This document shows, one piece after another, positions 1-64,000 of a stretch of 64,000 bases of DNA. This DNA is from Sipunculus nudus (lineage: Eukaryota; Annelida; Sipuncula; Golfingiida; Sipunculidae). Positions within the stretch are counted from its first letter, which is position 1, and each line of letters opens with the position of its first letter. The stretch spans positions 24,796,008 through 24,860,007 of the forward strand of contig CM049313.1 of the NCBI GenBank assembly GCA_026874595.1, read 5' to 3'. The position numbers were made by a program, and so were the translations under genes. The notes beneath the pieces are model-generated. The model ran no database searches. It saw only the letters and a program-made list of their open reading frames with translations, and was not told where the DNA came from.

Positions 1-1044
1 ATCTCTTGTGGTAAAGCCCCAGACTCTTATGCCATTCCTGCTGAAATATACGACGCCGGCGGACCCATATTGACACAGAAACTCCCCGAGTTGTTCCTGT
101 CCTTTTGGGAGAAAAGTACTCTGCTACAAGAATTTAACAGACGCTTCCATTGTCCAACTATACAATAGCAAAGCAAACAGACCGAGCTGTGACAACCACA
201 GAGGGATTTCTTTGCTCAGCATTGCCAAAAAGATTCTTGCTAGATACACCTTAATCGCATCATTCTACGGTCTCCTACCAGGGAGTCGATGCGGTTTTTG
301 TACTGGCCGTGGTACTGTTGAGATGGTCTTTGCCGCTCGTCAACTCCAAGAGAAATGCAAAGAATAATACCTTGACCTGTACATCACATTTGTCGACCTA
401 ATAAAGTCATTCGACACTATCAGCCTTGACGGACTCTGGAAGATCATGGCCAAGTTTGGATGTCCTGACCGTTTATCACCTTCATAAACCAATGTTACGA
501 TGGCATGATGGGGCGCGTCTTCGATGATGGTAAGGCATCTTCCGACTTTCCTGTAAGCAACGGCATAAAACAAGGCTGCGTTCTAGCTCCAGCATTAGTC
601 AGCATGATGTTTTCTGCTATGCTAATAGATGCTTTTAACAAGGATGATCTGGAGTCGGTGTTAGATACCGGACAGATGGGAAACTCCTCAATCGCAGAAG
701 ACTGAATGCCGTCAAGAAAGTCAGGAAAACTGTCATCCGTACTTGCTTTTTTGAAGACTGCGCCCTGAATGCATCTTCAGAATCAGACATGCAGCACAAC
801 ATGAACAAGTTCACTCTTGTATGTGACAACTTCGGGCTTACCATCAGCAAAAAAAAAGCCTGAAGCGATGCATCAACCAGCACCAGGAAAGCAATATGAT
901 GAACCCTCCATCATGGTGCATGGATCATATCTGAACATGTTGGACAAATTCACATATCCGGGGAGCACATTGTCAAAGACAGCAAACATAGATGACGAGG
1001 TCAACAGCAGAGCAGCAAAAGCCAGCATTGCGTACGTTATTTAA
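1..1044 (+). pseudogene. Decayed LINE reverse transcriptase fragment
   Basis: Non-LTR retrotransposon ORF2 remnant, cut by the left window edge. Frame 1 opens with a block reading GKAPDSYAIPAEIY, typical of the start of the RT domain in this LINE type. It is followed by fragments resembling the RT palm (a VDLIKSFDT-like stretch near 390-420, GIKQGCVLAP near 560-595) and a C-terminal part (MHQPAPGKQYDEP near 868-905, IDDEVNSRAAKAS near 988-1026). The catalytic F-x-D-D box near 745-765 reads FEDC, and several stops and frameshifts break the frame (for example a TAG at about 163), so it is dead. It lies in the opposite orientation to gene A, downstream of the last gene A exon seen, probably in an intron. 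Family assignment is by motif recognition only. Confidence 0.85.
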
Positions 1045-1170
1045 AGATGACCGAGCGCCCATAGACATATATCTTAAATATCCTTTGATTGGAACATGCC
1101 TCAGAAGCTATGTTGGATTTTTGCGACCTTATACTAATGGGCTCAGAGATTAGCGTAAAGAGGGTATTAC

Positions 1171-1231
1171 CTTTCATCACGGACTGTTATTAATGGTACA
1201 GACACATATGTAGATAACTGCACGGTTTCTG
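1171..1231 (-). CDS. STRA6-like: Gene A exon 9, candidate
   Basis: Acceptor CCCTGTAG and donor GTAATA flank 61 nt open in the phase left by exon 8 (ETVQLSTYVSVPLITVRDE). The position suits the loop before the next helix, but no residues are clearly conserved. Exons beyond this would be left of the window or beyond the LINE fragment. Confidence 0.4.
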
Positions 1232-4200
1232 CTACAGGGCCATTTAGAGTAAGTAAAAATTATGAAAAGACATGTAAAGCAATACTTACAACAACTCCGT
1301 CGGTAACAGGTGGACAAAATAGATCTAGCATAATATTCATAGCCAACCTGAAAGAAAATGTAAATACTCAGCATAAAGGAGTGACATTACCTTCACATTT
1401 ATCTTTTCATTTGACTAACGACAACCTTCTAAAACCAATCAACTAAAGGCAAAAACAATGATAATAATGAGAGAAAAAAATAAAATACTAACCATGTTGG
1501 CCATGCTACCAAAATCTTTTGTCACAGAATAACCGATTATCATGAGAATCCGTCCAGGTATTGCACTGATATACCTGCTAGCAAGCACTTGCGAAAACGT
1601 ATGAAGTCCGTACTGCTTATTGTACACATATACTAATATATTATAACTAAAAACGTGATATGTACATCACATTTGTTGCACCTCTTATCAGTTCATCCGA
1701 ATAAGCACATTCCGTGATAATATATGTAATGTGAAAAAAAATAACAGTGCAACAATCCTTACCGTTCTTCTCAGAATCTATATTTTGATAATCAGCCCAT
1801 AATGGTGTATACATTTGATGAAAACTCGCAGTTGTGCTAAATCCTCAGTCAATATATATTCCATTCATTTTGAGTTTACAAAAAATGTGGGTTATGATGA
1901 CTTCAGATGATAACAATACTGATTTTATAACAACATTCATCATTAAATATATTTAAAATTTTGAAAGACAAAATAGTTCAAACTCGTTTACTGACCAGTA
2001 GAGCGTAAACAGGATGCCAATTATGTTGGCAGCGATGTTCTTCTTCATGTTGACACAGGCCAGCATCGGGTAGAAGGCCACAGCGACCATGAGCATGTTC
2101 AACATGTTCACAAAACCTGGCAAATAACAATTGTACAAGATTCAGTAACATCAGGTAGAAGGCCACAACGGTCATCTGGATATTATTAACAGTATTTGGT
2201 AACCATCGATCATTACATTTTACAAGCAAATGATGAAATCATTTATATTGCAACAAGTGAAATGTAAAGATGCATAAAATACAACTGCTATTGTCAATAA
2301 TTCATATCAATCTAATTACTATAAGGAACAGTTACCCTTTACATGAGCTACAGTTATATTTTCTACCTCGAGAGGAATTGTTGTGAACAAATTCACCCGC
2401 ATGTTACTGAGTACCAAAAAACAAAAAAATCCTGACATGAACCACCTGATTGTGGGATCCTTTTTACTGTTTGAACCTCCTCGCTTGAAAAAAATGGGAG
2501 GTTTATGACTTTCAGGCATGCATACATAACTAAAATGGCTTTTCTCCTTTTCTACCTAGACTGCAGGTGCAACGCTTAATGGCACCACCTTTTAGTTGTG
2601 TAGCACACGCGTTCGCTTGCGCGTTTGGAAATTGTGCGTCCATTGTGCGCAACACTGTTTCATCATGTGGACTACCTGAAGGTACGCCATAAAAATCTCG
2701 AGACACATACACACACGAACCCGAATGAACGCATACTCTCCTGGTGGAGGCAATAAACCCGTAAAATTCGGTGCTCATGGCCCAAACGATTCCTGTTATG
2801 TTAGTTACATAACCGAATGACAGGTATAACATTATGCATAATACAATATGCATGTTGTTACGGAACCTAATATAAACAGATCACGTATGCGTGATGAACA
2901 CAAATTTTGTAATGGAGATAAAAAAAAATCAGATTCTGTAACACTAGGCAGTGTGAAATGTCTAGGGGTATGAATAAAGAAGTCAGTGGTTTTTTGTTAA
3001 CAAATAACTATAATTTATTCTTAAAACAACCCTAACATTACAGTACACTAAATCAATACAACTATACAGTAAAACAGCGGTATAACAACAAATCAATACA
3101 ATCGCACAGAAAAATAAACAATGTGCACAGTACCTGGATACCAACACCGTCACAACGATAAGTTCTTTAAATGTATACTCTCGGAGAATGACAGTCCCAT
3201 GTAAAGCTCTTGTAACAATCCAGAAAGTAAACTGAAGTCCAAAATAAAAGCTATAATTGCCGCACTGGTCGGATAAGGTCCTAGAAACTGACACACGCTT
3301 TTGCGTCCGCTAGAAATCTTCTCTGCTGCTCTCTCCCTCGGCTCTAAAACACAGCTCCTTTATACTTAATCACCTCAAGCCGAGAAGCTTCCACTCTAGA
3401 ACATTCGAAGAATAATTCATTTTACACGCTAAGCACGCGTCACAGGAATCATCTAGAAAAACATCGCCGTGCCTCTACACACCGCGGTGTACTCGTTAGC
3501 TCTCCCCAAGCTAGCATGACAACAAGAGTTCAACCAGTACGGATTAAACCGAAAATGTAACAAGCGGCCAGGCAAGAAAGTCCCACAACACGAGCCAAGC
3601 CCGTGTCACACAACAAAAAGAGCACCTGTAACAATGTATACACACAAGTGAAATCATCAATATCAACTAATCAAGGTTTGGTATAAAACATTTAATAATT
3701 CATCACAACATAATTATCATTTGTCTAAGGAATTGTTATTCATGATATCAAATTGTAAGAGTAATATTTTCTAACTGGAAAAAAGTGGAAAATAGATCAA
3801 CACAGGTGAATCCACCTGCAGCCTACATACAAATGCTAGTCACAAATAAACTTTACTCTATAATTATCAGCTAATATTTAAAGCCGTTCCTGGGATATTT
3901 ATTAACAGAAATCAGATTAGTATACTACATTTGTATAGCACTATAGTTTCTGTGTTTTAAAATATGGTTATATTGTTACTGTTTTATTATCTGAAGATTT
4001 TGGCGTCGATTATGATATTTAAAAAAAAGATTGATAATAATATTTCTGAGACAGAAAGAAAAAACACTACATGTGTAGTGAAATCAATCGCCTCACAACC
4101 CAGGGAAAGTTCAACCGATTTTGTTTAAACATTGCAGGCTAATAGTCACAAAGGTGTAGATAAGGCACATAATTAAAAACTCAGATGTCATATATATTAC

Positions 4201-7200
4201 AACAAATGAAATTAAAGTGTCCCTAAAACTGCCATTTGAATAAAACAACAAAATACTTGCTCAGCAGCCTTGAACATTAAGAAGAGTGCTCAGTATTAGT
4301 TTTGGCTCTGTGGCTCGCAGATTTTAGTTCACTGATCTAATTACTGTTTCAATGGTGATTTTTCAAGAAAATTCATGGATTTTAATTTTAAATATTCCAG
4401 GTCTAACGGTTACAACTTGTGCCATGTTTACAGACAGGCAGCGGGAATACTGAGTAGACAGGCCACGGAAGAAGAACAATCGGCAAAGCTGAGGTAACTG
4501 AGCTAAATCTAATTGACTTAGATAATCAAGTTAACCTTTGTACTCACTAGACACCCAGCTAAATTTTTCGCCCCAATATTCTTGTTGTTTCAGTGTGACA
4601 GGGACTGGATCGTACACCTTCTGTCCTAGGAACATTTTCAACGCTTGATACGCCAAAAGCACAAAAACAAAAGAATACGCCCATATTCTCTCTCGGCCAT
4701 CAATGAAGTTGACAGGACTACAATGAAACATATCAAATTTATTCATAACTTTGGTACATAGGACAGATTTGTACATATATACAAATATTGATATCACTGT
4801 TGTATAATTATATATTAATATTACTCTTGTTAGCAGGTAAGCTATCGAAAGCTCTACATTTAAACTTACATACACATATGTTCATGACATTCATAAGAAA
4901 CGCTTAAATGTTCATGCAGTCTAGATCCATATACTAAACATTGATATAAAAACACACTTTTGGATCTGAACATGACATGCAACCCAGGATCTCTATAGTT
5001 AAGCCTGGTGATGGTGTCATTTTAAGGAAAGTGATGTAGGGCTAAATCTGTTGTTTTATCTTAAGATATTTCTTTGTCGTCTTAAAGTGACAGTCTTCAT
5101 ACTCACATGACGACACCCGGGCGACGGAAACAAAGGTTTGGCCAGAGCGACTTTCTCTGTTTCATGAAACTAAGTACGATTAGGAAGAACAGCTGAAAAG
5201 AGATGAAACTATTAGTGCAAAAGAATGAATAAACATTTTATTTCTTGTTTGTCAATGGGCGTATTTGCTAATGACCAGTGGCGTCAATTTTTCTTCCAGG
5301 TAGGCGGGATGACTTTGTATATTTAAATACACACATATATATATATGCCTTTTTCAGCGTCTCTGAGTGACATATATTGAGTATATATATATACATGTAT
5401 ATATTTTATATGATTTTATATATATATATATTTAATCATATTTCAAATAATTATAATATTGAAATAGAAAATAAGTTATTTTGTAATTCAAAGCAAAGTT
5501 TAGATATAAATTTTTTTAGTAAATGAATCCAAATTCTTTAATATATATTTATTAATATATTTCATTGGCAATATTATAATATTATTCTCTGAAAGGGGGG
5601 GGATGATTACATTGGCCACCCCTCCTTGCCAAAAAATGTGGGGGTATATATACCCCCATCCCCCCTATATTGACGCCCCTGCTAATGACGTCACTTCTTT
5701 TAATCAATTTTACATCCATGACAATTATTGGTAAATCATGTGATTTAAGCAAAGGTACATTATCAATATTACTTACGGCAGCTGGCAAGCTAAACAGCAA
5801 GAATTCATTATCAAGAGACAGGGTTTGATCACAAAGTTGTTCAGTGCCCATTGAAGCAGAGGGTGAAACTGTCGTGTAGACCATACTGAAATAATAGAAT
5901 GGTCAATGACATTATTGACGGAAGAAGTTGATTGTAGTTTCAAAAAAATTCAAAGACTTATTCGTGAAATTCAGGAAACAGACGCCATAGTGTTTCGCTG
6001 ATTCAAGGTCTTCAGCAGACTTGGTACTCTGTGCATGTAATCTCAGTGTTATACGTGTCGGGCAGAATCTTAACAATATATATCCTTGTTCCTCCAGTGG
6101 AGTTCGCCGGGTATCTGCAAGAAGCAGTGCGTTGTTTGGATTCTGAAGCAGGAGGTTTTTAAATTACTAACAGCTTCACATTGCATGTCCATTACCTTAA
6201 TCTAATCTCGATATACGGTGGCATTTGCATGTCTATGACAAGGAACTTCTGTGAGGTAACCACGAATTCTCCCAATATAACACACCTAGTTGTATACTTA
6301 AATAGGAAATCCTTGTGTTATGAACATTCGCACACAGTGATAAACAATGGGACAACGAAAAAATGGTGCTGGAAAGTGTCGGTTACAAGCTCGGATGCAG
6401 CTCGCCATACTTCATGTTTAATATAAAACGAAAAAAATGTGGCTTCCGATATTGAAGAAAACCGGGCATAGTTTCCTCCCTTTGCCATTACAATGATTAA
6501 CATACAAATTGTTTTTCATTAGGTGAACAGTTTGCCCGTCGTCCAGTGGTGGGGCACAGGGGTCAAAGCCGGGACAGCGTGGGTTCGAATTTCAATCCGA
6601 GGCGTTGAGACTTTTTTCACGGTCGGCCCTCGCCCAGGGTAAGCGCTCTGCAGGCTTAATGGGGCGACTGTTCCCAACAGTCGTGTTTCACTCACAAACG
6701 AGTGCGCCTTTCGGGGGTCCCTCGGTGTTATGACCAAACAGTGGGGTCATCTATAATATCCGCAGAAACGGTACACCGAGCCTGGGTAACACCAGGATAA
6801 TCGCATGTAAGCACGTGTCACGTTATCCGAAACCGGAATTGAATTCTACAATGTTCATAGTACGTAGTTACGCAAGCATTAAATGAATTTAGGCGGGTGC
6901 CTCCGCAAGGTTTTAATCAGTACTCTTAATTCACAACGAATTTCCAACTGGGTTTTCCCCTACATTTTGTTCATGGAATTTTTTTTAATACTGAAACTGA
7001 CCACTCAATTTTTATGGACTACAGTTACCTGTGGATGTAATTAAACACAGCTGCTCCAGTGGTGGCATTTGATATCAACTCAAGTTCAGTTGTGTTGAAG
7101 GCAGACGTAACCCAGTCCTTGACATCTGAAGAAAGGTCAGCAAATCCCTGCAGCTCCCGCTCAAAGTAACTCAACCGGAAGGTGTTGTTCCATGTGTCAA

Positions 7201-7264
7201 AGTCATCCGGTAGGTGGCGGAAAAATTCAGTAAGGTTCTTAGCCATGATGAGCCCGTGAATGGA
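1171..7264 (-). CDS. STRA6-like: STRA6-like receptor gene A, N-terminal half (multi-exon, partial)
   Basis: Multipass membrane protein related to vertebrate STRA6, the plasma-membrane receptor that takes up retinol from retinol-binding protein; the ligand in invertebrates is not established. Seven to nine exons are visible: 7029-7264, 5777-5885, 5107-5192, 4548-4717, 1996-2116, 1763-1836, 1493-1587, 1290-1347 and possibly 1171-1231. With these boundaries the splice phases are mutually consistent. Diagnostic stretches are KQRKSLWPNLCFRRPGVV followed by PVNFIDGRERIW, matching human STRA6 just after its first membrane helix, and FYPMLACVNMKKNIAANIIG, matching the helix with the YYPLAAC motif. 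The N-terminus has no evident signal peptide and holds several N-x-S/T sites (NLT, NNT, NTT, NAT), fitting an extracellular N-terminus. The C-terminal half lies beyond base 1. Introns host an LTR, a MITE and a SINE. Confidence 0.85.
1290..1347 (-). CDS. STRA6-like: Gene A exon 8 (cytosolic loop)
   Basis: Canonical TTTCTTTCAG acceptor and GTAAGT donor. It encodes VGYEYYARSILSTCYRRSC, resembling the human SSYSEEYLRNLLCRK segment. Phase 0 at entry follows exon 7; one base is left over at exit. Confidence 0.75.
1493..1587 (-). CDS. STRA6-like: Gene A exon 7 (helix)
   Basis: Donor GTTAGT after AACATG is clear. The frame reads LASRYISAIPGRILMIIGYS and ends KDFGSMANM, a hydrophobic segment at the place of the human YYSLLASLPLLLGLGF helix. 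The acceptor at 1588 (CGCAAG) is phase-compatible with exon 6 but weak; CAATAAGCAG at about 1618 is an alternative that would need a different upstream phase. Confidence 0.6.
1763..1836 (-). CDS. STRA6-like: Gene A exon 6, candidate (short loop exon)
   Basis: Strong donor GTAAGG after GAGAAGAACG and acceptor GATTTAG. The one open frame reads TTASFHQMYTPLWADYQNID and is in phase with exon 5 if the GTCAGT donor is used. The position corresponds to the short variable loop in human STRA6 between the AHLGVQVW helix and the next helix. There is no clear residue conservation, so this is a phase- and position-based call. Confidence 0.55.
1996..2116 (-). CDS. STRA6-like: Gene A exon 5 (helix with FYPMLAC motif)
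   Basis: Acceptor ATTTGCCAG at 2117. It encodes FVNMLNMLMVAVAFYPMLAC, then VNMKKNIAANIIGILFTLY, matching the human LFYYAALYYPLAAC region. I chose donor GTCAGT (after TACTG), which keeps phase with the next candidate exon; GTAAAC four bases further on is an alternative donor (exon start 1992). A decayed copy of part of this exon lies in the intron immediately upstream (about 2137-2195). Confidence 0.85.
2137..2195 (-). pseudogene. Decayed partial copy of gene A exon 5
   Basis: In the intron just upstream of the exon 5 acceptor, the minus strand reads VNNIQMTVVAFYLML where exon 5 reads VNMLNMLMVAVAFYPML. The block GTGGCCTTCTACC is identical in both, with close similarity for about 10 bases on each side. 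An AG (ATCCAG) precedes the copied part. It looks like an old partial duplication of the exon start. Confidence 0.6.
2937..3633 (-). mobile_element. Probable solo LTR in a gene A intron
   Basis: On the minus strand the block begins TGTTACAGG and ends GTGTTACA (TG...CA). It has a TATA-type box (GTATAAAGGAGC, about 3345-3356) and a polyadenylation signal (AATAAA, about 3012-3017) about 75 bp before the 3' end. This is the U3-R-U5 order of an LTR, in the same sense as gene A. There is no internal region or second LTR. The flanking 5-mers (gattc and atgta) do not match, so a target duplication is not confirmed. Confidence 0.55.
3634..4547. other. Gene A intron, no further feature seen
   Basis: AT-rich intronic sequence between exon 4 and the solo LTR. 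I see no exon, tandem repeat or recognisable transposon in it. Confidence 0.6.
4548..4717 (-). CDS. STRA6-like: Gene A exon 4 (PVNFIDG motif and next helix)
   Basis: Acceptor CATTGTAG, donor GTGAGT. It encodes PVNFIDGRERIWAYSFVFVL and continues through LLAYQALKMFLG, aligning with human PVDFLAGDR plus the following helix. It then has a polar loop (QKVYDPVPVTLKQQEYWGEK). It ends with one leftover base (A) completed by GT of the next exon to Ser. Confidence 0.92.
5107..5192 (-). CDS. STRA6-like: Gene A exon 3 (helix 1 and conserved LWP motif)
   Basis: Acceptor CTTTTCAG, donor GTGAGT. It encodes LFFLIVLSFMKQRKSLWPN and then LCFRRPGVV. The LWPxxxxxRPG pattern right after helix 1 is the strongest STRA6-family signature in gene A (human: LWPDCVRGRPG). 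The exon ends in phase 2 (AT), joining a T to give Ile. Confidence 0.92.
5276..5681. mobile_element. hAT-type MITE with 8-bp target duplication
   Basis: A 406-bp element between gene A exons 2 and 3. The ends are CAGTGGCGTCAAT and, inverted, CAGGGGCGTCAAT. It is flanked on both sides by the identical 8-mer CTAATGAC (5268-5275 and 5682-5689). CAG[T/G]GGCG termini and 8-bp duplications are the signature of the hAT superfamily. The interior is AT-rich with TA runs (about 5330-5435) and no coding capacity. Near its right end is a perfect 20-nt palindrome (5639-5658, five G, TATATATA core, five C). Confidence 0.88.
5777..5885 (-). CDS. STRA6-like: Gene A exon 2 (end of ectodomain, start of helix 1)
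   Basis: Acceptor TTATTTCAG at 5886, donor GTAAGT ending GCTGCC at 5777. It encodes MVYTTVSPSASMGTEQLCDQ and ends FLLFSLPAA, the beginning of the first transmembrane helix, which continues directly into the next exon in phase 0. Confidence 0.8.
6530..6755 (+). mobile_element. tRNA-derived SINE, candidate
   Basis: Between gene A exons 1 and 2. An A-box-like CGTCCAGTGGTGGGGC near 6540 and a B-box GGTTCGAATTTC near 6582-6593 are spaced as in a tRNA-type RNA polymerase III promoter. A GC-richer body follows that differs from the AT-rich surroundings. No poly-A tail or target duplication was delimited, so the ends are approximate. Confidence 0.5.
7029..7264 (-). CDS. STRA6-like: Gene A exon 1 of those seen (extracellular N-terminus)
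   Basis: Acceptor AACAG at 7265-7269 (minus strand) and donor GTAACT after CCACAG. The likely start is the ATG at 7244-7246, giving MAKNLTEFFRHLPDDFDTWN onward. The 18 nt between acceptor and ATG are open in the same frame (SIHGLI), so an upstream coding exon is also possible. The segment carries four potential N-glycosylation sites and no hydrophobic helix, as expected for the extracellular N-terminus. The exon ends in phase 2 (AG), completed by the T of the next exon. It has little sequence identity to vertebrate STRA6, whose N-terminus is variable; assignment rests on phase and position. Confidence 0.7.
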
Positions 7265-8402
7265 CTGTTAAATAAAGAGACCTGTCCACTTAGATAAAGA
7301 TTCAATTGCAGCTGATATATTAAATGTTCACCACCCCCGCTCCCGGGGTAGGTTTTAGACCCCAATCGATCCCTGCCTGGAGGTGTCCAATATACCTTTA
7401 CAAATGTTTCTGATCATATAAATAAGGCAATCGTCCTAAAATTATATTAAAAAATTAGTTTTTACTTTTAGTCGCGGAGAAAAAGCATCCATGTATTAGT
7501 TGTAATTTCCGCAATGTATAATTTGGCAAGTTTATGGCCTCATTATAATTTTCAAAGCATTAACCAATCAATTATTATTTTGCAAACATCTTGCAAACAA
7601 ACTAATTCTGAGGCCATATACGCGTACCTCTACTAATATGTTCTCAAAACCTGATATTAGCACATGTATTATTCATACAGAAAGTATCTTGTAAGATTTG
7701 GATATAAGCCACGTTATATACTTTCTGTAGGATGATGTGAATTACCGTTATCAGTCAAGGAAATGTGCATATCATTAAATATAGAGAAAGCCTGCAATTC
7801 CTCGTATATTAAAAGAATGTCTTAAATTGACTGAAGTATAATATGTTATAATTTGGTACAATTCATAAGTTTAAGAAAACAAAAATTACAAGATGAATAC
7901 AAAAAAAATATTCTCCTTAGTTGCAGTAAACCAACACGTCCACTCAACCCCTCCTCAACGCCCACTCAGCCCCTCCTCAATGTTTGTCCCTGCGAACAGA
8001 GACTGCTCAGAACTATCTATTAAACAAAACAATATATTTAGTACGTCAATTTAAGCATGCAACCTTTATATAAACTTCATAAATGGACATTTTTAGATTT
8101 GAGAATAAAATAAGGATTTTTAATTAGGGCCAACTCCAAGCAGAGTATTATGAAAATAATGTTTGTATACCGTCATTAGTCACGTTGTATGAACTAAATG
8201 TAACATATTATTATAAGAAGAGAAATGATTATGAAGACAGCTAAACATGTACTTCATACAATTCTGTTGTTTTTATTTTTACATAAACAAATCAATGCAG
8301 TTAAACTGCTCAAGCGCCTAAAATCACCGATTTTCCAGACATTTCTATATCTTCCTCTCCAAAGGGGCTGCCCCCCCCCCCCCCCCCCCCCTTCCCCGGC
8401 TG
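7265..8402. other. Upstream of gene A exon 1, no gene seen
   Basis: AT-rich sequence with a short GC-rich patch near 7325-7385, a small direct duplication of CCACTCARCCCCTCCTCAA near 7938-7980, and a run of about 22 C at 8369-8390. No exon or promoter element is convincing. Confidence 0.5.
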
Positions 8403-8405
8403 TTA

Positions 8406-10698
8406 TGCCCGTGTCACTGTCACGAGTTAAAAATAAGGCTTCGTATTACCACGAGTGCGAGTGAGTTAAGGCTCGCCGAAAATACCACCAATTTGTCTTG
8501 GTCTTTGATGATGGAAACATCAGTACTACTCCTGTTCGGGTTCTGTTCCACAATGACACGACACTAGTACGGTCATCGTCTATTTAGCATGAATTTTATC
8601 GACATTTGTTCGGGCTGTATACGAAATTTCTCGAAAACTGAAGGCTTTTTAAGGACAAAGTACGAATTTAGGCGAGCCTAGGCGAGTATCGTCAACAATA
8701 CATTACAGAATAAACCGAAACAGAAGAAGGAGAGATCGTAGAAGGTAAAGGGTCAGACCCTTGATCCGGAGACGAAAAGACTTTGGACACTAAGACCGTC
8801 CTATGCATTAACTTGAGACCGAAGATAAACAGTCCTTCATAAATTTCTTAGGAATCCATCTGAGATGTTCCAAGAAATGGAGCAGACGCTTTCTGAGAGG
8901 TTGACCAAGAAGGACACATGGTACCGAGAGGCTCTGAAACCTAGCCTTAACTTTGCTTTCACACTCCGATACTAGGCTTCCGGAGAGAGCTACAAGAGTC
9001 TAATGTACAGCTTCAGAGTGCCAAACAACACCGTCTCCCAATTTTGTACAGACGTTTGTAAGAACATCATCAGTGAGTACAGTGATGTAGTGGTATCATG
9101 TCCTGTTACTTAAAAAATGGACAACAGTTTGGTAATCGATGGAATTTCCATTATGTGCTGGGAGCAATAGAATGGAAGCACATTGCAATCAAAGCTCCGA
9201 GAAACAGTGGATCTTTGTATTTTAATTGCAAAGGTTTCTCCTCATTTGTGATGCTTGGTCTTATCGATGCTGACTACAAGTTTCTCTGGGTAGACATTGA
9301 AGCTATTGATCAGCATCAAATTCCAAGAATCCGAGCCTCTGCCTCATGCTGACGTGCACACGCCCTATTTTCTGTTGGGGACGACGCCTTTGCTCTGAGG
9401 ACGTGGGTGATAAAACCATATGCAAAACGCAACTTATCACATAAAGAACGCATTTTCAATTACAGGCTGTGTAGTTACAGGAGAGTAGTGGAGAATTGGT
9501 ATATTGGCCAATCCCTTTCAGTGCCTAGTGTCCATCATGTGCCAAACGCCGGACACAGTGAAAACCATCACAGTGGCATGTAGTCCGCCACGTACGGATT
9601 CCATTTATCTGTGATATGGAGTCCGACCGTCTGGCTGTGAAAGTTCACCCTGCCGTTCATGGAAGGATCTGTAACATGAATTACAACTGCTTGTTGTGCG
9701 ATAGAGAAACAATCTTGTATTTATATATAGAAATAATTTTTTTATGTATCAAATTAAATCGATATATCACCTTTATGTGAGCCTGTAAATGTTTTTTATC
9801 CTTTGAACTGCCGGGGTTCAGATGTTGCATGCCAACTGGACACCGCCGGAAAAGGAATTACATGCAAATTAGGTGGGCAATCTATGCAAAAGATGAATTC
9901 AGGGGGGCTTTTCCCAGGAATGCCAGTGCCGTGCACTAGGATAGACCATATTTTCATAAGCATCCTGCCCATCATACATCGCTTGTTGTCAATGATGCTA
10001 AATTCCTATTGGTTGTTCCAACCGGAAAGCGCCATCGGCCAGACGGAGACGATGCAATATCTGACTTCATCCAGAGTAAGTGCCCATACTTTGTTAATGC
10101 TGATCATCCAGCAAAAGTTTTGGTCCCAATGGAGTCTAAGCATCTGTAACAATTATAATATGTTGGGTTTGTTTGGTGTCCTCACGCTTCACAAGGCATA
10201 TACGTGTCTGAGGGTCTGTACGAATCCGTACAAACTTAGATAGTATAGACCAATTTTTGGATACAATCCGGTTGCAAATGAAGATGCCGGCCTTGTGTTT
10301 ATTTATAAAAACAAGTAACTGACAAGCATTATTTACTAGTTAAGCGCCTAGAAAAGGGTAGGGATGTTTTATATAGATGATTGAAAACTGTTTAAGCCAA
10401 AATTTGTACCAACAATTATTCAAGCGCCTGTATACAAACTAGCTGCATGTCAAGCATAGATTGTGTTCATGTCTTCCAATCTCGCAGCTTAACTTGTGGC
10501 GTCCCCGGCGACTTTTTCCCACGCAAGAATCGGCGACAAGCGACGGTATGTCTACCACATGTATTCGAGTTTGGGCGACACGGCCCAACATGTGTTCGAA
10601 ATATGTACGAAACGAAAACTCGCACGAGAATATTTTGGGTTCGAGTCATATTCGACACCTGACAAGTTGGCCAAACTCGTGACAGTATGACACGGCCT
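8406..10698 (+). mobile_element. PIF/Harbinger DNA transposon, decayed
   Basis: A 2.29-kb element. Left end TGCCCGTGTCACTGTCACGAG and right end (inverted) AGGCCGTGTCATACTGTCAC share most positions. Both sides are flanked by TTA (8403-8405 and 10699-10701), the 3-bp TWA target duplication of PIF/Harbinger elements. The interior carries a broken HARBI1-like transposase (8860-9650). The second, Myb/SANT-type ORF found in complete Harbingers was not recognised in the rest (9700-10670). Confidence 0.8.
8860..9650 (+). pseudogene. HARBI1-like transposase pseudogene
   Basis: DDE nuclease of the PIF/Harbinger family, inactive. The N-terminal part reads MFQEMEQTLSERLTKKDTWY and later TLRY and NTVSQFC segments. 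The catalytic core in 9098-9350 holds WNFHYVLGAIEWKHIAIKAP followed by SGSLYFNCKGFSSFVMLGLI and DADYKFLWVD. The family normally has GAxDGKH where this reads GAIEWKH, so the first catalytic aspartate appears lost. After a frameshift, PYFLLGDDAFALRTWVIKPY and KERIFNYRLCSYRRVVEN follow near 9360-9500. Stops and frameshifts separate the blocks. Confidence 0.85.
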
Positions 10699-10701
10699 TT
10701 A

Positions 10702-12169
10702 GTTCCGGGGAGACCTACGATTTCGCGACCTATGTTAAGATACTAAAATCAGTGCAGATGCGCCACTCAGTTCGTCATGTCTAGCACGTGCATTTCAATG
10801 TGATTCAGTTTCAATTACATCACAAAAATAGCACATTGACGCAGATTGTCGATGGCAGTGTGATAAAACATGTACTATGGTGACTTACCTGGACAGATGG
10901 TAGGCGTTGTAACAAAATTGATGAAAAACTGGAGCCTGGTGTAGGTATTACTCTGTATTGTGTTTCCGGGGTCTTGACTGTTCAGGGTGACTGATGCCCT
11001 CCCAAGCAAAACCGAATCACACCCCTCGAGAAACAACCACGTGATCCCAGCGCACCGCTTATTATTATTAAGACTGTCTTTATATCCCGTAGAGGGCCGT
11101 TCTCCGAAAGCTCCGGGGGACAAGCTCGTTAGGAAAAACCGTCAGGGGTCTCGACAGTCAATGATTAACTTAATGCCATTTTCCTGGGGAACACGGTGTT
11201 TCTTTTCGACCTACGTAATTGACGACCCTGGACATATAAAAGATATAAGACTTTGCAGAGCTTGATGGACAAAGATCAGTCTAACATGCTTTTAGAATAC
11301 AAATTCAAAAAAATCACCCGAGGGAAAGGTCAAATGACATCGCCTTTGGTGAAGCTCAGTTTCCTTTTACATACTAAAGGCGGCGCCAGTGCAGCACACG
11401 TATATATAACGAGTGAAAGCTAAGGGAATTAAAAGTTTTTTAGCAGGGGTATCTGACAACTTCATTTTGTATTCGACAAGTTTCTCTCTGCCATCGGTAA
11501 TAGTTGATCTGCCACTACTGAAATCCCTGAGCAGTGATGGCAGGCTCGTCATCACGGTCGAGACGCTTTTTAAGCAGACATTGGATCAATAACAGTTGGT
11601 CTATTACTATATCTATTACTATAAGTTTCAATTTCTGATATTTATACTAATACATTTCACCATCTATTACTATTACTTTTACTTGGGTATATATTATATA
11701 ACAAGCATCTATATCGCCATGTTATATGCACAGTTTTCTTATACTGTGTCTGTCATTTATAGCAAGGCCTAACGATACTAGACATCCTAACTATTTCAGC
11801 ATCTTTAATTCTGTTAATTTATATTTTGAAAACTTGATAATCAATATTGTCATAAATTGGTTTATTTGATATTTAATGTAAAGTATATGAAGTACAAGGG
11901 AATACAATTTCCTTGCAAGGGAATAAAATATATCGAATGTTATTATTCAGGCTTAGCATACATTATATTGAAGCATTTATTATACCATACGAATACTCCA
12001 TAGGTTTATGTTCATATAAACGAGATGCCATTATTTATTCAATTGCATCGGACATCTTGTGTGTTTACAAAGAGATGCCAAACTTTACAATATCGGTAGC
12101 ATGCATAGCCTTTATTTCTTATGCATGTCCTTCTTCACTGCAATAACCTCTTTTATCATTTCCCATTTA
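10702..12169. other. Upstream region of gene A, no confirmed gene
   Basis: Holds one strong minus-strand donor (CCAG then GTAAGT at 10883-10888) that could end a 5' untranslated or first exon of gene A spanning roughly 10889-10990. Phase 0 joining to the exon at 7264 is open, but the frame has a stop upstream and no ATG. CTATTACTA simple-sequence patches lie near 11600-11690. Nothing else is recognised. Confidence 0.4.
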
Positions 12170-13309
12170 GGCCATGGGCTAGTGGGGGTCATAGTGCACC
12201 CCCCTTGTGATTTACTTTAATAGGTATTTTCATGTAGCCCTAGGTCTAACAATTCAGAAAATTGATGTTGCCAGCAAAAAAACTGGGATGGAAGATACCT
12301 CCCATGGACTTTTTAATAACGCCTACTTTTACAGCTGGAGGCAGATAATTAGGGGTATGGAAAATCCAATCAACCCTAACTTTGCAACTCTTGGCCAAAA
12401 TATTTCAAATGACCACTTAAAATGTTCGCCTTGTCAAGATCTACCAGTTCATGCAAATGATATGCAAATTTATTTTGTGAAAATGTCACTAGAGGTCAAC
12501 AGGTCACAAACTTTGACCTTTCCCTATAATTTCTCGTATTATCAGGTCTAATTTATCACCAAGACCATATGAAGTTTTTTTTTAATTGAAAATTAATTAA
12601 AATGAAGGTTAACATGTGCTTTTTAATACTTGGAGTCAAAACGTTTGAAAAGAAGTAGTGATTACCCCGCGGTTTGTAAGATATTTCTGCACTTTTACAT
12701 ACTTTTTGTACGTATTGCCGAATGTGCTGAATAGGAGTAAGGCAAAATCTAACAATGGTACTTTGAAATCTTTCATTGAATCTTTGCAAATGACCACCAA
12801 AGATTATATTTGTGTGTTTCTATAAAATGAAACATAAATTATGCAAATATTTTCATCGAAGTGTTTGTTGCAGTCAAAAGTAAACAAAGGTTGACCTCAC
12901 CAACACCATAGCTGTTTGTTACACATATTCGTTATGAAGCGTGCCACGAAATTTTAATATTAAAACAAATGTATGTTACTTTCTTTCTTTCAATTAACAC
13001 ATTTCCAGTTAACATTCATCCTAATTTTTACCAGTTTGTATCTTATTTTATGACAGTAACATATGTTCTTAGATAGTTGTCACTGGTTCATTGATCTCTG
13101 TTAACAGCAAATCCCTAATTTAAATTTGACTACTAACAGCCAATCTATTATTTGTTGCATAAATACATGTACTCTTATATCACATATATCAATTTCTATT
13201 ACTAGTAGAGAATATATTAGTTATTATAATTCACGTAATAATTGATAATTAATTCTCTGAATAAATAAAGGATCTGTTTTTGTGACACAAATCAATTATA
13301 TGTCTCCCC

Positions 13310-14280
13310 TCACTACGAGCCTAACTTTCCCAAATTTGAGGGAAAAAATGGACCCCTTCAAAAGTTTGGTGTTAACTTAAATCCTGCATTTCTAAAGATT
13401 TTACCTTGTATGATGATGATCAAATTTACCAAGTTATGATCTGATCTGAGATTTTATTTTTTATTCTGATTGATTTAACCTTGAAGATTCAGGTCAAGGT
13501 CACCAGTTTTCGAGCTCCTCAAGAAACTCTATTAATAAATAGTGTTTCAAATTTGAGGGAAAATATGTGACACTTCAAAAGGTATCGGATTCACAATTTT
13601 TATTTTCATCCAATATAACCTTGATGATGGTCAAGGTCACCAGATTTTTAACTGGTCCGAGATACAGGTAGAGACATTTCAGAAGTTGAATTTCATAAAA
13701 ATATATCAAGTGATTCAAAAGTTATAGCGTTCAAAATAATTTCTATTCTTGCTGATTTGACCTTGAATATCCAGATCAAGGTCACCAGTTATCAAGCTCC
13801 TCAAGGGAATTAATTAAAACATTGGTGTTTCAAATTTGAGGGGAAAATATGGGCTATTTCTAAAGTTATCGGGTTCACAAATAATTGTTTTAGCCAATTT
13901 ACCATGATGTTGAAGGTCAAGGTCACCAGTTTTCGAACTTGTCCGAGATTTTGGCAGAGACATTTCACAAGTCAAATTCAATGAAAATATATTGGGTGGT
14001 TCAAAAGTAATAATGTTCACAAATACTTTCTATTTTGACTGATTTGACCTTGAAGATCCAGGTCAAGGTCACCAGGTTTCAATCTCCTTAAGGAACTTGA
14101 TTTAAACAATAAGCGTTTCAAATATGAGGAAAAAATATACAATACTTAACAATTTATGGGGGATAATGAAAGATAAGGTCACCGGTTTTCGAACTCCTCC
14201 AAGATTTTGGTAGAAACAATTTAAATTTTAAATTTCATGAAAAATTGATGAATCGTTCCAATGTTATCACGCTAACAAAA
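13310..14280. repeat. About 285-bp tandem repeats inside the left foldback arm
   Basis: About 3.4 diverged units with period about 285 bp, marked by the recurring TCAAGGTCACCAG (about 13493, 13778, 14063, with half-unit copies near 13632 and 13917). The matching part of the right arm is only about 60 bp long, so the repeats are confined to the left arm. Confidence 0.75.
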
Positions 14281-14464
14281 TATGACACAGACGATGACGA
14301 TAGTATGATAATTGTGTTAATTGATTAAAATTGCAATTTTAGAAATGAAGCGATCTTTTTATTTATGGCCCAGGGAATAAGCTCACAAAAGTGTGACTCC
14401 TTGGACAATTAATCTTATTCTGATAGCTGAACGCTCTTAAGAGGGGGTGTGTTACGGGTTTACA

Positions 14465-14565
14465 TAAAAGCCGACCGAACTGTCTCACTAGTGAAGCTTG
14501 CTTTTCTAGCGAAGCGATTGGAACGCCGGGCCACCGACATGGGTTCGAATCCCGGATCGGCCCTG
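14465..14565 (+). other. tRNA-like pol III promoter remnant
   Basis: A-box-like TAGCGAAGCGATTGG near 14506 and a perfect B-box GGTTCGAATCCCGG near 14542-14556. The sequence around it (CGACCGAAC ... GATCGGCC) is partly self-complementary. It does not fold as a full tRNA gene by eye, and its class as SINE head or tRNA relic is uncertain. Confidence 0.4.
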
Positions 14566-16692
14566 AATTATCCCCTGAAAAATTTGTCTTCGTAACAGTA
14601 TTCGAGCAACTGCATATTCCATTGAAAAATACAGAAACACTGCCAGTGGGGTTGCCAGTCAGTCAGACTACCACAGACAGTATGTAGATAGGCAAAAGGG
14701 ACAGTCAGATAGACCTACACAAAGCTTCTCAGGCAGTCACTGATATCTGATTTGATTTTGACTAGCTCTGGTGGCAAACCATTTTTCCAACACCTGGTTA
14801 TGACTGTAGTTGTTCATCTGTCATGGTCTTTCTGACTCACCTGCTCTCTAAAGGCCAGCCTGTTTGATATATTTATTATTTATCTGTTGTGTTGTCTCCT
14901 AGACGACTAGTTAGCTAGTTCTCTGGAACGATATATACCTGATAGTCAGATTGATGATTAAAGCTCTGGCTCTTGCATTTATGTATCGTTGAACAAAGGG
15001 GACGCCGTCTTGTGGATTACCAGTCTGGTAGTCAGAAAATAACTGACCACCTGTCGACCAGAAACATTGGTATAAAGACAGCTGGACTACCAGAGTGTTA
15101 GCTAATTAATCAAACAGACTGAACACCGCTAGAGCTATAGTCATCAATCTGACTATCAGGCAAATATCCTCCCAGAGATATAACTGGTCTGACTGTCGAT
15201 AGCTGGTCTGACTGTCGTATCTGACTATCTACTGACTATGTGTATTAATCTGACTTACTGCCAATCCAAATGGCAGTGTTTCTGTATTTTTATGGACTAT
15301 GCAGTTGTTCGAATACTAAAAACACAAACTGTCTGTCAGTCAGATATTTAGTCAGAGAGATAGACATTAAATCAAACAGAAAGTATGATGTACCGCAGGA
15401 GAGAGAGTCATTTGATCAGAGTCAAAATGAGAAACAGGTGTACCGGTTAGATAGTGAGCCAGCCTGTCAGAGAGTTTTTTCGTTCAAGATGATAGACAAT
15501 AGACATGACAAGCCAACGAATAGACTTACAGACAGTCATAAGTTAAACCAAATGACTGACAGAGGTCCATATATAAAATAAACTAGACTATCAAAGTCCG
15601 CCAAAATGTACGGAGGCAGGCCATTAATGTATAAGTATAAAAGATCGCTTCATTAATAAAACTGCAATTATCACAATTATTATACTATGACGAACTCAGT
15701 AATAAATCCAGGTGAGATATAATATTAATCATATGTAATTAATGAGAGATTTAATTATCAATTATAATATGAAATATAATAACATATATTGTATACTAGT
15801 GATAGAAATGGATATATGTGATATAAGCGTATTTCCCCCCCCCCCCCCCCCAATAATATTTTGGCTGTTACTAGTCAAATTAAGGGTTTTGCTGTTAGCA
15901 GAGATCAATGAACCAGTGACAAATATCTAAGAACATATAACTGTCATGATATATGATACAAACCGGTAAGAATTAGGATAAATGTTAACTGGAAATGTGT
16001 TAATTGAAAGATAGAAAGAAATATACATTTGTTTCAATATTAAAATTTCATGGCACGCTTCATAACGAATATGTGTAACAAACAGCTATGGTGTTGGTGA
16101 GGTCAACCTTTGTTTACTTTTGACCCCAACAAACGCTTCGATGAAAATATTTGCATGATTTTTGTTTCATTTTATAGAAACACACAAATATAATCTTTCG
16201 TGGTCATTTGCAAAGGTTCAATGAAAGATTTCAAAGTACCACTTGTTAGATTTGCCTTACTCCTATTCGGCACATCCAGCAATACGTACAAAAAGTATCT
16301 AAAAGTGCAGAAATATCTTACAAACCGCGGGGTAATCACTACTTCTTTTCAAACTTTTTGTTTGTGACCTTTTGACCTCTAGTGACCTTTTCACAAAATA
16401 AATTTGCATATCATTTGCATGAACAGGTATATCTTGACAAGGCAAGTGGTCATTTGAAATATTTTGGTCAAGAGTTGCAAAGTTAGGTTTGTTTGGATTT
16501 TCCATACCCCTAATTATCTGCCTCCAGCTGTAAAAGTAGGCGTTATTAAAAAGTCCATGGGAGGGATCTTCCATCCCAGTTTTTTTGCTGGCAACATCAA
16601 TTTTCTGAATTGTTAGACCTGGGGCTACATGAAAATACCCATTAAAGTAAATCACAAGGGGGTGCACTATGACCCCCACTAGCCCATGGCCT

Positions 16693-17520
16693 ATGTTAAT
16701 TGAAAGAAAGAAAGTAACATACATTTGTTTTAATATTAAAATTTCGTGGCACGCTTCATAACGAATATGTGTAACAAACAGCTATGGTGTTGGTGAGGTC
16801 AACCTTTGTTTACTTTTGACTGCAACAAACGCTTCAATGAAAATATTTGCATAATTTATGTTTCATTTTATAGAAACACACAAATATAATCTTTGGCGGT
16901 CATTTGCAAAGATTCAATGAAAGATTTCAAAGTACCATTGTTAGATTTTGCCTTACTCCTATTCAGCACATTCGGCAATACGTACATAAAGTATGTAAAA
17001 GTGCAGAAATATCTTACAAACCGTGGGGTAATCACTACTTCTTTTCAAACATTTTGACTCCAAGTATTAAAAGCACATGTAAACCTTCATTTTAATTAAT
17101 TTTCAATTAAAAAAAACTACATATGGTCTTGGCGATAAATTAGACCTGATAAAACGAGAAATTATAGGGAAAGGTCAAAGTTTGTGACCTTTTGACCTCT
17201 AGTGACCTTTTCACAAAATAAATTTGCATATCATTTGCATGAACTGGTAGATCTTGACAAGGCGAACATTTTAAGTGGTCATTTGAAATATTTTGGTCAA
17301 GAGTTACAAAGTTAGGGTTGTTTGGATTTTCCATACCCCTAATTATCTGCCTCCAGCTGTAAAAGTAGGCGTTATTAAAAAGTCCATGGGAGGCATCTTC
17401 CATCCCGTTTTTTTGCTGGCAACATCAATTTTCTGAATTGTTAGACCTAGGGCTACATGAAAATACCTATTAAAGTAAATCACAAGGGGGGTGCACAATG
17501 ACCCCCACTAGCCCATGGCC
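16693..17520. repeat. Outer copy of duplicated right-arm end
   Basis: The terminal part of the right foldback arm is present twice in tandem. The inner copy, about 15990-16692, ends with the same GGCCATGGGCTAG terminus (inverted) as the outer one. The inner copy lacks roughly 120 bp present in the outer copy and the left arm, with the junction near 16360. Confidence 0.75.
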
Positions 17521-19159
17521 TAATTCTTCAGATGTAAGAAATGTTCTTAGTCTGTCAATATGAACTGATGAACGTTTCGGGTCTGTTCTGTGTCCGGTTC
17601 AACAATATGATATGTATTTCTCGTGTGTGTGTTTCTGCAATCTGCATTATGAAAATGCTAACTGGCTGGTGACAACAGGTCTACCAAGGCATAGGGTTTC
17701 ATGGTTGTGAGATAAGACGAACATGTCACAATAATCTGTGAACAATTTGTCTGTCTCTTAACAGCAAACATGCATATTTAACAGAAGTTTAAAGGTTTGC
17801 CTACTCATTCTTTCTCTGCCCATAAACTTCTCATCTGAGAGGCTTCAACTACTCAATACGATGAGTTTAGCTGGAACTCTACTCAGAGACTCATCATGCC
17901 ACACACCAGGAGTGCCAGTTTCCAGTCTGTAACTTGATCGTTTTCGCCAAAATGCAAATCTGATTGAGGGAGGTTCTTGACATCTGATCGCTGTAAATCT
18001 GAAGAGCCGTGTACTATTAAATGAAGTAAGTCTGTTTAGAATTTATCACATATTAACATTAAAATACCAATATCTAACCCTGTTTTGATACCTTGTAAGT
18101 TTGCCGAGTTAATTTTGATATAAGAGTAAAGCATCTACCATAAACGAATTAATAACCTACATAACAACCTAATAACCTAATTTATGGTAAAAAATATATC
18201 GCAATGGAATCGTGTACCCCATGCCAATAGGGAACTTTGACTTTACTTTGTATTGTTTATGTTAGTGGCTGGGACCGCCAAATTTCCCAGTTCTTGTTCC
18301 TCTATATGTACACATTAGTAGACGCTTTTATTTATTGTGATATGTTTTGTACACAGCATAAAACAGTATCAGCTGAGAATTTAACCAGCGGTATCAAGCC
18401 AAAGGTCACATACATACCGCGAGCTGATGTAAACAGTAAGTCGGTGTGTTTATGTGTGGGAGTATAAGTTAAATATATTCATATACACACACACATATAT
18501 ATACTATGTGCCTCAATACTTGTCATTGTGTCAGTAAAACGTCAATATTATCTTATTACTAATACATGTATTTAAAAGTGTGTCTCTATACAGATTCAGC
18601 TATTTTACATCGTTCCATAATGGCCTACGATATGCAAATTCATCAATAACAAGGCTGGTACTGAACAGGAGCGGTGGCAGCAGACCCATGCGTGTAAAGT
18701 TTCTCAACGAAAAATTCTAAATGCTAAAATATATTATGCATGTTATGACCTGCACAGATGAAGTATTATTTGTTTATCTTACTTGAAATAAATCTAACTT
18801 CCCTAATATCTTATTATTGGTATTATTTTAATTATACTATTTATGTTACATAGAGCTTCCCCCTCAGAGTATTTTAATATATAACTAGGATTGAATCTTG
18901 TTCCTGTGAGATTGGTTTAGTAGTTATTTTTGTGCAACCCTGCACAAATAATAAACGGAAAGCCAACAGATAAACAGGCATGAGTTAAATAAAACCTTGC
19001 CTGAGGTAAAACAATTGTCAGATACAAAGTATAATCCTTTATAATAAAATAAAACTGCTCAATATGAGTAGATGAGTAGCTTATTTGTTGCAAACTGATT
19101 ACATTGATGACTTTTCATGTACGAAACTACTTAAGTTGTGTAGTTTTCCTTGTAAAACT
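17521..19159. other. Sequence between foldback element and satellite
   Basis: AT-rich, with a short CA/TA microsatellite near 18483-18503. No coding exon or transposon recognised. Confidence 0.5.
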
Positions 19160-21263
19160 TCTACAGGACACTAAATGACAATGTTTTGAAGATAACAGGC
19201 TACAGAGCACTAGATGATAGTGTTTTGTATATTAAAGGCTACAGGACATTAGATAACAGTGTGTTGTATATTGCAGGTTACAGGGCACTAGATGATAGTG
19301 TTTTGTATAATACAGGCTACAGAACACTAGATGATAGTGTTTTGTATAATACAGGCTACAGGAATGTAAATGACAGTGTGTAGTATATTACAGGTTACAG
19401 GACACTATATGATAGTGTTTTCTATAATACAGGCTACAGAACACTAAATTATAATGTTTTGTATAATACAGGCTACAGGACAGTAGATGACAGTGTTTGT
19501 ACAATATAGGCTACAGGACACTAGATGTCAATGTCTAGTATATTACAGGTTACAGGACACTAGATGACAGTGTTTTGTATAATACAGGCTACAGGACAAT
19601 AGATGATAATGTGTTGTATATTACAGGCTACAGGAAAGTAGATGACAGTATGTTGTATAATACAGGCTACAGGACAATAGATGATAATGTGTTGTATATT
19701 ACAGGTTACAGGACACTAGATGACAGTGTTTTGTATAATACAGGCTACAGGACAATAGATGATAATGTGTTGTATATTACAGGCTACAGGACACTAGATG
19801 ACAGTGTTTTGTATATTACAGGTTACAGGACACTAGATGACAGTGTTTTGTAAATAAAAGGCTACAGGACACTAGGTGACAGTGTGTTGTATATTACAGG
19901 TTACAGGACACTAGATGACAGTAGTTTGGATATAACAGGCTACAGGACAGTAGTTCACAGTGTTTCGAATTTACAGACTACAGGACACTAGATGACGAGG
20001 TGTGGTGAATAACAGGCTACAGGACCCTGGATGTCAGTGTTCTGTACATCACATGTTACTACAGGACAGTAGATGACAGTGCTTTGTATAATACAGACTA
20101 CAGGATATTAGATGACAGTGTGTTGAATATTACAGGCTACAGGACACTTGATGACAGTGTTTTGTATATTACAGGCTTCAGGACACTAGATGACAGTGTT
20201 TGTACAATACAGGCTACAGGAAACTAGATGACATTGTGTTGTATGTTACAGGTTACAGGACATTAGATGATAGTGTTTTGTTTATTACAGGTTACAGGAC
20301 ACTAGATGACAGTGTGATGTATAATACAGGGTACAGAACACTAGATGATAGTGTTTTATATAATACAGGCTACAGGGCACTAGATGACAGTGTGTTGTAT
20401 AATACAGGCTACAGGACACTAGATGACAGTGTGTTGTATATTACAGGCTACAGGACAGTAGATGACAGTGTGTTGAATATTACAGGCTACAGGACACTAG
20501 ATGACAGTGTGTTGTATATTACAGGCTACAGGACAGTAGATGACAGTGTGTTGTATAATACAGGGTACAGGACACTAGATGACAGTGTGTTGTACATTAC
20601 AGGCTACAGGGCACTAGATGACAGTGTGTTGTATATCACAGGTTACAGGACACTAGATAAGAGTGTGTTGTATATTACAGGCTACAGGACACTAGATGAC
20701 AGTGTTTGTACAATACAGGCTACAGGAAACTAGATGACAGTGTTGTATAATACAGACTACAGGACACTATATGACAGTGTTTTGTAAATTACAGGTTACA
20801 GGACACTAGGTGACAGTGTTTTGTAAATAAAAGGCTAAAGGACACCAGGTGACAGGTTGTTGTATATTACAGGACACAGGGCACAAGATGACAAGTTGTG
20901 TAGTTTTCCCTGTAGAACTACTGCAGGACAATAGATGACAATGTTTTGTATATAACAGGCTACATAACACTAGATGATAGTTTTTTTTTGTATAATACAG
21001 GCTACAGAACACTAGATGACACTGTTTTGTATAATACAGGCTACAGGACACAAGATGATAGTGTGTTGAATATTACAGGCCACAGGACACGTGATGACAG
21101 TGTTTTGTATATAACAGGCTACATAACACCAGATGATAGTGTTTTGTATAATACAGGCCTCTGGAAATTGGATGACAGTGTGTTGTATATTACAGGTAAC
21201 AGGACACTAGATAAAAGTGTATTTGTATATTACAGGTTACAGGACAGTAGAGGACAGTGTGTG

Positions 21264-21441
21264 TGTGATATCCTTGTTTAATATTATTTGGTGTTATTAC
21301 CATAATACGGTAATCTTTAGTCTTTACGGCCGGAAGTGGTAATCCGGCATGTGTAGCTTTGGTATCCAGCGGGCCGCCATTAAAGCTTGAATACAAGTCA
21401 CTGAGTTGTGATTTTATGGACGTATCATGAGAGATATGACA
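21264..21441 (+). repeat. 5' LTR (178 bp)
   Basis: Begins TGTGATATCC and ends GAGATATGACA (TG...CA). It differs from the 3' LTR at 5 of 178 positions by my manual comparison, which suggests a fairly recent but not new insertion. Confidence 0.93.
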
Positions 21442-22488
21442 CTGGCGACGAGCTGAACGGGAACTTTATTGTCAATATGGATAATCTGCCAGTATTTCTT
21501 TCACAGTTTGGATTCCCAAAGACAATCAAAACAGATAATGGTGCTCCATTTAATTCAGAACAGTTTCGACAATTTGCTGAATACAGTGGATTCCAGCACA
21601 GACGCATTACTCCGAGATGGCCGCGAGCCAATGCTCAAGCCGAGTCTTTCAACAAACACTTAATGAAGTTCATTAGAGCAGCCCGTGTTGAACAAACAAA
21701 CTGGAAACGCGAATTATTTCGGTTCGCGCGTCGATACAGAGCTACACCACATCCTTCTACAGGATTTGCCCCAAACAAACTTTTATTCGCTCATGAACCT
21801 CAGACACGTTTACCTCAAATAGAGCCACAGCAACCGGACTCGACAACAGATAAGCAGGCAAAAACAAATGATGCACAGGCTAAAGCCAGAATGAAAGCTT
21901 ATGCGGACTTTATATAATCATGCAAAACCTTGTAACATATCTGTTGGTGACCATGTCTATGTACGCAATGACACCAAGCAAAACAAGCTGTCCACACCTT
22001 TCAACACACAACACTACGTGGTCACTGCAAAGAAAGGCAGTATGATAACTGCAACCTCAGGGACTCGTCATGTCACTCGAAACTCCTCCCAGTTCAAAAA
22101 GACACTCTGTCCATCGAATGATATGTTTTCTGATACTGAGTTGGAGGAGGACGGCAATACAAGTCAAAACAGTCAACGCAGTGTTGATGACAGTAATCTC
22201 TGTGAAACTGAAAACACAAGTCCGAGTTCTGTAGCTGCCTACAGACAAACCCATGCAACCCCTAGCACATCACTGCCAGGAACCCCACCAACAAATACTC
22301 CAGTTGCCTTGTACAGTTCAGGTGCGCCTCAGCAGCCAGAAATATCCCCAGCAACATCAGATCCTGCTGTGAGGAAAACAACCAGAAAACGACACCCCCC
22401 CCTGAATATTTTAGAGACTATGTGCTTCGTTAATATCATTCTCTGCACAAAGATTAACTTGCATGTCAATCAAACATTTTGGACATGA
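21442..22488 (+). pseudogene. Ty3/gypsy integrase fragment, frameshifted
   Basis: The first frame (to about 21915) holds the second aspartate and the glutamate of the integrase DDE triad in the contexts IKTDNGAPFNS and RANAQAESFNKHL; the part with the first aspartate is deleted. Near 21905-21915 the frame ends and continues in another frame with VGDHVYVRNDTKQNKLSTPF and a following TRNSSQFKK, the C-terminal chromatin-side domain usual for this clade. A low-complexity S/T/P-rich tail ends in a basic TTRKRHPPLN stretch. It is not functional. Confidence 0.9.
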
Positions 22489-22685
22489 AAGACTGAGCAT
22501 TCTGTCGCATACTAACAGTTTCATAAGCTCTGTATACGTTTATCATTTACAGTAATTATATTTTAATTTATAACCAGCACAGTAATATTTTAAACAGATA
22601 ATGCAACAAATATGATCACCAAGACATTACAATCTTTACTTTCTAATCATCATGTAGGGATACAAACCTCTAAGGTGATGAGGGA

Positions 22686-22863
22686 TGTGATATCCTTGTT
22701 TAATATTATTTGGTGTTATTACCATAATACGGTAATCTTAAGTCTTAACGGCCGGAAGTGGTAATCTGGCATGTGTAGTTTTGGTATCCAGCGGGCCGCC
22801 ATTAAAGCTTGAATACAAGTCACTGAGTTGTGATTTTATTGACGTATCATGAGAGATATGACA
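22686..22863 (+). repeat. 3' LTR (178 bp)
   Basis: Same termini and length as the 5' LTR. It is followed immediately by GTGTG and resumption of the satellite. Confidence 0.93.
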
Positions 22864-25800
22864 GTGTGTTGTATATTACAGACTATAGGACAGAAGATGA
22901 CAGTGTGTTGTATATTACAGGCTACAGGACAATAGATGACAGTGTTTTGTATATTACAGGCTACAGGACAGAAGATGACAGTGTTTTGTATATCACAGGA
23001 TACCGGACAGAAGATGACAGTGTGTTGTATATTACAGGCGACAGGACAATAGATGAGAGTGTTTTGTATATTACAGGCTACAGGACAACAGATGAGAGTG
23101 TTTTCTATAATACAGACTACAAGACAGTAGATGATAATGTGTTGTATATTAAAGGCTACAGGACAATAGATGAAAGTGTGTTGTATATTACAGGCTACAG
23201 GACAGAAGACGAGAGTGTGTTGTATATAACAGGCTACATGACAATAGATGATAGTGTGTTCTATAATACAGGCTACAGGAAAGTAGATGACAGTGTGTTG
23301 TATATTACAGGCTACAGGACAATAGATGAGAGTATTTAATATATTACAGGCTACAGGACATAGATGAGAGTGTTTTGTATATTACAGGCTACAGGACAGG
23401 ACAGTAGATGAGAGTGTGTTGTATATTACAGGCTACAGGACAATAGATGAGAGTGTTTTATATATTACAGGCTAAAGGACAATAGATGAGAGTGTTTTGT
23501 ATATTACAGGCTACAGGACAGTAGATGAGAGTGTGTTGTATATTACAGGCTACAGGACAATAGATGAGAGTGTTTAGTATATTACAGGCTACAGGATATA
23601 AGATGAGAGTGTGTTGAATATTACAGGCTTCAGGACAATAGATGAGAGTGTTTTGTATATTACAGGCTACAGGACAGTAGATGAGAGTGTGTTGTATATT
23701 ACAGGCTACAGGACAATAGATGAGAGTGTTTTGTATATTACAGGCTACAGGACATGAGATGAGAGTGTGTTGTATAATACAGGCTACAGGACAATAGATG
23801 AGAGTGTTTTGTATATTACAGGCTACAGGACAGTAGATGAGAAAGTGTTGTGTATTACAGGCTACAGGACATTAGATGAGAGTGTTTAGTATATTACAGG
23901 CAACAGGACATTAGATGAGAGTGTTTTGTATATTACAGGCTACAGGAAAAGAGATGAGAGTGCTTTGTATATTACAGGCTAGAGGACAGTAGATGAGAGT
24001 GTGTTGTATATTACAGGCTACAGGACAATAGATGAGAGTGTTTTGTATATTACAGGCTACAGGACAATAGATGACAGTGTGTTGTATAATACAGGCTACA
24101 GAACAATAGATGAGAGTGTTTTGTATATTACAGGCTACAGGACAGTAGATGACAGAGTGTTGTATATTACAGGCAACAGTACAATAGATGAGAGTGTTTA
24201 GTATATTACAGGCTACAAGACATTAGATGAGAGTGTGTTGAATATTACAGGCTACAGGTCAATAGATGAGTGTGTTGTATATTACGGGCTACAGGACAAT
24301 AGATAACAGTTTGTTGTATATTACAGGCTACAGGACAATAGATGAGAGTGTTTTGTATATTACAGGCTACAGGAAAATAGATGAGAGTGTGTTGTATATT
24401 ACAGGTTACAGGACAATAGATGAGAGTGTTTTGTATATTACAGGCTACTGGACAATAGATGATAGTGTGTTCTATAATACAGGCTACAGGAGAGTAGATG
24501 ACAGTGTGTTGTATATTACAGGTTACAGGACACTAGATGATAATGTGTTGTATATTACAGGTTACAGGACACTAGATGATGTTTTGTATATTACAGGCTA
24601 CAGGACAGTAGATGAGAGTGTGTTGTATATTACAGGCAATAGGACAATAGATGAGAGTGTGTTGTATAATACAGGCTACAGAACAATAGATGAGAGTGTT
24701 TTGTATATTACAGGCTACAGGACAGTAGATGACAGTGTGTTGTATATTACAGGCTACAGGACAATAGATGAGAGTGTTTTGTATATTACAGGCTACAGGA
24801 CAACAGATGAGAGTGTGTTGAATATTACAGGCTACTGGACAAAAGATGAGAGTGTGTTGAATATTACAGGCTACAGGACAATAGATGACAGTGTGTTGTA
24901 TATTACAGGCTACAGGACAATAGATGAGAGTGTTTTCTATAATACAGACTACAAGACAGTAGATGATAATGTGTTGTATATTAAAGGCTACAGGACAATA
25001 GATGAAAGTGTGTTGTATATTACAGGCTACAGGACAGAAGACGAGAGTGTGTTGTATATAACAGGCTACATGACAATAGATGATAGTGTGTTCTATAATA
25101 CAGGCTACAGGAAAGTAGATGACAGTGTGTTGTATATTACAGGCTACAGGACAATAGATGAGAGTATTTTATATATTACAGGCTACAGGACAATAGATGA
25201 GAGTGTTTTGTATATTACAGGCTACAGGACAGTAGATGAGAGTGTGTTGTATATTACAGGCTACAGGACAATAGATGAGAGTGTTTTATATATTACAGGC
25301 TACAGGACAATAGATGAGAGTGTTTTGTATATTACAGGCTACAGGACAGTAGATGAGAGTGTGTTGTATATTACAGGCTACAGGACAATAGATGAGAGTG
25401 TTTAGTATATTACAGGCTACAGGATATTAGATGAGAGTGTGTTGAATATTACAGGCTTCAGGACAATAGATGAGAGTGTTTTGTATATTACAGGCTACAG
25501 GACAGTAGATGAGAGTGTGTTGTATATTACAGGCTACAGGACAATAGATGAGAGTGTTTTGTATATTACAGGCTATAGGACATGAGATGAGAGTGTGTTG
25601 TATAATACAGGCTACAGGACAATAGATTAGAGTGTTTTGTATATTACAGGCTACAGGACAGTAGATGAGAGTGTGTTGTATATTACAGGCTACAGGACAA
25701 TAGATGACAGTGTTTTGTATATTACAGGCTACAGGACAATAGATGACAGTGTGTTGTATAATACAGGCTACAGAACAATAGATGAGAGTGTTTTGTATAT

Positions 25801-28800
25801 TACAGGCTACAGGACAGTAGATGACAGAGTGTTGTATATTACAGGCTACAGTACAATAGATGAGAGTGTTTAGTATATTACAGGCTACAAGACATTAGAT
25901 GAGAGTGTGTTGAATATTACAGGCTACAGGTCAATAGATGAGTGTGTTGTATATTACGGGCTACAGGACAACAGATGACAGTTTGTTGTATATTACAGGC
26001 TACAGGTCAATAGATGAGTGTGTTGTATATTACGGGCTACAGGACAATAGATGACAGTTTGTTGTATATTACAGGCTACAAGACAATAGATGAGAGTGTT
26101 TTGTATAATACAGGCTACAGGACAATAGATGAGAGTGTTTTGTATAATACAGGCTGCAGGACAGAAGATGACAGTGTTTTGTATAATACAGGCTACAGGA
26201 CAGAAGATGAGAGTGTTTTGTATATTACAGGCTACAGGAAAATAGATGAGAGTGCTTTGTATAATACAGGCTACAGGAAAATAGATGAGAGTGTGTTGTA
26301 TATTACAGGTTACAGGACAATAGATGAGAGTGTTTTGTATATTACAGGCTACTGGACAATAGATGATAGTGTGTTCTATAATACAGGCTACAGGACAATA
26401 GATGACAGTGTGTTGTATATTACAGGTTACAGGACACAAGATGATAATGTGTTGTATATTACAGGTTACAGGACACTAGATGATGTTTTGTATATTACAG
26501 GCTACAGGACAGTAGATGAGAGTGTGTTGTATATTACAGGCTATAGGACAATAGATGAGAGTGTGTTGAATAATACAGGCTACAGGACAGTAGATGACAG
26601 TGTGTTGTATATTACAGGCTACAGGACAATAGATGAGAGTGTTTTGTATATTACAGGCTACAGGACAACAGATGAGAGTGTGTCGAATATTACAGGCTAC
26701 TGGACAATAGATGAGAGTGTGTTGAATATTACAGGCTACAGGACAATAGATGACAGTGTGTTGTATAATACAGGTTACAGGACAATGCATGAGAGTGTTT
26801 TGTATATTACAGGCTACAGGACAGCAGATGACAGTGTGTTGTATATTACAGGTTACAGGAGAGAAGATGTCCGTGTTTTGTATATTACAGGCTACAGGAC
26901 AATAGATGAGAGTGTTTTGTATATTACAGGCTACAGGACAGAAGATGAGAGTGTTTTGTATATAACAGGCTACAGGAAAATAGATGAGAGTGCTTTGTAT
27001 AATACAGGCTACAGGAAAATAGATGAGAGTGTGTTGTATATTACAGGTTACAGGACAATAGATGAAAGTGTTTTGTATATTACAGGCTACTGGACAATAG
27101 ATGATAGTGTGTTCTATAATACAGGCTACAGGATAGTAGATGACAGTGTGTTGTATATTACAGGTTACAGGACACTAGATGATAATGTGTTGTATATTAC
27201 AGGTTACAGGACACTAGATGATGTTTTGTATATTACAGGCTACAGGAATGTAGATCAGAGAGTGTTGTATATTACAGGCTATAGGACAATAGATGAGAGT
27301 GTGTTGTATAATACAGGCTACAGAACAATAGATGAGAGTGTTTTGTATATTACAGGCTTCAGGACAGTAGATGACAGTGTGTTGTATATTACAGGCTACA
27401 GGACAATAGATGAGAGTGTTTTGTATATTACAGGCTACAGGACAACAGATGAGAGTGTGTTGAATATTACAGGCTACTGGACAATAGATGAGAGTGTGTT
27501 GAATATTACAGGCTACAGGACAATAGATGACAGTGTGTTGTATATTACAGGCTACAGGACAATAGATGACAGTGTTTTGTTAATTACAGGGTACAGGACA
27601 ATGGATGAGAGTGTGTTATATATTACAAGCTACAGGACAGCAGATGATAGTGTGTTGTATATTACAGGTTACAGGACAGAAGATGACCGTGTTTTGTATA
27701 TTACAGGCTACAGGACAATAGATGAGAGTGTTTTGTATATTACAGGCTACAGGACAGAAGATGAGAGTGTTTTGTATATTACAGGCTACAGGACAATAGA
27801 TGAGAGTGTTTTGTATGTTACAGGCTACAGGAAAATAGATGAGAGTGTTTTGTATATTACAGGTTACAGGACAGAAGATGACAGTGTTTTGTATATTACA
27901 GGCTACAGGACAGTAGATGACAGTGTGTTGTATATTACAGGCTACAGGACAATAGATGAGAGTGTTTTGTATATTACATGGTACAGGACAATGGATGAGA
28001 GTGTGTTGTATATTAAAGGCTACAGGACAGAAGATGAGAGTGTTCTATATATTACAGGCTACAGAACAGAAGATGACAGTGTTTTGTATATTACAGGCTA
28101 CAGGACAATGGATGAGAGTGTTTTGTATATTACAAGCTACAGGACAGAAGATGAGAGTGTTTTGTTTATTACAGGCTACAGGAAAATAGATGAGAGTGTG
28201 TTGTATATTACAGGCTACAGGACAATAGTTGACAGTGCTTTGTATATTACAGGCTACAGGACAATGGACGAGAGTGTGTTGAATATTACAGGCTACAGGA
28301 CAGCAGATGACAGTGCTTTGTATATTACAGGCTACAGGACAATGGACGAGAGTGTGTTGAATATTACAGGCTACAGTACAGTAGATGACAGTGTTTTGTA
28401 TATTCCAGGCTACAGGACAACAGATCAGAGTGTTTTGTATATTCAAGGCTACAGGACAACAGATGAGAGTGTTTTGTATAATACAGGCTACAGGACAACA
28501 GATGAGAGTGTATTGTATATTCCAATCTACAGGACAATAGCTGAGAGTGTTTTGTATATTACAGGCTTCAGGACAACAGATGAGAGTGTTTTGTATAATA
28601 CAGGGTACAGGACAATGGATGAGAGTGTTTTGTATATTAGAGGTTACAGGACACTTGATGACAGTGTTTTCTATATTACAGGCTATAGGACAATGGATGA
28701 GAGTGTTTTGTATGTTACAGGCTACAGGACAACAGATGAGAGTGTTTTGTATATTCCAGGCTACAGGAAAATAGATGAGAGTGTTTTGTATATTACAGGC

Positions 28801-31800
28801 TACAGGACAACAGATGAGAGTGTTTTGTATAATACAGGGTACAGGACAATGGATGAGAGGGTTTTGTATATTACAGGTTACAGGACACTTGATGACAGTG
28901 TTTTGTATATTACAGGCTACAGGACAATGGATGAGAGTGTTTTGTATATTCCAGGCTACAGGACAATAGATGAGAGTGTGTTGAATATTACAGGCTACAG
29001 GACAATAGATGACAGTGTGTTGTATAACACAGGCTACAGGACAAAGCATGAGAGTGTTTTGTATATTACAGGCTACAGGACAATAGATGAGAGTGTTTTG
29101 TATGATACAGGGTACAGGACAAAGGATGAGAGTGTTTTGTATATTACAGGTAACAGGACACTTGATGACAGTGTTTTGTATATTACAGGATACAGGACAA
29201 TGGATGAGAGTGTTTTGTATGTTACAGGCTACAGGACAACAGATGAGAGTGTTTTGTATATTACAGGCTACAGGACAACAGATGAGAGTGTTTTGTATAT
29301 TACAGGCTACAGGACAATAGATGAGAGTGTTTTCTATGTTACAGGCTACAGGAAAATAGATGAGAGTGTTTTGTATATTCCAGGCTACAGGACAGTAGAT
29401 GACAGTGTTTTGTATGTTACAGGTTACAGGACACTTGATGACAGTGTTTTGTATATTACAGGCTACAGGACAATGGATGACAGTGTTTTGTATGTTACAG
29501 GTTACAGGACACTTGATGACAGTGTTTTGTATATTACAGGCTACAGGACAATGGATGAGAGTGTTTTGTATTTTACAGGCTACAGGACAATGGATGAGAG
29601 TGTTTTGTATGTAACAGGCTACAGGACAACAGATGAGAGTGTTTTGTATATTCCAGGCTACAGGACAATAGATGAGAGTGTTTTGTATATTACAGGTTAC
29701 AGGACACTTGATGACAGTGTTTTGTATATTACAGGCTACAGGACAATTTATGAGAGTGTTTTGTATGTTACAGGCTACAGGACAACAGATGAGAGTGTTT
29801 TGTATATTCCAGGCTACAGGACAACAAATGAGAGTGTTTTGTATAATACAGGGTACAGGAAAATGGATGAGAGTGTTTTGTAAATTACAGGTTACAGGAC
29901 AATAGATGAGAGTGTTTTGTATAATACAGGCTACAGGACAACATATGAGAGTGTTTTGTATATAACAGGCTACAGGACAATATATGAGAGTGTTTTGTAT
30001 ATTCCAGGCTACAGGACAACAGATGAGAGTGTTTTGTATAATACAGGCTACAGGACAATGGATGAGAGTGTTTTGTATATTACAGGCTACAGGACAACAG
30101 AACAGAGTGTTTTGTATAATACAGGGTACAGGACAATGGATGAGAGTGTTTTGTATATTAGAGGTTACAGGACACTTGATGACAGTGTTTTCTATATTAC
30201 AGGCTATAGGACAATGGATGAGAGTGTTTTGTATGTTACAGGCTACAGGACAACAGATGAGAGTGTTTTGTATATTCCAGGCTACAGGACAATAGATGAG
30301 AGTGTTTTGTATATTACAGGCTACAGGACAACAGATGAGAGTGTTTTGTATAATACAGGGTACAGGACAATGGATGAGAAGGTTTTGTATATTACAGGTT
30401 ACAGGACACTTGATGACAGTGTTTTGTATATTCCAGGCTACAGGACAATTGATGAGAGTGCTTTGTATATTCCAGGCTACAGGACAATAGCTGAGAGTGT
30501 TTTGTATATTACAGGCTACAGGACAATAGATGAGAGTGTTTTGTATGATACAGGGTACAGGACAAAGGATGAGAGTGTTTTGTATATTACAGGTAACAGG
30601 ACACTTGATGACAGTGTTTTGTATATTACAAGATACAGGACAATAGATGAGAGTGTTTTGTATGTTACAGGCTACAGGACAACAGATGAGAGTGTTTTGT
30701 ATATTACAGGCTACAGGACAATAGATGAGAGTGTTTTGTATATTACAGGCTACAGGACAATAGATGAGAGTGTTTTCTATGTTACAGGCTACAGGAAAAT
30801 AGATGAGAGTGTTTTGTATATTCCAGGCTACAGGACAGTAGATGACAGTGTTTTGTATGTTACAGGTTACAGGACACTTGATGACAGTGTTTTGTATATT
30901 ACAGGCTACAGGACAATGGATGACAGTGTTTTGTATGTTACAGGTTACAGGACACTTGATGACAGTGTTTTGTATATTACAGGCTACAGGACAATGGATG
31001 AGAGTGTTTTGTATTTTACAGGCTACAGGACAATGGATGAGAGTGTTTTGTATGTAACAGGCTACAGGACGACAGATGAGAGTGTTTTGTATATTCCAGG
31101 CTACAGGACAATAGATGAGAGTGTTTTGTATATTACAGGTTACAGGACACTTGATGACAGTGTTTTGTATATTACAGGCTACAGGACAATTTATGAGAGT
31201 GTTTTGTATGTTACAGGCTACAGGACAACAGATGAGAGTGTTTTGTATATTCCAGGCTACAGGACAACAAATGAGAGTGTTTTGTATAATACAGGATACA
31301 GGAAAATGGATGAGAGTGTTTTGTATATTACAGGTTACAGGACAATAGATGAGAGTGTTTTGTATAATACAGGCTACAGGACAACATATGAGAGTGTTTT
31401 GTATATAACAGGCTACAGGACAATATATGAGAGTGTTTTGTATATTCCAGGCTACAGGACAACAGATGAGAGTGTTTTGTATAATACAGGCTACAGGACA
31501 ATGGATGAGAGTGTTTTGTATATTACAGGCTACAGGACAACAGAACAGAGTGTTTTGTATAATACAGGGTACAGGACAATGGATGAGAGTGTTTTGTATA
31601 TTACAGGTTACAGGACACTAGATGACAGTGTTTTGTATATTACAGGTTACAGGTCACTTGATGACAGTGTTTTGTATAATACAGGGTACAGGACAATAGA
31701 TGAGAGTGTTTTGTATATTACAGGCTACAGGACAACAGATGAGAGTGTTTTGTATAATAAAGGGTACAGAACAATAGATGAGAGTGTTTTGTATATTACA

Positions 31801-34800
31801 GGATACAGGACAACAGATGAGAGTGTTTTGTATAATACAGGGTACAGGACAATGGATGAGAGTGTTTTGTATATTACAGGTTACAGGACACTTAATGACT
31901 GTGTTTTGTATATTGCAGGCTACAGGACAATGGATGAGAGTGTTTTGTATATTCCAGGCTACAGGACAATAGATGAGAGTGTTTTGTATATTCCAGGCTA
32001 CAGGACAATAGATGAGAGTGTTTTGTATATTACAGGCTACAGAACAATAGATGAGAGTGTTTTGTATAATACAGGGTACAGGACAATGGATGAGAGTGTT
32101 TTGTATATTACAGGTTACAGGACACTTGATGACAGTGTTTTGTATATTACAGGCTACAGGACAGAAGATGACAGTGTTTTGTATATTACAGGTTACAGGA
32201 CAATATATATGAGAGTGTTTTGTATATTACAGGCTACAGGACAGAAGATGAGAGTGTTTTGTTTATTACAGGCTACAGGACAATTGATGACAGTGTTTTG
32301 TATATTACAGGCTACAGGACAGCAGATGACAGTGTTTTGTATGTTACAGGCTACAGGACAATGGATGAGAGTGTTTTGTATGTTACAGGCTACAGGACAA
32401 CAGATGAGAGTGTTTTGTATATTACAGGCTACAGGACAATAGATAAGAGTGTTTTGTATATTACAGGCTACAGGACAATAGATGAGAGTGTTTTGTATGT
32501 TACAGGCTACAGGAAAATAGATGAGAGTGTTTTGTATGTTACAGGTTACAGGACAGATGATGACAGTGTTTTGTATATTACAGGCTACAGGACAGTAGAT
32601 GACAGTGTGTTGTATATTACAGGCTACAGGACAATAGATGAGAGTGTTTTGTATATTACAGGGTACAGGACAATGGATGAGAGTGTTTTGTATAAGACAG
32701 GCTATGGGACAGAAGATGACAGTGTTTTGTATATTACAGGCTACAGGACAGAAGATGACAGTGTTTTGTATATTACAGGTCACAGGACAATATATGAGAG
32801 TGTTTTGTATATTACAGGCTACAGGACAGAAGATGAGAGTGCTTTGTTTATTACAGGCTACAGGACAATAGATGAGAGTGTGTTGTATATTACAGGCTAC
32901 AGGACAATAGTTGACAGTGCTTTGTATATTACAGGCTACAGGACAATGGACGAGAGTGTGTTGAATATTACAGGCTACAGGAAAATAGATGACAGTGTTT
33001 TGTATATTCCAGGCTACAGGACAATAGATGAGAGTGTTTTGTATAATACAGGCTATGGGACAGAAGATGACAGTGTTTTGTATATTACAGGCTACAGGAC
33101 AACAGATGAGAGTGTTTTGTATATTCCAGGCTACAGGAAAATAGATGAGAGTGTTTTGTATATTACAGGCTACAGGACAACAGATGAGAGTGTTTTGTAT
33201 AATACAGGGTACAGGACAATGGATGAGAGGGTTTTGTATATTACAGGTTACAGGACACTTGATGACAGTGTTTTGTATATTACAGGATACAGGACAATGG
33301 ATGAGAGTGTTTTGTATGTTACAGGCTACAGGACAACAGATGAGAGTGTTTTGTATATTACAGGCTACAGGACAACAGATGAGAGTGTTTTCTATGTTAC
33401 AGGCTACAGGAAAATAGATGAGAGTGTTTTGTATATTCCAGGCTACAGGACAGTAGATGACAGTGTTTTGTATGTTACAGGTTACAGGACACTTGATGAC
33501 AGTGTTTTGTATATTACAGGCTACAGGACAATGGATGACAGTGCTTTGTATATTACAGGTTACAGGACACTTGATGACAGTGTTTTGTATATTACAGGCT
33601 ACAGGACAGCAGATGACAGTGCTTTGTATTTTACAGGCTACAGGACAATGGATGAGAGTGTTTTGTATGTAACAGGCTACAGGACAACAGATGAGAGTGT
33701 TTTGTATATTCCAGGCTACAGGACAATAGATGAGAGTGTTTTGTATATTACAGGTTACAGGACACTTGATGACAGTGTTTTGTATATTACAGGCTACAGG
33801 ACAATTTATGAGAGTGTTTTGTATGTTACAGGCTACAGGACAACAGATGAGAGTGTTTTGTATATTCCAGGCTACAGGACAACAAATGAGAGTGTTTTGT
33901 ATAATACAGGGTACAGGAAAATGGATGAGAGTGTTTTGTAAATTACAGGTTACAGGACAATAGATGAGAGTGTATTGTATAATACAGGCTACAGGACAAC
34001 ATATGAGAGTGTTTTGTATATAACAGGCTACAGGACAATGTATGAGAGTGTTTTGTATATTCCAGGCTACAGGACAACAGATGAGAGTGTTTTGTATAAT
34101 ACAGGCTACAGGACAATGGATGAGAGTGTTTTGTATATTACAGGCTACAGGACAACAGAACAGAGTGTTCTGTATAATACAGGGTACAGGACAATGGATG
34201 AGAGTGTTTTGTATATTAGAGGTTACAGAACACTTGATGACAGTGTTTTCTATATTACAGGCTATAGGACAATGGATGAGAGTGTTTTGTATGTTACAGG
34301 CTACAGGACAACAGATGAGAGTGTTTTGTATATTACAGGCTACAGGACAGAAGATGAGAGTGTTTTGTATATTCCAGGCTACAGGACAACAGATGAGAGT
34401 GTTTTGTATATTACAGGCTACAGGACAACAGATGAGAGTGTTTTGTATAATACAGGGTACAGGACAATGGATGAGAGGGTTTTGTATATTACAGATTACA
34501 GGACACTTGATGACAGTGTTTTCTATATTACAGGCTATAGGACAATGGATGAGAGTGTTTTGTATGTTACAGGCTACAGGACAACAGATGAGAGTGTTTT
34601 GTATATTCCAGGCTACAGGACAATAGATGAGAGTGTTTTGTATATTACAGGCTACAGGACAGTAGATGACAGTGTGTTGTATATTACAGGCTACAGGACA
34701 ATAGATGAGAGTGTTTTGTATGATACAGGGTACAGGACAAAGGATGAGAGTGTTTTGTATATTACAGGTAACAGGACACTTGATGACAGTGTTTTGTATA

Positions 34801-37800
34801 TTACAAGATACAGGACAATGGATGAGAGTGTTTTGTATGTTACAGGCTACAGGACAACAGATGGGAGTGTTTTGTATATTACAGGCTACAGGACAACAGA
34901 TGAGAGTGTTTTGTATATTACAGGCTACAGGACAATAGATGAGAGTGTTTTCTATGTTACAGGCTACAGGAAAATAGATGAGAGTGTTTTGTATATTCCA
35001 GGCTACAGGACAGTAGATGACAGTGTTTTGTATGTTACAGGTTACAGGACACTTGATGACAGTGTTTTGTATATTACAGGCTACAGGACAATGGATGACA
35101 GTGTTTTGTATGTTACAGGTTATAGGACACTTGATGACAGTGTTTTGTATATTACAGGCTACAGGACAATGGATGAGAGTGTTTTGTATTTTACAGGCTA
35201 CAGGACAATGGATGAGAGTGTTTTGTATGTAACAGGCTACAGGACAACAGATGAGAGTGTTTTGTATATTCCAGGCTACAGGACAATAGATGAGAGTGTT
35301 TTGTATATTACAGGTTACAGGACACTTGATGACAGTGTTTTGTATATTACAGGCTACAGGACAATTTATGAGAGTGTTTTGTATGTTACAGGCTACAGGA
35401 CAACAGATGAGAGTGTTTTGTATATTCCAGGCTACAGGACAACAAATGAGACTGTTTTGTATAATACAGGGTACAGGAAAATGGATGAGAGTGTTTTGTA
35501 TATTACAGGTTACAGGACAATAGATGAGAGTGTTTTGTATAATACAGGCTACAGGACAACATATGAATGTGTTTTGTATATAACAGGCTACAGGACAATA
35601 TATGAGAGTGTTTTGTATATTCCAGGCTACAGGACAACAGATGAGAGTGTTTTGTATAATACAGGCTACAGGACAATGGATGAGAGTGTTTTGTATATTA
35701 CAGGCTACAGGACAACAGAACAGAGTGTTTTGTATAATACAGGGTACAGGACAATGGATGAGAGTGTTTTGTATATTACAGGTTACAGGACACTAGATGA
35801 CAGTGTTTTGTATATTACAGGTTACAGGTCACTTGATGACAGTGTTTTGTATAATACAGGGTACAGGACAATAGATGAGAGTGTTTTGTATATTACAGGC
35901 TACAGGACAACAGATGAGAGTGTTTTGTATAATAAAGGGTACAGAACAATAGATGAGAGTGTTTTGTATATTACAGGCTACAGGACAACAGATGAGAGTG
36001 TTTTGTATAATACAGGGTACAGGACAATGGATGAGAGTGTTTTGTATATTACAGGTTACAGGACACTTAATGACTGTGTTTTGTATATTGCAGGCTACAG
36101 GACAATGGATGAGTGTTTTGTATATTCCAGGCTACAGGACAATAGATGAGAGTGTTTTGTATATTCCAGGCTACAGGACAATAGATGAGAGTGTTTTGTA
36201 TATTACAGGCTACAGGACAATAGATGAGAGTGTTTTGTATAATACAGGGTACAGGACAATGGATGAGAGTGTTTTGTATATTACAGGTTACAGGACACTT
36301 GATGACAGTGTTTTGTATATTACAGGCTACAGGACAGAAGATGACAGTGTTTTGTATATTACAGGTTACAGGACAATATATATGAGAGTGTTTTGTATAT
36401 TACAGGCTACAGGACAGAAGATGAGAGTGTTTTGTTTATTACAGGCTACAGGACAATTGATGACAGTGTTTTGTATATTACAGGCTACAGGACAACAGAT
36501 GACAGTGTTTTGTATGTTACAGGCTACAGGACAATGGATGAGAGTGTTTTGTATGTTACAGGCTACAGGACAACAGATGAGAATGTTTTGTATATTACAG
36601 GCTACAGGATAATGGACGAGAGTGTTTTGTATATTACAGGCTACAGGAAAATAGATGACAGTGTTTTGTATATTACAGGCTACAGGACAGAAGATGACAG
36701 TGTTTTGTATATTACAGGTTACGGGACAATATATGAGAGTGTTTTGTATATTACAGGCTACAGGACAGAAGATGAGAGTGTTTTGTTTATTACAGGCTAC
36801 AGGACAATAGATGAGAGTGTCTTGTATATTACAGGCTACAGGACAATAGTTGACAGTGCTTTGTATATTACAGGCTACAGGACAATGGACGAGAGTGTGT
36901 TGAATATTACAGGCTACAGGACAATAGATGACAGTGTTTTGTATATTCCAGGCTACAGGACAATAGATGACAGTGTTTTGTATGTTACAGGCTACAGGAC
37001 AGAAGATGACAGTGTTTTGTATAGTACAGGTTACAGGCCAATATATGAGAGTGTTTTGTATATTACAGGCTACAGGACAGAAGATGAGAGTGTTTTGTTT
37101 ATTACAGGCTACAGGACAATAGATGAGAGTGTGTTGTATATTACAGGGTACAGGACAATGGATGAGAGTGTGTTGTATATTAAAGGCTACAGGACAACAG
37201 ATGAGAGTGTGTTGAATATTACAGGCTACAGGACAACAGATGAGAGTGTGTTGTATATTACAGGCTACAGGACAATAGATGAGAGTGTTTATATATTCCA
37301 GGCTACAGGACAGAAGCTGACAGTGTTTTGGATATTCCAGGCTACAGGACAATAGATGACAGTGTTTTGTATAATACAGGCTACAGGACAACAGATGAGA
37401 GTGTTTTGTATATTCCAGGCTACAGGACAATAGAAGAGAGTGTGTTGTATATTACAGGTTACAGGACAATAGATGAGAGTGTGTTGTATATTACAGGCTA
37501 CAGGACAACAGATGAGAGTGTTTTGTATATTACAGGCTACAGGACAACAGATGAGAGTGTTTTCTATAATACAGGGTACAGTACAATGGATGAGAGTGTT
37601 TTGTATAATACAGGTTACAGGACACTTGATGACAGTGTTTTGTATATTACAGGCTACAGGACAATGGATGAGAGTGTTTTGTATGTTACAGGCTACAGGA
37701 CAACAGATGAGAGTGTTTTGTATATTACAGGCTACAGGACAATAGATGAGATTGTTTTGTATATTACAGGCTACAGGACAATAGATGAGAGTGTTTTGTA

Positions 37801-40800
37801 TGTTACAGACTACAGGAAAATAGATGAGAGTGTTTTGTATATTACAGGTTACAGGACAGAAGATGACAGTGTTTTGTATATTACAGGCTACAGGACAGTA
37901 GATGACAGTGTGTTGTATATTACAGGCTACAGGACAATAGATGAGAGTGTTTTGTATATTACAGGGTACAGGACAATGGATGAGAGTGTGTTGTATATTA
38001 AAGGCTACAGGACAGAAGATGACAGTGTTCTGTATATTACAGGCTACAGGACAATAGATGAGAGTGTTTTGTATAAGACAGGCTATGGGACAGAAGATGA
38101 CAGTGTTTTGTATATTACAGGCTACAGGACAGAAGATGACAGTGTTTTGTATATTACAGGTTACAGGACAATATATGAGAGTGTTTTGTATATTACAGGC
38201 TACAGGACAGAAGATGAGAGTGTTTTGTTTATTACAGGCTACAGGACAATAGATGAGAGTGTGTTGTATATTACAGGCTACAGGACAATAGTTGACAGTG
38301 CTTTGTATATTACAGGCTACAGGACAATGGACGAGAGTGTGTTGAATATTACAGGCTACAGGAAAATAGATGACAGTGTTTTGTATATTACAGGTTACAG
38401 GCCAATATATGAGAGTGTTTTGTATATTACAGGCTACAGGACAGAAGATGAGAGTGTTTTGTTTATTACAGGCTACAGGACAGAAGATGACAGTGTGTTG
38501 TATATTACAGGGTACAGGACAATGGATGAGAGTGTGTTGTATATTAAAGGCTACAGGACAACAGATGAGAGTGTTTTGTTTATTACAGGCTACAGGACAA
38601 TAGATGAGAGTGTGATGTATATTACAGGCTACAGGACAATAGTTGACAGTGCTTTGTATATTACAGGCTACAGGACAATAGACGAGAGTGTTTTGAATAT
38701 TACAGGCTACAGGACAATAGATGAGAGTGTTTTGTATATTCCAGGCTACAGGACAAAAGATGACAGTGTTTTGTATAATACAGGCTATGGGACAGAAGAT
38801 GACAGTGTTTTGTATGTTACAGGCTACAGGACAGAAGATGACAGTGTTTTGTATATTACAGGTTACAGGCCAATATATGAGAGTGTTTTGTATATTACAG
38901 GCTACAGGACAGAAGATGAGAGTGTTTTGTTTATTACAGGCTACAGGACAATAGATGAGAGTGTGTTGTATATTACAGGGTACAGTACAATGGATGAGAG
39001 TGTGTTGTATATTAAAGGCTACAGGACAACAGATGAGAGTGTGTTGTATATTACAGGCTACAGGACAACAGATGAGAGTGTTTTGTATATTAGAGGTTAC
39101 AGGACACTTGATGACAGTGTTTTCTATATTACAGGCTATAGGACAATGGATGAGAGTGTTTTGTATGTAACAGGCTACAGGACAACAGATGAGAGTGTTT
39201 TGTATATTCCAGGCTACAGGAAAATAGATGAGAGTGTTTTGTATATTACAGGCTACAGGACAATAGATGACAGTGTTTTGTATGTTACAGGCTACAGGAC
39301 AGAAGATGACAGTGTTCTGTATAATACAGGCTACAGGACAACAGATGAGAGTGTTTTGTATATTCCAGGCTACAGGACAATAGATGAGAGTGTGTTGTAT
39401 ATTACGGGTTACAGGACAATAGATGAGAGTGTGTTGTATATTACAGGCTACAGGACAACAGATGAGAGTGTTTTGTATATTACAGGCTACAGGACAACAG
39501 ATGAGAGTGTTTTGTATAATACAGGGTACAGTACAATGGATGAGAGTGTTTTGTATAATACAGGTTACAGGACACTTGATGACAGTGTTTTGTATATTAC
39601 AGGATATAGGACAATGGATGAGAGTGTTTTGTATATTACAGGCTACAGGACAACAGATGAGAGTGTTTTGTATATTACAGGCTACAGGACAATAGATGAG
39701 AGTGTTTTGTATATTACAGGGTACAGGACAATGGATGAGAGTGTGTTGTATATTAAAGGCTACAGGACAGAAGATGACAGTGTTCTGTATATTACAGGCT
39801 ACAGGACAATAGATGAGAGTGTTTTGTATAAGACAGGCTACAGGACAGTAGATGACAGTGTTTTGTATATTACAGGCTACAGGACAGAGGATGACAGTGT
39901 TTTGTATATTACAGGCTACAGGAAAATAGATGACAGTGTTTTGTATATTACAGGCTACAGGACAGAAGATGAGAGTGTCTTGTATAATACAGGCTATGAG
40001 ACAGAAGATGACAGTGTTTTGTATATTGCAGGCTACAGGACAGAAGATGACAGTGTTTTGTATATTACAGGTTACAGGACAATATATGAGAGTGTTTTGT
40101 ATATTACAGGCTACAGGACAGAAGATGAGAGTGTTTTGTTTATTACAGGCTACAGGACAATAGATGAGAGTGTGATGTATAATACAGGCTACAGGACAAT
40201 AGTTGACAGTGCTTTGTATATTACAGGCTACAGGACAATAGATGAGTGTTTTGTATATTCCAGGCTACAGGACAAAAGATGACAGTGTTTTGTATGTTAC
40301 AGGCTACAGGACAGAAGATGACAGTGTTTTGTATATTACAGGTTACAGGACAATATATGAGAGTGTTTTGTATGTTACAGGCTACAGGACAGAAGATGAG
40401 AGTGTTTTGTTTATTACAGGCTACAGGACAATAGATGAGAGTGTGTTGTATATTACAGGCTACAGGACAATAGTTGACAGTGCTTTGAATATTACAGGCT
40501 ACAGGACAATGGACGAGAGTGTGTTGTATATTAGAGGCTACAGGACAATATATGAGAGTGTTTTGTATATTCCAGGCTACAGGACAAAAGTTGACAGTGC
40601 TTTGAATATTACAGGCTACAGGACAATGGACGAGAGTGTGTTGAATATTACAGGCTACAGGACAATAGATGAGAGTGTTTTGTATATTCCAGGCTACAGG
40701 ACAACAGATGAGAGTGTTTTGTATATTCCAGGCTACAGGACAATAGATGAGAGTGTGTTGAATATTACAGGTTACAGGACAATATATGAGAGTGTTTTGT

Positions 40801-43800
40801 AAATTCCAGGCTACAGGACAATAGATGAGAGTGTGTTGTATATTACAGGCTACAGGACAATGGATGAGAGTGTTTTGTATATTCCAGGCTACAGGACAAC
40901 AGATGAGAGTGTTTTGTATATTCCAGGCTACAGGACAATGGATGAGAGTGTGTTGAATATTACAGGCTACAGGACAATATATGAGAGTGTGTTGTATATT
41001 CCAGGCTACAGGACAATAGATGAGAGTGTGTTGTATATAACAGGCTACAGGACAATATATGAGAGTGTTTTGTATATTCCAGGCTACAGGACAACAGATG
41101 AGAGTGTTTTGTATATTCCAGGCTACAGGACAACAGATGAGAGTGTTTTGTATATTACAGGCTACAGGACAGAAGATGACAGTGTTTTGTATATTACAGG
41201 TCACAGGACAATATATGAGAGTGTTTTGTATATTACAGGCTACAGGACAGAAGATGAGAGTGTTTTGTTTATTACAGGCTACAGGACAATAGATGAGGGT
41301 GTGTTGTATATTACAGGCTACAGGACAATAGTTGACAGTGCTTTGAATATTACAGGCTACAGGACAATGGACGAGAGTGTGTTGTATATTACAGGCTACA
41401 GGACAATATATGAGAGTGGTTTGTATATTCCAGGCTACAGGACAAAAGTTGACAGTGCTTTGAATATTACAGGCTACAGGACAATGGACGAGAGTGTGTT
41501 GAATATTACAGGCTACAGGACAAAAGATGAGAGTGTTTTGTATATTCCAGGCTACAGGACAACAGATGAGAGTGTTTTGTATATTCCAGGCTACAGGACA
41601 ATAGATGAGAGTGTGTTGAATATTACAGGTTACAGGACAATATATGAGAGTGTTTTGAAAATTCCAGGCTACAGGACAATAGATGAGAGTGTGTTGTATA
41701 TTACAGGCTACAGGACAATGGATGAGAGTGTTTTGTATATTCCAGGCTACAGGACAACAGATGAGAGTGTTTTGTATATTCCAGGCTACAGGACAATAGA
41801 TGAGAGTGTGTTGAATATTACAGGCTACAGGACAATATATGAGAGTGTGTTGTATATTCCAGGCTACAGGACAATAGATGAGAGTGTGTTGTATATTACA
41901 GGCTACAGGACAATATATGAGAGTGTTTTGTATATTACAGGGTACAGGACAATGGATGAGAGTGTTTTGTATAAGACAGGCTATGGGACAGAAGATGACA
42001 GTGTTTGTATATTACAGGCTACGTGACAGAAGATGACAGTGTTTTGTATATTACAGGTTACAGGACAATATATGAGAGTGTTTTGTATATTACAGGCTAC
42101 AGGACAGAAGATGAGAGTGCTTTCTTTATTACAGGCTACAGGACAATAGATGAGAGTGTCTTGTATATTACAGGCTACAGGACAATAGATGAGAGTGTGT
42201 TGTATATTACAGGCTACAGGACAATAGTTGACAGTGCTTTGTATATTACAGGCTACAGGACAATGGACGAGAGTGTGTTGAATATTACAGGCTACAGGAA
42301 AATAGATGACAGTGTTTTGTATATTCCAGGCTACAGGACAATAGATGAGAGTGTTTTGTATAATACAGGCTATGGGACAGAACATGACAGTGTTTTGTAT
42401 ATTACAGGCTACAGGACAGAAGATGACAGTGTTTTGTATATTACAGGTTACGGGACAATATATGAGAGTGTTTTGTATATTACAGGCTACAGGACAGAAG
42501 ATGAGAGTGTTTTGTTTATTACAGGCTACAGGACAATAGATGAGAGTGTGATGTATAATACAGGCTACAGGACAATAGTTGACAGTGCTTTGTATATTAC
42601 AGGCTACAGGACAATAGATGAGTGTTTTGTATATTCCAGGCTACAGGACAAAAGATGACAGTGTTTTGTATGTTACAGGCTACAGGACAGAAGATGACAG
42701 TGTTTTGTATATTACAGGTTACAGGACAATATATGAGAGTGTTTTGTATGTTACAGGCTACAGGACAGAAGATGAGAGTGTTTTGTTTATTACAGGCTAC
42801 AGGACAATAGATGAGAGTGTGTTGTATATTACAGGCTACAGGACAATAGTTGACAGTGCTTTGAATATTACAGGCTACAGGACAATGGACGAGAGTGTGT
42901 TGTATATTAGAGGCTACAGGACAATATATGAGAGTGTTTTGTATATTCCAGGCTACAGGACAAAAGTTGACAGTGCTTTGAATATTACAGGCTACAGGAC
43001 AATGGACGAGAGTGTGTTGAATATTACAGGCTACAGGACAATAGATGAGAGTGTTTTGTATATTCCAGGCTACAGGACAACAGATGAGAGTGTTTTGTAT
43101 ATTCCAGGCTACAGGACAATAGATGAGAGTGTGTTGAATATTACAGGTTACAGGACAATATATGAGAGTGTTTTGTAAATTCCAGGCTACAGGACAATAG
43201 ATGAGAGTGTGTTGTATATAACAGGCTACAGGACAATGGATGAGAGTGTTTTGTATATTCCAGGCTACAGGACAACAGATGAGAGTGTTTTGTATATTCC
43301 AGGCTACAGGACAATGGATGAGAGTGTGTTGAATATTACAGGCTACAGGACAATATATGAGAGTGTGTTGTATATTCCAGGCTACAGGACAATAGATGAG
43401 AGTGTGTTGTATATAACAGGCTACAGGACAATATATGAGAGTGTTTTGTATATTCCAGGCTACAGGACAACAGATGAGAGTGTTTTGTATATTCCAGGCT
43501 ACAGGACAACAGATGAGAGTGTTTTGTATATTACAGGCTACAGGACAATAGATGAGAGTGTGTTGTATATTACAGGCTACAGGACAATAGATGAGAGTGT
43601 TTTGTATATTCCAGGCTACAGGACAACAGATGAGAGTGTGTTGTATATTCCAGGCTACAGGAAATTAGATGAGAGTGTTTTGTATATTCCAGGCTACAGG
43701 ACAATAGATGAGAGTGTGTTGTATATTACAGGCTACAGGACAATAGATGAGAGTGTTTTGTATATTCCAGGCTACAGGACAATAGTTGACAGTGCTTTGA

Positions 43801-46800
43801 ATATTACAGGCTACAGGACAATGGACGAGAGTGTGTTGTATATTACAGGCTACATGACAACAGATGAGAGTGTTTTGTATATTCCAGGCTACAGGACAAC
43901 AGATGAGAGTGTGTTGAATATTACAGGCTACAGGACAACAGATGAGAGTGTTTTGTATATTCCAGGCTACAGGACAATAGATGAGAGTGTGTTGTATATT
44001 ACAGTCTACAGGACAATAGATGAGAATGTTTTGCATATTACAGGCTACAGGACAACAGATGAGAGTGTTTTGTATATTACAGGCTACAGGACAACAGATG
44101 AGAGTGTTTTGTATATTACAGGCTACAGGACAATAGATGAGTGTTTTGTATATTACGGCTACAGGACAATAGTTGACAGTGCTTTGTATATTACAGGTTA
44201 CAGGACAATGGACGAGAGTGTGTTGTATATTACAGGCTACATGACAATAGATGAGTGTTTTGTATATTCCAGGCTACAGGACAATAGATGACGGTGTTTT
44301 GTATATTCCAGGCTACAGGACAACAGACGAGAGTGTTTTGTATATTACAGGCTACAGGACAATGGACGAGAGTGTGTTTTATATTACAGGCTACAGGACA
44401 ATAGATGAGAGTGTGTTGTATATTACAGGCTACAGGACAATAGATGAGAGTGTGTTGTATATTACAGGCTACAGGACAACAGATGAGAGTGTTTTGTATA
44501 TTCCAGGCTACAGGACAACAGATGAGAGTGTTTTGTATATTACAGGCTATAGGATAACAGATGAGAGTGTTTTGTATATAACAGGCTACAGGACAACAGA
44601 TGAGAGTGTTTTGTATATTACAGGCTACAGGACAATAGATGAGAGTGTGTTGTATATTACAGGCTACAGGACAATATATGAGAGTGTTTTGTATAATACT
44701 GGCTACAGGACAACAGACGAGAGTGTTTTGTATATTACAGGCTACAGGACAACAGACGAGAGTGTTTTGTATATTCCAGGCTACAAGACAATAGTTGACA
44801 GTGCTTTGAATATTACAGGCTACAGGACAATGGACGAGAGTGTGTTGAATATTACAGGCTACAGGACAATAGATGACAGTGTTTTGTATATTCCAGGCTA
44901 CAGGACAACAGATGAGTGTTTTGTATATTCCAGGCTACAGGACAATAGATGAGAGTGTGTTGAATATTACAGGCTACAGGACAATATATGACAGTGTTTT
45001 GTATATTCCAGGCTACAGGACAACAGATGAGAGTGTTTTGTATATTCCAGGCTACAGGACAACAGATGAGAGTGTTTTGTATATTCCAGGCTACAGGAAA
45101 ATAGATGAGAGTGTTTTGTATATTACAGGCTACAGGACAATAGATGACAGTGTTTTGTATGTTACAGGCTACAGGACAGAAGATGACAGTGTTCTGTATA
45201 ATACAGGCTACAGGACAACAGATGAGAGTGTTTTGTATATTCCAGGCTACAGGACAATAGATGAGAGTGTGTTGTATATTACAGGTTACAGGACAATAGA
45301 TGAGAGTGTGTTGTATATTACAGGCTACAGGACAACAGATGAGAGTGTTTTGTATAATACAGGGTACAGTACAATGGATGAGAGTGTTTTGTATAATACA
45401 GGTTACAGGACACTTGATGACAGTGTTTTGTATATTACAGGATACAGGACAATGGATGAGAGTGTTTTGTATATTACAGGCTCCAGGACAACAGATGAGT
45501 GTTTTGTATATTACAGGCTACAGGACAATAGATGAGAGTGTTTTGTATATTACAGGGTACAGGACAATGGATGAGAGTGTGTTGTATATTAAAGGCTACA
45601 GGACAGAAGATGACAGTGTTCTGTATATTACAGGCTACAGGACAATAGATGAGAGTGTTTTGTATAAGACAGGCTACAGGACAGTAGATGACAGTGTGTT
45701 GTATATTACAGGCTACAGGACAATAGATGAGAGTGTTTTGTATATTACAGGGTACAGGACAATGGATGAGAGTGTGTTGTATATTAAAGGCTACAGGACA
45801 GAAGATGACAGTGTTCTGTATATTACAGGCTACAGGACAATAGATGAGAGTGTTTTGTATAAGACAGGCTATGGGACAGAAGATGACAGTGTTTTGTATA
45901 TTACAGGCTACAGGACAGAAGATGACAGTGTTTTGTATATTACAGGCTACAGGAAAATAGATGAGAGTGTTTTGTATATTACAGGCTACAGGACAGAAGA
46001 TGAGAGTGTTTTGTATAATACAGGCTATGAGACAGAAGATGACAGTGTTTTGTATATTGCAGGCTACAGGACAGAAGATGACAGTGTTTTGTATATTACA
46101 GGTTACAGGACAATATATGAGAGTGTTTTGTATATTACAGGCTACAGGTCAGAAGATGAGAGTGTTTTGTTTATTACAGGCTACAGGACAATAGATGAGA
46201 GTGTGATGTATAATACAGGCTACAGGACAATAGTTGACAGTGCTTTGTATATTACAGGCTACAGGACAATAGATGAGTGTTTTGTATATTCCAGGCTACA
46301 GGACAAAAGATGACAGTGTTTTGTATGTTACAGGCTACAAGACAGAAGATGACAGTGTTTTGTATATTACAGGTTACAGGACAATATATGAGAGTGTTTT
46401 GTATGTTACAGGCTACAGGACAGAAGATGAGAGTGTTTTGTATATTACAGGTTACAGGACAATATATGAGAGTGTTTTGTATGTTACAGGCTACAGGACA
46501 GAAGATGAGAGTGTTTTGTATATTACAGGTTACAGGACAATATATGAGAGTGTTTTGTATGTTACAGGCTACAGGACAGAAGATGAGAGTGTTTTGTTTA
46601 TTACAGGCTACAGGACAATAGATGAGAGTGTGTTGTATATTGCAGGCTACAGGACAGAAGATGACAGTGTTTTGTATATTACAGGTTACAGGACAATATA
46701 TGAGAGTGTTTTGTATATTACAGGCTACAGGACAGAAGATGAGAGTGTTTTGTTTATTACAGGCTACAGGACAATAGAAGAGAGTGTGATGTATAATACA

Positions 46801-49800
46801 GGCTACAGGACAATAGTTGACAGTGCTTTGTATATTACAGGCTACAGGACAATAGATGAGTGTTTTGTATATTCCAGGCTACAGGACAAAAGATGACAGT
46901 GTTTTGTATGTTACAGGCTACAGGACAGAAGATGACAGTGTTTTGTATATTACAGGTTACAGGACAATATATGAGAGTGTTTTGTATGTTACAGGCTACA
47001 GGACAGAAGATGAGAGTGTTTTGTTTATTACAGGCTACAGGACAATAGATGAGAGTGTGTTGTATATTACAGGCTACAGGACAATAGTTGACAGTGCTTT
47101 GAATATTACAGGCTACAGGACAATGGACGAGAGTGTGTTGTATATTAGAGGCTACAGGACAATATATGAGAGTGTTTTGTATATTCCAGGCTACAGGACA
47201 AAAGTTGACAGTGCTTTGAATATTACAGGCTACAGGACAATGGACGAGAGTGTGTTGAATATTACAGGCTACAGGACAATAGATGAGAGTGTTTTGTATA
47301 TTCCAGGCTACAGGACAACAGATGAGAGTGTTTTGTATATTCCAGGCTGAAGGACAATAGATGAGAGTGTGTTGAATATTACAGGTTACAGGACAATATA
47401 TGAGAGTGTTTTGTAAATTCCAGGCTACAGGACAATAGATGAGTGTGTTGTATATTACAGGCTACAGGACAATGGATGAGAGTGTTTTGTATATTCCAGG
47501 CTACAGGACAACAGATGAGAGTGTTTTGTATATTCCAGGCTACAGGACAATGGATGAGAGTGTGTTGAATATTACAGGCTACAGGACAATATATGAGAGT
47601 GTGTTGTATATTCCAGGCTACAGGACAATAGATGAGAGTGTGTTGTATATAACAGGCTACAGGACAATATATGAGAGTGTTTTGTATATTCCAGGCTACA
47701 GGACAACAGATGAGTGTTTTGTATATTCCAGGCTACAGGACAACAGATGAGAGTGTTTTGTATATTACAGGCTACAGGACAATAGATGAGAGTGTGTTGT
47801 ATATTACAGGCTACAGGACAAAAGATGAGAGTGTTTTGTATATTCCAGGCTACAGGACAACAGATGAGAGTGTGTTGTATATTCCAGGCTACAGGAAATT
47901 AGATGAGAGTGTTTTGTATATTCCAGGCTACAGGACAATAGATGAGAGTGTGTTGCATATTACAGGCTACAGGACAATAGACGAGAGTGTTTTGTATATT
48001 CCAGGCTACAGGACAATAGTTGAGAGTGCTTTGAATATTACAGGCTACAGGACAATGGACGAGAGTGTGTTGTATATTACAGGCTACATGACAACAGATG
48101 AGAGTGTTTTGTATATTCCAGGCTACAGGACAACAGATGAGAGTGTGTTGAATATTACAGGCTACAGGACAACAGATGAGAGTGTTTTGTATATTCCAGG
48201 CTACAGGACAATAGATGAGAGTGTGTTGTATATTACAGTCTACAGGACAATAGATGAGAGTGTTTTGCATATTACAGGCTACAGGACAACAGATGAGAGT
48301 GTTTTGTATATTACAGGCTACAGGACAACAGATGAGAGTGTTTTGTATATTACAGGCTACAGGACAATAGATGAGTGTTTTGTATATTACGGCTACAGGA
48401 CAATAGTTGACAGTGCTTTGTATATTACAGGTTACAGGACAATGGACGAGAGTGTGTTGTATATTACAGGCTACATGACAATAGATGAGTGTTTTGTATA
48501 TTCCAGGCTACAGGACAATAGATGACGGTGTTTTGTATATTCCAGGCTACAGGACAACAGACGAGAGTGTTTTGTATATTACAGGCTACAGGACAATAGA
48601 TGAGAGTGTGTTGTATATTACAGGCTACAGGACAATAGATGAGAGTGTGTTGTATATTACAGGCTACAGGACAATAGATGAGAGTGTGTTGTATATTACA
48701 GGCTACAGGAAAACAGATGAGAGTGTTTTGTATATTCCAGGCTACAGGACAACAGATGAGAGTGTTTTGTATATTATAGGCTACAGGATAACAGATGAGA
48801 GTGTTTTGTATATAACAGGCTACAGGACAACAGATGAGAGTGTTTTGTATATTACAGGCTACAGGACAATAGATGAGAGTGTGTTGTATATTACAGGCTA
48901 CAGGACAATATATGAGAGTGTTTTGTATAATACAGGCTACAGGACAACAGACGAGAGTGTTTTGTATATTACAGGCTACAGGACAACAGACGAGAGTGTT
49001 TTGTATATTCCAGGCTACAAGACAATAGTTGACAGTGCTTTGAATATTACAGGCTACAGGACAATTGACGAGAGTGTGTTGAATATTACAGGCTACAGGA
49101 CAATAGATGACAGTGTTTTGTATATTCCAGGCTACAGGACAACAGATGAGTGTTTTGTATATTCCAGGCTACAGGACAATAGATGAGAGTGTGTTGAATA
49201 TTACAGGCTACAGGACAATATATGACAGTGTTTTGTATATTCCAGGCTACAGGACAACAGATGAGAGTGTTTTGTATATTCCAGGCTACAGGACAATAGA
49301 TTAGAGTGTGTTGTATATTCCAGGCTACAGGACAATAGTTGACAGTGCTTTGAATATTACAGGCTACAGGACAATGGACGAGAGTGTGTTGAATATTACA
49401 GGCTACAGGACAATAGATGACAGTGTTTTGTATGTTACAGGCTACAGGACAGGAGATGACAGTGTTTTGTATATTACAGGTTACAGGACAATAGATGAGA
49501 GTGTTTTGTATATTACAGGCTACAGGACAACAGATGAGAGTGTTTTGTATATTCCAGGCTACAGGACAATAAATGAGAGTGTTTTGTATATTACAGGCTA
49601 CAGGACAACAGATGAGAGTGTTTTGTATATTCCAGGCTACAGGACAACAGATGAGAATGTTTTGTATAATACAGGGTACAGGACAATGGATGAGAGTCTT
49701 TTGTATAATACAGGCTATGGGACAGAAGATAACAGTGTTTTGTATATTACAGGCTACAGGACAGTAGATGACCGAGTTTTGTATATTACAGGCTATACAG

Positions 49801-49837
49801 GACAGTAGATGACAAGAGTTTTGTATATTACATGTTA

Positions 49838-50737
49838 CAGTAATATTAAACCAGGCTACAGGCAGCTTTGTGAGGAGTGTTGTCTGATTGGCCTTTAATA
49901 AGGTATCAGGTGTGATCAGTTCCAACTGGAAACAAGTGATTTGTTTATCTGACTAGTTTTACTAAATGGCTGGGCAACTTTACTAATGTTAGCGTATAGC
50001 TGCTGGATAGCACTCAGGTTGGAGAAATCATTAGACAATTAGCAAGTTAAATCAAGGAGACCTGAGACTTAAAATATGCTACAAAACCATTCTTCATTGC
50101 CATACTATGGTATACAGAGAAAAAGGTTCCAGTAAAAAAAACTCGGTTTCAAAATAACTTTTTAATTTCTTTAAAAAATACTGCCACAAAGTTTCAATTT
50201 ATCTAGAGCGAACCGACGTGCATAGTGGCTTTTAATGTATAGATAAATGCATAAAATATTTACACAAAAATGTTCACGTATAAAATACATTTCAATGTGA
50301 ATATCAGATATTTAGCCAAATTGATAACTGTAATATGTGAATGACCGACTAGTCTGATCATTCTTCCCATGTTGGTGGGAGTCAGGCTGGAACCTCGGTA
50401 TATTTGACCGTACGACAATATGACAGCAATATGATAGAGTCTGTCATACGAATGAACGAAAACGCATGTTATCAAATTTATCAGACACCAATATGTAACT
50501 GTATTAAAATTAACCTACTCAATACTCGATATCAAAATTGACACATTGTGGGTAGCGCATGTTGTCGATTTCATCTCGCGCTTGTCTCCAATGCAGTTTG
50601 GTTGGCTGATAACCGTGCCATGATATGGAGTTGGTATATCCGGTCGTATCCTGCAGTGACCCTGTATCCAGTAGAAAGGAAGCTTGGTTGGTCAATATAA
50701 GTGGATAGTCTTGTACGAGGTTGCCGTTTCCGCACAT
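49838..50737. other. Satellite edge and downstream flank of gene B
   Basis: A last partial CAGGCTACAGGCAG motif at 49850-49864 marks the array edge. The remainder up to the gene B stop codon would hold its 3' untranslated region on the minus strand. I find no convincing AATAAA signal there. Confidence 0.5.
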
Positions 50738-50827
50738 TCAGTTTTCTGATGTTATTATTTTTGAGAATGGAGTGAGAGGAAAGAAAAGTGCCGCCCCTGT
50801 TGTTCCTGCCAGCTCCACCATGGCGTC
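50738..50827 (-). CDS. STRA6-like: Gene B terminal exon
   Basis: Acceptor TTTTTTCCACAG; 29 codons (DAMVELAGTTGAALFFPLTP, FSKIITSEN) and TGA. Phase 0 follows the preceding exon. The tail is not conserved with vertebrates. Confidence 0.85.
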   Translation of the reverse strand, partial: DAMVELAGTTGAALFFPLTPFSKIITSEN

Positions 50828-53800
50828 CTGTGGAAAAAAATGGGCAACACGTATGACAAAACGAATTGGGTGGCTCTGAAGGCATGGATAGCTATGAACG
50901 CGTGCTTTATTAAAAATCGGCACAGGTCAGTCATATTTAAACTAAATCATAAAACGTGTATTCTGTGTGGTTTAACGTACCCAGTACTGGATTCCAAGGG
51001 TAATTTTTCATTATTCTGGATCTGAGGTAATCTCACCACAATCGTTAACATATATCAAAGTATAGTCTGCCGTTATCTTTACTGTGTACCTGGGTATATG
51101 CTTTACCCTTATTTTTGCTGAGAGTATGAAATAATATTCTATAAGCGTTATCTTGTGTCAATGGTTGTGTAACATTACGTACATATCCAGGGCGGGCTGA
51201 CGGTAAGCAGACTGCTGTAATGCTGAAGGTGACGTACCGTTAGTTCAGAGTTTTTCTTCTTTGACTTGTTGAATGCCTCCCTGGCCAACCTCTCGTACAC
51301 CAGACCTCTGTTCCTGGACATGGTGACGGCTTTCCACCACTTCATCCTGACGGCCGGGTTCATCATCCGTCTAGTCTTACCGTCACCGTTCATCATCACT
51401 ATAACAATAATAAGCAGTTCATCACCCGCCTGGTCTTACCGTCACCGTTGATCATCACTATAACATTATAAACTGTTCATCATCCGTCCATTCTTACCGT
51501 AACCATTCATTACCGCTATAACATTAATAAACAGTTCATCATCCGTCTGGTCTTACCGTCACAGTTCATCACCACTATAACATTAATAAACAGTTCATGA
51601 TCCGCCTGGTCTTACCGTCATCGTTTATCACCACCCATACATTAATAAACCGTTCATCATCCGTCTGTCTTTGGGCCAGTGGTGTGGGGGGTCTAAAGCC
51701 TGGTTGAGTCTAAAAAAAAAAACGCTTGGTGGCTACAGTCGTCGGGGGTGGATCTAGGATTTAAGAAAAGGAGGGGTCCTACCCAGAAGACTAATGGCAA
51801 AACCTTAAAAAAGAGGTCCCGAGGTACGGAAAAGGGGGTGGGCGGGTTCATGTCACAAATCTGGTCTGAAATCCTTAAAATGGTTGCGGCGGTTGAAAGA
51901 GGGGATCCGGAGCCCCTGGCAGCGCCCCCCCCCCCCCCCCCCCGGATGCGCTTCTAGTCAAGTGGACAATGGGCTAACCTCTTTGATTACGCTCCTTGGA
52001 CTTGTAGTATGTCTCCCACATGACGCTTACAAAGGCCTTGAGGACGGGATGGTTGTGGTATACCTCAACTGTCAGCATCCCAAGGTACGCCCGGAAACCT
52101 GAATTTATAGACAGATTATTCTTCTAATCGCTGTGCTAGTCAGAAACCTACCACTTCAGACATAGGGGATATATCGTTTACAGTTTAGTATGTTCCCACT
52201 GTTGTTAACGTATAAACTATTAATTGTGTTTAGCTAAACCAGCAAAACGTAGGGAAGACTACTACCAATTCAGTTAAAGTAGAAATAAAATTATATAATT
52301 TATAATAAATGTCTAATTTCACTTGCGGGACAATTACAGTATAGAAATTCACGGGGTGATTGTGTGCGATGAGCAAGACACTAGATATTTTATTTTTCCT
52401 AGCAATTCACATACTGGACCAGGTATGTTATAAAAAATGCAAAATTTTTGTTAAAAGAGCTCACCTGAGTCAAATCGCTCGAAACCACGCATCATGAGAT
52501 TACAATCTAGACGTCCAAGAAGTAAAACCCCAAACACCACAGACATGAGAATCCGCTTCAGACAGGAAAAGAGGCCCAGAATAATATTAAACAACATCAG
52601 CAGGTAGGAGACCACGTGGAAAACCCTCCTGTAAAATGTGAAAGGAACTGAGATCAAGAATAATATTAAACAACATCAGCAGGTGGCAGACCACGTGGAA
52701 AATCCTCCTGTAAAATGTGAAAGGAACTGAGATCAAGAATAATATTAAACAACATCAGCAGGTGGCAGACCACGTGGAAAATCCTCCTGTAAAATGTGAA
52801 AGGAACTGAGATCAAGAATAATATTAAACAACATCAGCAGGTGGCAGACCACGTGGAAAATCCTCCTGTAAAATGTGAAAAGAACTGAGATCAAAAATAA
52901 TATTAAACAACATCAGCAGGTGGCAGACCACGTGGAAAATCCTCCTGTAAAATGTAAAAGGAACTGAGATCAAGAATAATATTAAACAACATCAGCAGAT
53001 GGCAGAACACGTGGAAAATCCTCCTGTAAAATGTGAATGGAACTGCGATCGAGAAAAATAATATTAAACAACATCAGCAGGTGGCACACCATGTGGAAAA
53101 TCCTCCTGTAAAATGTGAAAGGAACTGAGGTCAAGAATAATATTAAACAACATCAGCAGGTGGCAGACCACGTGGAAAATCCTCCTGTAAAATGTAAAAG
53201 GAATTGGGATCAAGAATAATATTAAACAACATCAGCAGGTGGCAGACCACGTGGAAAATCCTCCTGTAAAATGTAAAAGGAACTGAGATCAAGAATAATA
53301 TTAAACAACATCAGCAGATGGCAGACCACGTGGAAAATCCTCCTGTAAAATGTAAAAGGAACTGAGATCAAGAATAATATTAAACAACATCAGCAGGTGG
53401 CAGACCACGTGGAAAATCCTCCTGTAAAATGTAAAAGGAACTGGGATCAAGAATAATATTAAACAACATCAGCAGATGGCAGACCACGTGGAAAATCCTC
53501 CTGTAAAATGTGAATGGAACTGCGATCGAGAAAAATAATATTAAACAACATCAGCAGGTGGCAGACCACGTGGAAAATCCTCCTGTAAAATGTGAAAGGA
53601 ACTGAGGTCAAGAATAATATTAAACAACACCAGCAGGTGGGAGACCACTTGGAAAACCCTCCTGTAAAATGTAAAAGGAACTGGGATCAAGAATAATATT
53701 AAACAACATCAGCAGATGGAAGACTATTTGCATTCCATGTTCAGATATTCTATAACAGGGCATGTGTGAAAAGCTTCACTTAATTATCCCTAAATGTTAA

Positions 53801-56800
53801 CCCACGTTTTGAATGTTTAAATTAAATGAAAAATATAAATAACACAGTGCTGCAAATTGAGCACAAAAAAAACAATTTTTCGTATACTGAAAATATATAA
53901 TGGTCTGGTATAAAAGATGGATACAAAAAGCAGCTCACAGGTGCATTGAAAAGATTGTTGAGAGTCCATAAGTGACATACACGACTGGAAGGAATAATCG
54001 TCTGTCGTGACCTACCTGTTGTTTAAGGCCATGTATTTTCCTCTCCCCTGACAGAAGAACACCCTGGCTATAATCAGCTGAGCAAAATATATACCGAGAC
54101 TGACTACCAAGGTTGGCCTAGGAAACAGAATATGTTATCTGATAAAATGTAACTGTCAAATTATTTTAAAACTAAATTTGGATATTGTTTGCCAATTTAT
54201 ATTCTTCAAATTTCTTGCATTGTACTTGTATTGCAAATAAAATTACTGAATTCGGCATAAATACATTTTAGTACGAGTGATACAATTATACAAATATAAG
54301 TTTTTTACATATGTTCTGTCAGCTCGTACATTACTGGCAGCTCTCAATTTCTACGATATACTGGTATATGTCTTAAGTTACAATAGCTTTAACATTTTAT
54401 TCAGTGAATGATTAAATTCTGTTTGAATAAGATTTAGTTGTATAACCATTTGAAATGCCCATCAACTGCCTATTTTACTTTTTTAAATATACCTTTTAAA
54501 TTGATTAGAATCAACTAAACTCTATACATGGTTTAAGTTTAAATAGTATTCAACTTTTGTTAATAAAATGATTGGCAAATTAATCGAATCTAAGCATCAA
54601 ATATAATTCACAGCCAAAATAAGGAAGTATGTGTGTCATTTGTCAGAGGCTTGCATATTGTGAGAGAGCTTCATCTAGTATCATTCATTATGATGAGACA
54701 GCGAATTGCTATATTTATGTCTGTTACATGAAATTGCCATATTTAAATCTGTTAAATGGAGTAAACCCATGCACTGAAAACTTACCATAATCTCTTAATC
54801 TGCGTGATAGCAAAAGTCGAATATCCGTCTCTCAGCGGAAGAATAATGAGAATCGTCAACACAAAAATAATTAATACAGCCACGGCCAGAAAAATGATAT
54901 AGCCTGGAGGGAGAAAAGAAAAAATTATTTTAATATTTTATTTAACAATGTAATGGATGTATGCCATTTACTGTGATAAGCGGTAGGTGCTGAAGGTATA
55001 CCCATAGGACATCCTAGACTGTTTTCTTAAATAAAAATACATTGAAGGTTCTATGAAGAACCCTACACATTGGTTCCACTAAGAACATTTTAAGGTTCCC
55101 CACTCAGTCCACTGTGAAGAACCGTAGAGGGTTCTTTTCTGATCCTCCAAAAAGAACCCCGCTTGAAGGTTCTAGCTCGAACCTTAAAAGGTTCCCCATT
55201 CAGTCCACTGTGAAGAACCCTTTTGGGTCCTAGTTGGAACCCTTTTTTCTAAGAGTGTAGGTGCCGCAGGGTTATGTTTTTTATTTCAGACACGGATGCC
55301 CAATTCGACTATCATTCTGTATATATAAAATATATAAAATGTGGGCTCTCTTGAACAGAACGTAACAACAGTTTAATTGCTGAGTTTCTGCTACCCAACA
55401 CTCAGACTCATCTATAGCAGTTAGTTAAGGAATTGTTTTTAAATCATTTTCGATTAATGAAAGACAACATTAATTGATTATTACATTAAACTTTTGTAGT
55501 ACATGAAAATAAAGAATATTCATGCTCTCACGCGGCAAGTTCTCGTAACGTTGCCATGATTAATAAACACATTCTTCTACAGTAAACTGTGGCTTGCCGC
55601 AGTTGACCGTATATAGGCCCCGTTCGCAGGCACTCGACATATAAACAAACCTTGTGGGCGATAATAAAAGCATTACAGAGCCCCTCCCGTCCTTGCTCTC
55701 CAAACAGTTCTCAACTCTAATAAAACTTGTTCTTTTCCTTACTTTGAGTTGCTTTTTAGTTGGTTTATGCAGTTACCTCATTAACGGAACACATTTTTAT
55801 GACACGGCTTCTTGGTCTCCGTTCCCTCGAATTACTGAAGAGCTAAAATTTCATCCGAGGGAACGGAGGCCAAGAAGCCGAGTTATAAGTATGTATTTAT
55901 TTAACTTTACGTAGGGGTAAACAATTGTTATTAGTGCTAAGATCTGTTTTTAATGATAGGTCCATGGCCTGTTGGTCGTACTGTCTTTTGAATGAGGATG
56001 AAGGTATTCATATGATAAGAATGATATATTATTTTTAAGCCTTCTGGATTTCAGTTTTTATATGCACGGGATAGGAATAATCAAGAAGTCATAACGTGTC
56101 GTTCAGATATTAGAGCGAATTTCTGAGGTCCTATAATGAGATTTTACCAATAATGCCATGAGGCAACGGCGGGGTTCGTACAGGGATAAGAACGGTTTGT
56201 ATAGCAAGAACAGGAGGGGCTCTGTACTCCTTCTATTATCGCACACAGGGTCTGTTTATGTTTCGGGATCCTGTTTTCTACGTTCACCAACCACTGTGTC
56301 ACGGCAGCGTCACGGTAACCATGTCCGGCCTTGTTTTTCTTACGGTATCGTATGACAATTGGCCACAAGCCGGGGTGACAAGAAGATTTGCCGTGGCTAA
56401 GCAACAAGAGTTTGACACCCTAAAACCTTTTTTTTCATCAAGCCATGAGCTGTACTTTTAGGGGCACCGTTCTCTTCCGTTTGTTTTGAATATTAACTCG
56501 TCATTCTCGTCCTCTACGTTGTCACACGGTAAAGGCCACGTCCTATTAAGTCCTCCCACGACCTTCAAGAACTTTGTGAACAGTAGACAGAACGTGGTCA
56601 ATGAGACCTTCGCAAGGGAGATGGGGAGCTGTCGGTTTTGAGGATTTAAGATTTTCTGCCATGCATTTTCTGTTCAATAGAACAACGGTTATCTTAATCG
56701 ACCGGGAGGGGAACCAACCTAAGGGGAGAACGAAACAAAGGGCTCCGTCTAGCAATTAGAAACTAGACTTGGCCCTCGTTGGTCATACACAGAGGAGCCC

Positions 56801-59800
56801 CAATCTAGCAATTCCACAATTTGCCGGCATTTTAGCAACTTTGCATTTCTCTGAAGCCTCCGGTAGATTGACCTGCGGCACAGGTCACGTTCAGAACGAA
56901 CTTCATGGTCGTGGTAAACCGTAAAGAGAACGTGGTAAGCGTCGGGTGCTAATCAGTGTACTATCTTCGCTGTGATATAATCAGAATAAAATTGTTTTGG
57001 AATTCTTTGCATACGAATACTGCATACCTAACCCTTTGAGATAATTTTCTAAACCAGAATAAACTAATTTCTTCAATCATCAACGAACACGACCAGTCAC
57101 TGATAAATTCCGTTGATTACCATAACACTTCTACTCACCATAAAGGATATATGCAATCTGATAACCGGAATACCGGAAAGTGGAAGCCTGAAAAAAATAA
57201 ACACGTGGTAACGGCCGTTAACATTTATAATGTATAATTGTAATGAACGAGGAAATTAAGAATAAGACACAATAGCAATATTTCGCATAATGGACTTGCC
57301 CTATTACTACAGTGCCTCATACTTACGCTTTATCAAAAGTGAACAGTCTAACATGTCACGTCGCCTTGTGTATATATCTAACAGTAAAAATCGGTTACTC
57401 TTTCACAAACACAGCCACGGTGGAATGCAAGTGTTCCTGTCTTGCTGACAGTAACCTACCACAGATGGTGGATATATATCACGCTGTGCGAGTCAGTACC
57501 CTACCACTTCACCCATGGGGATTTATCATGCTGTGCGAGACAGTAACCTACCACTTCAGACACGGGGAATATATCCCGCTGTGCGAGTCAGTAACCTACC
57601 ACTTCAGACACGGGGGATATATCACGCTGTGCGAGTCAGTAACCTACCACTTCAGACATGGGGGATATATCACGCTGTGCGAGTCAGTAACCTACCACTT
57701 CAGACACGGGGGATATATCATGCTGTGTGAGTCAGTAACCTACCACTTCAGACATAGGGGATATATCACGCTGTGCAAGTCAGTAACCTACCACTTCAGA
57801 CATGGGGGACATATCACGCTGTGCGAGTCAGTAACCTACCACTTCAGACATGGGGGATATATCACGCTGTGTGAGCCAGTAACCTACCACTTCAGACACG
57901 GGGGATATATCACGCTGTGTGAGTCAGTAACCTACCACTTCAGACATGGGGGATATATCACGCTGTGCGAGTCAGTAACCTACTACTTCAGACATGGGGG
58001 ATATATCACGCTGTGTGAGTCAGTAACCTACCACTTCAGACATGGGGGACATATCACGCTGTGCAAGTCAGTAACCTACCACTTCAGACATGGGGATATA
58101 TCACGCTGTGTGAGCCAGTAACCTACCAATTCAGACACGGGGGATATATCACGCTGTGCGAGTCAGTAACCTACCACTTCAGACATGGGGGATATATCAC
58201 GCTGTGCGAGTCAGTAACCTACCACTTCAGACATGGGGGACATATCACGCTGTGCGAGTCAGTAACCTACCACTTCAGACATGGGGGATATATCACGCTG
58301 TGTGAGCCAGTAACCTACCTAACCTACCTCTTCAGACATGGGGGATATATCACGCTGTTCGAGTCAGTAACCTACCTCTTCAGACATGGGGGATATATCA
58401 CGCTGTGCGAGTCAGTAACCTACCACTTCAGACATGGGGGACATATCACTTCAGACATGGGGGACATATCACGCTGTGCGAGTCAGTAACCTACCACTTC
58501 AGACATGAGGGATATATCACGCTGTGTGAGTCAGTAACCTACCACTTCAGACATGGGGGATATATCACGCTGTGTGAGTCAGTAACCTACCACTTCAGAC
58601 ATGGGGGATATATCACGCTGTGCGAGTCAGTAACCTACCACTTCAGACATGGGGGACATATCACTTCAGACATGGGGGACATATCACGCTGTGCGAGTCA
58701 GTAACCTACCACTTCAGACATGGGGGATATATCACGCTGTGTGAGTCAGTAACCTACCACTTCAGACATGGGGGATATATCACGCTGTGTGAGTCAGTAA
58801 CCTACCACTTCAGACATGGGGGATATATCACGCTGTGTGAGTCAGTAACCTACCACTTCAGACATGGGGGATATATCACGCTGTGCGAGTCAGTAACCCC
58901 CCCTTTCAGACATGGGGGACATATCATGCTGTGCGAGTCAGTAACCTACCACCTCAGACATGGGGGACATATCACGCTGTGCGAGTCAGTAACCTGCCAC
59001 TTCAGACATGGGGGATATATCACGCTGTGCGAGTCAGTAACCTACCACTTCAGACATGGGGGATATATCACGCTGTGCGAGTCAGTAACCTACCACAGAT
59101 GGTGGATATATATCACGCTGTGCGAGTCAGTACCCTACCACTTCACCCATGGGGATTTATCATGCTGTGCGAGACAGTAACCTACCACTTCAGACACGGG
59201 GAATATATCCCGCTGTGCGAGTCAGTAACCTACCACTTCAGACACGGGGGATATATCACGCTGTGCGAGTCAGTAACCTACCACTTCAGACATGGGGGAT
59301 ATATCACGCTGTGCGAGTCAGTAACCTACCACTTCAGACACGGGGGATATATCACGCTGTGTGAGTCAGTAACCTACCACTTCAGACATAGGGGATATAT
59401 CACGCTGTGCAAGTCAGTAACCTACCACTTCAGACATGGGGGACATATCACGCTGTGCGAGTCAGTAACCTACCACTTCAGACATGGGGGATATATCACG
59501 CTGTGTGAGCCAGTAACCCACCACTTCAGACACGGGGGATATATCACGCTGTGTGAGTCAGTAACCTACCACTTCAGACATGGGGGATATATCACGCTGT
59601 GCGAGTCAGTAACCTACTACTTCAGACATGGGGGATATATCACGCTGTGTGAGTCAGTAACCTACCACTTCAGACATGGGGGACATATCACGCTGTGCAA
59701 GTCAGTAACCTACCACTTCAGACATGGGGATATATCACGCTGTGTGAGCCAGTAACCTACCAATTCAGACACGGGGGATATATCACGCTGTGCGAGTCAG

Positions 59801-62800
59801 TAACCTACCACTTCAGACATGGGGGATATATCACGCTGTACGAGTCAGTAACCTACCACTTCAGACATGGGGGACATATCACGCTGTGCGAGTCAGTAAC
59901 CTACCACTTCAGACATGGGGGATATATCACGCTGTGTGAGCCAGTAACCTACCTAACCTACCTCTTCAGACATGGGGGATATATCACGCTGTTCGAGTCA
60001 GTAACCTACCTCTTCAGACATGGGGGATATATCACGCTGTGCGAGTCAGTAACCTACCACTTCAGACATGGGGGACATATCACTTCAGACATTGGGGACA
60101 TATCACGCTGTGCGAGTCAGTAACCTACCACTTCAGACATGAGGGATATATCACGCTGTGTGAGTCATTAACCTACCACTTCAGACATGGGGGATATATC
60201 ACGCTGTGTGAGTCAGTAACCTACCACTTCAGACATGGGGGATATATCACGCTGTGCGAGTCAGTAACCTACCACTTCAGACATGGGGGACATATCACTT
60301 CAGACATGGGGGACATATCACGCTGTGCGAGTCAGTAACCTACCACTTCAGACATGGGGGATATATCACGCTGTGTGAGTCAGTAACCTACCACTTCAGA
60401 CATGGGGGATATATCACGCTGTGTGAGTCAGTAACCTACCACTTCAGACATGGGGGATATATCACGCTGTGTGAGTCAGTAACCTACCACTTCAGACATG
60501 GGGGATATATCACGCTGTGCGAGTCAGTAACCCCCCCTTTCAGACATGGGGGACATATCATGCTGTGCGAGTCAGTAACCTACCACCTCAGACATGGGGG
60601 ACATATCACGCTGTGCGAGTCAGTAACCTGCCACTTCAGACATGGGGGATATATCACGCTGTGCGAGTCAGTAACCTGCCACTTCAGACATGGGGATATA
60701 TCACGCTCTGTGAGTCAGTAACCTACCACTTCAGACATGGGGGATATACCACGCTGTGTGATTCAGTAACCTACCACTTCAGACATGGGGGACATATCAC
60801 GCTGTGCGAGTCAGTAACCTACCACTTCAGACATGGGGGACATATCACGCTGTGCGAGTCAGTAACCTACCACTTCAGACATGGGGGATATATCACGCTG
60901 TGCGAGTCAGTAACCTACCACTTCAGACATGGGGGATATATCACGCTGTGTGAGTCAGTAACCTACCACTTCAGACATGGGGGATATATCACGCTGTGTG
61001 AGTCAGTAATCTACCACTTCAGACATGGGGGACATATCACGCTGTGCGAGTCAGTAACCTACCACTTCAGACATGGGGGACATATCACGCTGTGCGAGTC
61101 AGTAACCTACCACCTCAGACATGGGGGACATATCACGCTGTGCGAGTCAGTAACCTACCACTTCAGACATGGGGGATATATCACGCTGTGCGAGTCAGTA
61201 ACCTACCACTTCAGACATGGGGGACATATCACGCTGTGCGAGTCAGTAACCTACCACTTCAGACATGGGGGACATATCACGCTGTGCGAGTCAGTAACCT
61301 ACCACTTCAGACATGGGGGACATATCACGCTGTGCGAGTCAGTAACCTACCACTTCAGACATGGGGGACATATCACGCTGTGCGAGTCAGTAACCTACCA
61401 CTTCAGACATGGGGGATATATCACGCTGTGTGAGTCAGTAACCTACCACTTCAGACATGGGGGATATATCACGCTGTGCGAGTGATAACCTACCACTTCA
61501 GACATGGGGGACATATCACGCTGTGCGAGTCAGTAACCTACCACTTCAGACATGGGGGATATATCACGCTGTGTGAGTCAGTAACCTACCACTTCAGACA
61601 TGGGGGATATATCACGCTGTGTGATTCAGTAACCTACCACTTCAGACATGGGGGACATATCACGCTGTGCGAGTCAGTAACCTACCACTTCAGACATGGG
61701 GGATATATCACGCTGTGTGAGTCAGTAATCTATCACTTCAGACATGGGGGATATATCACGCTGTGTGAGTCAGTAACCTACTACTTCAGACATGGGGGAT
61801 ATATCACGCTGTGTGAGTCAGTAACCTACCACTTCAGACATGGGGGATATATCACGCTGTGTGAGTCAGTAACCTACCACTTCAGACATGGGGGATATAT
61901 CACGCTGTGCGAGTCAGTAACCTACCACTTCAGACATGGGGGACATATCACGCTGTGCGAGTCAGTAACCTACCACTTCAGACACGGGGGACATATCACG
62001 CTGTGCGAGTCAGTAACCTACCACTTCAGACATGGGGGACATATCACGCTGTGTGAGTCAGTAACCTACCACTTCAGACACGGGGGACATATCACGCTGT
62101 GCGAGTCAGTAACCTACCACTTCAGACATGGGGGATATATCACGCTGTGTGAGTCAGTAACCTACTACTTCAGACATGGGGGATATATCACGCTGTGTAA
62201 TTCAGTAACCTACCACTTCAGACATGGGGGATATATCACGCTGCATGTGCCATCCTCTGTTTCCCTTCAACAACCACAGCATGTGCTTCCTACGGAGGAA
62301 TTACAAAAATTACATTTAACGAAACCATCTCTTGAAATTCATAAGTATGCAATTCTCTTTTATTAAAGAGAACATTTTGATCCATAGTCCTCAATCAGGA
62401 TGCATCACTGAGGAAAACCGACATACCGACATACACTAAACAGATTGCAGACCGTCCATTGAACCTCGCGTATGTTAATCACAAAATAATCAACAAAATA
62501 ATAAAATATGAATCAAGTATGAGATGCCAAAAAAGCACGTACAAAAAGGAAACAACTATACTTTTCCCAAAGGTATCATAATACAATTTCAAATTCTGTT
62601 TTTCTCAATTAGGTAATATATGTACAGATTGTAAATAATAACAAATATATGTCCATATATTTATGTTTCCCATCGCACATTACCAACCAGAACGACTGGA
62701 GGGTATATACATTCCCTGACTTTTGACCTTAATTCGCCTTAAATCAAATATGCAGCTTTATGGAAGATAATGAGCAATATATATGTACATATACTCTTAT

Positions 62801-62947
62801 TCTCTTTGTCAAAATATTTGGAAACTCTATGGGTTTTATATTGTTTGCAACATGAATTGTGTAGTACTTACCTGTAGCATAAAATCATATGAATCATGAA
62901 GACACACTGTAGCGCGAACGACAGGTAGTTACATACCACAAACTCTT
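50738..62947 (-). CDS. STRA6-like: STRA6-like receptor gene B, C-terminal half (multi-exon, partial)
   Basis: Second STRA6-family gene, same strand as gene A and upstream of it, so the two are a tandem pair. Nine exons: 62872-62947, 62214-62289, 57139-57187, 54786-54903, 54016-54117, 52465-52628, 51979-52098, 51238-51398, 50738-50827. All have GT/AG borders, all phases agree, and the last seven total 804 nt, exactly 268 codons with the stop. Diagnostic matches to human STRA6 are FRYSGYQIAYILYG, IKRLWPTLVVSLG, NNRRVFHVV, GMLTVEVYHNHPVLKAF and GLVYERLAREAFNKSKKK. The N-terminal half lies right of 62947, probably outside the window. Its introns contain three minisatellites derived from its own splice junctions. 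Confidence 0.93.
51238..51398 (-). CDS. STRA6-like: Gene B exon (basic C-terminal segment)
   Basis: Acceptor TTGTTATAG, donor GTACGT. It begins MMNGDGKTRRMMNPAVRM and contains SRNRGLVYERLAREAFNKSK, corresponding to human [21 protein letters not shown], the calmodulin-binding C-terminal region of STRA6. The basic, amphipathic character is kept. The acceptor and exon start are repeated in the flanking 58-59-bp array. Confidence 0.88.
51359..51676 (-). repeat. 58-59-bp array of a 3' splice site plus exon start
   Basis: Five full units and a partial one, starting about 51359, 51418, 51476, 51535, 51594 and 51653. Read on the minus strand, each carries GTTATAG (the acceptor; changed in the unit at 51594), a TGATGAAC-like exon start and GACGGTAAGAC. 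The unit nearest the gene supplies the authentic acceptor and start of exon 51238-51398. Confidence 0.88.
51735..51958. mobile_element. hAT-like nonautonomous element, candidate
   Basis: GGGGGTGGATCTAGG at the left and, inverted, AGAAGCGCATCCGGGGG at the right resemble degraded hAT-type termini. It includes a C run at 51926-51942. No target duplication is recognisable, so the call is weak. Confidence 0.3.
51979..52098 (-). CDS. STRA6-like: Gene B exon (FRAYLGMLTVEVYHNHPVLK)
   Basis: Acceptor ATAAATTCAG, donor GTTAGC. It matches human YRNFLKIEVSQSHPAMTAF closely (EV, HP, AF conserved) and continues SVMWETYYKSKERNQR. An internal GTAAGC after KAF is a possible alternative donor but would not keep phase. 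Confidence 0.92.
52129..52174 (-). repeat. Isolated monomer of the 48-bp repeat in another intron
   Basis: About 46 bp matching the 57.4-62.2 kb array unit with about two mismatches, including the exon-tail part (CATGTCTGAAGTG type) and a GTAGGT donor, here followed by TTCTG. It sits in the intron upstream of exon 51979-52098, about 5.3 kb from the array. Confidence 0.88.
52465..52628 (-). CDS. STRA6-like: Gene B exon whose 5' end seeds the 79-bp array
   Basis: Acceptor ACATTTTACAG, donor GTGAGC. It encodes RVFHVVSYLLMLFNIILGLF, then SCLKRILMSVVFGVLLLGRL and DCNLMMRGFERFDS, matching human RRVLYAATFLLFPLNVLVG through the region before DPGYYTYRNFL. The first 51 nt are repeated 13 more times upstream. 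Confidence 0.93.
52578..53719 (-). repeat. 79-bp array of a 3' splice site plus exon start
   Basis: Fourteen acceptors (ACATTTTACAG then GAGG) spaced 79 bp, twice 82 bp; the plus-strand G of each lies at 52631, 52710, 52789, 52868, 52947, 53026, 53108, 53187, 53266, 53345, 53424, 53503, 53585 and 53664. Each unit is about 51 nt of exon 52465-52628 plus about 28 nt of the intron end with its pyrimidine tract. The lowest-coordinate copy is the authentic exon start. Confidence 0.95.
53720..54015. other. Intron remainder between array and upstream exon
   Basis: AT-rich intron; nothing recognised. Confidence 0.5.
54016..54117 (-). CDS. STRA6-like: Gene B exon (helix PTLVVSLGIYFAQ)
   Basis: Acceptor GTTTCCTAG, donor GTAGGT. 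It encodes PTLVVSLGIYFAQLIIARVF, then FCQGRGKYMALNN, matching human [21 protein letters not shown] and the following TNRRV. The downstream intron contains the 79-bp acceptor array. Confidence 0.92.
54118..54785. other. Gene B intron
   Basis: AT-rich intron with no recognisable element. Confidence 0.6.
54786..54903 (-). CDS. STRA6-like: Gene B exon (helix and re-entry to LWP)
   Basis: Acceptor CCCTCCAG, donor GTAAG. It encodes a strong transmembrane helix (YIIFLAVAVLIIFVLTILII), then LRDGYSTFAITQIKRLW, the last aligning with human FRSLESSW. It leaves TG, completed to Trp. Confidence 0.92.
54980..55272. mobile_element. GGTTCT/AGAACC-rich MITE-like element
   Basis: Many short inverted GGTTCT and AGAACC motifs and a direct repeat of TCAGTCCACTGTGAAGAACC (about 55103 and 55199). 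It ends in CTAAGAGTGTAG. A diverged 14-nt direct repeat, GTAGGTGCYGMAGG, lies on both sides (54983 and 55257), possibly a target duplication. Family not identified. Confidence 0.45.
55805..55880. other. 25-bp-stem hairpin
   Basis: CGGCTTCTTGGTCTCCGTTC and its continuation CCTCG (55805-55829) are complementary to 55856-55880 with a single T/G exception, around a 26-nt loop. It lies in an intron of gene B. Confidence 0.8.
55881..57138. other. Gene B intron, GC-richer unassigned block
   Basis: 56140-56960 is richer in GC than the surrounding intron, with recurrent CGTGGT and ACGTTC-type words. It could be a decayed transposon, but I recognise no coding motif or termini. Confidence 0.35.
57139..57187 (-). 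CDS. STRA6-like: Gene B exon (ASTFRYSGYQIAYILYG)
   Basis: A 49-nt exon with acceptor TTTTTTTCAG and donor GTGAGT. It matches the human CWMSFSAYQTAFICLG segment at the same place. Phase 0 in, one base (G) out. Confidence 0.9.
57449..60720. repeat. 1634-bp higher-order duplication in the 48-bp array
   Basis: Landmark variants recur 1634 bp apart: the CAGATGGTGG unit (57460, 59095), the CACCCATGGGGATTTATCATG region (57508, 59142) and AACCTACCTAACCTACC (58310, 59944). The period is 34 units plus 2 bp. Confidence 0.88.
57449..62243 (-). repeat. 48-bp array of an exon end plus 5' splice site, about 100 copies
   Basis: On the minus strand each unit is CAGCGTGATATATCCCCCAT, then GTCTGAAGTG, then GTAGGTTACTGACTCACA. 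The first 30 nt equal the end of exon 62214-62289 and the rest is its donor and intron start. The highest-coordinate copy is the real exon end. The period is 16 codons, so plus-strand frames such as VTYHFRHGGYITLCES repeats stay open; these are antisense artefacts. Confidence 0.96.
62214..62289 (-). CDS. STRA6-like: Gene B exon whose 3' end seeds the 48-bp array
   Basis: Acceptor CCTCCGTAG, donor GTG then GTAGGT. It encodes KHMLWLLKGNRGWHMQRD and then ISPMSEV, aligning with the human cytosolic loop (ALHRGAALDLSPLHRS). It enters with one base and exits in phase 0, as the next exon requires. Its last 30 nt and the adjoining intron bases are the unit of the neighbouring minisatellite. Confidence 0.88.
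62290..62871. other. Gene B intron
   Basis: AT-rich intron between two exons; no other feature. Confidence 0.6.
62872..62947 (-). CDS. STRA6-like: Gene B exon (helix, EFVVCNYLSF)
   Basis: Acceptor TATTTCAG, donor CTACAG then GTAAGT (near-consensus). It encodes EFVVCNYLSFALQCVFMIHM followed by ILCYR, matching the human [24 protein letters not shown] helix. It takes two bases from the previous exon and leaves AG. Confidence 0.9.
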
Positions 62948-64000
62948 CTGAAATACATTTTTTTGGATGTGATTTAATAATATTTCAGAACTCTTTACCA
63001 GGAACTATTAACAAGGACTGGAAGCTCACGATCACATATAGACAAACTGGCGATAACTTGAAATTTCAGCAGTCATTTCGGTTGCAGAACCTGATGATAC
63101 TTTTATTTTATAAATGAAGACTCGCAAAACCATCAGTAATTTTAAATATTTTTGAACAGTTTACAGTACACAAAACTGCAAATTGACAAAGCATATTTTG
63201 TTATATGTAGGCCTAAAAAAGCATAGACTAGGCAACCCACTTTTATATAAAATGTGTGTGCTACATTTTGTCACAGTTGAAGACCAATCTTATAGACCCG
63301 TTTAAGACAAATAGCTTATTCAAGATAATTAGCTGAACCACTGAGGACAACGAGACAAAAATCCAGGAGTACAGTATTACATGATAGTCCTTGTGAATCG
63401 TTGCTAACCAGCAGCACAATATAGAAAATTTACAAAGTGTGAGTCTAATATTTCTGAAGAAAAGGTCAATTTAGTTTTGAAATTTAGCTTGTTGATAGTA
63501 ATATATTTGAGGCCAATGCATTTTTCTGCTAGCTGCATTTACATAGATTTTATAGGGATAAAAACGAAAAAAATTCATCTCCGAAACTTTCCAGCCAAGT
63601 CTTCAATATTCACAGGAATAATCTCTTAAACAATCTCTCTCAAGTTTGTCCGAAAGGATCCAGCTCGATGAATTTTGGCCGAGTTATAGAAAGCTGACCT
63701 CTGTCATTTAGCAAAAAAGATAATAAAATAATTATGTCAGAAACGGCTGGAGCTATCTTCAACAAATTTTAAGCAAATGTTGGTACCATGATTTATATAT
63801 GAATATGAGGTATTTGGTGGTGCCACCTGCACCAACCTTTTCTGTACGAGAGTAATCGGTCATTAGTACATAAACCCATAATTACTCAGAAATAGCATCC
63901 CAAAAATTATGCAAACATCTGACACATATCAAATTTTGTGGGATTGACCGTTTTGTGGCGCGAACGTTTAACTCCACGTGTGCTTTGTTTACATTGCCTA
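62948..64000. other. Right edge, presumed gene B intron
   Basis: AT-rich; I looked on the minus strand for the preceding STRA6 exon and found none that is convincing. Confidence 0.5.

Follow-up and report, generated by a model that had tools for sequence, protein, structure and literature searches.

Minisatellite-like tandem duplications that cross a 5' or a 3' exon-intron border are described from amphioxus, where they are called mirages; the published accounts report units of about 10-160 bp, haplotypes that differ in copy number, homogenised copies, splice signals in many of the copies, and RT-PCR data that suggest normal splicing (PMC3087553, PMC3902484). The genes concerned are Adh3 and the globins BflGb6 and BflGb9 (PMC3087553), to which TnC and PGBD5 were added (PMC3902484). 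In human IFI6 (6-16), copies of a minisatellite at a splice donor act as several donors, as reported by Turri et al. 1995; splicing there draws on two downstream repeat units and yields several mRNAs (PMC4526556). Human segmental duplications are reported to contain internal tandem repeats at exon-intron boundaries, with units of 30 bp and 4 copies on average; for 66% of the changes in intron structure described there, a transcript that retains the repeat in the exon exists as well (PMC2812944).

We describe three arrays of this kind in one gene of Sipunculus nudus, gene B, which lies within a stretch of 64,000 nucleotides (C8:24796008-24860007) hereafter called the window. As in the mirages that the amphioxus reports describe, the gene B units span an exon-intron border, at a donor or an acceptor alike. 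Unlike the mirages in those accounts, the gene B arrays occur three in one gene and reach ~99 copies, and one of them, with a 59-bp unit, is common to four paralogues (four-fold distance ~1.2). Normal splicing of the amphioxus genes is suggested by RT-PCR; in gene B it is a prediction from the DNA sequence. The 48-bp array resembles the IFI6 minisatellite, as the latter is reported, in that its repeats sit at a splice donor and provide multiple donors. Like the human boundary repeats in their published description, the gene B arrays are variable, lie at exon borders and are able to alter intron structure in recent paralogues; the human repeats differ in their shortness. The first-pass annotation of this DNA knew of no named system of this kind and was wrong on this point, since both the mirages of amphioxus and the minisatellite of human IFI6 belong to this kind. 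Listings from the open-licence literature, a scope outside which most subscription papers lie, included no report of a structure named a mirage outside amphioxus, nor of three in one gene. This comparison suggests that mirages, a class of repeat that has a name but is little known, extend beyond amphioxus.

Gene B and its border-spanning arrays

Gene B is encoded on the minus strand and matches the PF14752 / RBP_receptor profile in two parts: exons e01-e11 over profile positions 13-270 (E 6.9e-34) and exons e12-e19 over positions 319-603 of 605 (E 2.5e-55). Its product also matches zebrafish STRA6 (5sy1; E 5.1e-25). By similarity over most of the length of PF14752, gene B is STRA6- or RBP receptor-like. 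With the 728-aa gene B model as query against 5.8 billion protein sequences, 7998 candidates were scored and no match reached E 0.001. A search for STRA6-like genes, from which matches containing stops were excluded, gave at least five genes among the matches listed. Gene A, also STRA6-like, adjoins gene B and shares its orientation; the first exons of A occupy window 1290-7237, and the remainder lies to the left of the window. Two more paralogues, P1 and P2, are located near 58.69 and 58.74 Mb of gene B's contig, where the matches listed also include a distant fifth paralogue at 66.105 Mb. All 19 of the 19 gene B query exons were recovered in A, P1 and P2, and e13 and e15 to e18 have equal lengths in the four genes (Table 1). 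The GT/AG sites and these equal lengths across four paralogues fix the splice sites concerned. The region of the probable last coding exon, e20, is also kept in P1 and P2.

The genome comprises 1.43 Gb in 153 contigs; that of amphioxus is much smaller. Between genes A and B lies a 39-bp satellite, with 54 copies at window 19161-21260 and 693 copies (27 kb) at window 22858-49840. At window 1-1060 there are broken open frames that, by eye, we take to resemble a retrotransposon reverse transcriptase. One gene B intron contains a 92-nt inverted repeat (window 55627-55718 and 56182-56273, 79% complementarity), possibly a small transposable element.

Table 1. Exons and repeat arrays of gene B from e12 to e20, in window coordinates. 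A slash marks an exon-intron border here and in the text.
Feature	Position	Strand	Remarks
e12 (EEFVVCNYLSFALQ...MILCYR)	62872..62947	-	kept in 4 paralogues; acceptor TTTCAG, donor CAG/GTAAGT
e13	62214..62289	-	76 nt in four paralogues; donor GTG/GTAGGT
48-bp array, ~99 copies	57456..62243	-	TRF 57474-62243; most of intron e13-e14
e14 (ASTFRYSGYQIAYILY)	57139..57187	-	
e15	54786..54903	-	118 nt in four paralogues
e16	54016..54117	-	102 nt in four paralogues
79-bp array	52578..53724	-	TRF
e17	52465..52628	-	164 nt in four paralogues; zebrafish STRA6 5sy1 match
Stray copy of 48-bp unit	52129..52175	-	by eye; 30 nt upstream of e18 start
e18	51979..52098	-	120 nt in four paralogues
59-bp array	51358..51671	-	TRF; homologous arrays in A, P1, P2
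e19	51238..51398	-	3' end approximate; start = last, real 59-bp unit copy
e20, probable last coding exon (DAMVELAGTTGAALFFPLTPFSKIITSEN)	50738..50827	-	open frame, stop 50738-50740, acceptor CCACAG

The first-pass annotation had placed three unrelated units at three gene B junctions, one a donor and two acceptors, with each array extending into the intron. The TRF coordinates and the exon borders agree on both points; the donor is that of e13, the acceptors are those of e17 and e19, and each array lies on the intron side. Every one of the three units contains the border itself, so that it consists of an exon part and an intron part.

The 48-bp array (99.3 copies, 88% matches by TRF) has as its unit the final 30 nt of e13 and the 18 nt of intron that start at the donor GTAGGT. 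The e13 donor sits in the first copy, and the end of the exon together with this donor is the seed of the array, which fills 4740 of the 5026 nt of the intron between e13 and e14 and contains 90 GTAGGT sites. Copies at an exact spacing of 48 bp (n=71) have a mean pairwise identity of 0.90. Within the array, 1634 bp are directly duplicated (57456-59089 and 59090-60723) at 99.4% identity, which indicates that its growth is partly recent. The stray copy of the 48-bp unit occupies a different gene B intron from the main array, and no such copy was recognisable at the corresponding place in A, P1 or P2.

The 79-bp array has 14.4 copies (93% matches by TRF). In a full copy, 28 intron nt that close with TTTTACAG are followed by the first 51 nt of e17, and the e17 acceptor, TTTTACAG/GAGG (exon start 52628), sits in the last copy. 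This motif occurs 14 times in the array, once as the real site and 13 times as a decoy; each decoy departs from the real e17 start at 3-6 of 51 sites. The 59-bp array has 5.4 copies and 84% matches (TRF). Its full copy comprises an 18-nt intron stretch, with TTATAG at its end, and the first 41 nt of e19, and the e19 acceptor, GTTATAG/TG (exon start 51398), again sits in the last copy. Four full decoys are present in gene B, three of which retain TTATAG.

Order of exon and repeat, and age of the arrays

The overlap of repeat and exon, and nothing more, would favour a recruitment of the exons from pre-existing satellite DNA, with repeats preceding exons. The paralogues point the other way. A, P1 and P2 each carry the e13 border once, and P1 and P2 do the same for the e17 border; these last two genes have the same exons without a 48- or a 79-bp array. 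The zebrafish STRA6 alignment continues through e13 and e17, ending at the start of e19, and inspection by eye of ~515 nt upstream of e17 in the fifth, distant paralogue revealed no repeat. We regard a repeats-first origin as extremely improbable. Because paralogues carry e13 and e17 as single copies, the 48- and 79-bp arrays derive from the exons, and by this comparison the exons preceded these two arrays. The order is restricted to them because the 59-bp array is present in all four paralogues, among which a single-copy relative was not found. The first-pass proposal of seeding at exon borders thus stands, and single-copy relatives give an exon-first order for two of the arrays (48 and 79 bp).

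Searches with the units are in keeping with this order. A 30-base piece of the 48-bp unit has 90 sites genome-wide at up to 3 mismatches, 89 in the gene B array, a count that takes in the real exon copy, and a single site in e13 of P1; the stray copy, recognised by eye, is not among these matches. A dispersed or mobile origin of the unit was considered and rejected, as no match at this threshold lies beyond gene B and e13 of P1. A shuffle test of the unit covered the introns of A and P1. In the intron after e13 of P1, a 13-nt match was equalled by 7 of 300 shuffles; in the corresponding intron of gene A, the best match was no better than shuffles, 231 of 300 scoring as high. A 70-nt alignment had suggested that gene A holds the 48-bp unit twice; this was rejected because the intron part alone scores like those shuffles.

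For the 79-bp unit, a DNA search gave 15 sites in the gene B array and a single site in either of P1 and P2, and further copies were not found in the introns of P1 and P2 (230 and 204 of 300 shuffles as high). Gene A has one clear degraded copy upstream of its real acceptor (score 34, 0/300 shuffles) and a second, marginal copy (7/300 shuffles as high). By eye, the degraded copy in A and the decoys in B have in common a base that is absent from the real exons, as well as a similar unit junction. These common features suggest that the first 79-bp duplication probably took place before the split of A and B.

Four-fold degenerate sites provide a scale for these events. With exons that have gapped alignments skipped, 77 of 240 sites differ between A and B (JC 0.42) and 34 of 238 between P1 and P2 (0.16); for either A or B against P1 or P2 the fraction is 0.59-0.62 (JC 1.17-1.34, near saturation). 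The 79-bp array survives in gene A as the degraded copy, across a distance of 0.42. The 59-bp array is found on both sides of the deepest of these comparisons, at a distance of ~1.2, with most copies 57-59 nt long and the same junction in all four genes. Its decoys in P1 and P2 pair by position (P1_1 with P2_2, P1_2 with P2_3). A tree of the 59-bp copies, built on about 60 sites and of modest support, separates the P-lineage copies from the A/B copies at 0.86, with the other nodes at 0.40-0.92. This pattern is most simply read as common descent with turnover; repeated birth with identical breakpoints is possible and less likely. The 59-bp array seems to have persisted across several duplications of the gene. 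At the e13 border, copy number ranges from 1 to ~99 among the paralogues. As read from the sequences of the four genes, the 59- and 79-bp arrays are old, the growth of the 48-bp array is recent, and copy numbers differ widely between paralogues.

Decoy splice sites

Each array presents the splicing machinery with copies of a real site, and translation across these copies indicates what their use would yield. In the 48-bp array, splicing from a decoy donor would lead to a premature stop in 89 of 89 cases, and the first GTAGGT alone keeps the frame open. The decoy acceptors of the 79-bp array behave likewise (13/13), as do the decoy TTATAG sites of the 59-bp array (3/3), with the real site alone open in both. 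Gene B differs here from IFI6 as reported, since the use of decoy donors would give stops.

The arrays might have been selected as splice regulators, that is, as banks of decoys that tune exon inclusion or make nonsense transcripts. This reading, which the first-pass annotation had raised, would account for the intactness of 13/13 decoy acceptors in the 79-bp array and of 90 GTAGGT donors in the 48-bp array, and for the retention of the array at e19 across four paralogues; it also has a precedent in human IFI6, which is reported to employ minisatellite copies as donors (PMC4526556). However, the old 59-bp arrays speak against it. In these arrays of the four genes, the aligned AG is retained in 6 of 12 decoys versus 4 of 4 real copies, a loss that is expected from relaxed constraint, and the intact sites in the young arrays can be accounted for by recent expansion. 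The reading is further at odds with the stop that follows from every decoy tested and with the 1-to-~99 range of copy number at the e13 border. We consider selection for splice regulation unlikely. Given that old decoy sites decay and that each decoy tested gives a stop, the decoys look tolerated rather than functional. The suggestion in the first-pass annotation that intronic copies are tolerated fits these observations, since use of the exon-proximal site, as in the normal splicing that we infer, would splice the array out.

Border placement and the proposed origin

The first-pass annotation had argued that random minisatellite birth would rarely choose junctions three times, and this claim holds for gene B taken by itself. 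Three of its five arrays with at least 3 copies match a border versus 0.28 expected (P 0.0015), and among all 11 of its arrays the three matches compare with 0.43 expected (P 0.007), under a model in which each array's unit is placed uniformly over the gene, with P values uncorrected for the choice of gene B as a striking case. Such an excess would be produced by a border-specific mutational process, in which R-loops, pausing or transcription-coupled breaks near splice sites make borders hot spots of duplication. The same pattern in several amphioxus genes, as described (PMC3087553, PMC3902484), is consistent with such a process. Gene B also holds tandem arrays that are free of a border, and one of these is in accord with it as well: a 49-bp array common to A and B lies to the right of the window in gene B (~84338-84850), ~11 nt past the e07 donor by alignment and 42 nt by TRF. 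Its gene A counterpart (window coordinates -14091 to -13904) is about 40-50 nt from the e07 donor, and no match was found in P1 or P2.

Three observations weigh against a border-specific process. When the four paralogues are pooled and homologous arrays are counted once, P varies from 0.004 to 0.29 according to the filter, again uncorrected for the choice of gene; the e19 arrays of P1 and P2 were excluded from these tests as homologous to that of B, and in one test the 49-bp array of A was also excluded. The three host introns are short, measuring 286, 319 and 325 nt without decoys, which makes border inclusion more likely by chance; a new unit would include the border with probabilities of 0.28, 0.39 and 0.30, or ~0.03 jointly. 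Finally, myosin exons of the same genome show no sign of border enrichment over the intron interior. In this small sample of 32 exons out of 75 matches listed, mostly the best-scoring, with splice sites guessed from sequence, a local copy with a score of at least 18 occurs at 1 of 64 borders versus 33 of 1040 points in the intron interior, with one array contributing 20 of these; at score 24 the counts are 0 of 64 and 22 of 1040. A separate count of point-wise coverage at a score of at least 24 gives 6 of 144 borders versus 208 of 1600 interior points; taken at face value it speaks against enrichment at borders, but we give it no weight, as many of the interior points lie within the border-seeded arrays themselves. 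The argument from rarity for a border-specific cause is weak. We view such a process as doubtful.

The myosin sample also contains a border-spanning duplication of its own, a two-copy 56-bp repeat at an exon donor (positions 1110-1211 of C4:13957900-13959600, locus L046). Its copies read GAAAAGTCCAG/GTATGT and GAAAAGTCCAG/GTAGGT, and by these sequences a border-spanning duplication occurs in a second, independent gene. In a separate myosin gene (C2:44849337-44852248), four successive stretches match one and the same portion of the motor domain (profile positions ~109-153); these are possibly mutually exclusive exons.

Our analysis supports, with considerable confidence, the proposal that the three arrays are mirage-type minisatellites, each of which would have arisen from a tolerated border-spanning duplication and expanded later, with the exon copy as its anchor. 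In the manner that we infer for the first duplications, a short tandem duplication would by chance span an exon-intron border. Splicing would keep to the exon-proximal site, so the duplication would be tolerated and the extra copies would turn into intron. Copies may then multiply and shrink via unequal exchange, slippage or larger segmental duplication. The copy at the exon border, held by selection at the protein level, would serve as a permanent anchor for the array, and the copies other than the anchor would be free to expand, homogenise or decay. Counting against this proposal, the 14 intact acceptors of the 79-bp array and the 90 donors of the 48-bp array would fit a role in splicing too, with recent expansion an equally good account of them, the border matches in gene B exceed uniform placement (P 0.0015-0.007), and the support within the 59-bp tree is modest (0.40-0.92).

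Gene B is thus one gene with three mirages in differing states: one young and huge, one intermediate, and one old and degraded. Its arrays are natural tests of how the spliceosome chooses one site among up to ~90 that are nearly identical. Comparison of the paralogues makes it testable how long an array lives and whether a coding anchor copy sustains it. We tentatively raise the idea, somewhat short of an even chance, that exon-anchored minisatellites form a long-lived class of repeats, in which a coding copy that does not decay renews the array again and again and lets it survive gene duplications, in contrast to ordinary minisatellites. Of these findings, the persistence of the array at e19 over so long a span most merits further work. 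If the idea is true, this 59-bp array would be a case of exon-anchored persistence, seen in four paralogues at a distance of about 1.2, and an exon border with an anchored array would be a lasting source of new introns.

Follow-up and report, generated by a model that had tools for sequence, protein, structure and literature searches.

The 64,000-nucleotide window, i.e. the whole stretch of DNA analysed here, carries on its minus strand a gene that by its sequence is STRA6-like, related to the vitamin A receptor STRA6, and in which three exon edges are repeated in tandem arrays. The relevant features, all on the minus strand, are listed below in the direction of the gene, with the basis of each call in brackets.

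62872..62947, minus strand: preceding exon, EFVVCNYLSFALQCVFMIHMILCYR (GT-AG frame)
62214..62289, minus strand: authentic 76-nt coding exon (Pfam with neighbours, three paralogs, canonical borders)
62208..62213, minus strand: authentic donor GTAGGT, the 5'-most of 98 (frame, donor count)
62202..62204, minus strand: TGA met on read-through, common to all 97 decoy donor paths (frame reading)
57449..62213, minus strand: portion of the 48-bp array that lies in the intron; of its 97 decoy donors, 91 have GT and 77 GTG/GTAGGT (TRF, donor count)
57139..57187, minus strand: next exon, ASTFRYSGYQIAYILYG (paralogs and frame)
54786..54903, minus strand: exon, YIIFLAVAVLIIF... (paralogs and frame)
54016..54117, minus strand: exon, PTLVVSLGIYFAQL...ALNNR (paralogs and frame)
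52578..53724, minus strand: 79-bp array, 29 nt of intron end with acceptor TTTTACAG plus 50 nt of exon start, 13 decoys (TRF, frame)
52465..52628, minus strand: authentic exon; the 3'-most 79-bp copy supplies its start (frame)
52129..52175, minus strand: solitary 48-bp unit in a different intron, 30 nt upstream of the exon that follows (DNA search)
51979..52098, minus strand: exon, GFRAYLGMLTVEVYHNHPVLKAF... (GT-AG frame)
51358..51671, minus strand: 59-bp array, acceptor plus exon start, 4 decoys (TRF, frame)
51238..51398, minus strand: authentic exon; the 3'-most 59-bp copy supplies its start (frame)

Four joined exons, 62214-62289 and its downstream neighbours, matched the Pfam family RBP_receptor (PF14752) with E=7.5e-16 and 58.4 bits against a gathering cut-off of 25; the host gene resembles this STRA6/RBP receptor family in sequence and we claim no difference from it. 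An open frame of 340 aa with GT-AG borders runs across nine consecutive exons, and NG86 dN/dS, computed with our own script, is 0.119 against paralog C (330 codons, 9 of 9 exons), 0.095 against paralog D (329 codons, 9 of 9 exons) and 0.185 against paralog B (217 codons, 7 of 9 exons). The intact frame and these low ratios suggest that regular splicing goes on undisturbed in the host gene. Exon 62214-62289 has canonical borders (acceptor ccgtag/GAAGCA, donor GAAGTG/gtaggt) and is kept in three paralogs on the same contig (C8:58694369-58694449, C8:58742082-58742174 and C8:24765041-24765316), whose versions read KHMLWLMKG...SPMSEV, ...SEL and ...SDL, each followed by a GT donor. The exon proposed in the earlier note is therefore real by its Pfam match with neighbours, its three paralogs and its borders. 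It might still be argued that the exon call is wrong or the gene a pseudogene, the array merely ending in a coding-like stretch, since the 25-aa exon on its own gave no Pfam match and the top PDB match of the joined exons, 5sy1 (STRA6), is weak (E=0.015). We find this scarcely credible, as it is already largely contradicted by the joined-exon Pfam match, the three paralogs, the intact canonical frame and dN/dS values of 0.095-0.185. For the presumed terminal exon no convincing relative was found (best E 0.14), so that the gene's 3' end is provisional.

Each 48-bp unit consists of the last 30 nt of exon 62214-62289, its donor and 18 intronic nt, and the outermost copy of the array is the exon's own last 30 nt (62214-62243, minus strand). 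Aligned without gaps to the 97 decoy units, the exon tail matches at 30/30 positions in 38, 29/30 in 36 and 28/30 in 8 (at least 28/30 in 82 of 97), at 25-27/30 in a further 8 and at no more than 16/30 in 7; as controls, the best match in window positions 1-50000 was 18/30, and 20 shuffles of the array gave 16-19/30. The proposed make-up of the unit, exon end plus donor plus intron, is borne out by this alignment, and the origin of the array from the exon edge can be read directly from its letters. The stated intronic share needs a qualification: the unit does hold 18 nt, but the first 18 nt of the real intron match the unit consensus unbroken over the first 12 nt only and then diverge. Similarly, the array of about 100 copies is confirmed (TRF, 57474-62243, 99.3 copies), whereas the estimate of about 99 decoys comes down to 97, given that we count 98 donor positions including the real one. 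Among these 98, GT is present in 92, GTAGGT in 88 and GTGGTAGGT in 78; for the decoys taken separately, GT is intact in 91/97 and the whole GTG/GTAGGT in 77/97.

A block of 1,634 bp (57466..59099, minus strand) is repeated in the adjoining stretch 59100-60733 at an identity of 1594/1634, which shows past expansion of the 48-bp array. The same doubling, in a single assembly, could be held to mean that the copy number is an assembly artefact and the true array much shorter or longer; yet 40 positions distinguish the two blocks, the contig measures 80.9 Mb and the existence of the array does not hinge on the exact count, so that we rate an artefact of this kind as very improbable. Two DNA searches of the 1.43-Gb genome, whose match counts are lower bounds, listed no places for the unit other than this array, one paralogous exon and the solitary intronic copy at 52129..52175; a query of two and a half units matched at least 45 places, 44 in the array plus that solitary copy. 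A dispersed repeat or mobile element was accordingly rejected as the nature of the unit, the matches listed being confined to the array and the one copy in the same gene. TRF did not find the 48-bp array in the homologous introns of the three paralogs, and because these keep the exon tail as a single copy with its donor, the tail predates the array.

At two acceptor edges the host gene carries arrays of mirror-image build, neither of which figured in the earlier note. The AG is intact in 13/13 decoy acceptors of the 79-bp array and in 3/4 of those in the 59-bp array, where one match lying 29 nt from its neighbour was left out of the count as spurious. From all 13 decoy acceptors of the former and all 4 decoy positions of the latter a stop is reached, and in each of the gene's three arrays the frame stays open only from the copy next to the exon body (donor 62213; exon starts 52628 and 51398). 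The 59-bp array is also present in paralogs C and D, with AG at the aligned place in 1/5 decoy acceptors and one more shifted by 2 nt; its exon was not found in the stretches examined of paralogs B (L016) and E (L012).

Two further repeats were considered as exon-edge arrays and rejected: a 49-bp array (L009), which begins 11 nt into an intron and lacks the donor, and a 101-bp array (L008), which lies about 100 nt away from an exon. When the 11 repeat units of the host gene were placed at random, three or more fell across an exon edge with P=0.0099, a post hoc figure obtained after dropping dinucleotide arrays and alternative-period TRF rows and with 8 of the 17 exons having approximate ends only. 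In a genome-wide sample, the longest open frame contained a TRF array (period of at least 10), or had one no more than 60 nt away, at 4 of 30 kinase loci (L020, L023, L037 and L046), which were drawn from 138 matches by score, a choice that favours long open frames, and taken without resolved exon borders; in L020, a repeat of 35 bp x 3.1 begins directly behind the frame. As to the lineage of the animal, the abalone lysin, molluscan haemocyanin and GFP families gave no match, but neither did their controls. A muscle myosin exon came nearest to PDB 3i5f, a squid structure (E=4.9e-57), with Myosin-6 entries next at 1.1e-56, too small a gap to decide; a mollusc or another lophotrochozoan would be a guess.

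As the earlier note had read, continuing from the real exon yields V-G-Y and then TGA, and this is the outcome for 97/97 decoy donors. The 5'-most donor is thus the only one among 98 that leaves the STRA6 frame open, and on this ground, together with the low dN/dS, the gene model gives good support to the claim that splicing must rely on this site, a use that we infer from sequence. The computed U1 pairing of the real donor (-8.8 kcal/mol, weaker than the -14.0 kcal/mol of a consensus donor) is equalled by 79 of the 97 decoys and exceeded by 4, with 14 weaker. The nearest decoy is a weaker variant, GTA/GTAGGT at -5.3 kcal/mol, so strength could help at that one place; with 14/97 decoys weaker than the real donor, however, such a neighbour is unremarkable. 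We also considered RNA structure that hides the decoys and rejected it: the predicted openness of the donor 9-mer under local folding is no different (0.0012 for the real donor against a decoy median of 0.0011), and at the real exon-intron joint the 4 surrounding nt come out slightly more closed than those of the median decoy (openness 0.0065 versus 0.0123). Since neither U1 pairing nor local folding singles out the real donor, position is the cue that remains and probably the one by which the cells must choose the correct splice site.

Selection on the decoy donors was not seen in the unit variation. Across the 90 of 98 units used (8 with more than 10 differences from the consensus were dropped), the donor nonamer varies about like the rest of the unit (mean variable fraction 0.030 versus 0.040), and 24 of the 40 nine-nt windows (the donor's own included) are no more variable than the nonamer. 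These values bear on a poison switch, in which decoy donors or acceptors would be used in some tissue or condition, leading to an early stop and nonsense-mediated decay and thereby setting the amount of receptor. Such a switch would fit the stop met from 97/97 decoy donors, the GT kept in 91/97 and the U1 pairing equal to that of the real donor in 79/97, but it would hardly be expected to come with donor columns whose conservation does not exceed that of the remaining unit, with no 48-bp array in the corresponding introns of three paralogs, and with AG at the aligned place in only 1/5 of the 59-bp decoy acceptors that paralogs C and D carry. We therefore consider it very unlikely, and the control function suggested earlier for decoy use finds no support, for lack of special donor conservation and of the array in the paralogous introns.

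Turri et al. reportedly described in 1995 a minisatellite with multiple splice donors in human IFI6 (6-16), which is like the host gene in that minisatellite repeats supply the donors. Some repeat donors might by analogy give in-frame protein variants here, 48 nt being a multiple of 3, and the unit contains an acceptor-like CACAGCG (88 occurrences) from which the 27 nt to the donor read RDISPMSEV in frame. A branch-point-like CTGAC, however, lies only about 9 nt upstream of this repeat-internal acceptor, which is probably too close, and on simple donor use every decoy meets TGA after three codons, so that no in-frame exon extension by a repeat donor was found among the 97. In IFI6, according to the available text of PMC4526556, two downstream repeat units do act as further donors, giving three mRNAs. 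The chance of a comparable use in the host gene appears to us minimal.

The arrays look like an extreme case of the exon-boundary repeats, or "mirages", known from amphioxus, and are a new and very large example of this already known kind. Mirages have been described for Adh3, the globins BflGb6 and BflGb9, troponin C and PGBD5, affecting 5' as well as 3' boundaries and with AG/GT in many repeats, and in the available text their authors state that regular splicing is undisturbed (PMC3087553, PMC3902484). In the host gene the 48-bp, 79-bp and 59-bp units likewise span an exon-intron boundary, the authentic boundary lies at the array edge beside an intact exon (62213, 52628 and 51398), and AG/GT is found in many repeats (GT 91/97; AG 13/13 and 3/4). 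The difference is one of scale, with copy numbers in the amphioxus accounts of 3 and 6 in two BflGb6 haplotypes and 2 to 7 in PGBD5 as against 97 decoy donors here, and also of extent, in that three boundaries of the host gene are affected and one array is common to three paralogs. Human internal tandem repeats offer a second parallel: as far as the text of PMC2812944 extends, these are minisatellites at exon-intron borders, as in the host gene, found in recently duplicated genes within segmental duplications, with an average 30-bp unit and 4 repeats, and are linked to new introns and alternative transcripts, whereas in the host gene no sign of a new intron was seen.

We propose that a 48-bp tandem duplication arose across the 3' edge of the coding exon, taking in 30 nt of exon, the donor and 18 nt of intron, and that the duplicated unit then expanded within the following intron to give 97 extra donor copies with the authentic exon end outermost. 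The two acceptor edges would have followed the same course with their 79-bp and 59-bp units, the authentic copy staying nearest the exon body. In our judgement the arrays are probably neutral "mirage" minisatellites born of exon-edge duplication, and they would be tolerated through exon definition, in which the sites nearest to each other on either side of the exon are paired. We infer neutrality from a single array in a single assembly, where extra conservation was not seen, and exon definition may be what keeps the decoys out of use. In the available text of PMC9225289, minigenes under exon definition that carry two strong, identical 5' splice sites use the upstream one exclusively. Against this, about 60% of all human events, before matching for strength, favour the downstream 5' site, and weak competing donors lead to skipping of larger exons. 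For 3' sites, exon definition merely reduces the upstream preference (PMC9225289), and the acceptor arrays are consequently less well explained.

A broader reading, which we hold only tentatively and at somewhat less than even confidence, is that exon definition creates a niche for exon-edge arrays, that proximity alone selects one among about 100 near-identical sites, and that such arrays mark exon-defined genes. A duplication of this sort would be invisible in the protein only where sites are paired by nearness, and arrays could therefore grow as long as the authentic copy adjoins the exon body; if this is true, the host gene would be a demonstration of it, having 97 decoy donors plus 16 decoy acceptors with AG, spread over three exon edges. 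It has long been asked how the spliceosome distinguishes an authentic site from decoys identical to it, and minigenes with two copies are a frequent means of study. The host gene would offer a natural dose series within one transcript, with 97, 13 and 4 decoys at three exon edges, donors and acceptors alike, and the paralogs without the 48-bp array as controls; RNA from the animal would measure the strength of cross-exon proximity and whether fidelity drops with copy number.

The window covers C8:24796008-24860007 in a genome of 1.43 Gb, and the host gene, on its minus strand, is STRA6-like: four of its joined exons match the RBP_receptor family of Pfam (E=7.5e-16), and the best PDB match of its exons is STRA6 (5sy1, E=0.015). 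Nine consecutive exons, from 75269-75422 to 51238-51398, form a 340-aa open frame with GT-AG borders throughout (exon coordinates beyond 64,000 extend the window numbering into the fetched stretches L007-L009), and paralog comparison adds, among the matches listed, further 5' exons to at least ~89.3 kb in the same numbering. Family or exon matches were found at four other sites on the same contig (C8), at ~24.76 (paralog B), 58.69 (C), 58.74 (D) and 66.1 Mb (E). Using our own NG86 script, dN/dS of the host gene was 0.119 against C (330 codons) and 0.095 against D (329 codons), both rough because synonymous divergence is high (pS 0.63 and 0.65), and 0.185 against B (217 codons from 7 of the 9 exons, including one short, doubtful 13-codon match). 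By these measures purifying selection seems to act on the STRA6-like protein.

Exon 62214-62289 has the sequence KHMLWLLKGNRGWHMQRDISPMSEV, with GTAGGT directly behind it. The earlier note had described an array of about 100 copies built from this exon end and its donor, which is borne out by 98 donor positions, the authentic one at 62213 and 97 decoys reaching outward to 57459, with 74 of the 97 decoy units differing from the 30-nt exon tail at no more than one position. Among all 98 donors GT is present in 92, GTAGGT in 88 and GTGGTAGGT in 78, and donor-to-donor spacing is 48 in 83 of the 97 gaps (45, 47, 57 or 71 in the remainder). A 1,634-bp block occurs twice inside the array (1594/1634 bases identical). 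The intron measures 5,026 nt, or ~271 nt if the array is removed; the copy number, counted in one assembly, could vary among haplotypes. In another intron of the gene, one solitary 48-bp unit with a tandem-duplication junction occupies 52129-52175 and is separated by 30 nt from exon 51979-52098 downstream of it.

The same exon end is found in paralogs B (...ERDLSPMSDL, then gtaggt), C (...ERNISPMSEV, then gtatgt) and D (...ERNISPMSEL, then gtatgt), and TRF detected no 48-bp array in their homologous introns; no counterpart of the exon was seen in E among the matches listed. Because B, C and D keep the exon end while their homologous introns lack the array, the exon edge is, on this sequence comparison, the older and the array the younger. 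Two more arrays are its mirror image, repeating an acceptor edge instead of a donor edge:

79-bp array, 52578-53724, minus strand: the last 29 nt of the intron, acceptor TTTTACAG included, plus 50 nt of exon start
59-bp array, 51358-51671, minus strand: acceptor plus exon start, exon 51238-51398

The authentic exon 52465-52628, conserved among paralogs in the matches listed, holds the 3'-most of the 14 copies of the 79-bp unit, and the acceptor is intact in all 13 decoys. For the 59-bp array of the host gene, 3 of 4 decoys keep the AG. This array also stands before the same exon in C and D (TRF 3.2 and 3.7 copies), and for that reason probably predates the split of the host gene, C and D; in the stretches fetched for B and E this exon did not turn up. 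In C and D together only 1 of 5 decoys has AG at the aligned place, and one more AG is shifted by 2 nt.

Exon-edge arrays account for 3 of the 11 repeat units considered in the gene, a post hoc enrichment (P=0.0099). Other repeats were also observed. A 49-bp array of ~10 copies (L009:3345-3857) begins 11 nt into a host-gene intron, its donor excluded. Downstream of the gene or within its last intron lies a 39-bp minisatellite (~693 + 54 copies, at 22858-49840 and 19161-21260), whose plus-strand unit contains TTTTGTATATTACAG followed by G, acceptor-like in appearance; it is split by a segment at 21264-22866 that has 181-bp direct repeats at its two ends (96.7% identical); an open frame inside this segment, 21405-21917 (+), is retroelement integrase-like by eye. 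Elsewhere, one of 30 sampled kinase loci has a 35-bp repeat of 3.1 copies starting right after the kinase open frame (L020:2471-2581), and five successive matches in one gene at C2:44848559-44852248 fall on roughly one region of the myosin head (~110-204, overlap 122-152), which suggests mutually exclusive exons.

On conceptual read-through all 97 donor decoys give SEV-VGY-stop via TGA at 62202-62204, so the truncation predicted earlier from V-G-Y and an immediate TGA would apply to every one of them. Conceptual splicing likewise reaches a stop from every one of the 13 acceptor decoys in the 79-bp array and from 4/4 decoy positions of the 59-bp array, and within each of the three arrays the frame is kept only by the outermost site. 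Of the two options in the earlier note, reliance on the 5'-most site agrees with this result, and of a control switch we found no sign. Decoys serving as a regulatory switch are improbable given that their donor columns are about as variable as other unit columns, that the homologous introns of three paralogs do without the 48-bp array, and that the decoy acceptors of the shared 59-bp array are mostly decayed in C and D (4/5 without AG at the aligned place).

Computed U1 pairing, compared with the authentic donor, is equal in 79 of the 97 decoys, stronger in 4 and weaker in 14, and does not single out the authentic donor among the 98; computed local folding gives it no advantage over the decoys either. 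The authentic site of each of the three arrays lies closer than any other copy to the partner site of its own exon. Exon definition would pair the nearest sites across the exon, thereby choosing the authentic copy, and the site is probably picked by position in this manner. In PMC9225289, when an exon-defined minigene offered a pair of identical strong 5' splice sites, splicing used the upstream one exclusively; before strength matching, human 5' events favour the downstream site in about 60%, weak competing donors lead to skipping of larger exons, and for 3' sites upstream preference is merely reduced by exon definition. Given these cautions, exon definition would be a good explanation for the donor side and a weaker one for the acceptor side.

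Searches of an open-access library turned up no account of these arrays. A donor minisatellite in IFI6 was reportedly described by Turri in 1995. Some repeats of this human minisatellite are used as donors (PMC4526556), and short human arrays at exon borders appear in PMC2812944. The closest known counterpart in the literature covered is the amphioxus mirages (PMC3087553, PMC3902484), in which the exon-intron boundaries of Adh3, globins, troponin C and PGBD5 are tandemly repeated and which reportedly leave regular splicing undisturbed. The STRA6-like arrays, known here from genomic DNA alone, agree with these mirages in every sequence feature compared; the STRA6-like gene is unusual in its scale of 97 decoys, in carrying three exon-edge arrays with donor and acceptor edges both represented, and in that one of the three, the 59-bp array, is common to three paralogs.
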